Shown here piece by piece: positions 1 through 64,000 of a DNA stretch of 64,000 nucleotides. Source of the stretch: Amnibacterium setariae. Lineage in GTDB: Bacteria > Actinomycetota > Actinomycetes > Actinomycetales > Microbacteriaceae. Each line of letters starts with the position of its first letter. Position 1 is the first letter of the stretch. Location of the stretch: assembly GCF_003581425.1 (NCBI RefSeq), contig NZ_QXTG01000001.1:1-64000 (forward strand), given 5' to 3'. The notes under the pieces were generated by a model. The model was not told where the DNA came from, searched no databases, and worked only from the letters and a program-made list of their open reading frames with translations. The position numbers and the translations under genes were made by a program.

Positions 1-11
1 TTGACAATTGT

Positions 12-33
12 GCACGCTGTTGAGTTCTCAAGG
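12..33 (-). other. Possible rRNA-operon leader motif
   Basis: On the minus strand this reads CTTGAGAACTCAACAGCGTG-like sequence, which resembles the conserved stretch in the leader of actinobacterial rRNA operons shortly before 16S rRNA. If so, a 16S gene lies just left of the window on the minus strand. Recognition is from memory of such leaders and no rRNA sequence is visible, so this is tentative. Confidence 0.35.
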
Positions 34-216
34 ATCGGCCGCACATCGCCCACCAGGCTTCCACCCAGCAGCTCGAGGCGCCTCGATGACTCCCGCTTCA
101 GCCCTGCCGGAGCACGTCCGTCAGACCCGCCGAAGCGAAGGAGTCGGCCAGGCAGTGGGCGGAGAGTGGGGCTCTTGGAGCCTTTCTCATCCGCGGCGTC
201 GCGCTGACAAGGGAAT

Positions 217-245
217 ACAGTACGTGCGGTTCGGTCCTCCTGCAA
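217..245 (-). promoter_or_regulatory. Candidate promoter reading left (rRNA operon?)
   Basis: On the minus strand TTGCAG (245-240), a 17-nt spacer and TACTGT (222-217) form a plausible housekeeping promoter. It would transcribe about 200 nt of leader containing the motif at 12-33. No gene is supported in 1-349; the short reading frames there look like chance frames in GC-rich DNA. Confidence 0.3.
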
Positions 246-298
246 ACACGGCGCGCACCTCGGGCGTGTCGCCCGGAACGACGGGGCTCGGGGACGAC

Positions 299-332
299 GG
301 AGGGGGTCCGGCGCACGCGCCGGACCCCCTCC
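299..332 (-). terminator. Strong hairpin terminator after fprA
   Basis: Arms 299-312 and 319-332 pair perfectly and are GC-rich, with a tight loop. The hairpin lies 18 nt beyond the fprA stop codon on the minus strand. There is no clear U-tract, as is common for actinobacterial terminators. It separates the menG-synthetase-fprA unit from the putative rRNA leader. Confidence 0.65.
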
Positions 333-349
333 TCGAACCGTCCCGTCCG

Positions 350-1708
350 TCAGCCGACGGGCTCCCCGAGCGACGCCGCGAGCATCTCGTCGCGCGGCAC
401 GACCTTGATGCGGGTGCGTCCGGCCGGCTCCCCGAGCGCGAGCTCGTGCGCGTCCAGCAGGTGCCATCCCTCGACGGTCGTGTAGCGCACGCCCCGGGCG
501 CGCAGCAGGTCCACGACGGACTGCTCGTCCGGGTGCGCCGGGGTCCACCACATGCCCTGGTCGGTGAGCACGTGCTCCACCGTCTCCATCGCGTCGGACT
601 TGGTGTGCCCGATCAGGCCGACCGGCCCGCGCTTGATCCAGCCGGTCGCGTACACGCCGGGCACCAGCGCCCCGTCGTCGCCGAGCACCTGCCCCTCGTG
701 GTTCGGGATCACGCCCCGCAGCGGGTCGAACGGGACGCCCGGCACCGCGGAGCCGAAGTACCCCACCGCCCGGTAGACCGCCTGCACCGCCTGCTCGCGG
801 AACTCGCCCGTGCCCCGGGCGCCGCCGACGCCGTCCGGCTCGGTGCGCTCCCAGCGGATCGCCTCCACCCGTCCGTCGCCGAGGATCTCGACGGGGCGGG
901 CCCACCAGTGGAAGTGCAGGCGCCGGCTCGCGTGGCCGACCTCGCGCTTCCGCCAGGCCTGCAGGATCCGGTCCATCACCATCACCTGCTTGTTGGAGGC
1001 GATGGCGGTGCGCGCCTGCTCGTCGTACTCGAAGTCCTCGTCGTGCACGACCATGTCGACGTCGCGCACCTCCCCGAGCTCGCGCAGCTCGAGGGGCGTG
1101 AACTTCACGTTCGCGGGCCCGCGACGGCCGAAGACGTGCACGTCGGTCGCCGGCGACGACCGCAGCCCCGCCTCGACGTTCGCGGGGATCTCGGTCGGCA
1201 TGAGGTCGTCCGGGTGCTTGACGAGCATCCGCGCGACGTCGAGCGCGACGTTGCCGTTCCCGATGACGGCGATCTCGGCCGCCTCGAGGGGCCACTCGCG
1301 CGGCACGTCCGGGTGGCCGTCGTACCAGGAGACGATGTCGGCGGCGCCGTAGGACCCGGGCAGGTCGATGCCCGGGATGTCGAGATCGGCGTCCCGGATC
1401 GACCCGGTCGCGAAGATCACCGCGTGGTAGTGCTGCTGCAGGTCCTCGAGGGTGATGTCGGTGCCGAAGTCGACGTTCCCGAACAGGCGCACGGCCCCGC
1501 CGTCCAGCACCTCGCGCAGCGCGCCGATGATGCCCTTGATGCGGGGGTGGTCCGGGGCGACGCCGTACCGGACGAGGCCGTAGGGGGCCGGGAGGCGCTC
1601 GAACAGGTCGATGGAGACGTCGACCCCCCGGTCGGCCTTCTTCGCGATGTCCGCGGCGTAGATGCCGGCCGGTCCGGCGCCCACGATGGCGAGGCGGAGC
1701 GTGGTCAT
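350..1708 (-). CDS. fprA: FAD-dependent NADPH:ferredoxin reductase (FprA-like)
   Basis: The 452-residue product matches the adrenodoxin-reductase-like FprA family, which passes electrons from NADPH through FAD to ferredoxins. The FAD Rossmann motif GAGPAG is at residues 10-15, the NADP motif GNGNVA at 150-155, and the family stretch GWIKRGPVGLIGHTKSDA near residue 370 supports full length. Length is typical. The ATG start has a GGAAGG ribosome site. It lies 48 nt after the polyprenyl synthetase and probably ends the menG operon; a terminator hairpin follows. A link with menaquinone metabolism is suggested by context only. Confidence 0.88.
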   Translation of the reverse strand: MTTLRLAIVGAGPAGIYAADIAKKADRGVDVSIDLFERLPAPYGLVRYGVAPDHPRIKGIIGALREVLDGGAVRLFGNVDFGTDITLEDLQQHYHAVIFATGSIRDADLDIPGIDLPGSYGAADIVSWYDGHPDVPREWPLEAAEIAVIGNGNVALDVARMLVKHPDDLMPTEIPANVEAGLRSSPATDVHVFGRRGPANVKFTPLELRELGEVRDVDMVVHDEDFEYDEQARTAIASNKQVMVMDRILQAWRKREVGHASRRLHFHWWARPVEILGDGRVEAIRWERTEPDGVGGARGTGEFREQAVQAVYRAVGYFGSAVPGVPFDPLRGVIPNHEGQVLGDDGALVPGVYATGWIKRGPVGLIGHTKSDAMETVEHVLTDQGMWWTPAHPDEQSVVDLLRARGVRYTTVEGWHLLDAHELALGEPAGRTRIKVVPRDEMLAASLGEPVG

Positions 1709-1756
1709 TCGTGTCCTTCCGTCAGGGCGGAGCGGTCCGCCGCGGCGTTGGTCGGT

Positions 1757-2794
1757 TCAGCGGGAGCGGTCGACGAGCACGTCCGCGAAGCGGACCAGCG
1801 CGCGCCGGACGGTGCCGGAGGGCAGGGGGTCGAGCGCGGCCTTGGCGGAGTCCGCCCAGCGCATCGCCTCCGCGCGGGTGTCCGCGGTCACCCGGTGGGC
1901 GCGCAGCTCGGCCACCGCGCCGTCGACGTCGGCCCCGTCGACGGGCAGCGCCTCGAGCCGCTCGAGCAGCGCGCGGTCCGCGGGGTCGCGGTCCGCGCGG
2001 CGGCGGAGGAGCAGCAGCGGCAGGGTCGGCACGCCCGCCTTGAGGTCGGTGCCGGCCTGCTTCCCGGTCTCCGCCTCGTCCGGCGACAGATCGATCACGT
2101 CGTCGATGAGCTGGAAGGCGACGCCGATGCGCCGCCCGAAGACGGAGAGCGGCGAGTGGTACTCGACCGGCGCGTTCGCGTAGGCGGCGCCCCACTCCGC
2201 GGCCGCGGCGATGAGCACGCCGGTCTTGTCCTCGAGCACGCGCAGGTAGTGGTCGACCGGGTCCTCGTCCGGCGCCGGCCCGACCGTCTCGTGCAGCTGG
2301 CCGAGGACGAGGCGCTCGAAGACCTCCGCCTGGGCGAGGATCCCGTCGCCGTGCAGCCCGGCGATGAGCTTGCTCGCCCGCGCGAAGAGCAGGTCGCCCG
2401 TGAGGATCGCGACCGAGTTGCCCCACACCTGCTGCGCCGAGGGGACCCCGCGGCGCTCGGCCGCCTCGTCCATGACGTCGTCGTGGTACAGCGAGCCGAC
2501 GTGGAGGATCTCCACCGCCTGCGCCGCGGTGACCACCTCGTCCGTCACGCCGTCGCCGAGCTGCGCCGTGAGCAGCGTCAGCAGCGGGCGCACCCGCTTG
2601 CCGCCCGCGGCGAGCAGGTACCGCGACCGCACGTCGGCGATCTCGTCGTGGAAGGCGACCTGCTCGAGGATCCCGGCCTCGACGCGCTCGAGCCCGGCCT
2701 GGATCCGGTCCGCCATCGCCCGGTCCTCCCGGGACGCGAACAGCCGCTCCGTCAGCCGCAGCTGGGCGTGGAGGGACGCGGTGCGCCCGGCCAT
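1757..2794 (-). CDS. Trans-polyprenyl diphosphate synthase (menaquinone side chain)
   Basis: A 345-residue all-alpha prenyl elongase that condenses IPP onto allylic diphosphates to make the long isoprenoid tail. The first Asp-rich motif DDVMD is at residues 105-109 and the second DDVID at 231-235, followed by the GTDLKAG segment typical of long-chain enzymes. I place the start at ATG 2794, behind GGTGAGG; a GTG at 2812 overlapping the menG stop would add six residues. Translationally coupled to menG, so it very likely supplies the heptaprenyl-to-nonaprenyl donor for MenA. The exact chain length cannot be read from sequence. Confidence 0.88.
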   Translation of the reverse strand: MAGRTASLHAQLRLTERLFASREDRAMADRIQAGLERVEAGILEQVAFHDEIADVRSRYLLAAGGKRVRPLLTLLTAQLGDGVTDEVVTAAQAVEILHVGSLYHDDVMDEAAERRGVPSAQQVWGNSVAILTGDLLFARASKLIAGLHGDGILAQAEVFERLVLGQLHETVGPAPDEDPVDHYLRVLEDKTGVLIAAAAEWGAAYANAPVEYHSPLSVFGRRIGVAFQLIDDVIDLSPDEAETGKQAGTDLKAGVPTLPLLLLRRRADRDPADRALLERLEALPVDGADVDGAVAELRAHRVTADTRAEAMRWADSAKAALDPLPSGTVRRALVRFADVLVDRSR

Positions 2795-2808
2795 CGCCTC
2801 ACCCGGCG

Positions 2809-3534
2809 TCACTCGCTCGCCCAGACGCCGGCGGACGGCTTCACGCCGCGGTGCAGCGCGACGATGCCGCCCGTCAGGTTCCGGTAGCGCACCTGCCGGA
2901 AGCCGGCCTCGCGCAGCCAGGACGCGAGCGTCGTCTGGTCCGCCCACGCCTTGATGGAGTCGCCGAGGTAGCCGTAGGCCGGCGCGTTCGACGAGGCGAT
3001 CCGCGACACGGTCGGCATCACGCGGTCGAGGTAGGCGAAGTACGCGGCGCGGAAGGGAGCGACCGGCGGCTTCGAGAACTCGCAGACGACGATCCGCGCG
3101 CCCGGCTTCGCGACGCGGAACATCTCGGCGAGCGCGCGGTGCGGCTCCGCGACGTTGCGCAGCCCGAACGAGATCGTGACGGCGTCGAACTCGTCGTCGC
3201 CGAACGGGAGCGCCTGCGCGTCCGCGAAGACGAACTCGATGCGCTGGTCGTCCGCGTGCCGGGCCCGCCCGACGGCGAGCATCCCCTTGGAGAAGTCCGC
3301 GGCGACGACGCGGGCGCCGGTGCGGGCCAGCGCCTCGCTCGACGTGCCCGTGCCGGCGGCGAGGTCGAGGATCCGCTCCCCCGCCCGCGGCGCGACGGCG
3401 CGCACGGTCGCGGCGCGCCACAGCTGGGCGTTGCCGCCGGACAGCAGCGTGTTCATGACGTCGTAACGACGCGAGGCCTGGTCGAACATCGCTGCGACAT
3501 CGGCCGGCGTCTTGCTCAGGTCGGCCGCGGACAC
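2809..3534 (-). CDS. menG: Demethylmenaquinone methyltransferase MenG/UbiE
   Basis: The 241-residue SAM-dependent methyltransferase performs the last step of menaquinone synthesis, C-methylation of demethylmenaquinone. The family signature YDVMNTLLSGG is at residues 24-34, the SAM-binding DLAAGTGT at 57-64, and FGLRNV at 123-128. I prefer GTG 3534 over a longer reading to 3609, because the extension would run into the divergent menF promoter and gives atypical sequence. A TACCAT box (minus strand, 3547-3542) ends 7 nt before GTG, suggesting a leaderless mRNA. First gene of menG-synthetase-fprA. Confidence 0.9.
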   Translation of the reverse strand: MSAADLSKTPADVAAMFDQASRRYDVMNTLLSGGNAQLWRAATVRAVAPRAGERILDLAAGTGTSSEALARTGARVVAADFSKGMLAVGRARHADDQRIEFVFADAQALPFGDDEFDAVTISFGLRNVAEPHRALAEMFRVAKPGARIVVCEFSKPPVAPFRAAYFAYLDRVMPTVSRIASSNAPAYGYLGDSIKAWADQTTLASWLREAGFRQVRYRNLTGGIVALHRGVKPSAGVWASE

Positions 3535-3541
3535 GGTCCAG

Positions 3542-3568
3542 ATGGTAGTCGAGCCGCCCAAGTAGCCT
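3542..3568. promoter_or_regulatory. Divergent promoter region menG / menF
   Basis: Two -10-like boxes lie back to back in the 40-bp gap: TACCAT on the minus strand (3547-3542), 7 nt before the menG GTG, and TAGCCT on the plus strand (3563-3568), 6 nt before the menF ATG. No convincing -35 boxes are seen. The compactness suggests joint control of the two transcription units and leaderless translation of both. Confidence 0.5.
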
Positions 3569-3574
3569 GAGCGG

Positions 3575-4792
3575 ATGCTGCAGCCCGGGGACGCCCCATT
3601 CCCGGTCACGATCAGGAGGATCGCCTCGGCCGCCGAGGAGCTCGCCGCAGCGGGCGCTCAGCACGGGCCGCCGGTCGCCGTCTGGCGCCGCGACGACGAC
3701 GTCCTCACGGGCTTCGGCACGGCCGCACGTCTCGTGTTCGCCGGGCCGGGCCGGGTGCTCGACGCGGCCGCCGCGTGGCGGCGCTTCGTCGCGCGGGCCG
3801 TCGTCGACTCGGACGCGCCGGACGCCTCGCCCGTCGCGTTCGGGGCCTTCGCCTTCGCGGACCGCTCCGCGGCGCAGAGCGTCCTGCTGGTGCCCCGCGT
3901 CGTCGTCGTGCAGCGGGGCGGCGCCGCGCATCGCATCGACCTCGACGAGGTCGGCCCCGTCGTGCCGCCGACGACGGTCCCGCCGGTCGCCCCGTTCCCG
4001 CCCGAGGCCTACGAGCGCGCCGTCGACGAGGCCGTGCGCCGGATCCGGCAGGGCGCGTTCGAGAAGGTGGTGCTCGCCAGGCACGTCGTGCTCGACACCC
4101 CGGACCTCGACCTCGACGCCGCCCTCCGCCTGCTCGAGGACCGCTACCGCGGCGCCTGGGTGTTCGCCGTCGACGGCGTGTTCGGCGCGAGCCCGGAGAC
4201 GCTCGCCACCGTGCGCGGCGGCGCCGCGACCTCACGCGTGCTCGCGGGCACCGCGCCCCGCGATCAGGACCCGACCGCCGACGACGCGAACCGCGCCGCG
4301 CTGCTCGAGTCGCCGAAGAACCGGTTCGAGCACGCCCTCGCCGTCGACAGCCTCCTGCTGACGCTCGGGCCGGCGACGGACGACCTCGACATCGGCCGGC
4401 CGTTCGCGCTCGGCCTCCGGAACGTGTGGCACCTCGCCACCGACGCCACCGCGCGGGTCCGGGCCGGGGTCGGCGCGCTCGACCTCGTCGCCCTGCTCCA
4501 CCCGACGGCCGCCGTCGCGGGCGCGCCCCGGGAGGCGGCCCTCGCCGCGATCGAGGCGCTCGAGCCCTTCGACCGCCGCCGGTACGCCGGCCCGGTGGGC
4601 TGGATCGACGGCCGCGGCGACGGCGAGTGGGCGATCGCGCTCCGGTCCGCCGAGGTGGAGGGCCCGGACCGCGTGCGGGCGTTCGCGGGCGCGGGCGTCG
4701 TCGCGGGATCGGACCCGCACCAGGAGCTCGAGGAGACCGGCTGGAAGCTCCAGCCGATCCGCGAGGCCGTCGCCCCCGTCCGGGCGGGCTGA
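3575..4792 (+). CDS. menF: Isochorismate synthase MenF
   Basis: A 405-residue chorismate-binding enzyme that isomerises chorismate to isochorismate, the entry to menaquinone. The general-base lysine is in FEKVVLAR (Lys164); the catalytic region includes PETLATVRGG, a GWIDGRGDGEWAIALR stretch, and the C-terminal GAGVVAGSDPHQELEETGWK signature. No pyruvate-lyase context is visible, so the men neighbourhood favours MenF over a salicylate or siderophore enzyme. It is divergent from menG and converges with menD (10-bp gap). The ATG follows TAGCCT by 6 nt, a leaderless arrangement. Confidence 0.9.
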   Translation: MLQPGDAPFPVTIRRIASAAEELAAAGAQHGPPVAVWRRDDDVLTGFGTAARLVFAGPGRVLDAAAAWRRFVARAVVDSDAPDASPVAFGAFAFADRSAAQSVLLVPRVVVVQRGGAAHRIDLDEVGPVVPPTTVPPVAPFPPEAYERAVDEAVRRIRQGAFEKVVLARHVVLDTPDLDLDAALRLLEDRYRGAWVFAVDGVFGASPETLATVRGGAATSRVLAGTAPRDQDPTADDANRAALLESPKNRFEHALAVDSLLLTLGPATDDLDIGRPFALGLRNVWHLATDATARVRAGVGALDLVALLHPTAAVAGAPREAALAAIEALEPFDRRRYAGPVGWIDGRGDGEWAIALRSAEVEGPDRVRAFAGAGVVAGSDPHQELEETGWKLQPIREAVAPVRAG

Positions 4793-4802
4793 CCGCCTCC
4801 GC

Positions 4803-6458
4803 TCAGGCCAGGGGGACGACGACCAGGCTGCGGCCGGCGCTCGGCGCGGTCAGCACCCGGTCGAGGTCGCCGCGGTTCTCGACCCGGCGGTGCTCCCAGC
4901 CGAAGGCGGCGGCGAGCGCGGCGTGGTCGACCGGCCGCGGGGTCCGCAGCACGCGGTCGAAGTCGGTCGGGTCCGCGGTCGCGGCGACCTCGAGGGAGTC
5001 GAAGATCGTGCCGCCGCCGTCGTCACCGACGATGACCTGGAGGCGGACCTCGGGCTCGCCGGGGGTCCGCAGCAGCGCCCCCACGTCGTGCAGCAGCGTC
5101 ACGTCCCCGAGCAGGACCCGGGTGGTCCCCGCCCGCTCCGCCTCCGCGAGCGCGAGGGCCACCCCGGTCGCCGTCGAGACGGTGCCGTCGATGCCGGCGA
5201 GCCCGCGGTTCGCGAGCACGCGGATCCGCTTGCCGGGCACCGCGGCGTCCATCTCGCGGATCAGCCGGCTCGCGCCCACGACGAGGCGGTCGTGCGGCCA
5301 GGTCGCCCGCCACACGGCGTCGACGAGGGCGCGCCGGGTGATCGGTGCGCGCAGGGCGGCGAGCTCGCCGCGCTGGTGGGCGCGCAGCTCCTTCGACCCC
5401 GGGTGCTCCGGATCGCCGGCGTAGGGCAGGTCGTCGGTCTCCTCGAGCAGCCGCCGGGAGGCCGCGACCCACGACCCCCGCCACGCGCGGTCGGGCTCGG
5501 CGGCGGCCGCGACGACCGCGCTCGTCCGGGTCGCGCGGCCGCGCGTCGGGTCGAACCACTCCCCGCCGGGCGGACCGACGAGCACCGCGTCGACCTCCGG
5601 CCGGGCGAGGAGGCGCGGCACCTGCCGCGACAGCGTGGGGTGGCCGAACACGACCACGCGCTCGATCCGGCCGCCGAAGTCCGGGTCGTCGAGCAGCGGG
5701 CGGTAGGCGCCGACGAGCTGCGGGCCGAAGCGGGCGCCGCTCGACACCTCCGCGAGCAGCGGAGCGTCCAGCGCGCGGGCGAACGCCTCGGCGTCCTCCC
5801 CGGCGCGGTCGCCCGCGATCACCACGGTGCGCGGGCCGGGCTCGATCCGCAGCGGCGCGTCGTCCCGCACCGGCGCGCGCAGCGCATCGCCCACGGGCTG
5901 CAGCTCGCCGACGGCGCTCGACAGCGGCTCCCGGTACGCGAGGTTCACCTGCACCGGCTGCCGCTCCCGCACCGCGACGGTCCAGGCGTGCTCGGCGACG
6001 GCGGCGGCGACCGCCAGGTCCTCGTCGTCCTCCGGGGCGGCGACGTCGAGCACCTCGGCGACCGCGACGCCGAGGGCGCCGGGCTGGACCGTCGTCTGGT
6101 TCGAGCCGGTGCCGCGCAGCTCCTCGGGGCGGTCGGCGGTGAGCAGGAGGAGGGGGACGCCGGCGTGGTGCGCCTCCAGCGCCGCGGGGTGCAGCTCGGC
6201 GACGGCCGTGCCGGACGTGACGATCACGGCGACGGGCGTGCCCGTCTCGGCGGCGAGGCCGAGCGCGGTGAAGCCGGCGACCCGCTCGTCGATCCGCACG
6301 TGCAGGCGCACGGCGCCCTGCCGGGCCAGCGCCGCCGCGGCGAGCGCGAGCGCCTGCGAGCGGGAGCCGGGGGAGACCACGACGTGTCGCATCCCGAGCC
6401 CGGCCAGCCGGGCGAGCAGCCGCGCAGCGGCGGCCCCCGCGGGGGACGTCCCGGTCAT
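4803..6458 (-). CDS. menD: SEPHCHC synthase MenD
   Basis: A 551-residue thiamine-diphosphate enzyme that adds 2-oxoglutarate-derived succinyl semialdehyde to isochorismate. SPGSRSQAL is at residues 29-37, IDERVAGFTALG at 56-67 with the Glu58 that activates ThDP, and a second ThDP-fold domain in the C-terminal half (region GASRLIREMDA to LGDVTLLHDVG). Length is normal for MenD with start ATG 6458. It follows the small PLDc_N protein by 13 nt and is probably cotranscribed with it. Confidence 0.9.
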   Translation of the reverse strand: MTGTSPAGAAAARLLARLAGLGMRHVVVSPGSRSQALALAAAALARQGAVRLHVRIDERVAGFTALGLAAETGTPVAVIVTSGTAVAELHPAALEAHHAGVPLLLLTADRPEELRGTGSNQTTVQPGALGVAVAEVLDVAAPEDDEDLAVAAAVAEHAWTVAVRERQPVQVNLAYREPLSSAVGELQPVGDALRAPVRDDAPLRIEPGPRTVVIAGDRAGEDAEAFARALDAPLLAEVSSGARFGPQLVGAYRPLLDDPDFGGRIERVVVFGHPTLSRQVPRLLARPEVDAVLVGPPGGEWFDPTRGRATRTSAVVAAAAEPDRAWRGSWVAASRRLLEETDDLPYAGDPEHPGSKELRAHQRGELAALRAPITRRALVDAVWRATWPHDRLVVGASRLIREMDAAVPGKRIRVLANRGLAGIDGTVSTATGVALALAEAERAGTTRVLLGDVTLLHDVGALLRTPGEPEVRLQVIVGDDGGGTIFDSLEVAATADPTDFDRVLRTPRPVDHAALAAAFGWEHRRVENRGDLDRVLTAPSAGRSLVVVPLA

Positions 6459-6471
6459 CGCGGGCCGGGCG

Positions 6472-6840
6472 TCAGCGACGACCGGCGTCGCCGCCGTCGT
6501 CGTCGGTGTCCGGATCGAGGTTCGCGAGCTCCTGCTCCAGCGCCCGCCAGCGCGCGTCGTCCGGCTCCTGGACGGTCGTCGTGGGACGGCCGTGCGAGCC
6601 GATGAAGTCGGGGTCGTCGTCCGGCCCGATGAAGCGGGGCGCCTGGCGCGGCCGGGCGGGGCCGCGGCCGAGGAGCAGCCACAAGAGCGGGCCGACGACG
6701 GGCAGCACCAGCGCGACGAGGATCCACGCCCAGCGCGGCAGGGCGCGCACGCGACCGCGCTCGGTGAGCGCGCAGTCGACCACCGCGAAGACGGTGAGCA
6801 CCGTCGCCGCGATCGCCGCGAACACGAGCACCCTCGCCAT
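6472..6840 (-). CDS. Small membrane protein with PLD-nuclease N-terminal-like domain
   Basis: 122 residues: a first transmembrane helix at about 3-22, a second at about 37-60, then a charged, Asp-rich cytoplasmic tail. The spacing and the WAWILVALVLPVVGPLLWLLLGR region match the PLDc_N family of short actinobacterial membrane proteins, whose role is unknown. It lies directly upstream of menD, an arrangement I believe recurs in relatives. A TACAGT box (6853-6848, minus strand) ends 7 nt before the ATG, so the mRNA may be leaderless. Confidence 0.75.
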   Translation of the reverse strand: MARVLVFAAIAATVLTVFAVVDCALTERGRVRALPRWAWILVALVLPVVGPLLWLLLGRGPARPRQAPRFIGPDDDPDFIGSHGRPTTTVQEPDDARWRALEQELANLDPDTDDDGGDAGRR

Positions 6841-6961
6841 GGCGGCAACTGTACGTGCGTCGCGGACCGCGGCCGCGCGGGATCCGGGCCCATCGCATTG
6901 GAATCCCCTGTGGGCGCCGAGGGCGGGCCACAGCGGGCGCGGTGCCTACACTCGGAAGGTC

Positions 6962-7273
6962 ATGCCCGATCAGCGCCCGTCCCTCGCTCTCGCGTTCGTC
7001 GCGTACTCGGCGCTGCGGATCGCGCTGTTCGCGGTGCCGCTCGTCGTCATCTACGCGCTGTCCGGCAACCCGATCCTGTCGGCCGTGCTGGCCGCCTTCA
7101 TCGGGTTCGTGCTGTCGATGATCCTGCTCGACAAGCAGCGGGGCGCGGTCGCCCGGTTCCTGAAGCAGCGGGCGGAGAGCCGGCGGGTCGTCTCCGACGA
7201 GACCGTCGAGGACGAGGCGGTCGACGGGGCCGCGGGTCAGAACGACAGCGCCGCCGCGAGCCCCAGGCCGTAG
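6962..7273 (+). CDS. DUF4229-like membrane protein
   Basis: 103 residues with two hydrophobic helices (about 9-29 and 36-57), a basic LDKQRGAVARFLKQRAE segment and an acidic, low-complexity tail. This resembles the DUF4229 family that often lies within actinobacterial menaquinone regions; no activity is known. A TACACT box (6947-6952) lies 9 nt before the ATG. Its 3' end overlaps the convergent menA 3' end by 37 bp, so both genes encode their C-termini in the same DNA. Confidence 0.7.
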   Translation: MPDQRPSLALAFVAYSALRIALFAVPLVVIYALSGNPILSAVLAAFIGFVLSMILLDKQRGAVARFLKQRAESRRVVSDETVEDEAVDGAAGQNDSAAASPRP

Positions 7274-8193
7274 ACCAGCGCCTCGATGCCGGTGAGGCTG
7301 AGCGCGAGGATCAGCTCGCGCGGGGTCTTCGCGGTCGCCGTGATGAGCACCGCGGGCACCGCGAGCAGCAGCACGAGGAAGACGAGCGGCGCGAGCGGGT
7401 AGAAGAGCGTCAGGTAGCCGACGACGAGGAACGGCACCGCCATCAGCACGCCGAAGAGGATCCGGCTGCCGCGGGCGCCGATGCGGACGCTGAGGGTGCG
7501 CTTGCCCGCCGCCTCGTCCTGCTCGATGTCCCGCAGGTTGTTGACGACGAGGACGGCGGAGGCGATGCAGCCGATCGCGAGCGCGCAGAACCAGCTCTCG
7601 GCCGTGACCGTGCCGGCGATCACGTAGCTCGTGCCCGCCGTGGCGGCGACGCCGAAGAAGAGGAAGACGGCGATCTCGCCGAATCCTGCGTAGCCGTAGG
7701 GACGCTTGCCGCCGGTGTAGAACCAGGCGGCGGCGAGCGCGAGCGCGCCGACGATCAGCAGCCACCAGTGCTGCGTGAGCACGACGATGACGAGGCCCGC
7801 GACGGCGGCGAGCGCGAAGCAGACGATCGCGGCGGTCAGGACCGCGCGGGGCGAGGCGGCGCCGGAGGCGGTGAGCCGGGCGGGGCCGACGCGGTAGCGG
7901 TCCGTGCCGCGGACGCCGTCGGAGTAGTCGTTCGCGAAGTTCACGCCGATCTGCAGCAGGAGCGCCACGGCCAGCGCGACGAGGGCGAGCCGGTAGTCGC
8001 CGTCGAGCCGCTGGCCCCAGACCGCGCCGGTGCCGAGGGCGACGGGCGCGACGGCGAGCGGGAGGGTGCGGGGCCGCGAGGCGCCGATCCAGCCGGCGAC
8101 GCCGGCCCGGGCGGGTGCGGCGGACGGCGCCTTCACGGTCGCGCCGGGGCGCCTCCGCACCGGGGGCCGTCTCGTCGTGCTCGCCTTCGCCAC
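7237..8193 (-). CDS. menA: 1,4-dihydroxy-2-naphthoate polyprenyltransferase MenA
   Basis: A 318-residue UbiA-superfamily membrane prenyltransferase that attaches the polyprenyl tail to DHNA, giving demethylmenaquinone. The first Asp motif NDYSD is at residues 88-92 and the second, NNLRDIEQDEAAGKRTL, at 218-234; eight or nine transmembrane helices are visible. The basic, proline-rich first 30 residues are dispensable-looking. The GTG start is preceded by TAGGAT (8207-8202, minus strand) with 8 nt between, suggesting a leaderless mRNA. A much longer upstream reading frame overlaps menE and is rejected. Confidence 0.9.
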   Translation of the reverse strand: MAKASTTRRPPVRRRPGATVKAPSAAPARAGVAGWIGASRPRTLPLAVAPVALGTGAVWGQRLDGDYRLALVALAVALLLQIGVNFANDYSDGVRGTDRYRVGPARLTASGAASPRAVLTAAIVCFALAAVAGLVIVVLTQHWWLLIVGALALAAAWFYTGGKRPYGYAGFGEIAVFLFFGVAATAGTSYVIAGTVTAESWFCALAIGCIASAVLVVNNLRDIEQDEAAGKRTLSVRIGARGSRILFGVLMAVPFLVVGYLTLFYPLAPLVFLVLLLAVPAVLITATAKTPRELILALSLTGIEALVYGLGLAAALSF

Positions 8194-8231
8194 GGCGCTC
8201 GATCCTAGGAGCCCGGCGCCGGTCCGGCGGC

Positions 8232-9362
8232 TCAGCGCCGCGCGGCGAGGGCCTGGAGGGCGCGCCGATCGGGCTTCCCCGAGGGCAGGAGCGGGATCTC
8301 CGGCACGACGACGAGGCGACGCGGGGCCGCCGCCCGCCCCAGCCCGGCGCCGACGACCTCCCGCACCGCGGCGAGGTCGACCGGCGCGGTCGTCACGACC
8401 ACCGGCACCTCGCCCCACTCCGGGTCCGCGCCGCGCACGACGATCGCCTGCCCCAGGCCGGGGATGCCCTGCACGGCGCGCTCCACCAGGCCGAGGGACA
8501 CCTTCTCGCCGCCGGTGATCACGACGTCGTCGAGCCGACCGGTGACGGTCAGCCGCTCGCCGTCCCACTCCCCCGCGTCGCCCGTCCGGTACCAGCGGCG
8601 CCCGGGCTCCTGCAGGAAGGCGGCGGCGGTCCGGTCGGCGTCCCCGAGGTACCCCTCCGCGAGCGTCGGGCCGGACAGCTGCACCTCGCCGTCGACGACG
8701 CGCACCTCCACGCCGGCGAGGGGCGCGCCGTCGTAGACGCAGCCGCCCGCCGTCTCGGAGGCGCCGTAGGTGCGCCGGACCGCGATCCCGGTCCGCGCGG
8801 CGCGGTCCGCCAGCTCGGCCGGCAGGCGCCCGCCGCCGATGAGCACGGCGTCGAGCGCGTGCACCGCGGCGCGCACGTCCGCGTCGCCGGCCTCCACCGC
8901 CTCGACCACCCGGTGCAGCTGCGTCGGCACGAGCGCCGTGTACCGGCGCCGCTCGGGCGGGAGGGCGAGCACGGCGTCGGCGAGCGCGCGAGCGGTGAAC
9001 GGGCCCGGCGCGATGGGCACCGGCTCCGTCCCGGCGGCGACGGCCCGCACGATCACCTGGACGCCGGCGATGTAGTGGCCGGGCAGCGCGAGCACCCACT
9101 CGCCGGGCCCGCCGAGCGCGCTCTCGGTCGCCGCCGCGGAGGCGAGCAGCGCGCCGGACGACACCGCGACCGCCTTCGGCGTACCGCTCGTGCCGGAGGT
9201 GGCGACGACGACCGCGACGGGGAGCGGCACCCGGTCCGGCACCTCCGGCGGCACCGCGCCGGCCGCGAGCGGCAGCACGGCGGCACCGGTCCCGTCGAGC
9301 GCCGCCCGGATCGCGGGCACCAGCGTCTCGGGGGCGTCCGGGACGACCGCGAGCTCCCGCAT
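8232..9362 (-). CDS. menE: o-Succinylbenzoate--CoA ligase MenE
   Basis: A 376-residue adenylate-forming ligase converting OSB to OSB-CoA. The AMP-binding loop TSGTSGTPK is at residues 55-63; the hinge region GRLDDVVITGGEKV and a C-terminal LPSGKPDRRAL with the catalytic lysine are present. It is shorter than the roughly 450-residue E. coli enzyme, as is usual in actinobacteria, with the N-terminal subdomain reduced. It starts 13 nt after menB and is probably translated from the menB transcript. Confidence 0.9.
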   Translation of the reverse strand: MRELAVVPDAPETLVPAIRAALDGTGAAVLPLAAGAVPPEVPDRVPLPVAVVVATSGTSGTPKAVAVSSGALLASAAATESALGGPGEWVLALPGHYIAGVQVIVRAVAAGTEPVPIAPGPFTARALADAVLALPPERRRYTALVPTQLHRVVEAVEAGDADVRAAVHALDAVLIGGGRLPAELADRAARTGIAVRRTYGASETAGGCVYDGAPLAGVEVRVVDGEVQLSGPTLAEGYLGDADRTAAAFLQEPGRRWYRTGDAGEWDGERLTVTGRLDDVVITGGEKVSLGLVERAVQGIPGLGQAIVVRGADPEWGEVPVVVTTAPVDLAAVREVVGAGLGRAAAPRRLVVVPEIPLLPSGKPDRRALQALAARR

Positions 9363-9375
9363 CAGGCGGCGCCCA

Positions 9376-10266
<891 letters not shown>

Positions 10267-10297
10267 GCCGGTCAGGCTACGGCGGCAGGATGAGGGG

Positions 10298-11269
10298 GTG
10301 CTGCCCGACCTCGACGACCTGCTCGGCGGGCTGCGGGTGGTCGCGCTCCCGCTGCACACCCGCTTCCGCGGCATCACGGTGCGCGAGGCGGCGCTGTTCG
10401 AGGGGCCGGAGGGCTGGACCGAGTTCGCGCCGTTCGTCGAGTACGACGACGCCGAGGCCGCGCGCTGGCTCGCCGCGGCGGTCGAGTACGGCTGGTCGCC
10501 CTCCCCCGCCCTGCACCGGACCGACGTGCGGGTCAACGCGACCGTGCCCGCGCTGCCGGCCGCGGACGTGCCCGCCGTGCTCGCGCGGTTCCCGGGCTGC
10601 CGGACCGCGAAGGTGAAGGTCGCGGAGCCCGGCTCGGCGCCCGAGGACGACGTGGCCCGCGTCGCCGCCGTGCGGGAGGCGCTCGGCCCCGAGGGCCGGG
10701 TGCGGATCGACGCGAACGCCGCCTGGAACGTGGACGAGGCGGAGCACGCGCTCCGCGCGCTGGCGCCCTCCGACCTCGAGTACGTCGAGCAGCCGTGCGC
10801 GACGGTCTCGGAGCTCGCCGAGCTCCGAGACCGGATCCGCGACCTGCGCATCCCGATCGCGGCCGACGAGTCGATCCGCCGCGCTGCCGACCCGGAGCGC
10901 GCCGCCGCCGTCGTCGACGTCGTGATCGTGAAGGCGGCGCCGCTGGGAGGCGTGCGCGCCGCGCTCGCGCTGACGGAGCGGCTCGGTCGGCCCGCGGTCG
11001 TGTCCTCCGCGCTCGACACGTCGATCGGGCTCGCGATGGGGGCGCACCTCGCGGCGGCGCTGCCCGAGCTCCCCTACGACTGCGGGCTCGGCACGGCGGC
11101 CCTGCTCGCGGCCGACGTGGTCGAGGACCCGCTGCTGCCGGTCGACGGCGCGATCCCGGTGCGCCGCTCGGTCCCCTCCCCGCGCCTCCTCGACCGCTGG
11201 GCGGCCGAGCCCGAGCGCGCCGCCTGGTGGGCGGACCGCATCCGCCGGGTGCACGCGCTGCTCGCCTGA
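10298..11269 (+). CDS. menC: o-Succinylbenzoate synthase MenC
   Basis: A 323-residue enolase-superfamily enzyme that dehydrates SHCHC to o-succinylbenzoate. All expected residues are visible: the KxK pair Lys105/Lys107, metal ligands Asp138, Glu164 and Asp190, and the second catalytic lysine Lys212. The GTG start follows AGGATGAGG closely. An ATG at 10290 is in another frame. Divergent from menB; downstream lie two palindromic repeats that may act as terminators. Confidence 0.92.
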   Translation: MLPDLDDLLGGLRVVALPLHTRFRGITVREAALFEGPEGWTEFAPFVEYDDAEAARWLAAAVEYGWSPSPALHRTDVRVNATVPALPAADVPAVLARFPGCRTAKVKVAEPGSAPEDDVARVAAVREALGPEGRVRIDANAAWNVDEAEHALRALAPSDLEYVEQPCATVSELAELRDRIRDLRIPIAADESIRRAADPERAAAVVDVVIVKAAPLGGVRAALALTERLGRPAVVSSALDTSIGLAMGAHLAAALPELPYDCGLGTAALLAADVVEDPLLPVDGAIPVRRSVPSPRLLDRWAAEPERAAWWADRIRRVHALLA

Positions 11270-11288
11270 CCCCTGCGATCGAGCGCCC

Positions 11289-11377
11289 GGAGCGATCGAG
11301 CAGGACTTCCGCGGTCGAGCAGGACTTCAGCGCCTCCCTCGTCCTGCTGGAGCGAGGAGGTCCTGCTGGATCGCTCC
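11289..11377. repeat. Nested palindromic repeat, copy 1
   Basis: An 89-bp element with outer arms 11289-11306 and 11360-11377 (18 bp, one mismatch, ending GGAGCGATC / GATCGCTCC-like). Inside, the GAGCAGGAC word recurs inverted at 11317-11325 and 11341-11348, so the element can fold as one long or two nested hairpins. It lies between the convergent ends of menC and resC. It looks like a REP/BIME-type extragenic palindrome. Confidence 0.8.
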
Positions 11378-11492
11378 GGCGCGCGCCGACCGGAGCACGA
11401 CCGCAGGGACCGGGAGCTCCAGCCGCCGGAGACGCGGTCCGGCCCCGGCGTCGTCGCTGCGGCCGGCCGTCGTGCTCGCGCGCGTGCCCCGA

Positions 11493-11581
11493 GGAGCGAT
11501 CGAGCAGGACTTCCGCGGTCGAGCAGGACCTCAGCGCCTCCCTGGTCCTGCTGGATCGAGGAGGTCCTGCTGGATCGCTCC
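11493..11581. repeat. Nested palindromic repeat, copy 2
   Basis: A second, directly repeated 89-bp copy with outer arms 11493-11510 and 11564-11581. It is nearly identical to copy 1, 204 bp away. The rest of 11270-11605 contains no supportable gene. Part of an extragenic palindrome family; could also serve as a bidirectional transcription terminator. Confidence 0.8.
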
Positions 11582-11605
11582 GGCGTGCGCCCGTGAGCGC
11601 GGCGG

Positions 11606-12601
11606 CTACTGGCCGGTGGGCAGGCCGCTGTAGGAGTGCAGGCCGTGGAAGAAGACGTTGACCACGCCGAAGTTGAACAGGATGCAGGCGTAGCCGATCA
11701 GGTTCAGCCAGGCCGAGCCGGTGCCGCGCCAACCGAGGGTCGCGCGGGCGTGGAGGTAGCCGGCGTAGACGACCCAGATGATGAACGTCCACACCTCCTT
11801 GGTGTCCCAGCCCCAGTAGCGCCCCCACGCGTGGTTCGCCCAGATCGCGCCGGCGATCAGGGTGAAGGTCCAGAGGATGAAGCCGACGACGCTGATCCGG
11901 TAGGCGAGGTTCTCGAGCCGGTCCGCGTCCGGGATCGTCGCGAGCAGGCGCAGGCGGTCGCCGCGCCCCGCACCGAGCCGCTTGCCGCGGCGGACCTGCA
12001 GCAGCTGGGCGGCCGACAGCGCGGCGGCGAGCGTGAAGAACCCGGTGCCGAGCATCGCGACGAGCACGTGCAGCACGAGCCAGTACGACTGCAGGGCCGG
12101 CGGCAGCGGCGAGACGGCGACGTGGAAGCTCACCGTCGAGATGCCGAGCAGCACGACGACGAAGCCGGAGATGACGGAGCCGAGGAAGCGCAGGTCGATG
12201 CGGGTCAGCGAGACGAGGTAGACGACGACCATGATCAGCGTCCCGGTCATCGCGAACTCGTACATGTTCGCCCACGGCACCCGCCCGGCGGCCACCCCGC
12301 GGAGCACGGCCGCCCCGAGGTGGAGCAGCACACCGACCACCAGCAGCGCGATGCCGGTCCGGGCGGCGGGGCGCCGCGTGGACGCTGCCGCTGCGGGCGG
12401 CGCGGGCGGCGCCTCGACCAGCACCGCGGTGCCGCCGGACGCGGCCTCCGTGGCCGCGGAGCCGCGGCGCACGAGGTCGACCCGCGCCTGGGACTCGGCG
12501 GAGCGGCGCGCGAGGTCGAGCGCGAACGCGATGAAGGCGAACAGGTACACCGCGATCGCGGAGATCAGCAGCAGCTCGGAGAAGGAGTCGAGCGGGTTCA
12601 C
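11606..12601 (-). CDS. resC: Cytochrome c biogenesis heme-handling protein ResC/CcsB
   Basis: A 331-residue integral membrane protein of the CcsA/ResC heme-handling family, which with ResB exports heme and ligates it to apocytochrome c. The tryptophan-rich WWD signature (WANHAWGRYWGWDTKEVW) lies near residues 253-270, and histidines in HLGAAVL, FHVAV and LHVLV segments could ligate heme. An Ala/Pro-rich loop near residue 50-80 separates the first helix from the core. Start is GTG 12601. Last gene of the res operon, 80 nt after resB. Confidence 0.9.
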   Translation of the reverse strand: MNPLDSFSELLLISAIAVYLFAFIAFALDLARRSAESQARVDLVRRGSAATEAASGGTAVLVEAPPAPPAAAASTRRPAARTGIALLVVGVLLHLGAAVLRGVAAGRVPWANMYEFAMTGTLIMVVVYLVSLTRIDLRFLGSVISGFVVVLLGISTVSFHVAVSPLPPALQSYWLVLHVLVAMLGTGFFTLAAALSAAQLLQVRRGKRLGAGRGDRLRLLATIPDADRLENLAYRISVVGFILWTFTLIAGAIWANHAWGRYWGWDTKEVWTFIIWVVYAGYLHARATLGWRGTGSAWLNLIGYACILFNFGVVNVFFHGLHSYSGLPTGQ

Positions 12602-12681
12602 GTCAGCAGCCTAGGTGTCGGTGCGGGCGGGGCCCGCGGATCGGAGGGAGCGGTCAGGCGGGACGCATCCCGCGGGGTCGT

Positions 12682-14283
12682 TCAGACGGGGGCGGGTTCG
12701 CGGGCGGCCGCGGGGAGCGCGGCGCGGTGGTCCCGCTCGAGCTCGGCGACCGCGCGGACCAGGCCGGGGTCGTCGCCGCGGGCGAGGCCCGCGTACTCGA
12801 CGAGGACCCCGTCGCCGTCCTCGCGCACCTTGATCCACATGCGGCGGCGCGGGATCAGGAGGGAGGCGATGAGGCCGATGACGGCGAGCGCGACGAACAG
12901 CGCGACGACGCCCTGCGAGGGGTCGTGGTGGATGTCGAGGGCGGCGTAGCGGGTGATGCCGTCGAGGGTGACGGTGCCGAGGCCGTCGGGCAGCGTCCGC
13001 GTCTCGCCGACCTTCAGCTGCAGCGGGTCCTTGATCCCCATGACCTGCTTCATGCCGGCCGTGTCGAGCTCGTAGACGTTCTTCGGCGTGCCCGCGTCGA
13101 GCCCGACGTCGCCCACGTACACCTGCATGGACAGCAGGCTCTGCGTCCCGACGCTCGGGAAGATGGAGACGAAGGAGCCGTCGGTGCGCTCCGCGGCGGT
13201 CGGGTAGAGGAAGCCGATCATGCCGATCTGCTTCGCCTCGTCGGTGGTGTCGGGCACCTTCACGACGCCGAGCGAGGTCATCTTCGAGTCGGTGGGCCGG
13301 AACGGGACGGTCTGCGAGAAGGCGACCGACCCGTCCGCGTTCCGCACGGTGATGTGCGGCGCGTAGCCGTTGCCGAGCAGGAAGACGCTCGTGCCCTGCA
13401 CGTCGAGCGGCGAGTTGACCTTGATCGTCGCGTCCTTCGGCGCCTGGCCGGGGACGGTCGTCGTGACGTGGGCGGTGTAGTCGAGCGGCTGCCCCAGCGC
13501 GTCGAGGTTCCGCTGCTCGTACGTGACGTCGAGCCGGTCGAGCTTCAGCGCGTACGGCGCGAGCGAGTCGTCGCCGAAGAAGCGGCCGGGGTTCAACGAG
13601 TCGTACTGGGTCTGCCCGTTCACGAACGTGTCGCCCGTGACGAGGATCTTCTGCCCGGTGTAGGTGAACCCGCCGCCGACGAAGACCGCGACGAGCACGC
13701 CGACGAGCGCGCTGTGGAACAGCAGGTTGCCCGTCTCGCGCAGGTACCCGCGTTCGGCGGAGACGCTGTCGCCGTAGCGCGCCGTGCGGTAGCGGGCGCC
13801 CTTCAGCACCCGCTCCCCCGCGTCCACCGCCTCCGCCACCGTCAGGCCGGGCAGCTGGACCGACGACGACGCGGGCAGCTTCGTGAAGCGGGAGGGCGTG
13901 CGCGGCGGCGCCTTCCGCATCGCCCGCCAGTGGTGCTTCAGGCGCGGCACGACGCAGCCGATCAACGAGATGAAGAGGAGCAGGTAGATCGCGGAGAACC
14001 AGAACGACGTGTAGACGTCGAAGCCCTGGATGGCGTCGACGACCTTCGCGAGCCCGGGGTTGTCCTGCCGGTACTGGATGACGCCGTTCGGGTCGCTCGA
14101 GTTCTGCGGGATCAGCGAGCCGGGCACCGCGGCGACGGCGAGCGCGAGCAGCAGCAGCAGGGCCGTGCGCATGCTCGTGAGCGTCCGCCATCCCCAGCGG
14201 AGCCACTCCAGCGGGCCGAGCCGCGGGTTCACGACCGCGCCGTCGTCGGCGAACCGGTCCTGGGCGTCAGAGGGCCGGGACAT
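12682..14283 (-). CDS. resB: Cytochrome c biogenesis protein ResB
   Basis: A 533-residue ResB-family protein with three N-terminal transmembrane helices (about 38-58, 90-112, 188-208), a large extracytoplasmic domain and a final helix near residue 465-485. PGSLIPQNSS after the first helix is characteristic. It partners ResC in heme delivery for cytochrome c assembly. The ATG lies within the end of ccdA (17-bp overlap), so translation is probably coupled. Confidence 0.9.
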   Translation of the reverse strand: MSRPSDAQDRFADDGAVVNPRLGPLEWLRWGWRTLTSMRTALLLLLALAVAAVPGSLIPQNSSDPNGVIQYRQDNPGLAKVVDAIQGFDVYTSFWFSAIYLLLFISLIGCVVPRLKHHWRAMRKAPPRTPSRFTKLPASSSVQLPGLTVAEAVDAGERVLKGARYRTARYGDSVSAERGYLRETGNLLFHSALVGVLVAVFVGGGFTYTGQKILVTGDTFVNGQTQYDSLNPGRFFGDDSLAPYALKLDRLDVTYEQRNLDALGQPLDYTAHVTTTVPGQAPKDATIKVNSPLDVQGTSVFLLGNGYAPHITVRNADGSVAFSQTVPFRPTDSKMTSLGVVKVPDTTDEAKQIGMIGFLYPTAAERTDGSFVSIFPSVGTQSLLSMQVYVGDVGLDAGTPKNVYELDTAGMKQVMGIKDPLQLKVGETRTLPDGLGTVTLDGITRYAALDIHHDPSQGVVALFVALAVIGLIASLLIPRRRMWIKVREDGDGVLVEYAGLARGDDPGLVRAVAELERDHRAALPAAAREPAPV

Positions 14284-14986
14284 AGCTCGCCACCGAGGAC
14301 TGGAGGGCGCCGATCGCGGCGCCCCAGACGCCCGTGATCATGAGGACGCCGATGACGACGAGGAGCGCCCCGCCCGCGAGGTTGATCGCGCGGACGTGCC
14401 GCCGGAGGGCGTTCACCGCGCCGGTCGCCCAGCCGAACCCGATCGCGATGAGCACGAACGGCAGGCCGAGCCCGAGGGAGTAGCAGACCGCGAGCGCGAT
14501 CGCCGTGCCGAGCGAGCCGGAGGAGAGTGCGAGGCCCTGGATCGTCGCGAGCATCGGCCCGAGGCACGGCGTCCAGCCGACCGCGAAGACCGCGCCGAGC
14601 ACCGGGGCGCCGACGAGGCCGGCGCGCGGGCGCCACTCCGGCGCGAACCGCTGCTGCAGCGGGCCGAGGCCGCCGATGAACACGATGCCGAGCAGGACGA
14701 CCACGACGCCGGCGATGCGGGTGATCAGGTCCTGGTACCGGACCAGGAAGGTGCCGGCCGCGCCGAAGGCGACGGAGGTGAGCACGAAGACGAGGGAGAA
14801 GCCGAGCACGAACAGCGCGGCGCCGAGCACGATCCGCGACCGCGCGCGGGCGCCGGAGCGGTCGACGCCGCCGACGTAGCCGAGGTAGCCCGGCACGAGC
14901 GGCAGCACGCAGGGCGACGCGAAGGAGAGCACCCCGGCGGCGAGCGCGACCGGCGCGAGCAGGAGCAGCCCGCCGGACGTGCTCAT
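14267..14986 (-). CDS. ccdA: Thiol-disulfide transmembrane electron carrier CcdA
   Basis: A 239-residue, six-helix DsbD/CcdA-type protein that carries reducing equivalents across the membrane to ResA. The redox cysteines are Cys26 in SFASPCVLPL and Cys141 in VGWTPCLGP. The ATG overlaps the resA stop as ATGA. In actinobacteria this protein keeps apocytochrome c cysteines reduced for heme attachment. Confidence 0.9.
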   Translation of the reverse strand: MSTSGGLLLLAPVALAAGVLSFASPCVLPLVPGYLGYVGGVDRSGARARSRIVLGAALFVLGFSLVFVLTSVAFGAAGTFLVRYQDLITRIAGVVVVLLGIVFIGGLGPLQQRFAPEWRPRAGLVGAPVLGAVFAVGWTPCLGPMLATIQGLALSSGSLGTAIALAVCYSLGLGLPFVLIAIGFGWATGAVNALRRHVRAINLAGGALLVVIGVLMITGVWGAAIGALQSSVASYVPAL

Positions 14987-15570
14987 CTCGCCGTCCCGTC
15001 GACCGCGTCCTCGATCAGCGTGTTCAGCACGGACTTGTTCGCGAGCCCGATGATGCGCGCGACCACGCGCCCGTCGCCGTCGAGCACGAGCGTCGACGGC
15101 ACCGCCTTCGGGGGCTTGCTCGCGGTGAAGGCGAGCTGCACCGCGGCGCCGCCCTCCTGGTCGACGATGCTCGGGTAGGGCGTCTTGTAGGTGCGCTCGA
15201 AGGCCGCGGCGGTGGGCGCGTCGTCGCTGACGTTCACGCCGACGAACTGCACCCCCTGCTTCGCGTAGCGCTCCGACAGCGAGTTCAGGGTCGCGGCCTC
15301 CGCGCGGCACGGCGGACAGCCGGCGTACCAGAAGTTCACGACGAGGACCTTCCCGGCGTACTGCTTCGACGCGAACGCGGACCCGTCGGTGGTCTTGCCG
15401 GAGAAGACGACCGGCGCGGTGTCCGGGTCCTTGAACTGCGAGACCGTGCCGCCGTCGGTGCCGGGGATGTACCCGGGGTCGGCGACCCCGGCCTGCGGGC
15501 CGGCTTCGGTGCAGCCGGTGAGCAGGAGGGCGGCCGCGAGCAGCGGCGCGAGGAGGCGCGTGCGGCGCAT
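14983..15570 (-). CDS. resA: Lipoprotein thioredoxin ResA/TlpA-like
   Basis: A 195-residue secreted thiol-disulfide oxidoreductase. The signal peptide ends in lipobox LLTGC with acylated Cys20, and the thioredoxin active site WYAGCPPC places Cys85 and Cys88. A cis-proline region (KAVPSTLVLDGDG) follows. It reduces apocytochrome c for heme ligation using electrons from CcdA. Start and stop codons both overlap neighbours as ATGA, showing tight operon structure. Confidence 0.9.
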   Translation of the reverse strand: MRRTRLLAPLLAAALLLTGCTEAGPQAGVADPGYIPGTDGGTVSQFKDPDTAPVVFSGKTTDGSAFASKQYAGKVLVVNFWYAGCPPCRAEAATLNSLSERYAKQGVQFVGVNVSDDAPTAAAFERTYKTPYPSIVDQEGGAAVQLAFTASKPPKAVPSTLVLDGDGRVVARIIGLANKSVLNTLIEDAVDGTAR

Positions 15571-16205
15571 CAGGTGGCTCCCTGGTCGACGGCCCCGACG
15601 AGCAGCGCGCCCGCCGGGTCCTCGTAGCCGGTCTCGACGACGCGGCCGTCGCGGATCGCGAAGGAGGTGACGGAGGAGAGCGAGCAGCGCCGGTGCCGCG
15701 GGTCGTGGGCGAGCGGGGCGCCGACCACGCTGCGGTGCACCATCCAGATCGGCAGCTGGTGGCTCACGATCACGACGTCGTGGTCGGGGTCGCCGGCGCG
15801 CAGCGCGTCCAGCACGGCGAGGCGCATCCGGTCCCGCACGGCCGTGAACGGCTCGCCCCAGGAGGGGCGGAGCGGGTTGCGGAACAGCGCGAGCTCCTGC
15901 GGGTGGCGGAGCACGCTCTCCCGCACCCGCTTGCCCGCGAAGCGGTTCGCGGCCTCGATGACGCGGTCGTCCGGCTCGATCTCGAGCCCGAACGTCTCGG
16001 CGATCGGCTGGGCCGACTGCTGGGTGCGCAGCAGCGGGGACGCGACGAGGCGTGTCACGGGCTTGTCGGCGAGCCACTCCGCGGTCCGCGCCGCCATCGC
16101 GCGACCCCGTTCCGAGAGCCGGAACTCCGGGAGTCGCTCGTAGACCACCCCGGCGGGGTTGTGCACCTCGCCGTGGCGGACGAGATGCAGGGCTCGCGCG
16201 ACCAC
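15570..16205 (-). CDS. Histidine phosphatase (phosphoglycerate-mutase family)
   Basis: A 211-residue histidine-phosphatase-fold protein: RHGE at residues 10-13 contains the phospho-accepting His11, and HQLPIWMVHRSV carries the second catalytic histidine. The substrate is unknown. It heads the res operon, an arrangement seen in several actinobacteria, but a role in cytochrome c assembly is not shown. The GTG start has TACACT (16217-16212, minus strand) 6 nt upstream, so the whole operon may begin with a leaderless mRNA. Confidence 0.82.
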   Translation of the reverse strand: MVARALHLVRHGEVHNPAGVVYERLPEFRLSERGRAMAARTAEWLADKPVTRLVASPLLRTQQSAQPIAETFGLEIEPDDRVIEAANRFAGKRVRESVLRHPQELALFRNPLRPSWGEPFTAVRDRMRLAVLDALRAGDPDHDVVIVSHQLPIWMVHRSVVGAPLAHDPRHRRCSLSSVTSFAIRDGRVVETGYEDPAGALLVGAVDQGAT

Positions 16206-16322
16206 CCCCGAAGTGTAAGGAGCCCGGCCGTGACCGTCTGCCACAAGCCGTAGAAAAACCGGATTCCTCCCGGATCGGACCGGAAACGGACCACGGAGCG
16301 GGCGCACGTAGGCTGGTGCGCC

Positions 16323-17633
16323 GTGACTGAGCGCTCCTTGATCGCCGACCTCGCCGCGCGCGAGGACGGGCCCGTGACCGTCGGCGGCTGGGTCGAGACG
16401 GTGCGCGATCAGAAGAAGGTGCAGTTCCTCGTCCTCCGCGACGAGACCGGCGCCGTGCAGCTGGTGCGGCCGCGACCGGAGGGCGACGACGAGGTCTCGC
16501 TCGCGATCTCGGGCGTCCCGCTCGGCAGCTTCGTCCGCGTCGAGGGCGCGCTGAAGCACGACGAGCGCGTGAAGCTCGGCGGCATCGAGGTCAAGGTCGA
16601 CTCGTTCGACGTCGTCGCCGCGAGCGAGCCCGAGCAGCCGATCGCCGCCGACTCCTCCATCGACAAGCGGCTCGACCACCGCTTCCTCGACCTGCGCAAC
16701 CCGGTGAACGCGCTGGTCTTCAAGGTGCAGACGACGTTCGAGCACGCCCTCCGCACCTGGTGGGTCGAGCACGGCTACATCGAGGTGCACACCCCGAAGC
16801 TGATGAACAGCCCCTCGGAGTCGCGGGCCGAGCTGTTCCAGGTGCCCTACTTCGAGACGACGGCGTACCTGGCGCAGAGCCCGCAGCACTTCAAGCAGAT
16901 GGCGCAGGCGGCCGGCTTCGGCAAGATCTTCGAGATCGCCGACGCGTTCCGCGCGGACCCCTCCTTCACCGCCCGGCACGCGACCGAGTTCACGAGCATC
17001 GACGCGGAGATCAGCTGGATCGACTCGCACGAGGACGTGATGGCGATGCACGAGGCCGTGCTCGTCGCCGGGTTCCAGGCGGTCGCGGACAAGCACGGCG
17101 AGGAGATCGAGCGCCTGCTCGGCATCACCGTCGAGGTGCCGTCCGTGCCGTTCCCGCGCATCCCGCTCGCCGACGCGCTGCGGATCGTCGCCGAGCGCGG
17201 CTACGTCGTGCCCCGCGCCGACGGCGACCTCGACCCGGAGGGCGAGCGACGCATCTCGGCGTACGTGAAGGAGGAGTTCGGCCACGACTTCGTGTTCGTG
17301 ACGGACTACGCGACCGGGATCCGGCCCTTCTACCACATGCGCGACGCCGACGACCCGGGCATCACGAAGAGCTACGACCTCGTCTACCGGGGCACCGAAA
17401 TCTCCACGGGCGCCCAGCGCGAGCACCGCATCGAGGTCCTGCTCGAGCAGGTCCGCGACAAGGGCCTCGATGCCGACGAGCTGCAGTCGTACCTCGAGTT
17501 CTTCCGCTTCGGCGTGCCGCCGCACGGCGGATTCGGCATGGGCCTCGCGCGCGTGCTGATGCTCATGCTCGAGCGCGCGAGCATCCGGGAGACGACCTAC
17601 CTCTTCCGGGGCCCGAACCGACTGCTGCCCTAG
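16323..17633 (+). CDS. aspS: Aspartyl-tRNA synthetase, archaeal type
   Basis: A 436-residue class II synthetase with an N-terminal OB-fold (about 1-110) and catalytic core. Motif 2 includes RADPSFTARHATEFTSID and motif 3 GFGMGLARVLML. It lacks the GAD insertion that makes the usual bacterial enzyme about 590 residues, so it is the archaeal/eukaryotic-type AspRS, often non-discriminating (charging both tRNA-Asp and tRNA-Asn). Whether it is depends on GatCAB, which is not in the window. GTG start; TAGGCT box at 16309-16314, 8 nt upstream. Confidence 0.88.
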   Translation: MTERSLIADLAAREDGPVTVGGWVETVRDQKKVQFLVLRDETGAVQLVRPRPEGDDEVSLAISGVPLGSFVRVEGALKHDERVKLGGIEVKVDSFDVVAASEPEQPIAADSSIDKRLDHRFLDLRNPVNALVFKVQTTFEHALRTWWVEHGYIEVHTPKLMNSPSESRAELFQVPYFETTAYLAQSPQHFKQMAQAAGFGKIFEIADAFRADPSFTARHATEFTSIDAEISWIDSHEDVMAMHEAVLVAGFQAVADKHGEEIERLLGITVEVPSVPFPRIPLADALRIVAERGYVVPRADGDLDPEGERRISAYVKEEFGHDFVFVTDYATGIRPFYHMRDADDPGITKSYDLVYRGTEISTGAQREHRIEVLLEQVRDKGLDADELQSYLEFFRFGVPPHGGFGMGLARVLMLMLERASIRETTYLFRGPNRLLP

Positions 17634-17700
17634 TCGCGTCCAGCGAGTACGCCCCTTCTGGGCACTGCCTGTCCAGGCTGCGTCCAGGAGGATGGCGCGC

Positions 17701-18903
17701 ATGAGCGACACCGCGCCGGACGCGCCCGACGAGGCCGGCGAGGTGCGGGCCGAGGCCGAACGCGCCCGACCGCTGGACCACGGCCCCCAGACCGGAGGAC
17801 TGCCGCCGATCTGGGCGGACACCTTCGGGCGGATCGCCCTGCGCAGCCTGCAGGCGATCATCGTCGTCGTCCTCGCGATCGGCGTGGTCTTCGCGGCGAT
17901 CACGCTGAAGCTCGTCGTGCTGCCGGTCGTCATCGCCCTGATCCTCGCGGCGGCCTTCGCCCCGCTGACCGGCGCGCTCAAGCGGCGCCGCGTGCCGGCG
18001 CCGATCGCCGCACTCGTCTCGCTGCTGCTCGGCGTCGGGCTCCTGGTCGGGCTGCTCGCCATCGTCGGCGCCGCGGTCGCCTCGCAGCTCGACACGATCG
18101 TCAGCAGCGCGAGCAAGGGCTTCGGCCAGCTGCAGACGATCCTCTCGAACGGCTCGCTGCCGATCGACACGAAGCAGATCCAGAAGGCCGAGCAGGCCGC
18201 GACGTCGTACCTGAGCAGCGGCGCGTTCGGCAGCACGGCCCTGTCCGGGCTCTCGGCGGTCGGCAACCTGCTCACCGGGCTGATCCTGCTGATCTTCGTG
18301 CTGTTCTTCTTCCTGAAGGACGGCCCGATGATCTGGAACTTCCTCATCCGGCCGCTCGCGGGCGAGCGCCGGGCCCGCGCCGAGCGGATCGGGCACAGCA
18401 GCATCCGGGTGCTCGGCGGCTACGTCCGCGGCACCGCCCTCGTCGCCGCGATCGACGCGGTCTTCATCGGCGGCACCTCGCTGGTCGCGGGCGTCTCGCT
18501 GTGGCCCGCGATCACCGTGCTCGTCTTCGTGACCGCCTTCATCCCCGTGGTCGGCGCGGTCGTCTCCGGCATCGTCGCCGTGCTCGTCGCGCTCGCGCTC
18601 GGGGGCGTCGGTCCGGCCATCGCCGTGGCGATCGCCGTCATCGTGACGCAGCAGGTCGAGGGCAACGTGCTGCAGCCCATCATCATGGGCAGGACGCTGT
18701 CGCTGCACCCGCTCGTGATCCTGCTGGCGCTGACGGCCGGCTCGCTGCTCGGCGGCATCGTCGGTGCGATCCTCTCCACACCGACGGCGAGCGTGATCTG
18801 GACCGCCGCCAAGGCGTGGCGCGGTGTCGAGGTGGACGACGACGACGACCCCGGGACGAGGCGTCGGAAGGCCCGAGGAGCGCGGGCGACGAAGCCGGCC
18901 TGA
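17701..18903 (+). CDS. AI-2E/PerM-family membrane transporter
   Basis: A 400-residue polytopic membrane protein of the AI-2 exporter-like (PerM/UPF0118) superfamily, with about eight helices in the 2+3+3 arrangement and the conserved QQVEGNVLQPIIMGR segment near residue 320. Both termini are charged and cytoplasmic. The substrate cannot be inferred. The upstream ATG 17692 abuts the AGGAGG sequence, so ATG 17701, 9 nt beyond it, is the better start. Confidence 0.8.
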   Translation: MSDTAPDAPDEAGEVRAEAERARPLDHGPQTGGLPPIWADTFGRIALRSLQAIIVVVLAIGVVFAAITLKLVVLPVVIALILAAAFAPLTGALKRRRVPAPIAALVSLLLGVGLLVGLLAIVGAAVASQLDTIVSSASKGFGQLQTILSNGSLPIDTKQIQKAEQAATSYLSSGAFGSTALSGLSAVGNLLTGLILLIFVLFFFLKDGPMIWNFLIRPLAGERRARAERIGHSSIRVLGGYVRGTALVAAIDAVFIGGTSLVAGVSLWPAITVLVFVTAFIPVVGAVVSGIVAVLVALALGGVGPAIAVAIAVIVTQQVEGNVLQPIIMGRTLSLHPLVILLALTAGSLLGGIVGAILSTPTASVIWTAAKAWRGVEVDDDDDPGTRRRKARGARATKPA

Positions 18904-18922
18904 GCCGGCGGTCCGCCGCGGC

Positions 18923-19192
18923 TCAGGCGTCGGTGGCCGCGAGGAGGTCGGCGCGGAGCCGCTCCGGGTCGATCCGCCAGCGGTCGTGCAGCGCCGTGCC
19001 GATCAGCACGACCGGGATGTCGTCGTGCCACCGCGCGTCGAGGTCGGGCTCGTCGAGGATCGACCGCTCGGCGACCTCCACGGCCACCCCGTCCGCGGCG
19101 AGACCGCCCACGACCTGGGCGACGACCGCGCGCGCCTCCTCGCAGAGGTGGCAGTCGGGCTTCCCGATGAGGGTGAGAGAGGGCGTCAGCAC
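18923..19192 (-). CDS. Glutaredoxin-like (DUF836-type) thiol protein
   Basis: An 89-residue thioredoxin-fold protein with redox motif CHLC at residues 14-17 and the cis-proline in DDIPVVLIG. This is the short glutaredoxin-like family frequent in actinobacteria; partner unknown. GTG start with TAGCCT (minus strand, 19206-19201) about 7 nt upstream, and a GGGAGG overlapping, so initiation could be leaderless or not. Convergent with the PerM gene and divergent from the HAD gene. Confidence 0.78.
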   Translation of the reverse strand: MLTPSLTLIGKPDCHLCEEARAVVAQVVGGLAADGVAVEVAERSILDEPDLDARWHDDIPVVLIGTALHDRWRIDPERLRADLLAATDA

Positions 19193-19283
19193 CCTCCCGA
19201 GGCTATCCGCGGGCGGCTCCGCTCGTGCACCTCGAGCAGCGCGGAGGGAGACCTGGAACGGGCCGACCTAGACTGACGCGGCG

Positions 19284-20036
19284 ATGACCGACGACGCCGC
19301 GACCCCGCTCAGGACGCTGCCCGTGGCCGCCTTCTTCGACGTCGACAAGACCCTGGTCAACGGCGCGAGCCTGCTGTTCCTCGCCCGGGCCGCGCGGTCG
19401 CTCGGCATCGTGACGTGGCGGGACCTCGCGCGCTTCGGCTGGAAGGCCGTGTCGTTCCGGCGGCACGGCGAGACGCTGTCGGTGCTCGACGAGGTGCGCG
19501 ACCGGGGGATGCAGCTGCTCGCCGGCCAGCGCGCCGACCGCCTCCACGCCCTCGCGGCGAAGGTCGTCGAGACGATGCGGCCGCGGATCTGGCCGGAGAC
19601 GCGCGACCTGCTGCGCGCCCACCTCGACGCGGGCCACGAGGTCTACCTGATCTCGGCGACGCCCGACTTCCTGGCGCAGGAGCTCGCCGCGTCGCTCGGC
19701 GCGACGGCGGGCATCGGCAGCGGCCTCGAGATCGAGGACGGCGTCTTCACGGGTCGGTTCACGTCCGGCACCATGCACGGCCCGGAGAAGGCCCGCGCGG
19801 CGCAGGTGCTGATGGCCGACCGCGGGTTCGACCCCGTCGACTGCTACGCGTACAGCGACTCGAGCAACGACCTGCCGCTGCTCACGGCCGTGGGCACGCC
19901 CGTCGCGGTCAACCCGGACCGCGGCCTCGACCGGCACGCGCGGGCCGAGGGCTGGCGGGTGCTCGAGCTCGACCCGGCCAGCATCCGCGCGGAGCGGAAG
20001 CGCGTCCGCGCGGCGTCGCGCCGGCGCACGGCCTGA
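19284..20036 (+). CDS. HAD-superfamily IB hydrolase (SerB-like)
   Basis: A 250-residue HAD phosphatase. The DVDKT motif gives nucleophile Asp19 and acid/base Asp21; SATPDF supplies the motif II serine, and YSDSSNDLPLL is motif IV with metal-binding aspartates. It belongs to subfamily IB, which includes phosphoserine phosphatases and lysophospholipid-type hydrolases, so the substrate stays open. The tail is very basic. TAGACT at 19269-19274 lies 9 nt before the ATG. Confidence 0.82.
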   Translation: MTDDAATPLRTLPVAAFFDVDKTLVNGASLLFLARAARSLGIVTWRDLARFGWKAVSFRRHGETLSVLDEVRDRGMQLLAGQRADRLHALAAKVVETMRPRIWPETRDLLRAHLDAGHEVYLISATPDFLAQELAASLGATAGIGSGLEIEDGVFTGRFTSGTMHGPEKARAAQVLMADRGFDPVDCYAYSDSSNDLPLLTAVGTPVAVNPDRGLDRHARAEGWRVLELDPASIRAERKRVRAASRRRTA

Positions 20037-20084
20037 CCGGGCCCGAGCCCGTTCACGGATCGCGGCGCGCTGCGCCGCGATCGA

Positions 20085-20183
20085 TCACTTCTTGTTGCGG
20101 CGCTGGTGGCGGGTCTTGCGCAGGAGCTTGCGGTGCTTCTTCTTCGCCATCCGCTTGCGGCGCTTCTTGATGACCGAACCCAT
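20085..20183 (-). CDS. Small ribosomal subunit protein bS22 (AURKAIP1/COX24-like)
   Basis: A 32-codon gene whose product is almost entirely Lys/Arg and begins MGSVIKKRRKRM, matching the tiny actinobacterial protein bS22 found at the 30S subunit. A strong AAGGAG ribosome site lies just before the ATG, unlike many neighbours, consistent with high expression. The gene sits between the HAD phosphatase and a small excisionase-like regulator, its usual actinobacterial neighbourhood as far as I recall. Confidence 0.9.
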   Translation of the reverse strand: MGSVIKKRRKRMAKKKHRKLLRKTRHQRRNKK

Positions 20184-20358
20184 GAGTTCTCCTTGACGTT
20201 GCGAGGTCGCCCGTACCGGTGGAGGGGACGCGGACGTCCTCCTCACCGCGTCCCGGCGCGGCGCAGAGCACCGCGGGACGCGACCGCGCCCTCGAATCGG
20301 CGCGGAAGAGCCCCGACAGTCTAGAGCGACGCGGCGGGCCGCTCGAACCGGGCGCCGA

Positions 20359-20559
20359 TCAGGCTGAGCGGGAGACGTCGACGACGTGCGCCGACATCGC
20401 GTCCTGCACGGCGGACGCGGGCACCCGGAAGGAGCGCCCGAACCGCACGGCCGGCAGGTCGCCCGAGTGCACGAGCCGGTAGACCGTCATGCGGGAGACC
20501 CGCATGATGTCCGCGACCTCGGCGACCGTCAGGAACCGCGCATCGTTCAGACCGGGCAT
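20359..20559 (-). CDS. Small MerR/excisionase-type DNA-binding protein
   Basis: A 66-residue protein made of one winged helix-turn-helix domain (FLTVAEVADIMRVSRMTVYRLVHSGDLPAVRFGRSFRVP), as in the excisionase/BldC-like family. In actinobacteria such stand-alone proteins sit beside bS22 and the SerB-like gene and are chromosomal regulators, not phage excisionases. Start ATG 20559 has an AGGAGG-rich ribosome site. Targets unknown. Confidence 0.85.
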   Translation of the reverse strand: MPGLNDARFLTVAEVADIMRVSRMTVYRLVHSGDLPAVRFGRSFRVPASAVQDAMSAHVVDVSRSA

Positions 20560-20654
20560 GCCTCCCCCTCCTGCGCCGAGACCACCGCTCGAGCGGATCG
20601 TCGGACCACGATACGTGTCCCCCGAACGGGGGTCCAGGGGTGGACGGCAGGGGT

Positions 20655-21080
20655 TCAGCGACGCAGCCGCCCCACGACCGCGGCGGCGGTCGAACCGATG
20701 CGCACGGCGGCGGTCCTCGCCCGAGGCGTCAGGGGGTGCACCGGCGCCAGCCGCACCACCTCCTCGACCTCGTCGCCCACGGGCCGGTCCGCGGCGACGG
20801 CCGGCTTGAGGAACGCCCCGAGCCACTCGGCGACGGGTTCCAGGCTGGTCGGCTCGAGCCGGTAGTACCGGTGCTGGCCCTGCTCGCGCACGGTCACCAC
20901 CTGGAACTCCCGCAGCGTCTTCAGGTGCTTCGAGACGGTCGGCTGACTGAGGCCGAGCTCGGCGACGAGCTGGCCGACGCTGGCCTCCCCCGTCCCGTCC
21001 GGCTCCTCCGTGCGCGAGAGCAGCGCTCGCAGCAGCTCACGCCTCGTCGGGTCAGCGATGACGTCGAACAGGTCCGCCAC
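20655..21080 (-). CDS. ArsR-family transcriptional regulator
   Basis: A 141-residue protein with an ArsR-type winged helix at residues 1-90 (DPTRRELLRALL, LGLSQPTVSKHLKTLR, QGQHRYYRLEP) and an Ala/Arg-rich C-terminal extension. No metal-binding CxC motif is seen, so it is not a classical metal sensor. The GTG at 21080 is chosen because the upstream part of the frame is unlike the family. Target unknown; it stands alone. Confidence 0.8.
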   Translation of the reverse strand: MADLFDVIADPTRRELLRALLSRTEEPDGTGEASVGQLVAELGLSQPTVSKHLKTLREFQVVTVREQGQHRYYRLEPTSLEPVAEWLGAFLKPAVAADRPVGDEVEEVVRLAPVHPLTPRARTAAVRIGSTAAAVVGRLRR

Positions 21081-21194
21081 GGGGCGAGCGTATGCCCTCG
21101 CAGCGTCGAGCACCATGCCGCGCGGTGCATGGAACCGGCACCGGTCCGGCCGAGGTCCGCGGCCTACACTGCCCGGGCACGCGGGAGGTGCGCG

Positions 21195-21491
21195 ATGAGC
21201 GGTTCTGAATCGCAGGAGCAGATCGCGGAGGCGGTCCTGAGGGTGCGGAACGTGCGGACCGTGCCGCTGGTGCGGCTCGCCCACGAGGACGGCACCGAGC
21301 GCGCCGTGGTCGTGCTGCGGGTCGGCCTGCCCCCGGCACTGTCGCTCACCGATGTGGTGACCGCGATCGCGCACGTGCAGCTGACCGTCTCCCGGCTCGC
21401 CCCGCCGGGTGCCGCCGTGCACGTCGAGCCCGACGTGGCCGCCGACGAGGCGACGCCGACCGAGGCGATCGTCATCCGCGCGCTCGAGTGA
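21195..21491 (+). CDS. Hypothetical protein resembling a cation-efflux dimerisation domain
   Basis: A 98-residue soluble protein. The pattern VVVLRVGLPPALSLTDVVTAIAHVQLTVSRLAPPGAAVHVEPDV resembles the C-terminal cytoplasmic domain of cation diffusion facilitators, but no membrane part is present. Resemblance is by eye only. The ATG has a GGGAGG site. The last 20 bp overlap the convergent tadA 3' end. Confidence 0.6.
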   Translation: MSGSESQEQIAEAVLRVRNVRTVPLVRLAHEDGTERAVVVLRVGLPPALSLTDVVTAIAHVQLTVSRLAPPGAAVHVEPDVAADEATPTEAIVIRALE

Positions 21492-21951
21492 CCCCCGGGC
21501 CGCGACGGCCTTCGAAGAACCCGCGCAGCACCGCCGAGCACTCCTCGGCCCGGACGCCGGCCACGACCTCGACGCCGGTCGGCGGCCGGCGGTCGCGGAC
21601 GACGTCGAGCACCGACCCCACCGCGCCCGCCTTCTCGTCCCAGGCGCCGAACACGAGCCGCCCGACTCGCGCCGCCAGCAGGGCGCCCGCGCACATCGTG
21701 CAGGGCTCCAGGGTCACGACGAGCGTGCAGTCGTCGAGCCGCCAGCCGCCCCGCGCCGCGGCCGCGTCGCGGAGCGCGACGACCTCGGCGTGCGCCAGCG
21801 GGTCGCCGGTCGCCTCTCGCAGGTTGTGCCCCCGGCCGATCACCGCCCCGGCCGGGTCGAGCACCACCGCGCCGACGGGGACGTCGTCCGTCGCGAGGGC
21901 CAGCCGCGCCTCGTCGAGCGCGAGCCCGATCGCCGCCCGATCACCGTCCAC
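21472..21951 (-). CDS. tadA: tRNA adenosine deaminase TadA
   Basis: A 159-residue cytidine-deaminase-fold enzyme that converts wobble A34 to inosine in tRNA-Arg(ACG); a tRNA-Arg with ACG anticodon is in this window at 53281. Zinc ligands are in HAE (His54, with proton-shuttle Glu56) and PCTMC (Cys84, Cys87). GTG 21951 has GGGAGG upstream. Divergent from upp with 33 bp between starts. Confidence 0.9.
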   Translation of the reverse strand: MDGDRAAIGLALDEARLALATDDVPVGAVVLDPAGAVIGRGHNLREATGDPLAHAEVVALRDAAAARGGWRLDDCTLVVTLEPCTMCAGALLAARVGRLVFGAWDEKAGAVGSVLDVVRDRRPPTGVEVVAGVRAEECSAVLRGFFEGRRGPGVTRARG

Positions 21952-21984
21952 GTGTCCTCCCGACGCCGCCGATAGCCTTCCACC

Positions 21985-22623
21985 ATGCGCGTGCACGTCG
22001 CCGACCACCCCCTCGTCACGCACAAGCTGACCCTGCTGCGGGACAGGAGCACCCCCTCCCCCACGTTCCGGGCGCTCGCCGAGGAGCTCGTGACGCTGCT
22101 CGCGTACGAGGCGACGCGGAGCGTGCGCACCGAACCGGTGCGGATCGACACGCCCGTCGCCAGCACCGACGGGCTCGCGCTCGCGACCCCGCTGCCGCTC
22201 GTGGTCCCGATCCTGCGCGCGGGCCTCGGGATGCTCGAGGGCATGGTGAAGCTCGTCCCCACCGCGGAGGTCGGCTTCCTCGGCATGGTCCGGAACGAGG
22301 AGACGCTCGAGCCGACCGTGTACGCCGAGCGCCTGCCGAACGACCTCGAGTCGCGGCAGTGCTTCGTGCTCGACCCGATGCTGGCGACCGGCGGCAGCCT
22401 GATCGCGGCGATCGACTACCTCTTCGACCGCGGCGCCCGCGATGTGACCGCGATCTGCTTGATCGCCGCACCCGAGGGCCTCGCCGCCGTGGAGCGGGCG
22501 ACGGAGGGGCGCGACGTGACGATCGTGCTCGGCTCGCTCGACGCGCGGCTCGACGAGCGCGGCTACATCGTGCCCGGCCTCGGCGACGCGGGCGACCGGC
22601 TCTACGGCACCGTCGCGAGCTGA
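21985..22623 (+). CDS. upp: Uracil phosphoribosyltransferase
   Basis: A 212-residue type I phosphoribosyltransferase that salvages uracil to UMP. The PRPP-binding loop DPMLATGGS is at residues 130-138, and the C-terminal [10 protein letters not shown] is the uracil-binding signature. TAGCCT at 21973-21978 lies 6 nt before the ATG, indicating a leaderless mRNA. A long composite palindrome follows immediately. Confidence 0.95.
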
Positions 22624-22635
22624 GCTCCCGTCCTC

Positions 22636-22735
22636 CGCGGATCCGCAGTTCCTCCGCGGATCCGCATTTCCGGGGCGACACGCCGCTCTTCCGACCTCGT
22701 TCGACGGCGTGTCGGGCAGGAACTGCGGATCCGCG
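22636..22735. repeat. Composite palindrome after upp
   Basis: Perfect 17-bp outer arms (22636-22652 and 22719-22735, containing GCGGATCCGC) enclose a further GCGGATCCGC copy and a perfect 10-bp inner inverted repeat, CGACACGCCG at 22676-22685 and its complement at 22705-22714. It could end upp transcription. Its build resembles the palindromes at 11289 and 11493 but the sequence differs. Confidence 0.75.
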
Positions 22736-22750
22736 CACGGGGCGTCGTGG

Positions 22751-22779
22751 TTGACACGTCCCGCAGTGCGCGCCACAAT
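22751..22779 (+). promoter_or_regulatory. Promoter of the leader-peptide/winged-helix unit
   Basis: A consensus TTGACA at 22751-22756, a 17-nt spacer and CACAAT at 22774-22779. The ATG of a short reading frame follows 7 nt later, so transcription would start at or next to that ATG. This is one of the better -35/-10 pairs in the window. Confidence 0.65.
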
Positions 22780-22786
22780 CGCGGTC

Positions 22787-22882
22787 ATGTCATCCGCCCT
22801 GCGCTGCACGATCGCCGTTCCGGCCCGTCAGGCTCCGCAGTCGATGATGTGCGGCATGTCCAGCCGCCGAATGTGTCGCTGA
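22787..22882 (+). CDS. Candidate cysteine-containing leader peptide
   Basis: A 31-codon frame with three Cys codons (positions 7, 22, 30), ending SSRRMCR. Its ATG lies 7 nt after a consensus promoter, so it would be translated from a leaderless mRNA. Leaderless, Cys-rich short frames acting as cysteine-responsive attenuators are known in mycobacteria; here the downstream gene is a winged-helix regulator 132 nt further on. Cysteine content is modest and the role is inferred. Confidence 0.5.
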   Translation: MSSALRCTIAVPARQAPQSMMCGMSSRRMCR

Positions 22883-22899
22883 ACCCTCGGTAGACGTCC

Positions 22900-22938
22900 G
22901 CCCGGCACTCCGCCCGGGCCCCGCGCACCGCTGTGCGC
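22900..22938 (+). promoter_or_regulatory. Tandem hairpins in the leader (possible attenuator)
   Basis: Two stems follow the leader peptide: GCCCGG/CCGGGC (22900-22905 with 22914-22919) and GCGCAC/GTGCGC (22923-22928 with 22933-22938). They could pair alternatively depending on ribosome position. There is no U-tract, so a terminator is not proved; sequestration of the ribosome site of the next gene is another option. Confidence 0.35.
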
Positions 22939-23014
22939 GCTCTCCTCCGCAGCTCTCAGTCTTCGGCCGTCGCTCCCGACGAGCGGGCCCATTCGCATCA
23001 AGGACACCACCTCC

Positions 23015-23680
23015 ATGTCGCTCGCGACCGTCTCCGACCTCTCCGCCTCCCGCACCGCCCAGCAGACCGGCCTCCGCGTCGTGCCCGACGGCAGCGAGGC
23101 CCGCGGCTTCGCCCTCTACGTCGGCATCGACGAGGAGAAGGCCCGCGCCGCCGGGATCGACCTGCCCGCGCTCGTCGACGCGCTCCGCACCCTGACCGCG
23201 GAGCTCGTCCCCGACGCCGAGACCTACGCCGCCGTCGCCCTCGCGCCCGCCGGGCTCGGCGGCCGCGACGTCGACATCGTGCGCCGGGCGCTCGCCGACC
23301 GGGCCCCCGCCGGCACGCCGGCCGCCACCGTCGCGAAGCGCCGGCGCACCGGGCTCACCCTCGACCTCGGCCGCAAGAAGCTGCGCATCGACGGCGAGAC
23401 CGCGCCCCTGACCTACCGCGAGTTCGAGCTGCTCCAGTTCCTCGTGCTGCGCGAGGGCCGCACGGTCTCCCGGGTGGAGATCATCGACGCGCTCTGGACC
23501 GACGGCGAGCACGAGGTGCCGAACGAGCGCACCATCGACGTGCACGTCCGCCGACTGCGGGCCAAGCTCGGCGAGTACGGCGAGGTCGTCCGCACGGTCC
23601 GCGGGGGCGGCTACCGCTTCGACCGCCACGCGGACGTCGTGATCCGCTACGGCGAGGGACCGAGCCCCGACCGCTTCTGA
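23015..23680 (+). CDS. Winged-helix (OmpR/PhoB-type) DNA-binding regulator without receiver
   Basis: A 221-residue protein. The C-terminal half (about 112-208) is a PhoB-type DNA-binding domain: LTYREFELLQFLVLREGRTVSR, RTIDVHVRRLRAKLGEYG and VRTVRGGGYRF. The N-terminal part (FALYVGIDEEKARAAGIDLPALVDALRTLTAEL) is not a phosphoacceptor receiver and I do not recognise it. It is thus probably controlled at the level of expression or by an unknown ligand. The start is preceded by AAGGA about 11 nt upstream and by the leader-peptide region. Confidence 0.8.
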   Translation: MSLATVSDLSASRTAQQTGLRVVPDGSEARGFALYVGIDEEKARAAGIDLPALVDALRTLTAELVPDAETYAAVALAPAGLGGRDVDIVRRALADRAPAGTPAATVAKRRRTGLTLDLGRKKLRIDGETAPLTYREFELLQFLVLREGRTVSRVEIIDALWTDGEHEVPNERTIDVHVRRLRAKLGEYGEVVRTVRGGGYRFDRHADVVIRYGEGPSPDRF

Positions 23681-23948
23681 GTTCATGGCCGCGCCGACGC
23701 CGCTGCGGCGCAGCTGCCTCGCTCGCCGTGGGCGGCTCGACTCGGCACTCACGGCTGCGCCGCGTTGAAAAGGGGACTGCCACCGGGTGATCAGTGTGTT
23801 CTGGTGTTTCTCACAGCATTCTGCTGGCTCCGACACGCCGTGAGCACTGGCGCACCGTTACCGGACCGTTATACGTTGCTCCCGCGTCGAACGTTTGCTG
23901 TGGCGGACGGCGCGTGTGTTTGCAGGACACTCTTGGTGCAAGGGATGA

Positions 23949-23980
23949 GGGCCGGCCGCCGCCTCTGCGGCCGGCCCTTT
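23949..23980. terminator. GC-rich hairpin with short T run, orphan
   Basis: Perfect 11-bp arms (23949-23959, 23967-23977) are followed on the plus strand by TTT. It lies about 270 bp after the winged-helix gene and just beyond the 3' end of the GT2 gene. 23681-23948 holds no supportable gene but is more AT-rich (CCGTTATACGTT near 23865), so a short RNA ending here is possible. Confidence 0.55.
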
Positions 23981-23999
23981 CCCATGCCAGCGCCCTTGA

Positions 24000-25397
24000 T
24001 CAGACCGTGAATCCGCGGTGGCGGCGCAGCAGCTTCCGCAGCATCGCGAGCGTCTGCAGCACCGTCACGACGGCGAGCACCGTCCAGCCCACGGTGAGCA
24101 GGCCGGACTGCCACACCGCGTCCAGCTGCAGCCAGCCCCACGCGACCACGGCCGTGACCAGCCCGGCGCCGAGCACCGCTACCAGCGCGCCCGCGCCGCC
24201 GCCCTGACCGTTCTCCGCCCGGGCCTGCGCGGCCCAGTTGTCGCGCTCGGTCCTGGTGACCACCTGCGCCCACGCCTTCAGGAAGTGCACGCCGCGCAGC
24301 AGCATGTAGATCTCGCCCGGCACGAAGGCGATCGCGTGCAGCACGTCGCGGGCCGTCCAGCCCTTCATGCTCGTGGCGGTCCGCAGCGCGAGCAGCACCG
24401 AGACGACGGGCGGCAGCGCCCACCACCACGCGAACGCGAAGGCGTGCACCGAGAGGGCGGCCGCGGCCAGCGCGAGGAACAGCACGCGCGACGCGAGGTT
24501 CATCAGCATCGCGACGTTCTCGCGCCACCGAAGCCGGAGGTTCGGGTGCAGCGGGTTGCCGAGGATCAGCTCGACGCCGCCCGCGTTCCACTTCACCTGC
24601 TGCGCGTCGAGGGCGCGCACGGTCGTCATCGCGCCGACGGCCGCCCGCGCGGAGGCGGAGATCTTGGTCCGGTAGCCGGCGGAGCGCAGCTGCAGCGACA
24701 GGAGCGAGTCCTCGATCTCCGAGTCGACGACCCAGGGCGTGTCCTGCCGGTTCGCGATCATCGTCCGCTTCATCGCCGCCACGTTCAGCAGCGAGCACTG
24801 GCCGCCGAGCACCGCCATGTTGCGCGACCGCAGCAGGTTGTCCATGTTGAAGCCCGCGAACTGGAACCGCTGCGACCGGACGAGGAAGCCCTGCAGCGGG
24901 CTGCGGGCGACGGACTGGTCGAACCCGTAGATCGCGGAGACGCCGCCCACGCGGCTGTCCGACACGATCTCCTCCGCGAGGTGCTGCAGGCACCGGCGGT
25001 CCAGCACGGTGTCGCCGTCCACGCCGAGGATGTAGTCGTAGTCCTTCGCCAGCGCGAAGCCGTAGTTCAGGGCGCCGACCTTCTTGTCCGGCACCTCGCC
25101 CATGTCGATCACCGTGACCGAGCAGGTCATGACGGCGTCGCGGTGGGTGCGGCGGTGCTCGCCCTGGTACTCGCGGGCGACCCAGTAGGTCTCGTCCGTC
25201 GAGTTGTTGACGAGCACGAAGACGGCGTCGGGGACGCGGGTCTGGGCGAGCAGGGACTCGATGGTCGCCCCGATGCTCGCCTCCTCGTTGTAGGCCGGGA
25301 GGATCGCGGCGATGCGCGCGTCCTCGACGCGGCGGCGGGCGGGCGGCTCGAGCAGGCGTTCGAGGTCGAGCAGGTCGGGGGTCGCGGGGAGCGGCAT
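24000..25397 (-). CDS. Membrane glycosyltransferase, family 2
   Basis: A 465-residue GT2 enzyme: PAYNEEASIGATIESL at residues 34-49, the DGD metal motif at 127-129 and the general-base ED in SEIEDSLLS near residue 228, then QQVKW in place of the processive QxxRW. Several transmembrane helices follow (about 310-360 and 420-450). This is the layout of processive polysaccharide synthases or membrane-anchored transferases. ATG 25397 is the start; a longer frame runs into the photolyase region and is rejected. Product unknown. Confidence 0.82.
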   Translation of the reverse strand: MPLPATPDLLDLERLLEPPARRRVEDARIAAILPAYNEEASIGATIESLLAQTRVPDAVFVLVNNSTDETYWVAREYQGEHRRTHRDAVMTCSVTVIDMGEVPDKKVGALNYGFALAKDYDYILGVDGDTVLDRRCLQHLAEEIVSDSRVGGVSAIYGFDQSVARSPLQGFLVRSQRFQFAGFNMDNLLRSRNMAVLGGQCSLLNVAAMKRTMIANRQDTPWVVDSEIEDSLLSLQLRSAGYRTKISASARAAVGAMTTVRALDAQQVKWNAGGVELILGNPLHPNLRLRWRENVAMLMNLASRVLFLALAAAALSVHAFAFAWWWALPPVVSVLLALRTATSMKGWTARDVLHAIAFVPGEIYMLLRGVHFLKAWAQVVTRTERDNWAAQARAENGQGGGAGALVAVLGAGLVTAVVAWGWLQLDAVWQSGLLTVGWTVLAVVTVLQTLAMLRKLLRRHRGFTV

Positions 25398-25649
25398 TCG
25401 GGGGCCTTCGCAAGCGGGCGCGACGGACCTGGGGAGGCGCGTCGTCGCCGTCGACGGGCGGCCCGGGTACGGCCGCGCGGGCGACGATGGGGGGACGTCG
25501 CGCCTCCGACGGTAGGAGCGGCGCGGCGCCCCCGGCAGGCCCAGTCCGAGTGGTCCCCCGTCGAGGGGTCGTGCACGGAAACGCGTGCGCGACCGGGAGG
25601 CCCCCGTTCGCTCAGGACCGCGCCCAGCCCTCGCCGATACCGTCCGGGC

Positions 25650-27077
25650 ATGCCCGACCAGGACGCCCCTGCCGTCGTCTGGCTGCGCGACGACCTGCGC
25701 GTGTCGGACAACCCCGCCCTGCGCGAAGCCGTCGACTCCGGCCGGCCCGTCGTCGTCGTGTACGTGCTCGACGACTCCGGCGACGTCGGCCGGCCGCTCG
25801 GCGGCGCGAGCCGGTGGTGGCTGCACCACAGCCTCGAGGCGCTCGACGCGTCGCTGCGGAAGCGCGGGAACCGGCTCGTGCTCCGGCACGGCGACGGAGC
25901 GGGCGAGATCGCGTCGATCCTCGAGGAGACCGGGGCGGGGCTGCTCACGACCAGCCGCCGCTACACGCGGGGCGAGCGCGAGCAGGACGACCGCGTGCAG
26001 CGGGCCGCCGAGGAGCGCGGCGTCGCCGTGTCCGTGCACACGGCGTCGCTGCTGCACGACCCCGGCGCCGTGCTGAACGGCGACGGCGAGCGCTTCGGCG
26101 TCTTCACCCCCTTCTTCCGCGCCCTCACCCGCGGCGGGGCGCCGCGCGAGCCCGTCGCCGCGCCGAACGCCGTCGCGCCGTGGACCGGCGACCTGCGCTC
26201 CGAGGACCTCGACGACCTCGGGCTGCTGCCGATCGGGCCCGACTGGTCCGCGGGCCTCGGCGAGACGTGGACGCCCGGTGAGAAGGCCGCGCACCGGCGC
26301 GTCGACGAGTTCGTGCACGAGCGGCTCGCCCGCTACGCCGACCAGCGCGACGAGCCCGCCGCCGAGGCGAGCTCCCGCCTCTCCCCGTACCTCAAGTTCG
26401 GCGAGGTCAGCCCGTACCAGGTGTGGCACCGCGTGCAGCAGGCGGACGTGCCCGCCGACATCCGGCTGAAGTTCCTCACCGAGCTCGGCTGGCGCGAGTA
26501 CGACTACGACCTCCTCGACGCCCACCCCGACCTCGAGACCGTGAACATCCACCGGGAGTTCGACGCGTTCCCCTGGGCGGAGGTCGACGACCGGGTGCTA
26601 CGCGCCTGGCAGCGCGGGCGCACGGGCGTGCCGCTCGTCGACGCCGGGATGCGCCAGCTCTGGCACACCGGCTGGATGCACAACCGCGTCCGCATGGTCA
26701 CGGCGTCGTTCCTCATCAAGAACCTCCGCTACGACTGGCGCATCGGCGAGCGGTGGTTCTGGGACACGCTCGTCGACGCCGACCCGGCGAACAACGCGGC
26801 CCAGTGGCAGTGGGTCGCCGGCTCCGGCGCGGACGCGGCTCCCTTCTTCCGCGTCTTCAACCCCGTGCTCCAGGGGCAGAAGTTCGACCCGCGGGGCGAG
26901 TACATCGCGACCTGGGTGCCCGAGCTGCGGGACCTCGACGCCAAGGGCCGGCACGAGCCGTGGACCGTCCCGGACGGGCCGACGACGGGCGAGCACCCGG
27001 CGTACCCGGAGCCGATCGTGGACCTCAAGGCCTCCCGCGCCGCCGCGCTCGACGCCTACCAGCGCATGCGGTCCTGA
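25650..27077 (+). CDS. phr: Deoxyribodipyrimidine photolyase
   Basis: A 475-residue class I photolyase/cryptochrome that repairs cyclobutane dimers with blue light and FADH. The alpha/beta antenna domain is N-terminal; the FAD domain shows LTELGWREYDYDLL, GVPLVDAGMRQLWHTGWMHNRVRMVTASFL and WFWDTLVDADPANNAAQWQW, which hold the FAD and dimer contacts and tryptophan chain. TACCGT at 25638-25643 lies 6 nt before the ATG. The divergent gap to the GT2 gene (252 bp) contains nothing else recognised. Confidence 0.92.
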   Translation: MPDQDAPAVVWLRDDLRVSDNPALREAVDSGRPVVVVYVLDDSGDVGRPLGGASRWWLHHSLEALDASLRKRGNRLVLRHGDGAGEIASILEETGAGLLTTSRRYTRGEREQDDRVQRAAEERGVAVSVHTASLLHDPGAVLNGDGERFGVFTPFFRALTRGGAPREPVAAPNAVAPWTGDLRSEDLDDLGLLPIGPDWSAGLGETWTPGEKAAHRRVDEFVHERLARYADQRDEPAAEASSRLSPYLKFGEVSPYQVWHRVQQADVPADIRLKFLTELGWREYDYDLLDAHPDLETVNIHREFDAFPWAEVDDRVLRAWQRGRTGVPLVDAGMRQLWHTGWMHNRVRMVTASFLIKNLRYDWRIGERWFWDTLVDADPANNAAQWQWVAGSGADAAPFFRVFNPVLQGQKFDPRGEYIATWVPELRDLDAKGRHEPWTVPDGPTTGEHPAYPEPIVDLKASRAAALDAYQRMRS

Positions 27078-27232
27078 CGCGTCCGCGCTACCGTGCACGC
27101 CGCCTGTGAGCGCCGTGGCGCGCCGGTGCGCCTGCCCGGCGGCACGCGAACGGGTGCCTACAGTTCCCCCGATCCGGTCGCGAATCGCCGTGCCCGACGC
27201 CAGACACGACATCCTCGAGGGGACGCACGCCG

Positions 27233-28453
27233 TTGCACGACGACACCCGAGCCGCCGCCCGGCACGCCGCCGGCGGCCCCCGGACGATCTGGGGCGGCAT
27301 CGGCCGCACCCTCCTCGTGCTCGTCACCGTGCTGGCGATCAGCTCCGTCTCCGTCGCGGCCTACGGCGCCTGGCACCTCACGTCGAAGTTCCAGACGAAC
27401 GCCGTCGACATCGGCAACGGGAAGCCGGTCGAGATCGCCGCGATGGACGGCGCGTTCAACGTGCTGCTCGTCGGCGCCGACAACGCGCCCGGGCAGAAGC
27501 ACTTCGGCGCGAAGCGCGACGGCACGCTCAACGACGTCAACATCCTGATCCACGTCTCCGCGGACCACTCCCGGGCGACCGTCGTCAGCATCCCGCGCGA
27601 CCTCGTGATCCCGCACCCGCAGTGCACGGACCCGAAGACCGGCGAGACGTTCTCCGCGATGGCCGCGCAGCCCCTCAACACCGCGTACGCCCGCGGCGGC
27701 CTCGGCTGCGTCGTGGCGACCGTCGAGAACCTGACGGGGCTGAACATCCCCTACGCCTCCCTGTTCTCCTTCCAGGGCACGGTGAAGATGGCGGACGCCG
27801 TCGGCGGCGTCCCGGTCTGCGTGAACAAGGCGGTCGACGACCCCGACTCCGGCCTCAAGCTGAAGAAGGGCGTCTCCGTCGTGAAGGGCCGGATGGCCCT
27901 CGCCTACCTCCGCAGCCGTCACGGCGTCGGCGACGGCAGCGACCTCTCCCGCATCGCGTCGCAGCAGGCGTACATGTCGTCGCTCATGCGCAAGATGACG
28001 TCGGCGGGCACGCTGTCCGACCCGACGAAGCTCTACGGCCTCGCGAGCGCCGCGGCCAGCAGCATCACCCTGTCCCAGTCCCTCGCGAACCCCGACACCA
28101 TGGTCCAGATGGCGGTCGCGGTGAAGACCGTGGGCCTCGACCACATGGTGTTCGTGCAGTACCCGGCGGTCGACGACCCGGTGAACCGCAACAAGGTGAT
28201 CCCGAACGCCGCCCTCGCGACGGCGCTGATGGACCGCGTGCAGAAGGACGAGCCGATCCGGCTCGACAAGGACTCGCTCGGCCTCAGCACGAAGCTCGGC
28301 AAGGCCGCGAAGAAGCAGGCGGCCGCGGACGCGGAGTCGACGGATTCCCCCACCCCGTCGCCGACGAAGACCGCGGATCCGGACGTCGTGGCCGGCCTCC
28401 GCGGGCAGACCGCGGCGCAGCAGACCTGCTCGATCGCCTACGGGAGCCGCTGA
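27233..28453 (+). CDS. LytR-CpsA-Psr (LCP) family cell-wall ligase
   Basis: A 406-residue protein with a short cytoplasmic N-terminus, one transmembrane helix (about 24-48) and an extracytoplasmic LCP domain: NVLLVGADN, DVNILIHVSADHSRATVVSIPRDL, LNTAYARGG and AYLRSRHG with catalytic Arg/Asp residues. LCP enzymes attach polymers such as arabinogalactan or teichoic-acid-like glycans to peptidoglycan. The Ser/Thr/Pro-rich tail is variable. TTG 27233 has GAGGGG upstream. A TACAGT box near 27157 suggests about 70 nt of leader. Confidence 0.85.
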   Translation: MHDDTRAAARHAAGGPRTIWGGIGRTLLVLVTVLAISSVSVAAYGAWHLTSKFQTNAVDIGNGKPVEIAAMDGAFNVLLVGADNAPGQKHFGAKRDGTLNDVNILIHVSADHSRATVVSIPRDLVIPHPQCTDPKTGETFSAMAAQPLNTAYARGGLGCVVATVENLTGLNIPYASLFSFQGTVKMADAVGGVPVCVNKAVDDPDSGLKLKKGVSVVKGRMALAYLRSRHGVGDGSDLSRIASQQAYMSSLMRKMTSAGTLSDPTKLYGLASAAASSITLSQSLANPDTMVQMAVAVKTVGLDHMVFVQYPAVDDPVNRNKVIPNAALATALMDRVQKDEPIRLDKDSLGLSTKLGKAAKKQAAADAESTDSPTPSPTKTADPDVVAGLRGQTAAQQTCSIAYGSR

Positions 28454-28463
28454 GCGGCGACGT

Positions 28464-29450
28464 TCAGCGCACCGCCGCGAGCACCTGCTCCGGCGTGATC
28501 GCCGCCATGCAGCGGGGCTCGTGGTCGGGCGTCAGCGGGCACCGGGCGGTCCACCAGCACTCCTGCTCGGTGATCGCGGTGGGCGTGCGGACCGGGCACT
28601 CCGGGTAGCCCTGGAGGTTCACGGTCGCCCGGCCGCGGTAGCCGTACCGGCCCGCGACGGTCGCGCCGAAGAGCCCGACCGCCGGGAGCCCCGCGGCGGT
28701 CGCGAGCCGCACGGGCCCCGTGTCGCCGCCGATCGCCCGGCCGTCGCGCTCCGCCGCCGCGGCCGCGAGCCCCGCGAGGGCGCGCAGCGGCAGGGGCGGC
28801 GCGACCACCGCGCCGGCCCCGGCGAGCGCCTGCCGCTGGTCCTCCGCCTGCGAGACGACGACGGGCGACCACCCCTCCGCGCGCAGCCGGTCGACCGTCT
28901 CCGCCCACGCGGCGAGCGGCCACTGCTTCACCCGCATGCCGGAGTCGGGGAACAGCAGCGCGGGCCGGCTCGGCACGAGCTTCGTGAAAAGCCGGCGACC
29001 CTCCTCCCGCTCCGCGTCGTCGAGCACGAGCCGCGGGGGCAGGGCGCCGAACGCGGGATCGACGACGCCGTCCTCCACGAGCAGGCGGAGCATCCGGAGG
29101 TCGACGGCCTCGTCCGCGGGCGGGCGGCGCCAGAGGTTCGTGACGGCGCGGCGGGCGGTGCGCTGAAGCAGCTCCGGCAGGCCGTGCTGGCGGTTCGTCG
29201 TGATCGCGAGGTCCGGGCGCAGCTCCTCGAGCACCGGCACGACCGCGCCGAGCACGGCGGCCTCGTCGCGGCCGGGCACGGGGACCACCGCGTGCAGCCG
29301 GGGGTCGCGCTCCAGCAGCACGTGCCAGGGCGCCGTCGTCACGACCGTGGTCTCCGCCTCCGGGTAGGTGCGCGTCACGGCCTCGATGACCGGCAGCGCG
29401 AGGAGCAGGTCGCCGAGCCCGCCCATCGTGTCGACGACGACGATCCGCAT
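28464..29450 (-). CDS. Glycosyltransferase family 9 (heptosyltransferase-like)
   Basis: A 328-residue GT-B enzyme of the ADP-heptose:LPS heptosyltransferase family: GGLGDLLLALPVIEAV at the N-terminus, LLFPDSGMRVKQWPLAAWAE mid-way and GGDTGPVRLATAAGLPAVGLFGAT near the C-terminus. Actinobacteria lack LPS, so the acceptor is probably another surface glycan. The ATG overlaps the GT4 stop as ATGA; the two form an operon. Convergent with the LCP gene (10-bp gap). Confidence 0.85.
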   Translation of the reverse strand: MRIVVVDTMGGLGDLLLALPVIEAVTRTYPEAETTVVTTAPWHVLLERDPRLHAVVPVPGRDEAAVLGAVVPVLEELRPDLAITTNRQHGLPELLQRTARRAVTNLWRRPPADEAVDLRMLRLLVEDGVVDPAFGALPPRLVLDDAEREEGRRLFTKLVPSRPALLFPDSGMRVKQWPLAAWAETVDRLRAEGWSPVVVSQAEDQRQALAGAGAVVAPPLPLRALAGLAAAAAERDGRAIGGDTGPVRLATAAGLPAVGLFGATVAGRYGYRGRATVNLQGYPECPVRTPTAITEQECWWTARCPLTPDHEPRCMAAITPEQVLAAVR

Positions 29451-30649
29451 CAGGCGACGTACACGGCGAGATGCCGCTCGGCGATGCCGTCCCAGTCGTG
29501 CTCCTCGGCCCACCGGGCGCCCCGGTCGGCCACGCCCTCCGCCAGATCGGCGTCGTCGAGCACCCGCCGGAGGCCGGCGGCGAGCGCGGCTCCGTCCCGC
29601 ACGGCTGGCACGACGACGACGCGGTCGCCGTCGACGAGCTCGGGCTCCGCCTCCTCCCCGGCCGTGACGACGGTCGGGAGCCCGTGCGCGAGGAGCGTCA
29701 GCAGCGACCCGCTCTTCGCGGTGACGCCGTGCGTGAAGGGCAGCACCCCGGCGTCCGCGGCACCGAGGATGCGCGACACCGCGTCCGGCGCCCGGAAGCC
29801 CGTGATGTGCATCCGGTCCGCGACCCCGGCGGCCGCGATGTCGGCGCGCAGGTCCGTCTCGAAGGCGGCCGCCTCGTCCGCGGGCAGGGCGAGCGACTCG
29901 AAGCCGCCCACCACCACGGCGTGCACGTCGCGGCCATCCTCGCGGAGCGCGGCGAGCGCGGCCGCGAGGTAGCGCACGCCCTTCACGGGGTGCACGAAGC
30001 CGAAGAACGCGAGCAGCGCCGCCCCGTCCGGCACGCCGAGCTCGTGCCGCACGGCCCGCCGAGCATCGTCGGTCGCGGCGGCGTCGGCCACCGCGACGTT
30101 CGCGCCGATCGGGATCGTCGCGGTGGGCAGCGCGCCGGGGAAGCGCCGGCGCACCGCGTCCTCGTGCCCGCGGTTCGTCGTGATCACGCCGCCGGCGCGC
30201 GGCACCAGCAGGCCGGTCTCGCGGTCCGCGAGGCGGAGCGCCTCGAGCCGGCGCCAGAGCCCCTCCGGCAGCCGCCGCTCCCAGCGCCACCACCCGTACT
30301 CGTGCAGGGTCGCCACGAGCCGCCGGCGACCGAGCACGAGGGGCAGCAGCCCGACGCCGATCCGGAAGCCGTACATGGACGGCGCGAACTGGACGTGCAC
30401 CACATCGGCGCCGCGGGCCGCCCGAGCGGCGCGGAGGAGCGCGACAGGACCCCAGGTCGCGCCCGCGGACCGGGCGCCGCGCACCGCCGTCGCCGACCCG
30501 GTGTGCAGGATGCGGACCACGGCACCGCGCGCCGAGAGCGCCGCCGCGAGGCGCACCACGTAGTCGCTCACGCCGTCGCGCTCCGGGTCGAGCCGGCCGC
30601 AGACGAGCAGGACGCGCAGCGGCCGCTCGGGCCCGGGTGCGGCTCGCAT
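29450..30649 (-). CDS. Glycosyltransferase family 4
   Basis: A 399-residue GT-B glycosyltransferase with an N-terminal acceptor domain (VSDYVVRLAAALSARGAVVRILHTG) and a C-terminal nucleotide-sugar domain (FFGFVHPVKGVRYLAAAL, KSGSLLTLLAHGLPTVVT). Donor and acceptor unknown. First gene of the GT4-GT9 pair. TACCGT on the minus strand (30661-30656) ends 6 nt before ATG 30649. Together with the LCP and GT2 genes it suggests a surface-glycan neighbourhood. Confidence 0.83.
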   Translation of the reverse strand: MRAAPGPERPLRVLLVCGRLDPERDGVSDYVVRLAAALSARGAVVRILHTGSATAVRGARSAGATWGPVALLRAARAARGADVVHVQFAPSMYGFRIGVGLLPLVLGRRRLVATLHEYGWWRWERRLPEGLWRRLEALRLADRETGLLVPRAGGVITTNRGHEDAVRRRFPGALPTATIPIGANVAVADAAATDDARRAVRHELGVPDGAALLAFFGFVHPVKGVRYLAAALAALREDGRDVHAVVVGGFESLALPADEAAAFETDLRADIAAAGVADRMHITGFRAPDAVSRILGAADAGVLPFTHGVTAKSGSLLTLLAHGLPTVVTAGEEAEPELVDGDRVVVVPAVRDGAALAAGLRRVLDDADLAEGVADRGARWAEEHDWDGIAERHLAVYVA

Positions 30650-30693
30650 GCCGGAACGGTAGCCCGCGCCGGCCGGGCGCCGGCCGGGTGCGG

Positions 30694-31128
30694 TCAGCGG
30701 GGCTCGAGCACGAACACCGGGATCTCGCGGTCGGTCTTCGTCTGGTAGCCCGCGTAGTCGGGCCAGACGGCGACCGCGCGCTCCCACCACGTCGCGCGCT
30801 CCTCGCCCTCGAGCAGGCGGGCGTCGTAGTCCCGGCGCTCCGGGCCGTCCTGCAGCTCGACGTGGGGGTGCGCGACGAGGTTCCAGTACCAGGTCGGGTG
30901 CTCCGGCGCGCCGCCCTTCGAGGCCACGACCGCGTAGCGGCCGTCGTGCTCGACGCGCATCAGCGCGGTCTTGCGCAGCTTCCCGCTCTTCGCGCCGACC
31001 GAGGTCAGCACGATGATCGGCACGCCGCGGAGGGTGTTCGCCTCCGCGCCGCCGGTCGCCTCGTACCGCTCGGCCTGCTCGCGGGCCCACTGCGACGTGC
31101 TCGGTGCGTACTCTCCGGTCAACGGCAT
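30694..31128 (-). CDS. Deazaflavin (F420)-dependent nitroreductase-family protein
   Basis: A 144-residue DUF385/Ddn-family protein with the split-barrel pattern [53 protein letters not shown]. The family binds F420 and reduces quinones or nitro compounds; the substrate here is unknown. ATG 31128 is the sensible start. Divergent from the YozE-like gene with 58 bp between starts. Confidence 0.85.
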
Positions 31129-31186
31129 GAGCCGATCATCCGCAGCGCTCAGCCGTCGCGCAAACCGGGCGCAGCACACTGTCGGC

Positions 31187-31411
31187 ATGGCCACCACGCT
31201 CACCTTCCCGGAATGGCTCGCCGAGCAGCAGGACCGCGGCGACGAGGTCGCCGAGTTCGCCCGCGAGGTCGCGCACCTCACCGACTTCCCGCAGTCCGGC
31301 GGCAAGGCGATCTACGACGGCTACTTCGAGACGGCGCTGCCCGCGCAGCAGATCGTGTACGAGCGCGCCTGGACCGAGTTCAGCGCGCACCCGGAGCCCG
31401 CCGTCTCCTGA
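31187..31411 (+). CDS. YozE/SAM-like small protein
   Basis: A 74-residue helical protein. [59 protein letters not shown] fits the YozE SAM-like fold found in Firmicutes and some actinobacteria; function unknown. CACACT at 31175-31180 lies 6 nt before the ATG, suggesting a leaderless mRNA. Confidence 0.75.
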
Positions 31412-31424
31412 GCCCCTCGCCTCC

Positions 31425-31450
31425 ATAGGCGAGTTATATAAGGCTGCTAT
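31425..31450. promoter_or_regulatory. Possible MarR operator
   Basis: A dyad ATAG-N6-TATATA-N6-CTAT centred at 31437/31438. It overlaps the TATGCT -10-like box (31448-31453) that lies 6 nt before the marR GTG, the usual place for an autorepressor site. The inner N6 stretches are only partly symmetrical. Confidence 0.45.
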
Positions 31451-31459
31451 GCTGGTGGC

Positions 31460-31906
31460 GTGACCGACGAGCCCGCCGCCGACCTGGCCGCGCTCGGCCG
31501 CGCCTTCGAGGAGATCGTGACCTGGCTGCGCCGGTCGCGGTCCTCGACCGACGTGTCCGCCACCGCGCTCAGCCTCCTCGACCGCCTCGACACGGGCGGC
31601 GAGCACCGGGTGACCGATCTCGCTGCGCTGGAGGCGATCACGCAGCCCGCGGCGACCTCGCTCGTCAACCGGCTGGAGGCGCGCGGCTGGGCCGCGCGGA
31701 GCGCCGACCCCTCCGACGGCCGGGCGACGCTGGTCACGATCACCGACGCCGGACGCGAGCGCCTGCACCAGCACCGGGAGGAGCGGTCCCGGCGGATCGC
31801 CGACCTCCTCGTGCGACTCGCTGCGGACGACCAGGCCGCGCTGCTCGCAGCGCTGCCCGCGCTCCGGCACCTGACCGCCGTGCCGGTGGCACGGCCGACC
31901 GCGTGA
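31460..31906 (+). CDS. MarR-family transcriptional regulator
   Basis: A 148-residue winged-helix repressor: DLAALEAITQPAATSLVNRLEARGWAARSADPSDGRATLVTITDAG is the DNA-binding and wing region. The GTG stop-start overlap with the following MFS gene shows a regulator-exporter operon, so it probably represses that exporter and senses its cargo. Initiation seems leaderless (TATGCT 6 nt upstream). Confidence 0.88.
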   Translation: MTDEPAADLAALGRAFEEIVTWLRRSRSSTDVSATALSLLDRLDTGGEHRVTDLAALEAITQPAATSLVNRLEARGWAARSADPSDGRATLVTITDAGRERLHQHREERSRRIADLLVRLAADDQAALLAALPALRHLTAVPVARPTA

Positions 31907-33186
31907 GGACCGCCGTGCACGACACCCCGACCACATCCCCCTTCAAGCAGCCGCGAGCCGTCTGGGCCGTCGCCTTCGCCTGCGTCGTCTCCTTCATGGG
32001 CATCGGGCTCGTCGACCCGATCCTGAAGAGCCTCGCGGGCCAGCTGGACGCGACGCCGACGCAGGTCGAGCTGCTCTTCACGAGCTACCTCGTGATCACC
32101 GCGCTAGCGATGCTCGTCACCGGCTGGGTCTCGAGCCGGCTCGGCGCGAAGCGCACGCTCATCGCGGGCCTCGTGATCATCGTCGTCTTCGCGGCGCTCG
32201 CCGGGCTCTCGGGCTCCATCGGCGGCATCGTCGGCTTCCGGGCCGGCTGGGGGCTCGGCAACGCGCTCTTCATCGCGACGAGCCTCGCGACCATCGTCGC
32301 CTCCGCCTCCGGCGGCTTCGCCGGCGCGATCATCCTCTACGAGGCCGCCCTCGGCGTCGGCATCGCGCTCGGCCCGGTGGTCGGCGGCCTGCTCGGCAGC
32401 ATCAGCTGGCGCGGTCCCTTCTTCGGCGTCAGCGGCCTCATGTTCATCGCGCTCGTCGCGACCGTGTTCCTGCTGCCGAAGACGCCGGTGCCGGCCCGCA
32501 AGCAGCGGCTCTCGGAGCCCCTCGCGGCGCTGAAGCACCGCTCGCTCGCGACCACGAGCATCGTCGGCCTGCTCTACAACTGGAGCTTCTTCACCCTGCT
32601 CGGCTACTCCCCGTTCCTGATGGGCATCGAGAATCCGATCCTGCTCGGCGCCGTGTTCTGCGGCTGGGGCGTGCTCGTCGCGCTGTTCTCGGTGCTCATC
32701 GCCCCGCGGGCGCAGCGCCGGTTCGGGACCGCCAGGACCCTCTACGCGGCCTTCGCGCTGTTCGCCGTCGACCTCGCCGTGATCGGGATCTTCTCGACCA
32801 CGCCCGCCGTCGTCATCGTCGGGGTCATCATCGCCGGCGCCTTCATCGGCACGAACAACACGCTCGTCACGACCGCGGTCATGAGCATCGCGCCGGTCGA
32901 GCGCCCCGTCGCCTCCGCCACCTACGGCTTCGTCCGGTTCATCGGCGGCGGGCTCGCCCCGTTCGTCGCCGGCCTGATCGTCGAGGCGTTCGACCCGCAG
33001 GCGCACCTGCCGTTCTTCATCGCCGCGGTCACCGTCGCGGTGGCGGCGGTCGTGCTGAGCACCGTCCGCTCCTCTCTCGCCGCGGCGGACCGCGGCGAGG
33101 TGGCGCAGCCTGAGCGCTCGACGCTCGACCGCGTCGAGGGCCGCGACCCGATCGTCGGCGGCCTCGCGGTCGGCGACGCCGACTGA
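31903..33186 (+). CDS. MFS drug-efflux-type transporter
   Basis: A 427-residue major-facilitator protein with 12 predicted helices. VTGWVSSRLGAKRTLIAGL is the loop 2-3 signature and ALGVGIALGPVVGGLLG resembles antiporter motif C of the drug:proton family. The last 35 residues are a charged cytoplasmic tail. It overlaps marR by four bases, so substrate-induced expression is likely. Substrate unknown. Confidence 0.86.
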   Translation: MRTAVHDTPTTSPFKQPRAVWAVAFACVVSFMGIGLVDPILKSLAGQLDATPTQVELLFTSYLVITALAMLVTGWVSSRLGAKRTLIAGLVIIVVFAALAGLSGSIGGIVGFRAGWGLGNALFIATSLATIVASASGGFAGAIILYEAALGVGIALGPVVGGLLGSISWRGPFFGVSGLMFIALVATVFLLPKTPVPARKQRLSEPLAALKHRSLATTSIVGLLYNWSFFTLLGYSPFLMGIENPILLGAVFCGWGVLVALFSVLIAPRAQRRFGTARTLYAAFALFAVDLAVIGIFSTTPAVVIVGVIIAGAFIGTNNTLVTTAVMSIAPVERPVASATYGFVRFIGGGLAPFVAGLIVEAFDPQAHLPFFIAAVTVAVAAVVLSTVRSSLAAADRGEVAQPERSTLDRVEGRDPIVGGLAVGDAD

Positions 33187-33633
33187 CCCGCACCCGCTCG
33201 CGCGGTGGCTGACCCACGTAGCGCGGTAGCCGCGCCGACCCGCGGTACGCATGCCGACCGCGCGACGGCAGGGCTACCGCGCGAGGGCAGGGCAGGAGCC
33301 GGACGGCGCGCGGAGCCCGCGGAGGAAGGCGGGAGACCGCCAGCGCTGCATACCCATTTGCAGTCCGGCGGCCTCCCTCGTCTCACCAGCGACGGCCCGA
33401 ACGGTCGGATGATGAGACTCCGGAGCCGGACGGAACGCGGCGGCACCGTCCGGAGTCGTGAAGGCGCATGCGGGGGACATGCTCGCCGACCGGGTGGGTG
33501 GGTGGTCGGCGCGCTCAATGTATCCGTGCCCTGGAAACCGGTGCAACGCGACGTCCCCCGAATGGAAGTCGGCACGTACCCCGGTCGCACCGCGGGGTCG
33601 TCGCCGCGTTCTGCGGCTATGCTGCTGGCGCCG
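33187..33633. other. Gene-free region with several inverted repeats
   Basis: No supportable gene. GCGCGGTAGC at 33221-33230 and its complement at 33273-33282 may terminate the MFS transcript. Further dyads are CTGCA/TGCAG near 33347-33364 and GACTCCGGA at 33416-33424 with its complement at 33449-33457. TATGCT at 33619-33624 is a fair -10 for tRNA-Ser. A structured RNA between 33330 and 33460 cannot be excluded. Confidence 0.5.
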
Positions 33634-33723
33634 GGAGACGTCGCATAGTCCGGTCGAGTGCACCACCCTGCTAAGGTGGAGAGCCCTATTAGGGCTCCGT
33701 GGGTTCAAATCCCACCGTCTCCG
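33634..33723 (+). tRNA. tRNA-Ser (anticodon GCT)
   Basis: A 90-nt class II tRNA with acceptor stem GGAGACG/CGTCTCC, anticodon loop CTGCTAA giving GCT, a long variable arm (GAGCCCTATTAGGGCTC) and T-loop GGTTCAAATCC. CCA is not encoded. Its 3' end is the integration site of island 1: the element regenerates the tRNA, and bases 33703 onward are repeated at 48967. Confidence 0.96.
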
Positions 33724-33740
33724 CTCCTGTCGTAGCCCCG
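33703..33740. repeat. attL of island 1
   Basis: The left copy of the 38-bp direct repeat. It covers the T-arm and 3' acceptor strand of tRNA-Ser plus 17 nt beyond. Identity with attR continues imperfectly to about 33780 and includes a GTAGCCCCG...CGGGGCTAC hairpin (33732-33764) that spans the integrase stop codon and probably terminates both the tRNA and the integrase transcripts. Confidence 0.88.
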
Positions 33741-33760
33741 AGATCCGCGTGATTCCGGGG

Positions 33761-34945
33761 CTACTGCCCTGTTTGGGGCACTGCCGAAGACGGCTCTGCC
33801 CACACTTTGCCCACACTCGAGCGCATATACGCCTCATCGAGGCGGTCCGAAACGACGTCCAAGTCGTCGTCGAAGAGGTCGGCGTAGATGTCGAGCGTCA
33901 TCGCTGCCGACGCGTGGCCGAGCATCCGCTGAACGGCCTTGACGTTCGCGCCGGCGCTGACAGACAGACTTGCTGCGGTGTGCCGGAGGTCATGCAGCGT
34001 CATCGGATCGAGCCCCGCCTCCTTCAAGGCGGTCTTGAACCAAGACCGACTGCCGCTGCTCACGCGCACGCGGCGCATGTGCAGCCCGTCGGCCGCTGCG
34101 AACACGAGCTCGTCATCGCCTCGGCCTACTGTCTGCTCGCGCAGTGCCGTCTCTAGCAACCGCGGAAACGGGACTGATCGGCGCTTGTGGGACTTGGGCG
34201 TGCCGAGGCGGATCTCGGGCCCGACTTCGACCGCGTTGACCGAGACGGCGATCCTTCGCCGCTGAAGGTCCACGTCCCCGACGCGGAGGCCGATCGCCTC
34301 GCCCCAGCGCAGCCCCGTGTAGGCGAGCAGCAGAACCAACGTGCGATGCTCCCCCGACACGCCGGCCAACGAGTGGACCTGCTCGTGAGTCAAGTACCGG
34401 TGCTCCTTCCGCACCTTGCGTGGCAGGTTCACGCCCCGCGCGGGGTTCGACTGCACGCGGCGGTCCTTGACCGCGACATCCAGCACCCCGGCCAGAACCC
34501 CGTACGCCCGGAGCACCGTGGTCGCGCCTCGAGCAGCGCTCAGTTCGGAGACCCACGCCTGGACATCGCTGTGGCGCACCTCGCTGAGCCGAACGGCGCC
34601 CCAACGCGGCTGGACGTGAACTCGCCATGCGATGAGCAACGGGCGAAGCGATGACGGCTTGAGGTGCGTCTGCTGCGTGAGCCACACCTCACCGAGGTCG
34701 CCGAGCGCGATGCGCGCGTCGCCCGCGTTGACGTACTCTCCGCGGGCCTTGGCCACCTCGACGGAAGCAAGGAACATCTCCGCGTCGCGCTTCGTGACGA
34801 ATCCTCGACGGTCCGTCTGTCGGTGGTCCGGCGTGCGGTACCGCACCCGGTAGCGCCGTCCAGCACTCGTCGGATAGCTCTCGACCGATCCCACGCGTTC
34901 CTCCCGGCTGTTTTGAAAGGTCTCCTCGAACCGCCCTCTACTCAT
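33761..34945 (-). CDS. Tyrosine recombinase / integrase of island 1
   Basis: A 394-residue phage-type integrase. Residues about 15-60 look like an AP2/arm-binding N-terminus (RYRVRYRTPDHRQTDRRGF), followed by a SAM-like core-binding domain and a catalytic domain with TGLRWGE (Arg), LHDLRHTAASL (His-x-x-Arg) and MLGHASAAMTLDIYADL (His and nucleophile Tyr). The stop codon is 38 nt from the tRNA, and the gene reads toward att, as in many tRNA-targeting elements. All catalytic residues are intact. Confidence 0.92.
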   Translation of the reverse strand: MSRGRFEETFQNSREERVGSVESYPTSAGRRYRVRYRTPDHRQTDRRGFVTKRDAEMFLASVEVAKARGEYVNAGDARIALGDLGEVWLTQQTHLKPSSLRPLLIAWRVHVQPRWGAVRLSEVRHSDVQAWVSELSAARGATTVLRAYGVLAGVLDVAVKDRRVQSNPARGVNLPRKVRKEHRYLTHEQVHSLAGVSGEHRTLVLLLAYTGLRWGEAIGLRVGDVDLQRRRIAVSVNAVEVGPEIRLGTPKSHKRRSVPFPRLLETALREQTVGRGDDELVFAAADGLHMRRVRVSSGSRSWFKTALKEAGLDPMTLHDLRHTAASLSVSAGANVKAVQRMLGHASAAMTLDIYADLFDDDLDVVSDRLDEAYMRSSVGKVWAEPSSAVPQTGQ

Positions 34946-34994
34946 GCGCAGACCGCCCGCCTCCTTCCAGGCGATTAGCGATCGGCAGCGAGGG

Positions 34995-35708
34995 TCAGCT
35001 CTCGTGGGCTGTGGAGGACGGGAGACGGGCGCCTGCGCTATTCGCCCTAACCGCGCCGCGGTCGGTGAACACGTCTCGGACCGAGACTCGATCCGCGATG
35101 GCTCGGCCGGCTGGCGATGCCCTCAGAGCAGCTCGGACTGCTCGACCGCTGCTGTCGTTGCACAGGTACGTGACGCTGTCGGCTCCTCCAGCATCGAGGC
35201 GTCTCCTGTAAGCCTGGAAGATCGACAGGTACCGGGGTGCCCGCTTCGGAGTGAGCTCGACCTCGATGAGCTGCTGAGTACGACGACCGATCGCAACTCC
35301 GTCGGCCTGGTGGCTCCCGACCTGCGCAGGCCGCTCGTCCCGCCGCCACGCAAAGCTGGCGTTGATGTACCGAGCCGACACCGAGGCGACCGCGACCTCA
35401 TGCCGCGTCGTTTGCCGGTAGATGTTCGGCCGTGATAGCCCTGTCGCCTCGTAGGTTCCCCAGACGATCGAGCCACCCGGGCCGCCGAGGTTCGCGCGCT
35501 CGATCAGCCCCACGAGGTCCATCCGCGCACACCACGCCTGGGCCCGACGTGTCGACACCGGACCATCGACGCCGTTCAACGCTCCAAGTACCCATCGGAT
35601 CGCCTGCACATCCGTCACCCGAACGATCCGCAGCCACTCGCACATCCGCTCGTCCCGAGCCGTCACCCACGCCCGACGCTCCACACCGTCCGTATCCCGC
35701 ACCACCAC
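34995..35708 (-). CDS. Replication-relaxation-like protein of island 1
   Basis: A 237-residue protein: an N-terminal winged-helix part (MCEWLRIVRVTDVQAIRWVLGAL, VSTRRAQAWCARMDLVGLIER) and a C-terminal domain with HQADGVAIG and ELTPKRAPRYLSIFQAYRRRL. The layout matches the plasmid Replication-relaxation family (Replic_Relax), with the E-L-T-x-K pattern of its nuclease-like half; this is by-eye recognition. A homologue lies at the same place in island 2. GTG 35708 has GGAGGCGGGG upstream. It ends 50 nt before the integrase, so the two are likely cotranscribed. Confidence 0.6.
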   Translation of the reverse strand: MVVRDTDGVERRAWVTARDERMCEWLRIVRVTDVQAIRWVLGALNGVDGPVSTRRAQAWCARMDLVGLIERANLGGPGGSIVWGTYEATGLSRPNIYRQTTRHEVAVASVSARYINASFAWRRDERPAQVGSHQADGVAIGRRTQQLIEVELTPKRAPRYLSIFQAYRRRLDAGGADSVTYLCNDSSGRAVRAALRASPAGRAIADRVSVRDVFTDRGAVRANSAGARLPSSTAHES

Positions 35709-35802
35709 GAAACCCCGCCTCCGATGTCAGCCACACCTCCGATCACGCCATCACCGACCACCCCTCCTTGACATCTCACCTGTGTTCCTTAGACACAACT
35801 GA

Positions 35803-35923
35803 TTGCCCTGTCCTGGCCTGCCACCTGGACTCCCGAACCACCCCTACACAACGCTTCATTTCAAGTTGTGTGGGGGTGGTTCGGGAGCCGCGTCAGCGGA
35901 GGTGGCAGGCCAGGACAGGGCAA
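35803..35923. repeat. Long three-armed inverted repeat, island 1
   Basis: Outer arms of 24 bp (35803-35826 and 35900-35923) pair perfectly. Inside are a 21-bp hairpin with one mismatch (35831-35851, 35866-35886; 14-nt loop CGCTTCATTTCAAG) and a small CCGC-GTCA-GCGG stem (35888-35899), so the whole can fold as a three-way junction. A near copy is at 55593-55719 in island 2. TTGACA (35768-35773), 16 nt, TAGACA (35790-35795) upstream on the plus strand would start an RNA right at the structure. Confidence 0.85.
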
Positions 35924-36241
35924 GACGCCCGAAACCCCTCGCAAGACCCCACGCAACCAACGACGGGTACAACGACGGGCGACCCAGGGAGGATGCCCAC
36001 TGTGATCGGGTCGCAGGCGCGCTGTCGCAGCCTGAAGCCGTGACGCCGGCGCGAGACCACAGCTCTGAAACAAGCGCGCCTCGCTGGCGACGGATTTACG
36101 CACGTGATCAGAACCTGAGGCTCTATCGGCGCGAGATCTCGCTTCCCCGCGCGAGACACGTAGGACGTCGAGCTCCTGCGCCATCCGTCCCTCGTGCGAC
36201 GTCCGCGAGGTCGGAGAACGCGCCGCTCGCTCTGGACGAGC
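35924..36241. other. Gene-free conserved flank of the inverted repeat
   Basis: No gene supported. The first 70 bp are shared with island 2: GAAACCCCTCGCAAGACCCC at 35931-35950 and the repeated word ACGACGGG (twice, 11 bp apart, within 35960-35985), which looks like a pair of iterons. The remainder up to the SDR stop codon shows nothing recognised. Confidence 0.5.
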
Positions 36242-37291
36242 TTAGGAACGCCGAGGGGCGACCAGCCCGTGATCGATAAGACTCCGGCCCGTGTCGAGAA
36301 GTGTTTCGACCGCCGACCTTGTACGCCATCCCAGCTCGTCGGCGGCTTTCTGGCTTGAGAGGTGCTCGCTGCGCCCCACCGCTGGGAGCATCAGCTTGAC
36401 GGCAGGATCGAACCGGGCGGCGAGCCAAAGCGCCGCGAAGGGCAGCCGAGCAGTAGGCACGCGGAACCCTTGCGGTCGGAACTGATCTGCGAGGACACGA
36501 GCCATGTCCTGCATCCACATCGCTGGTCCGGCAAGGATGTATCGGCTCCCCGGCGCGGCCGGAGCGGTCATCGCGAGCAAATGGGCTGCAGCGAGGTCGC
36601 GAACGTCGACGACGCTGAACGCCAGACGCGGCACGGCGGGCAACGATCCGTCAAGCAGACGCGCGACCACCTCGCTGGACGCGTTAAGCCGAGCGACTTG
36701 AAGCGGCCCCAAGACAAGTCCCGGATTGAGCGCCACCAACTCCAATCGCCCGGCCGACGGCTGCTTGTCAACGAAGTTCCAGGCCGCCTGCTCGGCCATC
36801 GTCTTGCTCTTCTCGTAGGGCGAACTTTGCGGGAGAACAGACCAGTCGGCCTCAGTGAAGATCCTCCCGGTGCGAGTCTCGTGACCGGCGGTCACTGACG
36901 AAGTAGAGGAGGTAAGCACAACACGGCGGACAGATGCCCGCGCTGCCGCACGGAGGACCCGCAGCGTGCCCTTCACCGCAGGTCCGATCAGCGCGTCCTC
37001 GTCTTCGGGCAATGCTGAGGGGTTCGGCGAGGCCGTGTGCAGCACCACGTCAACTCCGTGTAGCGCTCGCTCCCAACCAATGTCGGAATCAAGGTCCGCG
37101 GCGACGAACTCGATACTGCCGCGCCCCTGCGCAGCTTGCGCACTGAGATGGGCCACTGCTGCGGTTGACGGATCTCCGCGCACTGTGCCGCGGACCGTGT
37201 ACCCCTCACTCAGCAGCCGGGATATCACGTGCCCGGCGACGAACCCCGACGCTCCGGTGACGAGCACCCTCGGGCTAGGACGACCTTCCAC
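36242..37291 (-). CDS. NAD-dependent epimerase/dehydratase-family reductase
   Basis: A 349-residue extended SDR resembling dihydroflavonol-4-reductases: VLVTGASGFVAGH at residues 9-21 binds NAD(P), and YEKSK near residue 165 is the catalytic Tyr-x-x-x-Lys. GTG 37291 is chosen because AAGGAG lies 6 nt upstream. It follows the NmrA-like gene by 26 nt on the same strand and is likely under the same TetR operator. Substrate unknown. Confidence 0.83.
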   Translation of the reverse strand: MEGRPSPRVLVTGASGFVAGHVISRLLSEGYTVRGTVRGDPSTAAVAHLSAQAAQGRGSIEFVAADLDSDIGWERALHGVDVVLHTASPNPSALPEDEDALIGPAVKGTLRVLRAAARASVRRVVLTSSTSSVTAGHETRTGRIFTEADWSVLPQSSPYEKSKTMAEQAAWNFVDKQPSAGRLELVALNPGLVLGPLQVARLNASSEVVARLLDGSLPAVPRLAFSVVDVRDLAAAHLLAMTAPAAPGSRYILAGPAMWMQDMARVLADQFRPQGFRVPTARLPFAALWLAARFDPAVKLMLPAVGRSEHLSSQKAADELGWRTRSAVETLLDTGRSLIDHGLVAPRRS

Positions 37292-37317
37292 AGCAACTCC
37301 TTGGTACGGGCTCCACC

Positions 37318-38163
37318 TCACTGGAACGCCTGCAGGTTGCGGCTGACCCAGTGCTGGAATGTGCGAGGTGGGCGCTGCAGAACGGAGGCGACGGCGGAAC
37401 TGACCAACCGCTCCTCGGGGACAGGGGCGCCCAGCACGTCAAGGGATCCGGCCGCCATCTCGCCGCTCATAAACCGCGTCATGGCGCCGTAGGCATCATC
37501 ACGCGCGACCTCCCGGAACTCGACCTCCTCGCCGAGCGCGTCCGCGATCGTCCGCGCCTGCTCGCGCGGGGTGATCGGCGCCGGACCCGTCAGGACGTAA
37601 GTCCGGCCGCGATGCCCGTCCTGCGTGAGAACGGCAGCCGCTACCGCGGCGACATCCGTCGGGTCCACGCTCGGCAATGCGACGTCGCCGAAGGGGGCGT
37701 AGACCGTCCTCTGAGCGCGGATCGAAGACACCCACCCGAGCGCGTTGGACATGAAGCCGTTCGGCCTGAGGATCGTGAATCCGGGTCCTGCTGTCCGTAG
37801 CGCCAGCTCGTATTGAGCCAGTCGCGCGTGCGACCTCGCTGCGGGGCGCGTACCAACAATCTGCGACGACACGAGGACGACGCGCTCCGGGCCAGTGTCG
37901 GTCACGGCCCGGATGAGTCGGTCCGGGTCCTCGCCCTCGCTGGTAAGTCCGCCCGGAAGGAGGACGAAGACGGCCCGCGCGCCAGCTGCGAGCGGACGCA
38001 CGGAGTCGGCGACATTCATGTCCGCGCCGACCCACCGCACATTGGGAAGGCGGGAGTAGTCGACTTCGTTTCGCGACACGGCGACCACGTCCTCCTCATC
38101 CTGAGCCAAGAGGTCGACCAGCGGTCGACCGATGTTGCCGGTTGCTCCGATTACGACGATCAT
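37318..38163 (-). CDS. NmrA-like NAD(P)-binding protein
   Basis: A 281-residue atypical SDR of the NmrA/HSCARG or quinone-reductase-2-like family: IVVIGATGNIGRPLVDLL at the N-terminus and RPNGFMSN mid-protein. Members are redox sensors or reductases; no Tyr-x-x-x-Lys is evident at the usual site. It starts 10 nt beyond a perfect palindrome and is divergent from tetR, so it is the probable main target of that regulator. Confidence 0.82.
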   Translation of the reverse strand: MIVVIGATGNIGRPLVDLLAQDEEDVVAVSRNEVDYSRLPNVRWVGADMNVADSVRPLAAGARAVFVLLPGGLTSEGEDPDRLIRAVTDTGPERVVLVSSQIVGTRPAARSHARLAQYELALRTAGPGFTILRPNGFMSNALGWVSSIRAQRTVYAPFGDVALPSVDPTDVAAVAAAVLTQDGHRGRTYVLTGPAPITPREQARTIADALGEEVEFREVARDDAYGAMTRFMSGEMAAGSLDVLGAPVPEERLVSSAVASVLQRPPRTFQHWVSRNLQAFQ

Positions 38164-38172
38164 GTTGTCCCT

Positions 38173-38194
38173 TTCAGTCAGCCGACTGACTGAA
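38173..38194. promoter_or_regulatory. TetR operator palindrome
   Basis: Arms TTCAGTCAG (38173-38181) and CTGACTGAA (38186-38194) around CCGA form a perfect 9-bp inverted repeat in the 69-bp gap between nmrA-like gene and tetR. The position fits repression of both divergent genes. Confidence 0.8.
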
Positions 38195-38232
38195 CGCTAG
38201 CAGGTGCAACTCCTCGGCTTTACGATCGAGTC

Positions 38233-38814
38233 GTGAGCGCCGCCCGCGACCCGCGCCCGCCCGCGACAGAGAGCGCGCGTCGCCTCACGGATGCCGCAAT
38301 GCAAGTGCTCTATGAGCACGGCGTCGAGCGTTCGACGCTCGCTGACATCGCCCGCGCCGCGCAGATCCCGGTGGGGAACGTCTACTACCACTTCAAGACG
38401 AAGGACGCTCTGATCAGCGCAGTCCTGGCAGAGCACCGCACCTATCAGGAGACGGTCCTGCGTGAGCTGTCGGCGCGACCCGACCCGCGCGAACGCTTGA
38501 AGGGGCTCGTCGACGATTGGATGAGTCACCGTGACGCGGCATCGCGTCGAGGTTGCCCCACTGCGACCCTCGCGACCGAGCTGGGCAAGCGCGAGGACGA
38601 CGCACTCGCGCTGGAAGCACGTGTGCTCTATGTGGACTTGCTGGCCTGGATCGGCAGGCAGTTTGAAGCGCTCGGAGCCGCTCATCCGCGGGACTCGGCT
38701 CTGTCGCTGGTCTCCCGTTACGAGGGCATGTCCGTGCTCGCGCACGTTCTCCGCGACCCCGATGTGATCGTGCGGCAGGGCGAGGATCTCTCCGCATGGC
38801 TCGATCAATGCTGA
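38233..38814 (+). CDS. TetR-family regulator
   Basis: A 193-residue regulator with a typical N-terminal helix-turn-helix (GVERSTLADIARAAQIPVGNVYYHFKTKDALISAVL, residues 31-65) and a C-terminal ligand domain. The divergent reductases and the palindrome between suggest control of electrophile or quinone detoxification. GTG start with TACGAT at 38221-38226, 6 nt upstream, hence probably leaderless. Confidence 0.88.
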   Translation: MSAARDPRPPATESARRLTDAAMQVLYEHGVERSTLADIARAAQIPVGNVYYHFKTKDALISAVLAEHRTYQETVLRELSARPDPRERLKGLVDDWMSHRDAASRRGCPTATLATELGKREDDALALEARVLYVDLLAWIGRQFEALGAAHPRDSALSLVSRYEGMSVLAHVLRDPDVIVRQGEDLSAWLDQC

Positions 38815-38984
38815 TCGACGCCTCGCCCGACTGACCGAAGGCAGGAACGGCTCGTGGTTCCAGGCGGAAGCTCTCGCTCCGCCGATCCGTGTGGCGAAAC
38901 GAGCCCCCGCTGGCCTCCCGCTCGAATCGCGGCGACATGATCCCTCGTGGTCGCGAGCCTCCAGTGGCGGACGCCGCGAGCAGC

Positions 38985-39398
38985 TCAAGCAGGCTCGCGC
39001 AGCGCGGCAAGTTCGACCTGCTCGCCGTACATGCCCCAGCGGGAACCGGGGATGTCATGAATGACGACGAACGTGGGGGTTCTGTACTCGGCAGCCTCTG
39101 CATGCTCGTCGAGGACGCTCGTCGCCTCAGCGATCAGCCGCTGTCGAGCATACGCATCGAGGCCTCCTTCGAGCGCGAAGACCTCGAGCACGATCGTCTG
39201 CCTCGTCGCCGCGCGTCCAGCACTGAAGACCGTCTCGGGGCTCCACTCGTCGAAGACGACCCAGACCCCCTCCCTCACCTCCTGCCGGTCGGCGAGCTCC
39301 TCGCAAGCGATGCCGAGTTCGGTGAGCTCGGCCGCGACGGACGCGCGAGCATCATGGGAGAAGGTGCCCGCGGTCGAGCGGACGAAGAGCTTGGGCAT
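38985..39398 (-). CDS. Tautomerase-superfamily protein
   Basis: A 137-residue protein whose first residues MPKLFVRS give the catalytic Pro2 of tautomerases; it is longer than the 62-residue 4-oxalocrotonate enzyme and resembles the two-motif, cis-CaaD-like or Tautomerase_3 group. Substrate unknown. It stands alone on the minus strand; about 170-bp and 190-bp flanks contain no gene. Confidence 0.75.
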   Translation of the reverse strand: MPKLFVRSTAGTFSHDARASVAAELTELGIACEELADRQEVREGVWVVFDEWSPETVFSAGRAATRQTIVLEVFALEGGLDAYARQRLIAEATSVLDEHAEAAEYRTPTFVVIHDIPGSRWGMYGEQVELAALREPA

Positions 39399-39526
39399 GA
39401 CGCTGCACTTCCTATTTGGATCGAATCAACATGCGAGGGATCGGAGCGGGTTGCGCCTGGGTCTGGGCGATGACCCGCGCCGTTTAGACGAGCGGTGAGC
39501 GGATGCAGAGCCGCGCGCTGAAGGCT

Positions 39527-39574
39527 GGCGGTGTGCGGGTGATCGAGTCGGAGCTCGAGTGCCCGCACACCGCC
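39527..39574 (-). terminator. Terminator hairpin after fumC
   Basis: Perfect 13-bp arms (39527-39539 and 39562-39574, GGCGGTGTGCGGG and complement) with an inner TCGAG/CTCGA stem, 18 nt beyond the fumC stop codon. No U-tract. Confidence 0.65.
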
Positions 39575-39591
39575 GCGGTTCGGGCCGAAGG

Positions 39592-41046
39592 CTAGGCGCC
39601 GGCCACTCCCGAGCCGACCATGCGGCTCGGATCGACGATCCGATCGAAGGACTCTTCGTCGACCTTCCCGGACGCGACGGCGGCTTCCTTGAGTGTCTGT
39701 CCGTGTGCCAGGGCGTCCTCGGCGATCTTCGCGGCCGCCTGGTAGCCGATGACCGGGCTTAGGGCCGTGACGAGCATGAGGCTCTGGTCCACGTAGCCGC
39801 CGATCTTGTCGCGATTCAGTTCCGTGCCCGCGACGGAGAAGGTGCGGAACCGCGCCATCCCGTCTGCGAGCACGCGTGCGGAATGCAGGACATTGTTGAT
39901 GATGATCGGCCGCATCGCGTTCAGCTCGAAGTTGCCTTGGCTGCCGGCGAAGGCCACGGCGGAGTCGTCGCCGATCACCTGGATGGCGATCATCACGATG
40001 GCTTCGCACTGAGTCGGATTGACTTTGCCCGGCATGATCGAGGATCCGGGCTCGTTCTGCGGCAGCAGGAGCTCGGCGAATCCGGTTCGCGGGCCGGACG
40101 CCAACCATCGCATGTCGTTCGCAATCTTCATGAGTGCGACCGCGAGTCCGCGGAAGGAGGCGTGGGCTCGAACCAACGGGTCGAGCGACCCCTGTGCGGC
40201 GAACTTATCGGGCGCGGTGACGAACTCCTTGTTCGTGAGTTCGGCGATCTTCGCGGCGACGTCTCGACTGAATCCGTCGGGCGCGTTCAACCCCGTTCCG
40301 ACTGCCGTCCCGCCGAGTGCGATCTCGAGCAGGCCTTCGCGGGCGTGCTCGAGATCGGCGATGCAGGCCTCGAGCTGTGCCGCGTAGCCCGACCACTCCT
40401 GCCCCACGGTCAGGGGCACGGCGTCCTCGAGATGAGTCCGCCCGATCTTGACCACGTCCATCCACCCATCGGACTTCGCTCGGATCGCCGTTGCCAGACG
40501 CCGCGCCTCGGGCAGCAGTCGCTCGTCGATCACCTCGAGAGCGGCGATGTGCATTGCGGTCGGGAATGAGTCGTTCGACGACTGACCCATGTTGACGTCG
40601 TCATTCGGTCCGACGGGCTGCTGGGTGCCGAGCTCGCCTCCCAGCAGCTGGATCGCCCGGTTGGAGAGCACCTCGTTGACGTTCATGTTGCTCTGGGTGC
40701 CTGAGCCGGTCTGCCATACGTACAGCGGGAAGTGATGGTCGAGCTTCCCGTCGATCGCCTCCTCGGCGGCTTGGACGATGACCTCTGCCTTCCAGGGCTC
40801 AAGTCGACCGGCTGCTGCGTTGACGAGCGCTGCGGCTTTCTTGACGACGCCGTACGCGTGGTACACCTCCTTCGGCATCCGGTCGTCGCCGATGTCGAAG
40901 TGCTCGAGCGATCGCTGGGTCTGCGCGCCCCAGTACTTGTTGGCGGGAACCCGCACGTCGCCCATGCTGTCGAACTCGCGACGGGTTCCGGTCGCGTCGA
41001 GCCCGATCGGGATGTCTCGCTTCTGCGGGTGATCGCTCTTGCTCAT
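39592..41046 (-). CDS. fumC: Class II fumarate hydratase
   Basis: A 484-residue fumarase of the aspartase/fumarase superfamily, interconverting fumarate and malate. Signatures GRTHLEDAVP (202-211) and GSSIMPGKVNP (334-344) are intact. It lies inside island 1, 27 nt after the malic enzyme on the same strand, so it is extra to any chromosomal fumarase, which is not in this window. Codon use is less extreme in GC than in the men region, in line with acquisition. Confidence 0.92.
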   Translation of the reverse strand: MSKSDHPQKRDIPIGLDATGTRREFDSMGDVRVPANKYWGAQTQRSLEHFDIGDDRMPKEVYHAYGVVKKAAALVNAAAGRLEPWKAEVIVQAAEEAIDGKLDHHFPLYVWQTGSGTQSNMNVNEVLSNRAIQLLGGELGTQQPVGPNDDVNMGQSSNDSFPTAMHIAALEVIDERLLPEARRLATAIRAKSDGWMDVVKIGRTHLEDAVPLTVGQEWSGYAAQLEACIADLEHAREGLLEIALGGTAVGTGLNAPDGFSRDVAAKIAELTNKEFVTAPDKFAAQGSLDPLVRAHASFRGLAVALMKIANDMRWLASGPRTGFAELLLPQNEPGSSIMPGKVNPTQCEAIVMIAIQVIGDDSAVAFAGSQGNFELNAMRPIIINNVLHSARVLADGMARFRTFSVAGTELNRDKIGGYVDQSLMLVTALSPVIGYQAAAKIAEDALAHGQTLKEAAVASGKVDEESFDRIVDPSRMVGSGVAGA

Positions 41047-41073
41047 GACCGTGTTCTCCTCGTGTCCGTCCGG

Positions 41074-42720
41074 TCAGGACTGTTCGGGGTAGGCGGGCTG
41101 CCACATGGCGTCCTCGACGCGCTGCACCAGGTCGTCGAGCGGTTTCGTGGCGACGCCGTCCGCCGCGGCTGCTCGGGCGACGTACTGCGCGACGGTGGCG
41201 GAGGAGGCGCGGAGGTTCGCGACCTCGGGAAGCAGCGATGCGCCCGGACGAGCGACGTCGACCTGGCTGGCGACCGCCTCGGCCGCGGCGAGGAGCATCC
41301 CGTCGGTGACGTGGTCGGCGCCGGAGACGATGGTCCCAAGACCGAGGCCCGGGTAGAGCAGCGCGTTGTTCGCCTGCCCGATCGTGTAGGTGACGCCGTC
41401 ATAGTCGATTGGTTCCACTGGAATGCCGGCGGCGACGAGCGCCTTGCCGCCCGACCATCGGATGGCGTCGGCGGGCATCACCTCGATGCGGCTGGTCGGG
41501 TTGGACAGCGGCAACAGGATGGGCCGCTCGACGCCGTCGGTCAGGGCCTTCACGACGTCCTCGGTGAAAGTCCCGGCTGCCGTCGATGTACCGATCAGGA
41601 TGGTGGGCTTCACCTGCTGGATTACGGTCAGCAGGTCGATCGCGTCGTCGTTCCGGTGCCACTCCGCCACGTCCTTCGCGGGCCGCGCGTAGACTTGCTG
41701 GTAGTCGGGAAGGCCGTTCATGTCGTCGGTGACGAGACCGTCGCGGTCCACGAGCCAGATCTGACGTGTGGCCTCGCCGTCAGAGAGCCCGTCCCTCACC
41801 ATCGCGGCGCGGATTTGGTCGGCCATACCGGTGCCGGCAGTGCCGGCCCCGAAGACGACCAGGCGCTGGTCGCGCCACGCCTCGCCCGTCACCTTCAAGG
41901 CCGAGAAGCATGCGGCCATGACGATCGCGCCGGTGCCCTGCATGTCGTCGTTGAAGATGCGGTACTTCTTCGCGTTGTCGACGAGGATCCGGCGGGCGTT
42001 GGACGGCCCGAAGTCCTCGAAGTGCAGCAGCGCCTTTGGGTACAGCTCCGCGGCGGTCTTCAGATAGAGGTCGATGAAGTCGTCGTATCGCTGCCCGGTG
42101 ATGCGGGCGTGCCGGTTGCCGAGGTACGCGGGGTCGTTCAGCAGCGTCTCGTTGTCGGTGCCGACGTCGAGGTTGACCGCGATGACTCGGTTCGGGTCGA
42201 TGCCAGCGGCGGCGGTGTACACCGCCAGCTTGCCGATGGAGATGTCCGTGCCGTTCACTCCCCAGTCGCCGATGCCGAGGATCTCCTGCGCGTCGGAGAC
42301 GACGATCAGGTCCACGTCGTCCGCGCCCAGACCGAGCATCTGAAACGAGGCGCGGACGTCCTGCGGGCGGTCGATGGAGAGGAACACGGCGCGCGAGTCG
42401 CGGAAGTCGGTGCTCCACTGCTGGATCGCTTCGCCGACAGTGGGGTCGTAGACGACCGGGAGCAGCTCGGCGAGGTGATCGGCGAGCAGTCGGAAGTAGA
42501 GCACCTGGTTCCGGTCGTGGACCTCGTTCAGATAGATGTACTTGTGAAGGGCACTCGGCTGCTGCTGCAGCTGGCGGTACGCGCGCGTCGCCTGCTGGTC
42601 GAGGGTCTCGACTGCGGCGGGCAGCCGACCGGTGATTCCGGCGGCGGAGCGCTCCTCGTGCGTGAACGCGGTCCCTTTGTTGGCGGTGCGGTCCTGCAGG
42701 ACCGTCTCGTGGATCGGCAT
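41074..42720 (-). CDS. NAD-dependent malic enzyme or malolactic enzyme
   Basis: A 548-residue malic-enzyme-family protein: NKGTAFTHEER, VVYDPTVGEA with the catalytic Tyr, LHFEDFGPSNA and FNDDMQGTGA metal site, and NAD fold VVFGAGTAGTG. The segment ILGIGDWGVNGTDISIGKLAVYTAAAGIDP is closer to my memory of malolactic enzymes than to E. coli MaeA, so decarboxylation to pyruvate or to lactate are both possible. With fumC it could turn fumarate into pyruvate or lactate. Confidence 0.85.
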   Translation of the reverse strand: MPIHETVLQDRTANKGTAFTHEERSAAGITGRLPAAVETLDQQATRAYRQLQQQPSALHKYIYLNEVHDRNQVLYFRLLADHLAELLPVVYDPTVGEAIQQWSTDFRDSRAVFLSIDRPQDVRASFQMLGLGADDVDLIVVSDAQEILGIGDWGVNGTDISIGKLAVYTAAAGIDPNRVIAVNLDVGTDNETLLNDPAYLGNRHARITGQRYDDFIDLYLKTAAELYPKALLHFEDFGPSNARRILVDNAKKYRIFNDDMQGTGAIVMAACFSALKVTGEAWRDQRLVVFGAGTAGTGMADQIRAAMVRDGLSDGEATRQIWLVDRDGLVTDDMNGLPDYQQVYARPAKDVAEWHRNDDAIDLLTVIQQVKPTILIGTSTAAGTFTEDVVKALTDGVERPILLPLSNPTSRIEVMPADAIRWSGGKALVAAGIPVEPIDYDGVTYTIGQANNALLYPGLGLGTIVSGADHVTDGMLLAAAEAVASQVDVARPGASLLPEVANLRASSATVAQYVARAAAADGVATKPLDDLVQRVEDAMWQPAYPEQS

Positions 42721-42863
42721 GGAGCCCTTCTTCCTGTGGTTGTGATGCGGGGTAGCGGATGGCGGTCACAGACCGTTCTGCGAACGCAGGCGGTCGTTGA
42801 TCACGCGGACGAGGGTGGGCGGACGGGGCCGCAGAGCCATGAAGCCGGAGAGCCCAGGGGCGC

Positions 42864-43538
42864 TCAGAGCGCGTGCCGGGATCGCACGAAGTTCGCGTAG
42901 GCCTGCAGCGCGGCCGGGATCCGGTCGTGTCCCTCGGTGAGTTCGACGATCTCGCGATGGATGTCCGTGTGCTCGAGGAGGTGCGCGAGCACACGTGCGA
43001 CGTCGTCGCGCGACACCTCGTCGTAGCGGATTGCTCCACCGACGTGGACGGTGTGCGAACCGGACTCGGACGTCAGGGCTCCGGGCCGGACGATCACCCA
43101 GTCGAGATCTGTCTCGGCGAGCTGGATCTCGGCTTCGCGCTTCGCGCGCAGCCAGTGCTCGAACGACGACGTGAGCTCGTGGTTGACCCACGCCTCCGGG
43201 AAGACCGACACCAGCACGAACCGATGGATCCCGGCCCGTTGCGCTGCGCGCGCAACTCGTGCAGGCGCGTCTCGGTCGATCGCGTTGATCGATTCGTCGT
43301 CACCATCCGAACCGGCCGTGAAGGCGACAGCGGTTGTGCCCCGCATCACATGCGCGAGCTCCGCTTCCGTCATGACGGCGAGGTCTCCGCGGACTGGTGT
43401 GACGCCTCGCTGCTCGAGGTCGTCGGCCTGCCCCTCCTCTCGGTGCAGACCGACGACCTCGACGCCGTCTCGTACGAGCACGTCAGACAGGCGTCGACCG
43501 AGCTTTCCGGTCACCCCGGTGAGGAACACCCCGGTCAC
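42864..43538 (-). CDS. NAD(P)H-binding epimerase-like protein
   Basis: A 224-residue atypical SDR (YwnB/BVR-B-like): GVFLTGVTGKLGRRLSDVL binds NAD(P), with RFVLVSVFPEAW and WVIVRPGALTSE typical of this group. It probably reduces or senses a small redox molecule. GTG 43538 is the start, weakly supported by GAGCGAAGCGA upstream. It is 59 nt downstream of the classical SDR and 143 nt upstream of the malic enzyme, all on the minus strand. Confidence 0.78.
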   Translation of the reverse strand: MTGVFLTGVTGKLGRRLSDVLVRDGVEVVGLHREEGQADDLEQRGVTPVRGDLAVMTEAELAHVMRGTTAVAFTAGSDGDDESINAIDRDAPARVARAAQRAGIHRFVLVSVFPEAWVNHELTSSFEHWLRAKREAEIQLAETDLDWVIVRPGALTSESGSHTVHVGGAIRYDEVSRDDVARVLAHLLEHTDIHREIVELTEGHDRIPAALQAYANFVRSRHAL

Positions 43539-43597
43539 ATTCGCTTCGCTCTGCTGGTCGCCGGTGATCCTGGGTGGACTCGGCCACGCCTGCCGGA

Positions 43598-44446
43598 CTA
43601 CTCGGAGACCGGCGTCTCGGGGTCCATGTCGTAGGACTTCTGCACGTTGTCGTGCCGGCTCTTCAGCCCATCCGTCGTCTTCATGGACCACGGCGCATCG
43701 ATCAGCTGCTTGGTCTCGTCGATCATCGACTTCGGCTCGAGGTTGCGGAACGAGTCGATCTCGCCCGCGGCGACCGCGGTCAGGGTCGCGTAGACGGGCT
43801 CCGGGTCGAACTGCGCCCGCGGGAATGCGAGGTTCGTGTAGTCGAAGACACGCTGGGCCGGGTCGTCCACCCAGCCCTTCCAGGACTCGAAGCCGCGGTC
43901 GTTGAAGCCGGTGAGGAACGGCCCGGGATTGACGGTCGCGACCTCGATCCCGAACTCCTGGGTCTCCATCTTCATCGTCTGGGCAATCGCCTCGACCGCG
44001 TGCTTGGAGGCCGAGTAGACGCCGGTGAAGGGGTTGACGTTGAGCCCTTCGCGCGACGAGACCCACACAACACGACCCTCGCCGCGCTTGATCATCTGCT
44101 TGACGATGCCCTGAGTCAGCAGCAGCGGACCGGTCACGTTGACCTCGAACTCGTTGCGGATGTTCGCGCCGGGGATGTCCAGCACCGACCCGCCCTCGAG
44201 GACGCCGGCGTTGTTGACGAGGATCTCCACGCCCCAATCGAGCGCCTGCTTGCGGTCACCCTCCTCCGTGACGTCGAGCTTCTCGACCTGGAGCTTCACG
44301 CCGCGGGCCTTCGCGTCGCGCTCAACGAGCTCCTTCTGAGCCCAGATCTGCACCGACGCGATCACGTCGAAGCCCTTCTCGGCAAGCCGCAGAGCCGCCT
44401 CGTGACCGAAGCCGCTGCCGGCGCCCGTGATCAAAACCTTCTTCAT
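43598..44446 (-). CDS. Classical short-chain dehydrogenase
   Basis: A 282-residue SDR: ITGAGSGFGHEAALRLA at residues 6-22 binds NAD(P), NNAG is present near residue 98, and the catalytic YSASK lies near residue 143. Substrate unknown. It heads a minus-strand cluster (SDR, NAD-binding protein, malic enzyme, fumarase) and is divergent from a LysR-type gene 226 bp away, its likely regulator. Confidence 0.87.
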   Translation of the reverse strand: MKKVLITGAGSGFGHEAALRLAEKGFDVIASVQIWAQKELVERDAKARGVKLQVEKLDVTEEGDRKQALDWGVEILVNNAGVLEGGSVLDIPGANIRNEFEVNVTGPLLLTQGIVKQMIKRGEGRVVWVSSREGLNVNPFTGVYSASKHAVEAIAQTMKMETQEFGIEVATVNPGPFLTGFNDRGFESWKGWVDDPAQRVFDYTNLAFPRAQFDPEPVYATLTAVAAGEIDSFRNLEPKSMIDETKQLIDAPWSMKTTDGLKSRHDNVQKSYDMDPETPVSE

Positions 44447-44672
44447 CGACTTCTTCCCTCGGTTGGTGCGTCGCAGGGGCGGAGACGTCGCGCGCCGTCG
44501 TGCGGGTGCTCCACATCGACGTCGCTCGGTCGGAAGCGGGGGCCACGTCTCGGGACGGCGGCTCCGGTGAGCTTCCTCGTCACCGGCGACATGAGGACCG
44601 TAGAAGCGCGCTCACCGCGTTCGGAAGAACCAGTCGAGCCCACTAGTGTGCGTTTCTGCACAGGGAGGTCCA

Positions 44673-45590
44673 GTGCCTGAAGAGGTTGCCGAATTCGGGA
44701 TCCGTGCAGACGATCTGCGGTATCTCGCAGCGCTGGCAGACACCGGACGGCTCGTCGCGACCGCAGAGGTTCTCGGCGTCGACCACACGACGGTTGCCCG
44801 TCGAGTCCGAGCGCTGGAGAAGCGACTCGGTGCGCAACTCGTCCGTCTCGAGAACGACGGCTGGGAGCTGACCGATGCTGGACGAGCGGTTGTCGGACAG
44901 GGGAGAGCGATCAGCGATGCGGTGAAGCGCGCAATCCGGGCTGTCGCAGGCGTGCAGGACGACGAGCTCACGGGGACGGTGCGAATCGCCGCAGCGGAGG
45001 GCTTCGGTACCCGCTTCGTCGTCCCGGCCCTCGCGCGCGTGCAATCCGCCCACCCGCGGCTGAAGGCTGACCTCGTGACCGGCGCGAGCCACCTCGGGCT
45101 CCGAGGCACGAACTTCGACCTCACGCTCGTCCCCGGCCCTCCCCCGCGAACGCGCCTGTTCAGCGAACGGTTGAGCGAGTACGACGCCGCGCTGTACGCC
45201 AGCGAGTCGTACCTGGACACGTACGGCAATCCGGCGACGCTCGACGAGTTGCAGGCACACCGCTTCGTCTTCTTCGTCGACGCGATGCAGCGGGTCCGTG
45301 AGCTCGACCTCGAGAGCTATGTTCCGCGCCACACCGTGCAATTCGCGTCGCCGAACATCTTTGCCCTGCTCGAGGCGACGCGGGCCGGAGCCGGCATCTG
45401 CTTGCTCCCAAAGTTCATGGCGACCACGACAGCAGGGCTCCGCCGCATCGACGCAGACCTCCCTCCACAACGGGTCCCGCTGACCCTCGTCGCTCGACCG
45501 GAGGTCTTGGACCGGCCAGAGGTCCGACTCGTGCGTGAAGCACTGCACCGTGAGGTCGCGACGCGGCAGAACGAGCTGGTGTGGAAGTAG
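44673..45590 (+). CDS. LysR-family transcriptional regulator
   Basis: A 305-residue regulator: winged helix at residues about 8-66 (LRYLAALADTGRLVATAEVLGVDHTTVARRVRALEKRLG), then a periplasmic-binding-like effector domain. GTG 44673 is chosen for GGGAGG 6 nt upstream; a longer reading would start in sequence without support. Divergent placement from the SDR suggests it controls that cluster. Confidence 0.87.
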   Translation: MPEEVAEFGIRADDLRYLAALADTGRLVATAEVLGVDHTTVARRVRALEKRLGAQLVRLENDGWELTDAGRAVVGQGRAISDAVKRAIRAVAGVQDDELTGTVRIAAAEGFGTRFVVPALARVQSAHPRLKADLVTGASHLGLRGTNFDLTLVPGPPPRTRLFSERLSEYDAALYASESYLDTYGNPATLDELQAHRFVFFVDAMQRVRELDLESYVPRHTVQFASPNIFALLEATRAGAGICLLPKFMATTTAGLRRIDADLPPQRVPLTLVARPEVLDRPEVRLVREALHREVATRQNELVWK

Positions 45591-45637
45591 ATGGGGATGT
45601 GAGACGAACGACCTCGTACCCCTCGTCCCAGCAGCGC

Positions 45638-46057
45638 CTAGGGCTCGGCTGTCACCACGAGGGCCGCGAGTCGGCGTCCGAGATCGGCCGCGTCAACCAC
45701 TGAGAGCGACGAGAGCGGAGAGGCCGCGCGAACTGCGATTCCGACCTCCCGCGCCGCTGCTTCCCCAGCGGTTGAGAGTCGCAGGACTCGGCGACGCCGA
45801 TCCTGCTCGTCCGCGTCGCGCGACACGAGGCCGGCACGCTCCAACTCTCTCGCCAGCAGGGTCACGTACGAGGGGTCGCACCCGAGCAGATGCGCGAGTT
45901 CCGACATCCCCCCTCGAGCGTCAGGCAACTGCGCTAGCCGCCACAACATCCCCGCGGCGGGTGCACCGACGCCCGTGGCTTGCAGGGCCTTCTCCGCGGC
46001 GCCGCGATGGAGCTGCGCCAATCGGTCGATCTGCGCTGCGAGAGCGAGTACGTCCAT
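45638..46057 (-). CDS. MarR-family regulator
   Basis: A 139-residue winged-helix protein (GGMSELAHLLGCDPSYVTLLARELERAGLVSRDADEQDRRRRVLRLSTAG is recognition helix and wing). I start at ATG 46057; an upstream reading to 46111 would put codons over the operator. Divergent from the quinone-oxidoreductase gene and separated from it by a perfect palindrome, so it probably represses both. Confidence 0.85.
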   Translation of the reverse strand: MDVLALAAQIDRLAQLHRGAAEKALQATGVGAPAAGMLWRLAQLPDARGGMSELAHLLGCDPSYVTLLARELERAGLVSRDADEQDRRRRVLRLSTAGEAAAREVGIAVRAASPLSSLSVVDAADLGRRLAALVVTAEP

Positions 46058-46081
46058 GAGCCTGCTCCGTTCCTTGACTCT

Positions 46082-46103
46082 TTCAAGTATCTTGATACTT
46101 GAA
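46082..46103. promoter_or_regulatory. MarR operator palindrome
   Basis: Arms TTCAAGTATC (46082-46091) and GATACTTGAA (46094-46103) around TT form a perfect 10-bp inverted repeat, and a further half-site TCAAGTATC follows at 46108-46116. TTGACT at 46074-46079 is a likely -35 of the quinone-oxidoreductase gene, so the dyad covers its promoter. Confidence 0.85.
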
Positions 46104-46132
46104 TGCGTCAAGTATCACAGAGGGAGGTCCAC

Positions 46133-47167
46133 ATGTCGGAGGTCGAGGGGAAGGCGGTGGTGATCGATCGCCAGGGAGGACCCGATGTGCTCCGGATCGC
46201 CCCTGCAAGGTTCCCAGACCCGGTCGCGGACGAGGTCCGCGTCCTCGTGGAGACTGCCGGCGTCGCATTCGGCGACCTCCTAGTCCGCGAGGGCCTGACG
46301 GGGTCCGTCAGGGGCGGCCGAGTGACCCCGGGCTACGACATCGTCGGGATCGTGGATGCCGTCGGTCCGCATGTATCGGGCATCGAGATTGGAGCGCGAG
46401 TAGCTGTGCGGACTGCGGGGCGAGGCGGCTACGCCACGCATGTGATCTCGTCTCAGCAGTTCGCGGTGCCGGTTCCGGAAGGTGTCGACAGCGTAAGTGC
46501 GGTCGCCCTGGTGCTGAACTACGTCACCGCGTGGCAGATGCTCACGCGCGTAGCTCCTGTCGGGCACGGCGGATCGGTCCTCGTGCACGGGGCGGCCGGC
46601 GGCGTCGGCAGCGCACTAGCCGAACTCGCGCTGCTGCGCGGACTGCACGTCATGGGCACCGCGTCGCCCTCCCGCCGCTCGCAGCTGACGGATCGCGGGG
46701 TGGTCCCCCTCGATCGCACCGCCGACTGGTGGGCTGGTGCACGCGCGGGAACGCCGGGCGGGTTCGACGCAGTGTTCGACGGCGTCGGGGGGAGGACGGG
46801 CAGAAAGTCGCTCGTCCTACTCGGGCCGGGCGGCACGCTCGTCGCCTACGGGGCCTCGAGCGCGTTGCGTGAGGGGCGGCGCGACGTGCCGCAACTGGTC
46901 GCTGCGGCGGCGCTGGGACCGCGGATGGGCGCACTCACCGCGTTCCGACTGGGCCGCGGTCTGGTCGGATACAACTCGTCGACCTTCGTGCCAGCGCACC
47001 CCGACTGGTTTAGAGAGGATCTTGTCGAACTCCTGCGGCTGCTTCAGGGGTCAGCGATTGCTCCGATGATCGCCGAGGTGCTGCCGCTCGATTTGGCCGC
47101 TACTGCTCACGAGCACGTCGCGCGCGGCGTCGCGGGCAAGGTCGTGCTGAAGGTGGCGTATCGCTGA
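46133..47167 (+). CDS. Zinc-free medium-chain quinone oxidoreductase
   Basis: A 344-residue MDR-superfamily protein: GROES-like N-terminal domain (GVAFGDLLVREGL, PGYDIVGIVDAVG) and Rossmann domain (VLVHGAAGGVGSALAELA). It lacks structural zinc cysteines, as in quinone oxidoreductases and enoyl reductases. ATG 46133 has GGGAGG upstream; ATG 46103 lies in the operator and is less likely. Expected to reduce quinones or enones with NADPH. Confidence 0.87.
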   Translation: MSEVEGKAVVIDRQGGPDVLRIAPARFPDPVADEVRVLVETAGVAFGDLLVREGLTGSVRGGRVTPGYDIVGIVDAVGPHVSGIEIGARVAVRTAGRGGYATHVISSQQFAVPVPEGVDSVSAVALVLNYVTAWQMLTRVAPVGHGGSVLVHGAAGGVGSALAELALLRGLHVMGTASPSRRSQLTDRGVVPLDRTADWWAGARAGTPGGFDAVFDGVGGRTGRKSLVLLGPGGTLVAYGASSALREGRRDVPQLVAAAALGPRMGALTAFRLGRGLVGYNSSTFVPAHPDWFREDLVELLRLLQGSAIAPMIAEVLPLDLAATAHEHVARGVAGKVVLKVAYR

Positions 47168-47432
47168 GTACGCGCTGCAGGTGCGGCAGTCAGCGGGCCT
47201 TGGCCGGCCGCTGCAGCGAGCCCGAAGTCGATGAGCTGCCCGCGTCGCCCTCTCGAGCCGGCAGAAGCCGCCATGCTGCCGCACCCGCCGACGCCCCTCT
47301 TGAGAACGGCGCCCATGAGCAGCGCGCTCTTCGTGCGGCGCCTCCGTGCACCCGAGGTCTCAGCGGCCTTGGGGGCTTGCTCGTTGGGGATCTCTCAGTT
47401 CTGGGCAGTCGCGACTCCGCCGACGCGTCCGG

Positions 47433-48359
47433 TCAAGGCACGAGTACGAGCTTGCCTAGGACGTGCCCGCTCTCAAGCCGACGATGGGCGTCGGCGACTC
47501 GACTGAATGGGAAGGTCTCCTCAACCTGCACGTGCAGCTTGCCTGCTTCGATCAGCGCGATCAGCCCGGCAAGCCCGGCAGGATCTGGGTCCACCGCGAC
47601 ACCACTGAACCGCATTCCTGCTCGCTCGTAACGGTCGCGCAGCTTCGTATCGTCATCGGCAACGGCCGTGACGAAGTGGCCGCCGCGGCGAAGAACGGCG
47701 AGCGAACGTTCGGCGACGGCTCCGCCGACGGTGTCGAGCACTACGTCGACATCACCGATCACCTCGGCGAAGTCATGGCTTTGGTAATCGATCAGCTCGT
47801 TCGCACCGAGACTCTCGACGAACGCACGCTTGGCCCCGCTGACCGTCGTGATGACGTGAGCGCCGGCGGCAGCGGCGATCTGTATCGCGATGTGCCCGAC
47901 GCCTCCCCCGCCAGCATGGATCAGCACACGGTCACCCCGGCGGATCTGAGCCAGGTCGACGAGCCCCTGCCACGCGGTGAGCCCGACCGTAGGTAGCGCA
48001 GCGGCCTCAACATGCGTCATGGAAGAGGGCTTGAGAGCGAAGTGCAGTGCAGGTGCAGCCACGTACTCGGCGTAGGTGTGCGCCGAGCGGGGAAACAGTG
48101 GCATGCCGAACACCTCGTCACCTGCGCTGAATCGTGCGGTTACCGCCCTCTCCACCACTCCGCTCAGATCCCACCCCAGCGTCACTGGAAGGGGTAGAGC
48201 GTCGCCCCCCTCGCCTGCGCGGAGTCTGGCCTCCAGCGGGTTGATACCCACCGCGTGCACGCGAACGAGCACCTCGGTTGGCAGGGGTTCCGGCGCGGCG
48301 ACGTCGACTACGTGCAGGACGCTGGGGTCGCCGAACTCGGTCTGAATGATGCTGCGCAT
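47433..48359 (-). CDS. NADP-dependent medium-chain oxidoreductase
   Basis: A 308-residue quinone-oxidoreductase-like MDR protein: GINPLEARLRAGE, PVTLGWDLSGVV and NADP loop VLIHAGGGGVGHIAIQIA. No zinc ligands. ATG 48359 has AGGAG just upstream. Divergent from the hxlR gene, which is the usual regulator of such reductases; 70 bp separate them. Downstream 47168-47432 holds nothing recognised. Confidence 0.86.
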   Translation of the reverse strand: MRSIIQTEFGDPSVLHVVDVAAPEPLPTEVLVRVHAVGINPLEARLRAGEGGDALPLPVTLGWDLSGVVERAVTARFSAGDEVFGMPLFPRSAHTYAEYVAAPALHFALKPSSMTHVEAAALPTVGLTAWQGLVDLAQIRRGDRVLIHAGGGGVGHIAIQIAAAAGAHVITTVSGAKRAFVESLGANELIDYQSHDFAEVIGDVDVVLDTVGGAVAERSLAVLRRGGHFVTAVADDDTKLRDRYERAGMRFSGVAVDPDPAGLAGLIALIEAGKLHVQVEETFPFSRVADAHRRLESGHVLGKLVLVP

Positions 48360-48429
48360 GGTGCTCCTGCCTTATCGGGGTCGACTCAACGCTAGGAAGC
48401 CGATTGAGACCGCGAGGTACCTTTCAGAC

Positions 48430-48801
48430 ATGAGCGACTACGGCCGGGGAGGAGAATTCTTCGCGGACTGCCCCGCCCGATTCGCGATCGAGCTGTTGGC
48501 CGACAAGTGGACAGTCCCGGTCCTATCCGCGCTCAGCCTCGGTCCGAGACGACCACGCGATCTACTCGAGTCGATCGGCGGCATCTCGGGCAAGGTCCTT
48601 TCCCGGACGTTGCGCCAGTTGGAGTCCCGCGGGTTTGTCCAGCATCAGAGGCACGCTGAGGCGCCACCTCGCGTCGACTACTCGCTCACATCGCTCGGCG
48701 TCACACTGACCGAGCCCGTTCTCGCTCTGAGCGACTGGGTGCGTGCGCACGGGGACGCAGTCCGAGATGCGTCCGGGGCGGAGCCACAGGGGTCCCTCTA
48801 G
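48430..48801 (+). CDS. HxlR-family regulator
   Basis: A 123-residue winged-helix regulator: CPARFAIELLADKWTVPVLSALSLGPRRPRDLLESIGGISGKVLSRTLRQLESRGFVQ. A conserved Cys near residue 13 is the position used by thiol-sensing HxlR proteins (for example YodB/HypR types), so it may sense electrophiles and induce the divergent oxidoreductase. TACCTT at 48418-48423 lies 6 nt before the ATG, so the mRNA is probably leaderless. Confidence 0.85.
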   Translation: MSDYGRGGEFFADCPARFAIELLADKWTVPVLSALSLGPRRPRDLLESIGGISGKVLSRTLRQLESRGFVQHQRHAEAPPRVDYSLTSLGVTLTEPVLALSDWVRAHGDAVRDASGAEPQGSL

Positions 48802-48841
48802 CGGTGCGAAGGCTCCGCATCGTTCGACGCTGGCGTCGGTC

Positions 48842-48870
48842 GTGCCCACATTTTGCCCACACTCGAGCAA
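48842..48870 (-). pseudogene. Fossil of an integrase C-terminus (1)
   Basis: Read on the minus strand this encodes CSSVGKMWARPT, nearly the same as SSVGKVWAEPS at the C-terminus of the intact island 1 integrase. Upstream sequence is not recognisable. It marks a deleted relative of the island 1 integrase, about 100 bp inside attR. Confidence 0.6.
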
Positions 48871-48966
48871 GAACTACGCCAGTTCAACTTGATCGCGGTG
48901 AGCAGAAAAGCCCGTGTTTCCGCGGTTCTCGCGCATTGAAGGAGGCTTGGCGAGGTCTCGGCGAGA

Positions 48967-49004
48967 GTTCAAATCCCACCGTCTCCGCTCCTGTCGTAGC
49001 CCCG
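48967..49004. repeat. attR of island 1
   Basis: Perfect 38-bp copy of 33703-33740; imperfect identity continues to about 49045, including the GTAGCCCCG/CGGGGCTAC hairpin (48996-49028). Here the tRNA body is absent: sequence left of the repeat is unrelated to tRNA-Ser. Confidence 0.88.
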
Positions 49005-49184
49005 CGATCCTCGTGATTCCGGGGCTACTGCTCTGTTCGGGGTGCTGTGACGTCCGCGCCGCTGAGGACGGCCACTGCGGGTTCGACGGCTCCCAGCGCG
49101 TCCCGGGATGAGTGCCTGCACGGCCCTGGGTTCTGGCGATCCGCTCGTTGCGCTCGGATCCGACCACCCGTCAGGCTCGCGGTC

Positions 49185-49829
49185 GTGTCCTTCTTCACCT
49201 TTGGTGGTCCCGAGCTCCCGGAACCGGAGGAAGCGCGCGAGCCCTACCGTCGGCAACCTCCGCTCTGGGGCCCGTCGCCGGACGAGGTGGGCAGACCGAT
49301 CCCGACGTCGTTCGTCCTCGCCCGCTCGGACGCAGCGGCGGTCGCTGTGCAGGCGATCCGTGCCTACAGCACGGGGTGCCTGTTCGAGATCGCGTGGACG
49401 ATCCGCCGAACGGACGAGACCGCCAGCCAGTGGCAGCAGATGCACGAGATCGCCTTCCGCCACGCCCCCGCAGGCCGCGACGACTCCGACTCGCTCCTGC
49501 TCGGCGTCGCCCTCAGCGATGGGACGACGGCCCGCACCAACGACCGCTTCGACTGGCGCGAGCCCGGCCCCGGCCCCCGCCTGGTCAACTCCGGCGGCAG
49601 CGGCGGCAGCGGCGGCAGCGGCAGCACGGAACGCATCCACGGCACCGCGCAGCGCTGGCTCCACCCGTTGCCGCCGGCCCCGACCATGGACCTGATCTGC
49701 GCATGGCCTCGCTTCGGCATCGACGACTCGCGACGGACGATCGACACCACCTCGGTCCTCGAAGCCGCCGCGAACGCGCACTGGCTCTGGCCGGAGGACG
49801 CAGAGCTCCCCCTCACGGAGGAGACCTGA
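49185..49829 (+). CDS. Hypothetical protein with Gly-Gly-Ser linker
   Basis: 214 residues beginning with SFFTFGGPELPEPEEAREPYRRQPPLWGPSPDE, a pattern I associate with an uncharacterised actinobacterial family; no catalytic motif is seen and no membrane segment. A run of about three GGS units (bases 49592-49620) forms a flexible linker near residue 140. GTG 49185 starts the recognisable part. First gene of the chromosomal flank after attR. Confidence 0.6.
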   Translation: MSFFTFGGPELPEPEEAREPYRRQPPLWGPSPDEVGRPIPTSFVLARSDAAAVAVQAIRAYSTGCLFEIAWTIRRTDETASQWQQMHEIAFRHAPAGRDDSDSLLLGVALSDGTTARTNDRFDWREPGPGPRLVNSGGSGGSGGSGSTERIHGTAQRWLHPLPPAPTMDLICAWPRFGIDDSRRTIDTTSVLEAAANAHWLWPEDAELPLTEET

Positions 49830-49980
49830 CCCGGACCTGACGCACTGGCGGCAGCGGCGCGCATCCCGTCTCGGGGGCGTCGCCTGCACGGCCGCGCCGA
49901 GAGCCCGGACCGGGCCTCGTTATGCCGCGTCGCCCATCGGCGCGGTTGAGAACACCGGACGCGGTGCCCAGACTGCGGGC

Positions 49981-50451
49981 ATGGCGTTGTTGCGCGGCTA
50001 CCGTCTGCCGCTCGCGTGGGCGCTCCCAGCAGGTCTGACGCTGGGAGCGATCATCGGCCTCGCGCTCTTCGCGAGCAGCGACGCCGACACGCAGACCCTC
50101 GGCTGGTTCGGCTACACCGTCGCGCTGGGCGCAGGAGTCGGCGTGGTCACCGCCGTCGTCGCCGCGCTCGGCGCTGCAGGCGCGGTCGCGCTCGACTCCA
50201 GACGATCCGCCGACTCGCGATCCCTGCCCGCGCTCGGGCCCATCGCCCTCGGCGCCGCAAGCGGCGTCGCGCTCGTCGCGCTGCTGGTCGGCGTGGCCTC
50301 CTCGGTCGCGGCGGGCTACTGGTCAGCGCTCGAGTTCTGGTTCATCGGCGGGGTGATCGACGCCACGATCGCCGCCGTGGCCGCCACCACGATCGCAGCG
50401 ATCACCGTTCGTCGCCCCCGCGGACGCGTTCGGGAGGCTGCTCGCCGCTGA
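49981..50451 (+). CDS. Hypothetical four-helix membrane protein (copy A)
   Basis: 156 residues with four hydrophobic segments (about 10-30, 41-65, 80-105, 118-142), a basic N-terminus RGYR and basic C-terminus. It is a paralogue of the protein encoded at 57110-57562, sharing start LLRxYRL, TVxLGAGVGV and the YWSxxEFW segment. Function unknown. CAGACT at 49969-49974 lies 6 nt before the ATG. Confidence 0.65.
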   Translation: MALLRGYRLPLAWALPAGLTLGAIIGLALFASSDADTQTLGWFGYTVALGAGVGVVTAVVAALGAAGAVALDSRRSADSRSLPALGPIALGAASGVALVALLVGVASSVAAGYWSALEFWFIGGVIDATIAAVAATTIAAITVRRPRGRVREAARR

Positions 50452-50964
50452 GCCCGCGGTCACGGGCTGCGCGACGCGGTCGCGGGCCGCGGTGCCGTCA
50501 CCACCAGGCTCGGCGCGGGCTCGATCAGAGGAGCGTCAGCTCATCGCGGTGAACGGGCGTGGCTCGCTGCTTGATGGGCCGCAGCGGCTCTGCGCGTGGA
50601 AGCGGCAGTCGCAGCGCGGTACGCACGCTCCTGGCCGAACGCTGCACGCCCGCGTCGGAAGACATGCCGCGACGAAGGTCGACCTGTACAAGCGTGCGAT
50701 CGAGGACGGTTTCCTCCCCGCTCCCGCCGGCTTCTGAGAGGTGCTGACGCACTGCCGATCGAGTCCACACCCCGGCTCTCTCGGCTCGCACGCCGGACAC
50801 CGGCTGCTGCGACCGCGGATCAGCGTCAGAACCACCGCTCCGTGCCCACATCCTGCTCACGCTCGAGCGCGAACAGCGGGTGGCATGGTGACGCAGGAGG
50901 CCCGAAGAAGCCCGTGGATCCGAGTCTCGCCGTCCGCCGCACCCGACCACCGGGCGTCCAGACG
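50452..50964. other. Gene-free stretch with integrase remnant
   Basis: No intact gene is supported over 513 bp. The only recognisable piece is the second integrase fossil at 50842-50870. The rest is probably decayed island or chromosomal debris. Confidence 0.5.
50842..50870 (-). pseudogene. Fossil of an integrase C-terminus (2)
   Basis: On the minus strand this encodes RSSVSRMWARSG, again like SSVGKVWAEPS of the intact integrase but more diverged at DNA level than the fossil at 48842. It lies outside attR, so related elements once extended further right of tRNA-Ser. Confidence 0.45.
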
Positions 50965-52095
50965 TCAGGCGGTCGTGCTCGCCGGGGTGCGGTCGAGCAG
51001 TCGCAGCACGTCGCGCACGGCGTCCCGACCCGCCCGGTTCGCCCCGATCGTCGACTGCGACGGCCCGATCCCGACCAGATGGATGCGCGGATCCGCGACG
51101 ACGCGCGTACCCGCCGTCGGGATCCCGCCGAGCGGGCCGCGCAGCCCGAGCGGCGCGAGGTGGTCGATGTCGGCCGCGAATCCGGTCGCCCAGAGCACTG
51201 CGTCGAGCGGGGTGAACGAGCCGTCCGCCTCCCGCACGCCGTCCGGCTCCATCGCCGTGAACATCGGACGCCGGCGGAGCACGCCCCGCTCCTCGGCGGC
51301 GCGCACGGCCTCCGTGCGGAACAGGCCGGTGTACGACACGACGCTGCCCATCGGCCTTCCCGCCTCGGCGTCGGCGGCGACGCGGGCGATCGTCGCCCGC
51401 CCGACCGTCTCGCGATCGAACTCCCCGTCGAGGATCACCGGCTCGCGCCGGGTGTACCAGGACGTCGTCGCGACCCTCGAGAGCTCGTCGAGCAGCTGCA
51501 CGGCGGAGATGCCGCCGCCGACGACCCCGACGCGCAGCCCGGCGAACTCGTCCGCGCTCCGGTAGTCGCGGGTGTGCAGCTGCCGTCCGCGGAACCGCTC
51601 CGCGCCGGGGTACCGCGGGAGGCGCGGGGCGCCCCAGGTGCCGGTCGCGTTCAGCACGACACGCGCCCGCCAGCGGCCGGCGTCGGTCTCGACGTCGAGC
51701 GCGCCGTCCGGTCGGTCGTCGACCCGGTGCACCGTCCGGACGCGGACCGGTCGGAGGATCGGCAGCGCGAACACCTGCTCGTACCGGGCGAAGTACCGGG
51801 GCACGGCGTCCCTGCTCGGTTCGAGCGGGTCGGGCGGGTCCTGATGCATCCCCGGCAGGTCGAAGATCCCGTTCACGGTGCTCATCACCAGGGACGGCCA
51901 GCGGTGCTGCCAGGCTCCGCCCGCTGCGCGCTCGGCGTCGAGCACCACGAAGGTCCGCCCGGCGGTCGGCTCGTCGAGCGCGGAGACGAAGCCGTTCCTC
52001 TGCAGGTGGTACGCGGTGGAGAGCCCGGCCTGTCCCGCTCCGATCACGACGACGGTGGCGGATCGCGCCGCGGTCTCGTCAATCCCGTCGCCCAC
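50965..52095 (-). CDS. Flavin-containing monooxygenase-like FAD/NAD(P) oxidoreductase
   Basis: 376 residues. VVVIGAGQAGLSTAYHL near residue 15 binds FAD, GGAWQHRWPSLVMSTVN follows as in group B monooxygenases, and VGVVGGGISAVQLLDEL near residue 190 binds NAD(P)H. Shorter than Baeyer-Villiger enzymes and close to small FMO/thioredoxin-reductase-like proteins. Substrate unknown. GTG start; no clear ribosome site. Confidence 0.8.
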   Translation of the reverse strand: MGDGIDETAARSATVVVIGAGQAGLSTAYHLQRNGFVSALDEPTAGRTFVVLDAERAAGGAWQHRWPSLVMSTVNGIFDLPGMHQDPPDPLEPSRDAVPRYFARYEQVFALPILRPVRVRTVHRVDDRPDGALDVETDAGRWRARVVLNATGTWGAPRLPRYPGAERFRGRQLHTRDYRSADEFAGLRVGVVGGGISAVQLLDELSRVATTSWYTRREPVILDGEFDRETVGRATIARVAADAEAGRPMGSVVSYTGLFRTEAVRAAEERGVLRRRPMFTAMEPDGVREADGSFTPLDAVLWATGFAADIDHLAPLGLRGPLGGIPTAGTRVVADPRIHLVGIGPSQSTIGANRAGRDAVRDVLRLLDRTPASTTA

Positions 52096-52191
52096 GTTCT
52101 CGCTAAGTCGGTTGACGCATCATCTATTCCCTCGCCCGCATCGGGGCCGGCTCGCCCTCGGCATCGAGGAGTTCGGCGGCAGACTGCGGGC

Positions 52192-53208
52192 ATGACTCCG
52201 CACGAGGCGCTCGCCGAGATCGCATTCCGGCTCGAGCGCGACCGGGCCGAGCCGTTCCGGATCCAGGCGTTCCGCCACGCGGCCGCCGCGATCGCGCCCG
52301 CGTCGGAGGACGACCTCCGCGCGCGGCTGCGCGACGGGCGGCTGGCGCGCACGAAGGGGATCGGCGGCCGCAGCCTCGAGGTGATCGCGCAGGCCCTCGA
52401 CGGCACCGTGCCCGAGTACCTGCAGCACCTCCGCGACGAGGCCGTCGCGCCGGCGTCGCCCGAGGGCCGCGCGCTGCTGGCGGCGCTGCGCGGCGACCTG
52501 CACGCGCACAGCGAGTGGTCGGACGGCACGACGCCGATCGGCGACATGGTCGAGGCCGCGCGCCTGCTCGGCCGCGAGTACCTCGCCCTCACGGACCACT
52601 CGCGCGGGCTGAAGGTCGCGAACGGCCTGTCGGAGGAGCGGCTCGCGGAGCAGCTCGCGGTCGTGGCCGGCATCGACGAGCCGGGCGTCCGACTGCTGCC
52701 GGGCATCGAGGTGGACGTGCTGGAGGACGGCACGCTCGACCAGGACCCGGCACTGCTCGACCGGCTCGACGTCGTGGTGGCGAGCCTCCACTCGCACCTC
52801 CGCGCCGACTCGTCTGAGATCACCGCCCGGCTGCTCGGCGCGATCGCGGACCCGCACACGAACGTCGTCGGCCACATCACCGGCCGGCTCGTGGAGGGGC
52901 GGCGCGGCACCCGTCCGCAGTCGACGTTCGACTCGGCCCGCGTCTTCGCCGCCGCGGCCGGCGCCGGGGTGGCGATCGAGATCAACTCCCGGCCCGAACG
53001 GCAGGACCCGCCCGACGACCTGCTGGCCGAGGCGCTCGCCGCCGGCTGCCTGTTCAGCATCGACACGGACGCGCACGCGCCCGGGCACCTCGACTTCCTC
53101 GGGCTCGGCGCCGAGCGCGCCGCGGCGGCGGGCGTGCCGCCCGAGCGGATCGTCACCACGTGGCCGGTCGAGGACCTGCTGACCTGGACGCACGCCCGCC
53201 GGTCGTGA
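52192..53208 (+). CDS. PHP-domain phosphoesterase with PolX-like N-terminus
   Basis: 338 residues. The N-terminal part (about 1-85) has helix-hairpin-helix character (AFRHAAAAIAPAS, GIGGRSLEVIAQAL) as in DNA polymerase X. The C-terminal PHP domain starts GDLHAHSEWSDGT (His104, His106 metal ligands) and contains LALTDHSRGL, LPGIEVDVLEDG, VVASLHSHLR and the final SIDTDAHAPGHL. It is the PHP part of PolX without the polymerase palm. Likely a DNA-linked phosphatase or exonuclease. CAGACT 6 nt before ATG. Confidence 0.8.
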   Translation: MTPHEALAEIAFRLERDRAEPFRIQAFRHAAAAIAPASEDDLRARLRDGRLARTKGIGGRSLEVIAQALDGTVPEYLQHLRDEAVAPASPEGRALLAALRGDLHAHSEWSDGTTPIGDMVEAARLLGREYLALTDHSRGLKVANGLSEERLAEQLAVVAGIDEPGVRLLPGIEVDVLEDGTLDQDPALLDRLDVVVASLHSHLRADSSEITARLLGAIADPHTNVVGHITGRLVEGRRGTRPQSTFDSARVFAAAAGAGVAIEINSRPERQDPPDDLLAEALAAGCLFSIDTDAHAPGHLDFLGLGAERAAAAGVPPERIVTTWPVEDLLTWTHARRS

Positions 53209-53280
53209 TCGGTCGGCACGGGCGGCCGTCAGGACCGCCCTCTCGTCCCTGGTAGCATCGTCCGGTCGCTTCGGCGGCAT

Positions 53281-53353
53281 GCGCCCGTAGCTCAACGGAT
53301 AGAGCATCTGACTACGGATCAGAAGGTTGGGGGTTCGAGTCCCTCCGGGCGCG
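53281..53353 (+). tRNA. tRNA-Arg (anticodon ACG)
   Basis: A 73-nt tRNA with acceptor GCGCCCG/CGGGCGC, D-arm GCTC-GAGC, anticodon loop CTACGGA (ACG, the TadA substrate) and T-arm GGGGGTTCGAGTCCCTC. CCA not encoded. The integrase of island 2 ends 18 nt downstream, so its 3' end is the presumed attachment site. Confidence 0.97.
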
Positions 53354-53360
53354 CAGAACA

Positions 53361-53400
53361 GAAGCCCCGGTCAGAAGAGGAACTCTTCGGCCGGGGCTTC
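53361..53400. terminator. Hairpin spanning the integrase 2 stop codon
   Basis: Perfect arms GAAGCCCCGG (53361-53370) and CCGGGGCTTC (53391-53400) with an inner GAAGAG/CTCTTC stem. It contains the integrase stop codon and lies just after tRNA-Arg, probably ending both transcripts. The arrangement mirrors the hairpin at attL of island 1. Confidence 0.75.
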
Positions 53401-54777
53401 CTGCTTCTTCCCCTTCCGGCCGTGATGTGTGTGCGTTGTGTGCTCAGATCGTTGCGACAGCCCTTTCGACGCGCGAGGCACGAGGGCCTCCGCCGCCTCC
53501 CCGGCTTGCCGGTTCGCGTCCTTCAAAAGGTGGCTGTACAAATCGTTGGTGATGGCGATCGAAGAGTGGCCGAGCCGTTTCGACACGATCGCGAGCTCGA
53601 CGCCCTGCGCGATCAGCAGCGATGCGTGCTGATGGCGCAGGCCGTGGAAGGTCATGACCGGCAGCCCTGCTTGCCGGACAACGCGCTCGAACCGCTTCGT
53701 CACGTACTGCGGTACAAGCGGCTCGCCGTCCTCGCGCGTGAAGATCCAGGAGCCGCCGGCCCACTGGTTCTGCCAGAGCTCGCGGTCGGCGTCCTGCGTC
53801 CTTCGCCAGCGCTCGAACGCCGCGATCGCTGCCGGCCCGAGTCCCACCCGACGGTTCTGGCCCGCTGCAGTCTTCGCCTCGCCTTCGACCGTGCGGCCGC
53901 CCGCGTCCGTGCGCTGCCGCCGCACGATGAGTTCGCCGTCAGACAGGTCGACGTCCTGCCACTGCAGGCCGAGCAGCTCGCCGCGGCGGAGTCCCGTGAA
54001 CACGGCGACCTCGAACAGCGGCCCTAGCCGATCGTCCGCTGCCTCGTCGAGGAAGCGGCCGACTTGCGCCGGTTCCCAGACCTGCGCTCGTTGTGGCCGT
54101 TCGGGCGGCAGGCGGATGCTCGAGGCCGCATTCGCCTCGACGAGGTCGAGGCGCTGGGCCGCTGCGAGGGCGCTGGAGAGGACGGCATGCATGCGCCGGA
54201 CTGTGACGAGCCCACGGCCTCCTGTGAGCTGTGCCTGCAGGAACCGGTCCACGTGATGTCGGCGGAGCTCATGCAGTCGGAGATGCCCTAGGCCGGGTTG
54301 GAGGTCCTGCTCGACGTATCGGCGGTACATGACGGCCGTCGATGGTCGTAGTCCGTCCTGCACCCGGCGGTCGAGCCACTCAGTAAGCCACTGGCGGACC
54401 GTCAGCGCCCGATTGTGCGTGAAGCGACCCGACGCCACCTGCGTGAGCAGTCGTGCCCGCTCCTCCTGCGCTGCACGCTTGGTCGGGTACCCCATCCGTC
54501 GTATCTGGATCCGGCGTCCAGTTGCGAGGTCCTTCCCGGCGGACAGGGCGAAGCCCCATGATCCGTGCTTCGGGTCGGTCAGCAGCGTCGGACAGGTTGT
54601 TGCGCGCTGCGCGTCCGTTGCGCCCGCAGGTAGAGCCGGATAGAGCTGACCGTCGTGGCGGCACCCGCACCGTCGATAGATGTCAGCCAACCCCGTCCCC
54701 TCTCCCCGGTCGTGACCGCCAGTGGTGACGAACCACGAGCCTTTCCTGGTTGACAACGCCGGCTTCCATCTCGGCAC
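53371..54777 (-). CDS. Tyrosine recombinase / integrase of island 2
   Basis: A 468-residue integrase with a long N-terminus carrying a CGCRHDGQ segment (possibly zinc-binding) and an arm-binding region, then core-binding and catalytic domains: TGLRRGELLGL (Arg), FHGLRHQHASL (His-x-x-Arg), RLGHSSIAITNDLYSHL (His and Tyr). Intact. Only distantly similar to integrase 1, in keeping with a different tRNA target. GTG 54777 starts 40 nt after the Replic_Relax-like stop. Confidence 0.92.
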   Translation of the reverse strand: MPRWKPALSTRKGSWFVTTGGHDRGEGTGLADIYRRCGCRHDGQLYPALPAGATDAQRATTCPTLLTDPKHGSWGFALSAGKDLATGRRIQIRRMGYPTKRAAQEERARLLTQVASGRFTHNRALTVRQWLTEWLDRRVQDGLRPSTAVMYRRYVEQDLQPGLGHLRLHELRRHHVDRFLQAQLTGGRGLVTVRRMHAVLSSALAAAQRLDLVEANAASSIRLPPERPQRAQVWEPAQVGRFLDEAADDRLGPLFEVAVFTGLRRGELLGLQWQDVDLSDGELIVRRQRTDAGGRTVEGEAKTAAGQNRRVGLGPAAIAAFERWRRTQDADRELWQNQWAGGSWIFTREDGEPLVPQYVTKRFERVVRQAGLPVMTFHGLRHQHASLLIAQGVELAIVSKRLGHSSIAITNDLYSHLLKDANRQAGEAAEALVPRASKGLSQRSEHTTHTHHGRKGKKQEAPAEEFLF

Positions 54778-54816
54778 GTCCGAAGTCAGATGCCTCCAGC
54801 ACGCGCCTGTGGAGGA

Positions 54817-55470
54817 TCACGCGAGCAAGCCGCCGCGGTCGTCGAACATCACGCGCACGCGAACGCGGTCGGCGATGTCGTCGCCCACTCGAAAGTCAGA
54901 CAGTGCCCGCCGTACCGCTCGCGCCGCACTTTCGGTGCACAGGTAGACGACGCTGTCCTCGCTGCCGAGGGCAAGCCGCCGCCGGTACGCACTGAAGATC
55001 GACGCGTAGCGCGGGGCTCGCTTTGGTGTGAGCTCGACCTCGATGAGGTCGACGGAGCGCAAGCCGAGGGCGACGCCGTCGGCTTGGTGACTGCCGACGC
55101 GCGACGGCTTCTCATCGCGCTTCCACGCGAACCCGGCAGCGATGTACCGAGCGGAGGCCGCCGCGACAGCAACCTCATGGCGTGCCGTCTGGGTGTAGAT
55201 CCGCGGACGCGCCTGCCCTGTCGCTTCGTACGTTCCCCACACCCACGAACCACCAGGGGCGCCGACGTTGACACGCTCGATCAAGCCGACCTGCTCCATC
55301 CGAGCGCACCACACCTGCGCCGATCGGGTTGACACCGGCCTGCTGGACGAGTTCAGCGCTCCGAGGACCCACCGAATCGACTGCACATCGCAGACCCGCA
55401 CGATCCGCAACCACTCGAACATGCGCCCATCCCGACCCGTTACCCAAACTCGCCGCTCCGAGCCCGCCAC
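54817..55470 (-). CDS. Replication-relaxation-like protein of island 2
   Basis: 217 residues, clearly homologous over its whole length to the protein at 34995-35708: RMFEWLRIVRVCDVQSIRWVLGAL, VSTRSAQVWCARMEQVGLIERVN, HQADGVALGLRSVDLIEVELTPKRAPRYASIFSAYRRRL. GTG 55470 has AAGGAGATG just upstream. While the integrases differ, this gene and the inverted repeat are strongly conserved between islands, implying they act together. Confidence 0.62.
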   Translation of the reverse strand: MAGSERRVWVTGRDGRMFEWLRIVRVCDVQSIRWVLGALNSSSRPVSTRSAQVWCARMEQVGLIERVNVGAPGGSWVWGTYEATGQARPRIYTQTARHEVAVAAASARYIAAGFAWKRDEKPSRVGSHQADGVALGLRSVDLIEVELTPKRAPRYASIFSAYRRRLALGSEDSVVYLCTESAARAVRRALSDFRVGDDIADRVRVRVMFDDRGGLLA

Positions 55471-55592
55471 ACCATCTCCTTGCCCTCACACCGACTTCAC
55501 CGCCCACGCCACCATTCCCTCCCCGATCTCGCATCCCATTCGTGTCTTCGAATCACAACTGCCTCTACTCAACCGACACCCCATCGCTCCTT

Positions 55593-55719
55593 GTCTTGCC
55601 CTGTCCTGGCCTGCCACCTGCACTCCCGAACCACCCCCACACGACGCTTCATTTCAAGTTGTGTGGGGGTGGTTCGGGAGCCGCGCCAGCGGAGGTGGCA
55701 GGCCAGGACAGGGCAAGAC
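55593..55719. repeat. Long three-armed inverted repeat, island 2
   Basis: Outer arms of 27 bp (55593-55619, 55693-55719) pair perfectly, and an inner 20-bp perfect hairpin (55623-55642, 55661-55680) and a CCGC-GCCA-GCGG mini-stem (55681-55692) complete a three-way junction. The loop keeps ACGCTTCATTTCAAGTT from island 1. It lies about 120 bp upstream of the Replic_Relax-like start. Confidence 0.87.
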
Positions 55720-56032
55720 GGACGAAACCCCTCGCAAGACCCCACACACCCGACGACGGGGACAACGACGGGGAGGCGAGGGGTCGCAGCTCGCGGCTGC
55801 TCAGCCGGAGAGTCCGTCTCAGTTCTTGTTTTCGTAACGCCGTCGTGCGACCGGGGTTCTGAGACAGACAGTGAGACACCGGCTGGGAGCGCCGAGAAAA
55901 CGCCCGTCAACGACGCCGAAACGCGCCCGATGGGCTCCCCACGACCTTCAGGGCGCAGCCGGCGAAGCGTCTCAATGACCTGCTCTTGAGACACGGACAG
56001 CGCCTGCGCGTTGGAGTCCGTACCGTGGTGTC
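55720..56032. other. Gene-free conserved flank of inverted repeat 2
   Basis: The first 60 bp repeat the island 1 flank (GAAACCCCTCGCAAGACCCC at 55723-55742, paired ACGACGGG words at about 55753-55775). No gene. TACCGT at 56021-56026 is a -10-like box for the next gene. Confidence 0.5.
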
Positions 56033-56554
56033 GTGGTCGCTAACGCAGTAGAAGTCAACTCAGAGCGTCCGGCCACTTACGGCCCGGAGCGCACGATCCG
56101 ATTCTTCCTCGAGTACTCAGCGCCCCACCCGCTCTGGTTCTGGTTCGACTACCCGGATCTTGCCGCACTTCAGCTGCCTGCAGACCTCGCTCACCGGCTT
56201 CAGCGGTGGTCGGTCTACTGGGACAGCACGTTCCACTGGGACGACGGGTGGCCCGCAGGAACGCCCGAGCAGTGGTGGGAAGAGGAGGAATCGCGACTGC
56301 CCCGCGACGTCGCGATCACCCTCGGCAGCGACTTCGTGATCGAGGTCGATGGCCAGTACGTCCACAGCACCAAGGACGCGGGCTCCCCCACATCAGCTGC
56401 AGCGGTGCACGCTCTCATTGACGCCGAAGTGGCGGAGCGGCAGCGGCTCAGCGGCAGTATCGCGGCCGGTGCACAGTACGACGTTGTCGCGGGCGACACC
56501 AGCTACCGAGCATGGCTCGCCGACCGACAGTCGGAGGAACCTCCGATCCAGTAG
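56033..56554 (+). CDS. Hypothetical protein, aromatic-rich
   Basis: 173 residues, soluble, rich in Trp/Tyr/Phe: HPLWFWFDYPDL, QRWSVYWDSTFHWDDGWPAGTPEQWWEEEE. I do not recognise a family; no catalytic motif stands out. GTG 56033 lies 6 nt after TACCGT, a leaderless-type start. It could be island 2 cargo. Confidence 0.6.
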   Translation: MVANAVEVNSERPATYGPERTIRFFLEYSAPHPLWFWFDYPDLAALQLPADLAHRLQRWSVYWDSTFHWDDGWPAGTPEQWWEEEESRLPRDVAITLGSDFVIEVDGQYVHSTKDAGSPTSAAAVHALIDAEVAERQRLSGSIAAGAQYDVVAGDTSYRAWLADRQSEEPPIQ

Positions 56555-56679
56555 CCAGTCGCGGCGGGTCGTCCCAGACGCCTGCTCGCGAGACGCCGGC
56601 TGCATCGTCGAGGTTTCGATGCTCCCCACGGGCCGCTGAACCGCGGCCCGCAAGCCAGCGGTCCCTTCGGTAGTTGGCC

Positions 56680-56961
56680 CTAGTAGAGCTTCAGCACGAA
56701 GGTGCCGACGAGGAACAGCCCCACGAGCAGGATCGCCCCGACCGTGCCGATCGAACCGAGGATGACCGCGGCGAGAGCGAGGCCACGCCCGCTCTCCTGT
56801 GTCTGCTTGATCTGGCTCAAGGCGACGTAGCCGAGCACGAGACCGACCACACTCGCGAAGAAGACGACAATGAAGGCAGCGATCGCCACGCCGTTGAACC
56901 GCGGTTGCGCGCTCAGCGGCACGGAGTACGAGGCAGGGCTGACGCGCGTTGTGTCGGTCAC
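56680..56961 (-). CDS. DUF4190-type small membrane protein
   Basis: 93 residues: short cytoplasmic N-terminus, FNGVAIAAFIVVFFASVVGLVLGYVALSQIKQTQESGRGLALAAVILGSIGTVGAILLVGLFLVG. The two-helix GYVALSQIK...GRGLALAA pattern is that of DUF4190. Function unknown. Confidence 0.8.
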   Translation of the reverse strand: MTDTTRVSPASYSVPLSAQPRFNGVAIAAFIVVFFASVVGLVLGYVALSQIKQTQESGRGLALAAVILGSIGTVGAILLVGLFLVGTFVLKLY

Positions 56962-57109
56962 GATCCGAGTGTCCGCGGGACCTCGTCCCTAGCGCCAGAC
57001 CGCCCGGCGTGTCTCACGCCAACGAACGCTCCAACTACCTGTACGCGAGACTCCGCGCACATCAACCGGGCACTTGCCCTTCCCCGCGTTGCTCGGGAGA
57101 CTCGCGATC

Positions 57110-57562
57110 ATGGGACTGCTCCGCCGCTACCGCCTAGCGCTCGTCATCGCGCTTCCAGCCGGTCTCGTGCTCGGCGCGCTCCTCGGTCTCGGACTCTCCG
57201 CCAGCAGCAACGAAGACACCCGGACAATCCAGTGGCTCCTCTACACCGTTCCCCTCGGCGCAGGAGTCGGCGTAGCAACCGCGACTATCGCGGCCCTCGG
57301 TGCCGTGACTGCGGTCGCACTTCAGGCGCGACGCCGTCCCGACAACCAACTTCAGCCCGCGCTCGGCCTCATCGCTCTCGGAGCCGGGGCAGGCGTCGCC
57401 CTCGTGATATTGGGCATCGGGACGATCTTCACGGTCGTGCAGGACTACTGGTCGCAGTGGGAGTTCTGGCTGATCGCGAGCGTCGTCGTCGGGATGATCG
57501 CCGCATCCGCGTCTGCCGCAGTCACAGCGGCAACCTCCCGGTACCAAACCGCGCGGTCCTGA
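57110..57562 (+). CDS. Hypothetical four-helix membrane protein (copy B)
   Basis: 150 residues, paralogue of the protein at 49981-50451: LLRRYRLALVIALPAGLVLGALLGLGL, TVPLGAGVGVATATIAALGA and YWSQWEFWLIASVV align well. Function unknown. The two copies flank tRNA-Arg and the island 2 core, which suggests a duplication that island 2 later split, or a copy carried by the island. Confidence 0.65.
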   Translation: MGLLRRYRLALVIALPAGLVLGALLGLGLSASSNEDTRTIQWLLYTVPLGAGVGVATATIAALGAVTAVALQARRRPDNQLQPALGLIALGAGAGVALVILGIGTIFTVVQDYWSQWEFWLIASVVVGMIAASASAAVTAATSRYQTARS

Positions 57563-58245
57563 GCCAGCCGCGTCGCCTACCTGCAGCTGCTCGCGTCGAG
57601 ATCCGCTCTCCCAAGTCTGCCCGCAAGACGTCTTACCGGCCTCCTGGAGACAACTCGCCTGCCTGCCCCGTCGACCGTCTCAATTGCTGCCTCGCCTTAA
57701 ACGTCGGCTGGCACCGCGGAGCGCGCGTCAGAATTGCTTAGCGAGTGAGACCGATGAGTATCGCTGGCTCGTGGCGCACCAGCATGAGCTCGTCGGCGCG
57801 ACAACAGAAGCCGCAGTGGAGCTGGTACTCGCAGCGGGCTTGCGCCCCGTCCTCAAGGTTCCGCAGCCAGGGCTCACCTTGGTAGCTGCTGGAGCGGCAG
57901 CGCATCGCTCCTCCACGTAGACGCCGTAGTCACGCGCGCGGCGGCAGACCAACTAGGCGCGTCTGACTGCCCTGCTCCCGAGACAAGCAGGTCAGTGCAG
58001 AGCCTACAAACGTGCCGCACTAACCGCCGTCAGGTGATCCCCTGCCACCCAGCGAATATTAGCGCTAGACGACAACCGGCGGTAGACCCGAACGGTTCAC
58101 GGCGCGTCGCCAGCATTCATGCGGAGTCATCCCGAATCCCTGGGCAACGACTCGTGCACGCGTTGACATCGTCTGACGAGACCTGCCAGCATCCTCACGG
58201 CCGGCCACATCAAACAATGACGTAGGACAGTTGGAGGGCATTCAC
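57563..58245. other. Gene-free region with a promoter near its end
   Basis: No gene supported. TTGACA at 58163-58168, 18 nt, CAGCAT at 58187-58192 is a plausible promoter for the secreted-protein gene at 58246. Base composition shifts toward AT from about 58000 onward. Confidence 0.45.
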
Positions 58246-58869
58246 ATGCAGGGAAGGCGTCTTTTCCAGACGGGGCTTTGCGCGGCAGTAATTCTCGGAT
58301 CAACCATCATGTTTCAGACAACCGCTTTTGCGGACGACTCGGCACCCGCCGCGCCTTCCGATTCCGTGAGCACAACTGCACCAATTGAAAGTGCCACTGC
58401 CGGTAGCGGTACGAGCACTCGACCAGTACCCAAGGGCGGCGCGCACACTAACGCCATCACGATCGGAGTCTGCTCGAAGGAGTCTGTCCACAACGTCGGT
58501 AAGAAGAATGGCCGAGGCAGTTACGTCGAAAACGGCTTCACTAGTAAGGTGATCTGGAGCGGTTTCGGGTGCTATAACGGCTCCTTCACAGGGTCGTCCT
58601 ACGGCAAGTGGGCAGGGACTGACACGCCTTCTTCGATGCAACTGCACGACGAGTTCTCATACGCTGGGGTCGGAACCCCCTCAATCTCCTCTTCGCCCGG
58701 ATCCAGCATCGTGGGAGGCGTGATTGTGTGGGATGGCGACGCGAGCAAGACGAAGAAGATCACGCACAGCTTCAGTGGCTACCAGTTCTCGGGTGCTCTC
58801 ATCTCCGTGACCGAGAGCGGAAACGCGACGGCCAAGTTTGGGTCCTCCTTCGTGACGGCCAACTCTTAG
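58246..58869 (+). CDS. Secreted protein of unknown function
   Basis: 207 residues with a Sec signal peptide (RRLFQTGLCAAVILGSTIMFQTTAFA, cleavage near residue 29), a Ser/Thr/Ala-rich linker and a domain of about 140 residues rich in Gly and Ser with only two cysteines (GVCSKES and GFGCYNG), which could form a disulfide. I do not recognise the family. GGAGGG lies 7 nt before ATG. Composition is more AT than in the men region. First of three same-strand genes for exported or membrane proteins. Confidence 0.7.
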   Translation: MQGRRLFQTGLCAAVILGSTIMFQTTAFADDSAPAAPSDSVSTTAPIESATAGSGTSTRPVPKGGAHTNAITIGVCSKESVHNVGKKNGRGSYVENGFTSKVIWSGFGCYNGSFTGSSYGKWAGTDTPSSMQLHDEFSYAGVGTPSISSSPGSSIVGGVIVWDGDASKTKKITHSFSGYQFSGALISVTESGNATAKFGSSFVTANS

Positions 58870-58991
58870 TTGCGAGGCATTGCCGGCCGCGCGCCTCGGG
58901 ACCGCCTAAGGGCACTCCCGGGACGCGCGGCTGGCGATGCTTCTCCTGTTGACCGTAGTCGTAATGAACGTGCATATTGTTGAGGTCAGAC

Positions 58992-60683
58992 TTGCGAGCA
59001 ACCATCGCACGCATTGCCCTAGGCGCTTTGCTCGCAGCGCTCTGCGCGACCCAAGCGGGCTGCACCGCAACTCGCAACACGGACCCCACCCTGCCGTCGC
59101 GGCTAGAGAGAGCGTCCGGCAGCGCTTGCAGTTCAGTCGCGGACAACGTTCCAAGCCTGGCGCAGCAAACCGACCACGGGGTCGCCTACGGCGATATCAC
59201 GAACCTTGCGGCTGAACCGTCCGTGTACCGATCCTCATGGAGCGTGCAGCTTCTCGCGCAGTTGAGGAGCGACGACGAAGTCAAATCAAGGAAGTTCCTG
59301 TCCTCCTACTTCAATCGGCTTCTGACCGGTCCGCCGAGAAGCAACGTTCAGGGTCTGCCTGGCTTGCAGGTTGCGCTTCTAGCCGCGGCGGCATCGCGGG
59401 CACTCGGGTCTCGTCCTGCACTCCCAACCCGGTGGCTCGAGGCAAGCCGTTCAGGCAGCTCATACTTCTATTCTCGGGCGGAAGGCACCTCGCTTGCGGC
59501 AGATTCCACAGCGAGTCAGATCTTCCGCCTGACCGGGCATAACGTGCCCGCGGCACTCGTGACGCGAGCGCGCCTGGCACTATCCCACGCGCGACCGACC
59601 GATGACAACGAAACAATCTTTGATCGAGATCTGCCATCTCTCAGCATCCTCGAAGGCGAGGCACTCAACGAGTACCCTCAACTGCGCGAAGTGCGGGCAA
59701 ATGTCACCGCGTGGTTTGCTCGCTTTGCGGAGGAACCTGCCTCGTTTACGTCCATCAGTACGCTCTCGCAGTTGCATGACCTTTCTCAGCGCAGGGATTG
59801 GGCGCTGAGTCCACTTGAACGATCTTATGGGTCGACACTTGCATCCAATATCAGTGCAGGGCTTTCAGCTGATGGGCAAGGCCAGTTTGATCCTCAAGTA
59901 ACCCTGTTGGCACTCCGCATGGGTCTCGAGGTCGGCTCCAAGGCAAGTATCACACAAGCAGTCTCAAACGGCGAAACAGCACGAGGATGGCCGAGTGGCC
60001 GAGTACGGCCGTCTATCCAGTCAACATACATGGCAGTGGAGAGTCTCCTAATATGCGGATCCTCCATTGCCGACGTAGGACAGTTTGTTTCGCGCGAAAT
60101 CGACTCAATCTCGGACAGGACGTCAGCAGTGACTCTTTACCAGTTGCATGAATTACAAGTCAAGCTACACTTGAACCTCGATGGATCGGGTTTAGCGAGA
60201 GAATCGGCGTATGCGAATAACCTCTTGAGAATCGCAACATCGCAAGGAGACGGTCTGGCCGTTGCCCTGTCACTCATCGTGTTGGATCGGGCACCCACTT
60301 CAGCACAGGCGCGTGCGGTGCAGTCGTCATCCGACATACGTTCCATTGGCGCGATGGCGGCACTTGCCAGACGTCTGCATCGGCCCGACCTCGAAACCTC
60401 CGCGCAAAAGTCGATTGCGCGATTCAAGGAGTCGACAAACACCTACCGTTTCGCGACTGACCTCAAAGGGGCGGATTTGTTCTCGACTGCCATCGGGCTT
60501 AGCGCATCAGGAGCCGCCGCTGATAAGCCAATCCGCGTTCTGAACTCGTTCCGCGGGAAGGGCAACTTGTGGACCTTGACGATGCCTCCTAGTGCTAGCC
60601 CGGTGAATCTTCTGAGCCTCTACTCCGCCGCGTCAGTTGAACGCGTAGCGCAGCTCGACTATGTTGTATCCGCTGTGGGCTGA
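58992..60683 (+). CDS. Large lipoprotein of unknown function
   Basis: 563 residues. A signal peptide ends in a lipobox (ALCATQAGC), giving a membrane-anchored exported protein. The body appears all-helical with many Ala/Leu/Ser repeats (LAADSTASQIFRLTGH, MGLEVGSKASITQAV), somewhat like alpha/alpha-toroid folds, but no family is recognised. TTG 58992 follows TGAGG by 6 nt; two TTG codons upstream are alternatives. The DNA is visibly AT-richer, especially after 59600. Confidence 0.7.
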   Translation: MRATIARIALGALLAALCATQAGCTATRNTDPTLPSRLERASGSACSSVADNVPSLAQQTDHGVAYGDITNLAAEPSVYRSSWSVQLLAQLRSDDEVKSRKFLSSYFNRLLTGPPRSNVQGLPGLQVALLAAAASRALGSRPALPTRWLEASRSGSSYFYSRAEGTSLAADSTASQIFRLTGHNVPAALVTRARLALSHARPTDDNETIFDRDLPSLSILEGEALNEYPQLREVRANVTAWFARFAEEPASFTSISTLSQLHDLSQRRDWALSPLERSYGSTLASNISAGLSADGQGQFDPQVTLLALRMGLEVGSKASITQAVSNGETARGWPSGRVRPSIQSTYMAVESLLICGSSIADVGQFVSREIDSISDRTSAVTLYQLHELQVKLHLNLDGSGLARESAYANNLLRIATSQGDGLAVALSLIVLDRAPTSAQARAVQSSSDIRSIGAMAALARRLHRPDLETSAQKSIARFKESTNTYRFATDLKGADLFSTAIGLSASGAAADKPIRVLNSFRGKGNLWTLTMPPSASPVNLLSLYSAASVERVAQLDYVVSAVG

Positions 60684-60704
60684 GCGAGAGTCTGGAGGAC
60701 CTTG

Positions 60705-60890
60705 ATGGATTCGTGGCTCCGACTCCTTTGGATTGCGGGCTCGCTGATGGTCCTCGGGGGACTGCTTCTGCTGGGCTCGAGCGGACAGGCGGCGCAATGG
60801 GTGCTCGGCGGCGTAGTTATGTTCGGGGGCATACTTGCGCTGTTGCTTGGCATCGCTCTCTCCGCCGTCGAATCGATGCGGTCAAAGTAG
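60705..60890 (+). CDS. Small two-helix membrane protein
   Basis: 61 residues, two transmembrane helices (about 4-24 and 30-53) and short basic ends. GGAGG 7 nt before ATG 60705. It follows the lipoprotein by 21 nt, so the two are probably cotranscribed. Function unknown; could be an accessory or immunity-type protein, which is speculation. Confidence 0.65.
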   Translation: MDSWLRLLWIAGSLMVLGGLLLLGSSGQAAQWVLGGVVMFGGILALLLGIALSAVESMRSK

Positions 60891-61456
60891 GCTGCCGCTT
60901 GGCATTCTCTTGCTCTCGTGGGAAAGTGGACAAGCCGCGAGGCTCGCGGCTCGAGCGCGCCGTTCCGCTGTTCGCGGGCACCTTGCTAAATAGCATGAAT
61001 CGAGGGATTGGTCCTTGAGGTTGTTGGGCGTCGCGATACAGCGAGCGGACCGGTACATCCCAGCCGAAGGGTCAGTGGCGTAGCCGACGGCATTGGCCGA
61101 CAGTCCAATTGATTGCAGAACGCGTGCTGGGAGCACGACGACCATCCACGCGAGCTCGGCGGAGAGTTGTGTCGCGTGCTGCAGGACGTGTCAACCGGCG
61201 CGTGCCACCAGAGTTCGAAGCGGCAGGAGGAGTCCGGTTCGGCCGCCAGTGGCATCGACGAGCCGCACTGGCAAGATGCGCGGGTGAGGCTGCAACTGGT
61301 ACTTGAGAAGCACACCGCGGCGGCATTGATTCTCTGCAGGATTTGGGACGGCGTCCTGGTTTCCTTGCCACATCGCTCAGTGATAGCCGGTGCGACTATC
61401 CCGCTTCATCAGCCGGTCCGCGAAATGTTGCGCCTCAAATCGCAGGTTGTCTTGTG
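60891..61456. other. Gene-free region
   Basis: 566 bp without a supportable gene or clear repeat. Frames here are short and without ribosome sites. Confidence 0.5.
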
Positions 61457-61669
61457 TCATCTACGCCTGACGAGGACGTCGCCGACGTCACACTCGAGGA
61501 CCTCGCAGATAGCTTCGAGGGTTGAGTACCGGATGGCCCGGGCTCGGTCGTTCTTGAGAATCGAGAGATTCACGACGGTTATGCCGACAAGTTCGCTGAG
61601 TCGAGTGAGAGTCATACCCCGCTCGGAAAGCAGCTCGTCGAGGCGGCAGTGGATGCTGCTGCCACTCAC
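61457..61669 (-). CDS. XRE-family HTH protein (YozG-like)
   Basis: A 70-residue Cro/CI-type helix-turn-helix: LDELLSERGMTLTRLSELVGITVVNLSILKNDRARAIRYSTLEAICEVLECDVGDVL, as in the YozG group. Its GTG directly follows the stop codon of the DUF2975 gene. This pair is widespread in Gram-positive bacteria; the small protein probably controls its own operon. Confidence 0.88.
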   Translation of the reverse strand: MSGSSIHCRLDELLSERGMTLTRLSELVGITVVNLSILKNDRARAIRYSTLEAICEVLECDVGDVLVRRR

Positions 61670-62350
61670 CTAGACGAGCCCGTCGACGTCGCGTTGCAAA
61701 GCAAGCCCTCGACGCACCACGAGCGCAACCACGAGCAACCCGCACGCGGCGAGCAGCGGGCCAAACTGGAAGCCCGGGGCGCTGGCTCGGGAAATCGAAA
61801 TCGGGTAACCGCTCGGGGCCGCCCACGCGAACGCTCCGAACGCGACGGGGGTGGCGAGTTCCAGGAACTGCGCGACGCTCGAGCCGATGGCCAGGACCAC
61901 TGCAGCGAGTACGACCGGACGGGCGAGCCCTCGCCCGAAGGACGTGCCGACGATGAGTCGCCGGATCGTGAAGCCGAGCAGCAGGGCGACCCCGACCCCG
62001 GTGAGTGACCAGACGATGGGCGCGGCCCCGAGCAGAATCCGGTTGATCAGCGGCACGCCGTTCAACGTTGTGGCGACCTGCGTGACAGTCACCGACTGTC
62101 CGTCCTGCACGAACGGACCGCCGCCATAGCTGTTCTGCCCGCCGTTGGTCTTCAGCTCGAAGCTGGTGCTGAAGGTCACCGGTACACGAGCTCCGGGCTG
62201 CACCCAGTTCACGAGTTGCGTCACCTGCAGAACCAGACCGACAAGGCTGACAAGCGTCCACAGCACTGCGACCGTGAGTAACAGTCGTAGCGCCCACCGG
62301 AATCGTTCCGGAATCACCTGGGCGTCCTGCAGTCGTGAGGCATCGGACAT
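61670..62350 (-). CDS. DUF2975-family membrane protein
   Basis: 226 residues with four hydrophobic helices (about 20-45, 95-120, 135-165, 190-212) and an extracytoplasmic loop after the first. The pairing with a YozG-like regulator is diagnostic for DUF2975. Function unknown. ATG 62350 is preceded by a weak ACGGAA. Translation of the regulator is coupled. Confidence 0.8.
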   Translation of the reverse strand: MSDASRLQDAQVIPERFRWALRLLLTVAVLWTLVSLVGLVLQVTQLVNWVQPGARVPVTFSTSFELKTNGGQNSYGGGPFVQDGQSVTVTQVATTLNGVPLINRILLGAAPIVWSLTGVGVALLLGFTIRRLIVGTSFGRGLARPVVLAAVVLAIGSSVAQFLELATPVAFGAFAWAAPSGYPISISRASAPGFQFGPLLAACGLLVVALVVRRGLALQRDVDGLV

Positions 62351-62579
62351 TTCCGTAACATATCGAACGTCGACAGTGTCGTCAATCGATAGGTTTGGAT
62401 CTAGCGGACGGTTCAGACGGGAACGGCCAACGCTTGCGCGACGCCCTTGTACCCGAGGTCGCCCCACGCTTAGAGCGGCATCGCGTCTCGGTCGCGCTGC
62501 GGGAGCCGCCGAATCGCACCGGCGATCTGTCGGAGCGCCGACTCCGCTTCCAACGGCCCGTCCTCGACCTCGTCCGAGC

Positions 62580-62939
62580 ATGTCGACGGTTGCGACGCAG
62601 CCACCGCGCTGGCAGCCTCACCTCGTGGCCGAGCGGACGGTGAGAGGGCCGAATCCGATCGCGTACTTCGTCTTCGCGGGCGTGTGGCTGGCGCTGGGTG
62701 TTTGGACGATCGCCACCCCGACCCCCGCTCTTAACCAGTGGCTGCAACTCGCCGCGCACCTCGCGCTGGCAGCCGCGTTCGCCTTCCTCGGGACTAGACG
62801 CGTGCGCCCAAAAGGCAGCTTCACCGTCCAGATGAGGCACGGCCCGCGCGCCACCGACAGGGCTCATGTGCGCATCGAGGGGACCCGCTCCCAGGACGAT
62901 GCAACAGTTCGCGTCCTCCACGCCGTTCTTAATACGTGA
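62580..62939 (+). CDS. Hypothetical small membrane protein
   Basis: 119 residues with two hydrophobic helices (about 25-46 and 55-75: IAYFVFAGVWLALGVWTIATPTP, WLQLAAHLALAAAFAFLG) and a polar tail. Not recognised. It ends just before the sigma-factor gene and may be cotranscribed. A start at the GTG near residue 17 is also possible. Confidence 0.5.
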   Translation: MSTVATQPPRWQPHLVAERTVRGPNPIAYFVFAGVWLALGVWTIATPTPALNQWLQLAAHLALAAAFAFLGTRRVRPKGSFTVQMRHGPRATDRAHVRIEGTRSQDDATVRVLHAVLNT

Positions 62940-62963
62940 GCAGTGGCAGGGAGCGGAGGGTGG

Positions 62964-63467
62964 ATGACGGACACGTGGTCCGCTGACCCGCGATACACCG
63001 ATCTAGTGCGGCGGCGTGGCGGCGAGCTCCTGCGCGCGGCGGCGATGCTTACGGGGAGCCGGCACGACGCGGAGGACGCGCTGCAGGAGGCGTACATCGC
63101 CGTCTCGCGGTCATGGCCGACTCGGTTGTTCGGCTCCGAGAGCGCCGCCTTCGCCTACTTGCGCACCGCTGTGCTGCGGAAGTCGATCGACCTCATTCGC
63201 AAGCGGCATCCGTCCGACGACCTGCTCGAGCGGACCGTGGAGGACCGCGGGCTGCTGCGGTTCGAGGAGGACCAGGCGTTCTTCGCTCGGCTACAGCACC
63301 TGCCGCAGCAGCAACGAGCCGTGCTCGTGCTCCGCTACTACCTCGATCTCGACGACCGCCGGATCGCCGAGCTGCTCGACATCACCCGCGCGACGGTTCG
63401 CTCCAACGCGATGCGCGGACTCGACAAGCTCCGCGCGGAGACCCGCGCGGTCGCGGAGAAACGATGA
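62964..63467 (+). CDS. ECF RNA polymerase sigma factor
   Basis: 167 residues with sigma-2 (LLRAAAMLTGSRHDAEDALQEAYIAVSRSWP, residues about 20-60) and sigma-4 (LQHLPQQQRAVLVLRYYLDLDDRRIAELLDITRATVRSNAMRGLDKLR, about 105-155). It fits the SigE/SigL-like actinobacterial ECF group. ATG 62964 follows GGAGGG closely; an upstream GTG is possible. Its stop overlaps the next ATG, so that membrane protein is probably its regulator. Confidence 0.88.
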   Translation: MTDTWSADPRYTDLVRRRGGELLRAAAMLTGSRHDAEDALQEAYIAVSRSWPTRLFGSESAAFAYLRTAVLRKSIDLIRKRHPSDDLLERTVEDRGLLRFEEDQAFFARLQHLPQQQRAVLVLRYYLDLDDRRIAELLDITRATVRSNAMRGLDKLRAETRAVAEKR

Positions 63468-64000
63468 ACCCCGAAGACGCGCTGCGCCGACTTCGGTCAG
63501 CCGAGCGCTGGCTACCGATGGAACCCGATTTCCTACCCGCGCAGAGCACCGAGTCCGGATCGCGCGACAACCGGCGACGCGCTCATGAGAGTCGTGTCCG
63601 CGCCGTAATCATCACTGTGGTGGTCCTCGCGCTGCTCGTCGTCGGGACGATCGCACTGGGGCAGGTGACGCGCACGTCCGCACCGGCACTCTCCGTGCCC
63701 CCGACCGCCACCCCGACACCGTCGCCATCTCCGGGCGCGGGCACGGTCGGGGCGCTTCCCGCGGTCGCAGGTACGGTCCTGGCCACGTGGACCTCCCGCG
63801 ATTCACTGCCGGCTACCCGCACGCTCGACGCCCACGGCAAGGCGGTCGCGATCACGGTCGCGTGCACGGGCGGCGGCAGCGTGCGGTACACCCTCGTCCA
63901 CCACAGCGACTCCGCAATCGGGTGCGACGGCACCGCCTCGACCGGCCCGGAGCTGCAAGCCAAGAACGGGCGCCTTATGGCCGAGGGCAAGGTCACGATC
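63464..64000 (+). CDS. Membrane protein after the ECF sigma factor (partial)
   Basis: The first 179 codons of a gene that runs off the window. About 45 cytoplasmic residues precede one transmembrane helix (about 46-68, VIITVVVLALLVVGTIALG), a Thr/Pro/Ser-rich stalk and an extracytoplasmic domain with two cysteines. ATGA overlap with the sigma gene suggests an anti-sigma or sensor role, but no zinc-binding anti-sigma domain is visible. Confidence 0.75.
   Translation, partial: MNPEDALRRLRSAERWLPMEPDFLPAQSTESGSRDNRRRAHESRVRAVIITVVVLALLVVGTIALGQVTRTSAPALSVPPTATPTPSPSPGAGTVGALPAVAGTVLATWTSRDSLPATRTLDAHGKAVAITVACTGGGSVRYTLVHHSDSAIGCDGTASTGPELQAKNGRLMAEGKVTI

Follow-up and report, generated by a model that had tools for sequence, protein, structure and literature searches.

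A three-armed inverted repeat beside a MOBC-like gene in actinobacterial islands and plasmids: a candidate origin of transfer

What is the function of a DNA segment that can fold into three arms and recurs almost unchanged in two islands of one chromosome? This question is raised by the 64,000-nucleotide stretch of the Amnibacterium setariae genome analysed here (the window), in which such a segment stands in each of two tRNA-integrated islands (Table 1). The initial annotation had considered an origin of replication or transfer, a single-strand origin and a structured RNA.

The fold and its family

Folding confirmed a three-armed inverted repeat at both sites of the window. On the + strand, the outer arm is followed by a short linker, the inner hairpin, a mini-stem of 4 bp and the second outer arm. 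Outer stems of 24 and 27 bp and a CCGC/GCGG mini-stem had been assigned to the two copies and were recovered in both, whereas the inner hairpin, previously given as 20-21 bp, comprises 23 pairs. The copies are 97% identical across 124 nt, and their likeness extends to positions 35979 and 55772 (177 nt, 94%). The two islands had been called unrelated. This holds for their integrases, which are only 29% identical, but not for the gene adjoining the structure, which is shared at about 70% identity. Similarly, the supposedly invariant loop core CGCTTCATTTCAAG is common to the three copies of this genome, but loop length and sequence vary among the 26 copies of the family.

Table 1. Positions of the islands and of the structural elements in the window.
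Feature	Position	Strand	Remarks
tRNA-Ser (gct), integration site of island 1	33634..33724	+
Left direct repeat, island 1	33703..33740	+	38 bp exact, inside an 86-nt repeat (33698-33783)
Tyrosine integrase, island 1	33761..34945	-
Gene X1, compact MOBC/Replic_Relax-like protein	34995..35708	-	island 1
Structure-X1 spacer	35709..35802	-	AG on X strand about 0.63-0.65, low end of family
Copy 1 outer stem, 5' arm	35803..35826	+	24 bp, perfect pairing with 35900-35923
Copy 1 inner hairpin, 5' arm	35830..35852	+	holds conserved GAACCACCC; 23 pairs with 35865-35887, 96% complementary
Copy 1 inner loop	35853..35864	+	variable across family
Copy 1 inner hairpin, 3' arm	35865..35887	+
Copy 1 mini-stem CCGC-GTCA-GCGG	35888..35899	+	arms 35888-35891/35896-35899
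Copy 1 outer stem, 3' arm	35900..35923	+
Copy 1 conserved flank	35927..35979	+	side bearing the second hairpin in most relatives; scan lists none here
Cargo, island 1	36242..48359		epimerase, TetR, tautomerase, fumarase-type lyase, malic enzyme, dehydrogenases, LysR
Right direct repeat, island 1	48967..49004	+
tRNA-Arg (acg), integration site of island 2	53281..53354	+
Left direct repeat, island 2	53312..53356	+	45 bp exact; right copy at contig 65627-65671, beyond the window
Tyrosine integrase, island 2	53371..54777	-
Gene X2, the X protein modelled	54817..55470	-	island 2
Copy 2 AG-rich tract	55471..55592	-	X strand; 0.71 over first 80 nt
Copy 2 outer stem, 5' arm	55593..55619	+	27 bp, partner 55693-55719
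Copy 2 inner hairpin, 5' arm	55623..55645	+	partner 55658-55680
Copy 2 inner hairpin, 3' arm	55658..55680	+
Copy 2 mini-stem CCGC-GCCA-GCGG	55681..55692	+	arms 55681-55684/55689-55692
Copy 2 outer stem, 3' arm	55693..55719	+
Copy 2 conserved flank, CCCCTCGC...GCGAGGGG	55720..55785	+	possible second hairpin by eye; none in scan of nearest 75 nt

The third copy of the source genome (G000:C1:706001-706130) adjoins an integrase at a tRNA-Arg gene. In total, the family comprises 26 copies in eight genomes, representing one genus and a single genome of a neighbouring genus; the underlying search of 398 genomes gave ten matches, two of which (G007 and G078 contig 9, 24-40 nt) were taken as chance. 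All seven Amnibacterium genomes examined carry copies, up to nine in one and six in another, and a covariance model confirmed them in three of the seven. Order-wide, the model matched six of 396 genomes. The matches in the source genome, G078 and G141 are real; after folding, those in G215, G478 and G665 (E 3e-4 to 0.008) were left out of the family. The G215 locus forms a perfectly nested long hairpin with an outer arm that is family-like in its letters (CCTGGCCTGCC), without the three-way fold. The source genome also holds a weak match to the model at G000:C1:1094862-1094970 (E 4e-5). Other Microbacteriaceae and Nocardia plasmids share the architecture, their sequence being largely different. 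Used as a DNA query against plasmids and phages, the fold region found no match; unlike this query, the protein encoded by the adjoining gene (X) brought up plasmids that carry the fold.

Changes between copies had been thought to fall mostly in loops. They do not, as 16 of the 54 pairs show compensatory double changes. Standard pairs make up 95.1% of the pair cells in the 26 copies, and the covariation score is 0.173 compared with 0.023-0.038 in slid registers. In 66 diverged sequences, Watson-Crick pairs account for 97.2% of the outer stem (22 pairs) and 98.3% of the inner stem (14 pairs), against 52% and 70% after partner shuffling; these percentages ignore kinship and are somewhat inflated, the stems having been found through pairing. 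Compensatory cells number 512 in the outer and 174 in the inner stem (shuffled maxima 164 and 48), with double changes at every tested position of both. Four sequences (window copy 1, L053, L043 and L144) were left out of this count because their ends or register defied automatic parsing. The covariation seen in the alignment of the 26 copies and in the 66 diverged sequences bears out the early proposal that selection acts on the structure.

The mini-stem is weaker (75% Watson-Crick in the 66-sequence set) and not universal: the corresponding region of Cryobacterium, CTCGCTGCGCTCG, pairs poorly, and the mini-stem is missing from L144 and L088, each a single uninterrupted hairpin. Within the inner stem, 63 of 74 sequences share the core AACCNCC..GGNGGTT, as opposed to 168 of 20,000 random windows. 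This core (35836-35842 and 35875-35881 in the window), kept while the stems otherwise covary, is a candidate for a protein contact. Specificity of the architecture was addressed by a nested-inverted-repeat scan of 80 loci (1.43 Mb) picked for having X or a copy. It found 73 repeats, each at a known copy or at most 900 nt from X, four of them being repeat sightings in loci that overlap. Shuffling 40 of these loci in two-base blocks (744 kb) left none.

Purines mark one flank of the structure. Counted on the X strand, AG content in the 80 nt facing X or the integrase averages 0.75 in the 26 Amnibacterium-type copies and 0.78 in 40 others, compared with 0.50 and 0.55 on the far side. With limits of 0.65/0.35, which 2.1% of random 80-mers exceed, the flank toward X or the integrase qualifies as AG-rich in 24 of the 26 copies and 35 of the 40, and the far flank in 0 of 26 and one of 40. 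Before the structure, read along the X strand, a loose threshold gave a short second hairpin in 42 of 47 loci, compared with 55 of 400 random stretches; at a stricter threshold, 16 of the 47 loci had a longer one, compared with 2 of 400. By eye, no conserved nic-like sequence is apparent beside the structure. Two Nocardia plasmids carry an extra hairpin of 28-30 bp directly after the AG-rich tract (L156:4731-4810 and L158:3702-3777), with the same loop, ATTCCGCAAGCTCCATAAGC.

Gene X, its product and its neighbours

The structure had been expected to lie always upstream of a gene for a Replic_Relax-like protein. This is not the case in Amnibacterium, where 11 of the 26 copies are followed by X and then the integrase, nine by an integrase but no X (one of these integrases being 2.5 kb off) and six by neither in that orientation. 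One genome, G016, has six copies, yet no X match at 1e-8. Five copies without X or a same-orientation integrase nearby (L040, L042, L043, L044 and L053), three of which (L040, L042 and L043) lie about 0.3-2 kb from a tRNA gene, are candidates for island remnants or cis-mobilizable elements. In A. kyonggiense, two opposite-facing copies stand 3.7 kb apart (L045:7220-7346 and 11066-11192); a different integrase (9772-10860) points at the second, and a ParB-like gene lies on its other side.

Seen from the gene, the association is close. X was found in 22 of the 249 Microbacteriaceae genomes searched, from 13 of the 85 genera, and 28 of 30 X loci have a long inverted repeat upstream, the exceptions being L089 and L095, whose X genes contain stop codons. 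A scan of GTDB contigs gave 54 X loci, a set partly overlapping the former, from 13 named Microbacteriaceae genera, some MAGs and, weakly, one Pseudonocardia. The structure was detected automatically upstream of X in 47 of these 54 and by eye in two further loci, about 30-355 nt from the X match. Among the automatic misses, L109 has the repeat and failed the filter, L144 is a single long hairpin, and in L150 (Pseudonocardia) there is a nested repeat whose small stem lies on the opposite side. L128, L147, L149 and L151 have no repeat upstream of X, which is cut or partial in the last three. Three distant X relatives from other families have no such repeat within about 1.5 kb. Three contigs titled as Acidobacteria MAGs (L103, L140 and L143) carry X loci of the Microbacteriaceae kind; the title of L103 probably reflects a misnamed bin. 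A degraded X in the source genome (G000:C1:374170-374682; L095, L168 and L174), which has a stop codon and whose first 40 residues are unmatched, is, judged by its sequence, an island remnant; L095 is without the long repeat.

X also occurs in 22 plasmid records, including Clavibacter pCM1 and pCS1, plasmids of Microbacterium, Herbiconiux and Gryllotalpicola, and four Nocardia plasmids at 27-28% identity. Thirteen of the 22 were examined, and the structure is present in all 12 that include the upstream side of X. In the four Nocardia plasmids, 0.6-1.3 kb separate it from X downstream, a space that holds at most one annotated gene. MOB-suite typed six of the 13 as mobilizable, all with the label MOBC, which is given per record and not per gene; non-mobilizable are seven of the 13 and 11 of all 22 records.

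Sequence divergence ties the structure to X and not to the integrase. In 27 loci with both genes, divergence of the structure correlates with that of X (Mantel r 0.80; p 0.002, the lowest value that 500 shuffles can give) and not with that of the integrase (r 0.04, p 0.26). In Amnibacterium alone the correlation with X is weaker (r 0.34, p 0.058, nine copies). The co-divergence may partly reflect linkage.

The X protein itself weakly resembles relaxases of the MOBC type. The NCBIfam model NF041423 ('MobC family replication-relaxation') matches 18 of 18 aligned members, with a best E of 4.6e-10 and scores far under 200 bits, which places them below the curated cut-off for membership. A single member grazes Pfam Replic_Relax (E 0.035), and a sequence search of the PDB gave no match for X. 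X models as a winged helix joined to a restriction-endonuclease-like domain. In the AlphaFold2 model of X2 (pLDDT 93.3), the winged-helix half resembles MarR proteins (7el3_B, Z 8.3, rmsd 2.0, 69 aligned residues), and the other half resembles EcoO109I (1wtd_B) with Z 7.3-7.5, a level reachable by a common arrangement (at 7.3: rmsd 3.3, 97 aligned); Foldseek matched X2 to EcoO109I with a probability of 0.98 and an E of 0.068. Six residues, H98, H128, D131, E144, E146 and K150, are invariant in 27 X sequences; among them, D131, E144, E146 and K150 are candidates for the acids and the lysine of a PD-(D/E)XK active site. A paper on streptococcal IMEs, in the part cited here, equates PF13814 Replic_Relax with the MobC relaxase superfamily of CONJscan (PMC5357655). 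According to the relevant sections of a 2025 review (PMC12857230), MOBC relaxases are related to the PD-(D/E)XK group; TraX of pAD1 carries a winged HTH at its N terminus, and no covalent intermediate was observed for it. The MobC proteins encoded by the S. suis 89K island and by lactococcal plasmids, described in the sections consulted as accessory proteins and not as MOBC relaxases, were set aside.

Genes for a transfer apparatus stand near X in relatives, and none came up in the scanned parts of the window's own islands. A gene of an ATPase cluster (c2), with weak matches to TraD, VirB4, FtsK and HerA, comes after X in 33 of the 54 loci; c2 is 41% identical (E 1e-135) to a plasmid protein of Clavibacter LMG7333 annotated as 'type IV secretion system DNA-binding'. 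Further downstream, the fully read element L141 has SCO6880-family and VirB4-like genes, relatives of which occur in the same order on Microbacterium pMspBDGP8B (L177), where the structure lies at 1222-1337. Both c2 and an integrase are lacking downstream of X in 13 of the 54 loci. The integrase is divergent and beyond the structure in 24 of the 54 loci, directly downstream of X in eight and unfound by clustering in 22; tblastn adds at least one divergent integrase that clustering missed (L108). In seven of the 54 loci, all on plasmid-like contigs, the next gene upstream is a member of cluster c27; the Clavibacter representative of this cluster shares 91% identity with a plasmid gene annotated as replication protein. 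Upstream of the structure, integrative elements repeatedly carry SSB-like and ParA/VirC1-like genes (L112:8411-8773 and L141:8639-9280). None of the ten cargo proteins scanned in island 1, out of 11 predicted (left out: 42864-43538), is a transfer protein; in island 2 the scan covered a part of the genes. A search for coupling proteins at 1e-5, which a remote type could escape, found none in six of the seven Amnibacterium genomes, the source genome included, and one weak partial match in the seventh. No helper is in sight here because the Amnibacterium genomes are without a clear coupling-protein match.

A putative transfer origin and alternative readings

It seems likely that the structure serves conjugative transfer as a cis-acting DNA site of some kind. 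More specifically, and with less assurance, we favour the view that it is the core of an oriT used by X, which would be a compact relaxase of the MOBC type. Provided that X is a relaxase, the locus presents a cis region with inverted repeats beside the relaxase gene, as an oriT should. Several features combine as they would at an oriT: the relaxase-like X, its coupling-protein neighbour, the adjoining structured DNA, the occurrence on plasmids as well as islands, and the island copies without X. Both islands of the window have an integrase and att repeats at a tRNA gene, as IMEs do. The match of all aligned members to NF041423, the position upstream of X and the co-divergence with X make a transfer origin tied to the Replic_Relax-like protein the best supported of the functions initially considered.

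According to this model, the islands of the window would be mobilizable elements. The integrase would first excise the island as a circle. X would then dock on the three-way DNA fold, present either as an extruded cruciform or in single-stranded DNA, and presumably nick one strand in or next to the fold. The nicked strand would be passed to the coupling protein and type IV channel of a helper element. The AG-rich tract, CT-rich on the opposite strand, may serve as an unfolded stretch for strand separation, SSB binding or priming. Islands without X could be moved in trans by the X or relaxase of another element.

A more far-reaching idea, which we put forward tentatively and hold to be doubtful as it stands, is that X is a relaxase that reads a DNA three-way junction instead of a linear nic sequence, much as a junction-resolving PD-(D/E)xK nuclease would. 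Reading of shape would free the stems to change pairwise and allow integrase-only islands to reuse the site in trans, from Micrococcales to Mycobacteriales. A literature search joining oriT, three-way junction and relaxase returned no match.

The main rival to the oriT reading is a single-strand origin or ssDNA promoter. On this view, the strand that is transferred or displaced would fold into the three-way hairpin, and RNA polymerase or primase would start an RNA along the CT-rich template toward X and the integrase, priming the second strand and the first expression of these genes in the recipient. The CT-rich template does lie on that side in the copies counted above (24 of 26 and 35 of 40). 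Of 65 non-tied sequences, 53 fold better as the + strand, the template in this reading, and copies without X upstream of an integrase would be accounted for. G.T wobbles are more frequent on the + strand than on the other (52 vs 31 in the 66 sequences, 27 vs 13 in the 26 copies), but this bias is small, mixed among genera (several Cryobacterium are opposite) and counted with kinship ignored. Moreover, co-divergence with X would be unexpected if host enzymes alone read the structure. We retain this reading, as a rather improbable one, since both the CT-rich template and the slight excess of wobbles favour the + strand as the single strand. A structured leader RNA or attenuator of the X/int operon would agree with the fixed orientation upstream wherever X or the integrase adjoins, about 30-355 nt from the X match. 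Ordinary RNA helices are expected to be richer in G-U pairs than these stems, which are 97-98% Watson-Crick with few G-U in 66 diverged sequences. We infer from the rarity of G-U pairs that DNA fits better than RNA. In addition, Rfam at gathering thresholds matched only two tRNAs in the window and no family at the structure, six copies adjoin neither X nor an integrase in that orientation, and the X-sense strand, the would-be RNA, folds slightly worse, so that a leader RNA is unlikely.

Two further readings carry little weight. As a vegetative replication origin of plasmids and excised elements, the structure would be in suitable company with the replication-protein-like c27 gene in seven of 54 loci, and with the ParA- and SSB-like genes of relatives; however, integrative elements have the structure without a c27 gene, and its divergence follows that of X, which makes such an origin very unlikely. 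A site for the integrase, acting in recombination or excision control, would explain why 19 of the 26 Amnibacterium-type copies lie directly upstream of int or X-int in a single orientation. In most other loci, however, the integrase is divergent, about 0.7-7 kb off or unfound in the stretch, its divergence is uncorrelated with that of the structure, and the direct repeats lie at the tRNA gene, about 2 kb away. There is hardly any probability left for this last reading.

The oriT reading, to which we return, matters in several respects. MOBC relaxases are among the least understood. If it is true, the three-way oriT is a DNA tag by which islands without a relaxase can be counted as mobilizable, the fold is a defined substrate for testing a restriction-enzyme-like relaxase, and plasmids of Clavibacter, Microbacterium and Nocardia are linked with chromosomal islands.

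Comparison with known transfer systems

Like the MOBC relaxases TraX of pAD1 and MobC of CloDF13, as treated in the cited sections of PMC12857230, X is predicted to combine a winged helix with a PD-(D/E)XK-like domain. As in MOBC systems, the relaxase-like gene adjoins a structured region, and six X plasmids bear the MOBC label. The difference lies in the site: the reported binding site of TraX consists of five direct repeats at a distance of 70-120 bp from nic (PMC12857230), whereas a nested three-way inverted repeat is conserved here. CloDF13 is without a comparable nested repeat, our scan listing one 14-bp repeat with a gap of 106 nt. The oriT2 of pAD1 also has a large inverted repeat.

In the 2017 review of IMEs and oriT-only islands, as far as the consulted part goes, such elements are integrated at tRNA genes and carry either an integrase and a relaxase-like gene or an oriT-like region alone, which the islands described here resemble, and one canonical IME is recognised in Actinobacteria (PMC5704250). 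Unlike those IMEs, the present islands are actinobacterial and known from sequence only. The ssDNA promoter Frpo and single-strand origins are likewise large, strand-specific hairpins at the edge of a transferred region. In contrast to these, the element found here is a three-way junction with near-perfect stems that adjoins a MOBC-like gene.
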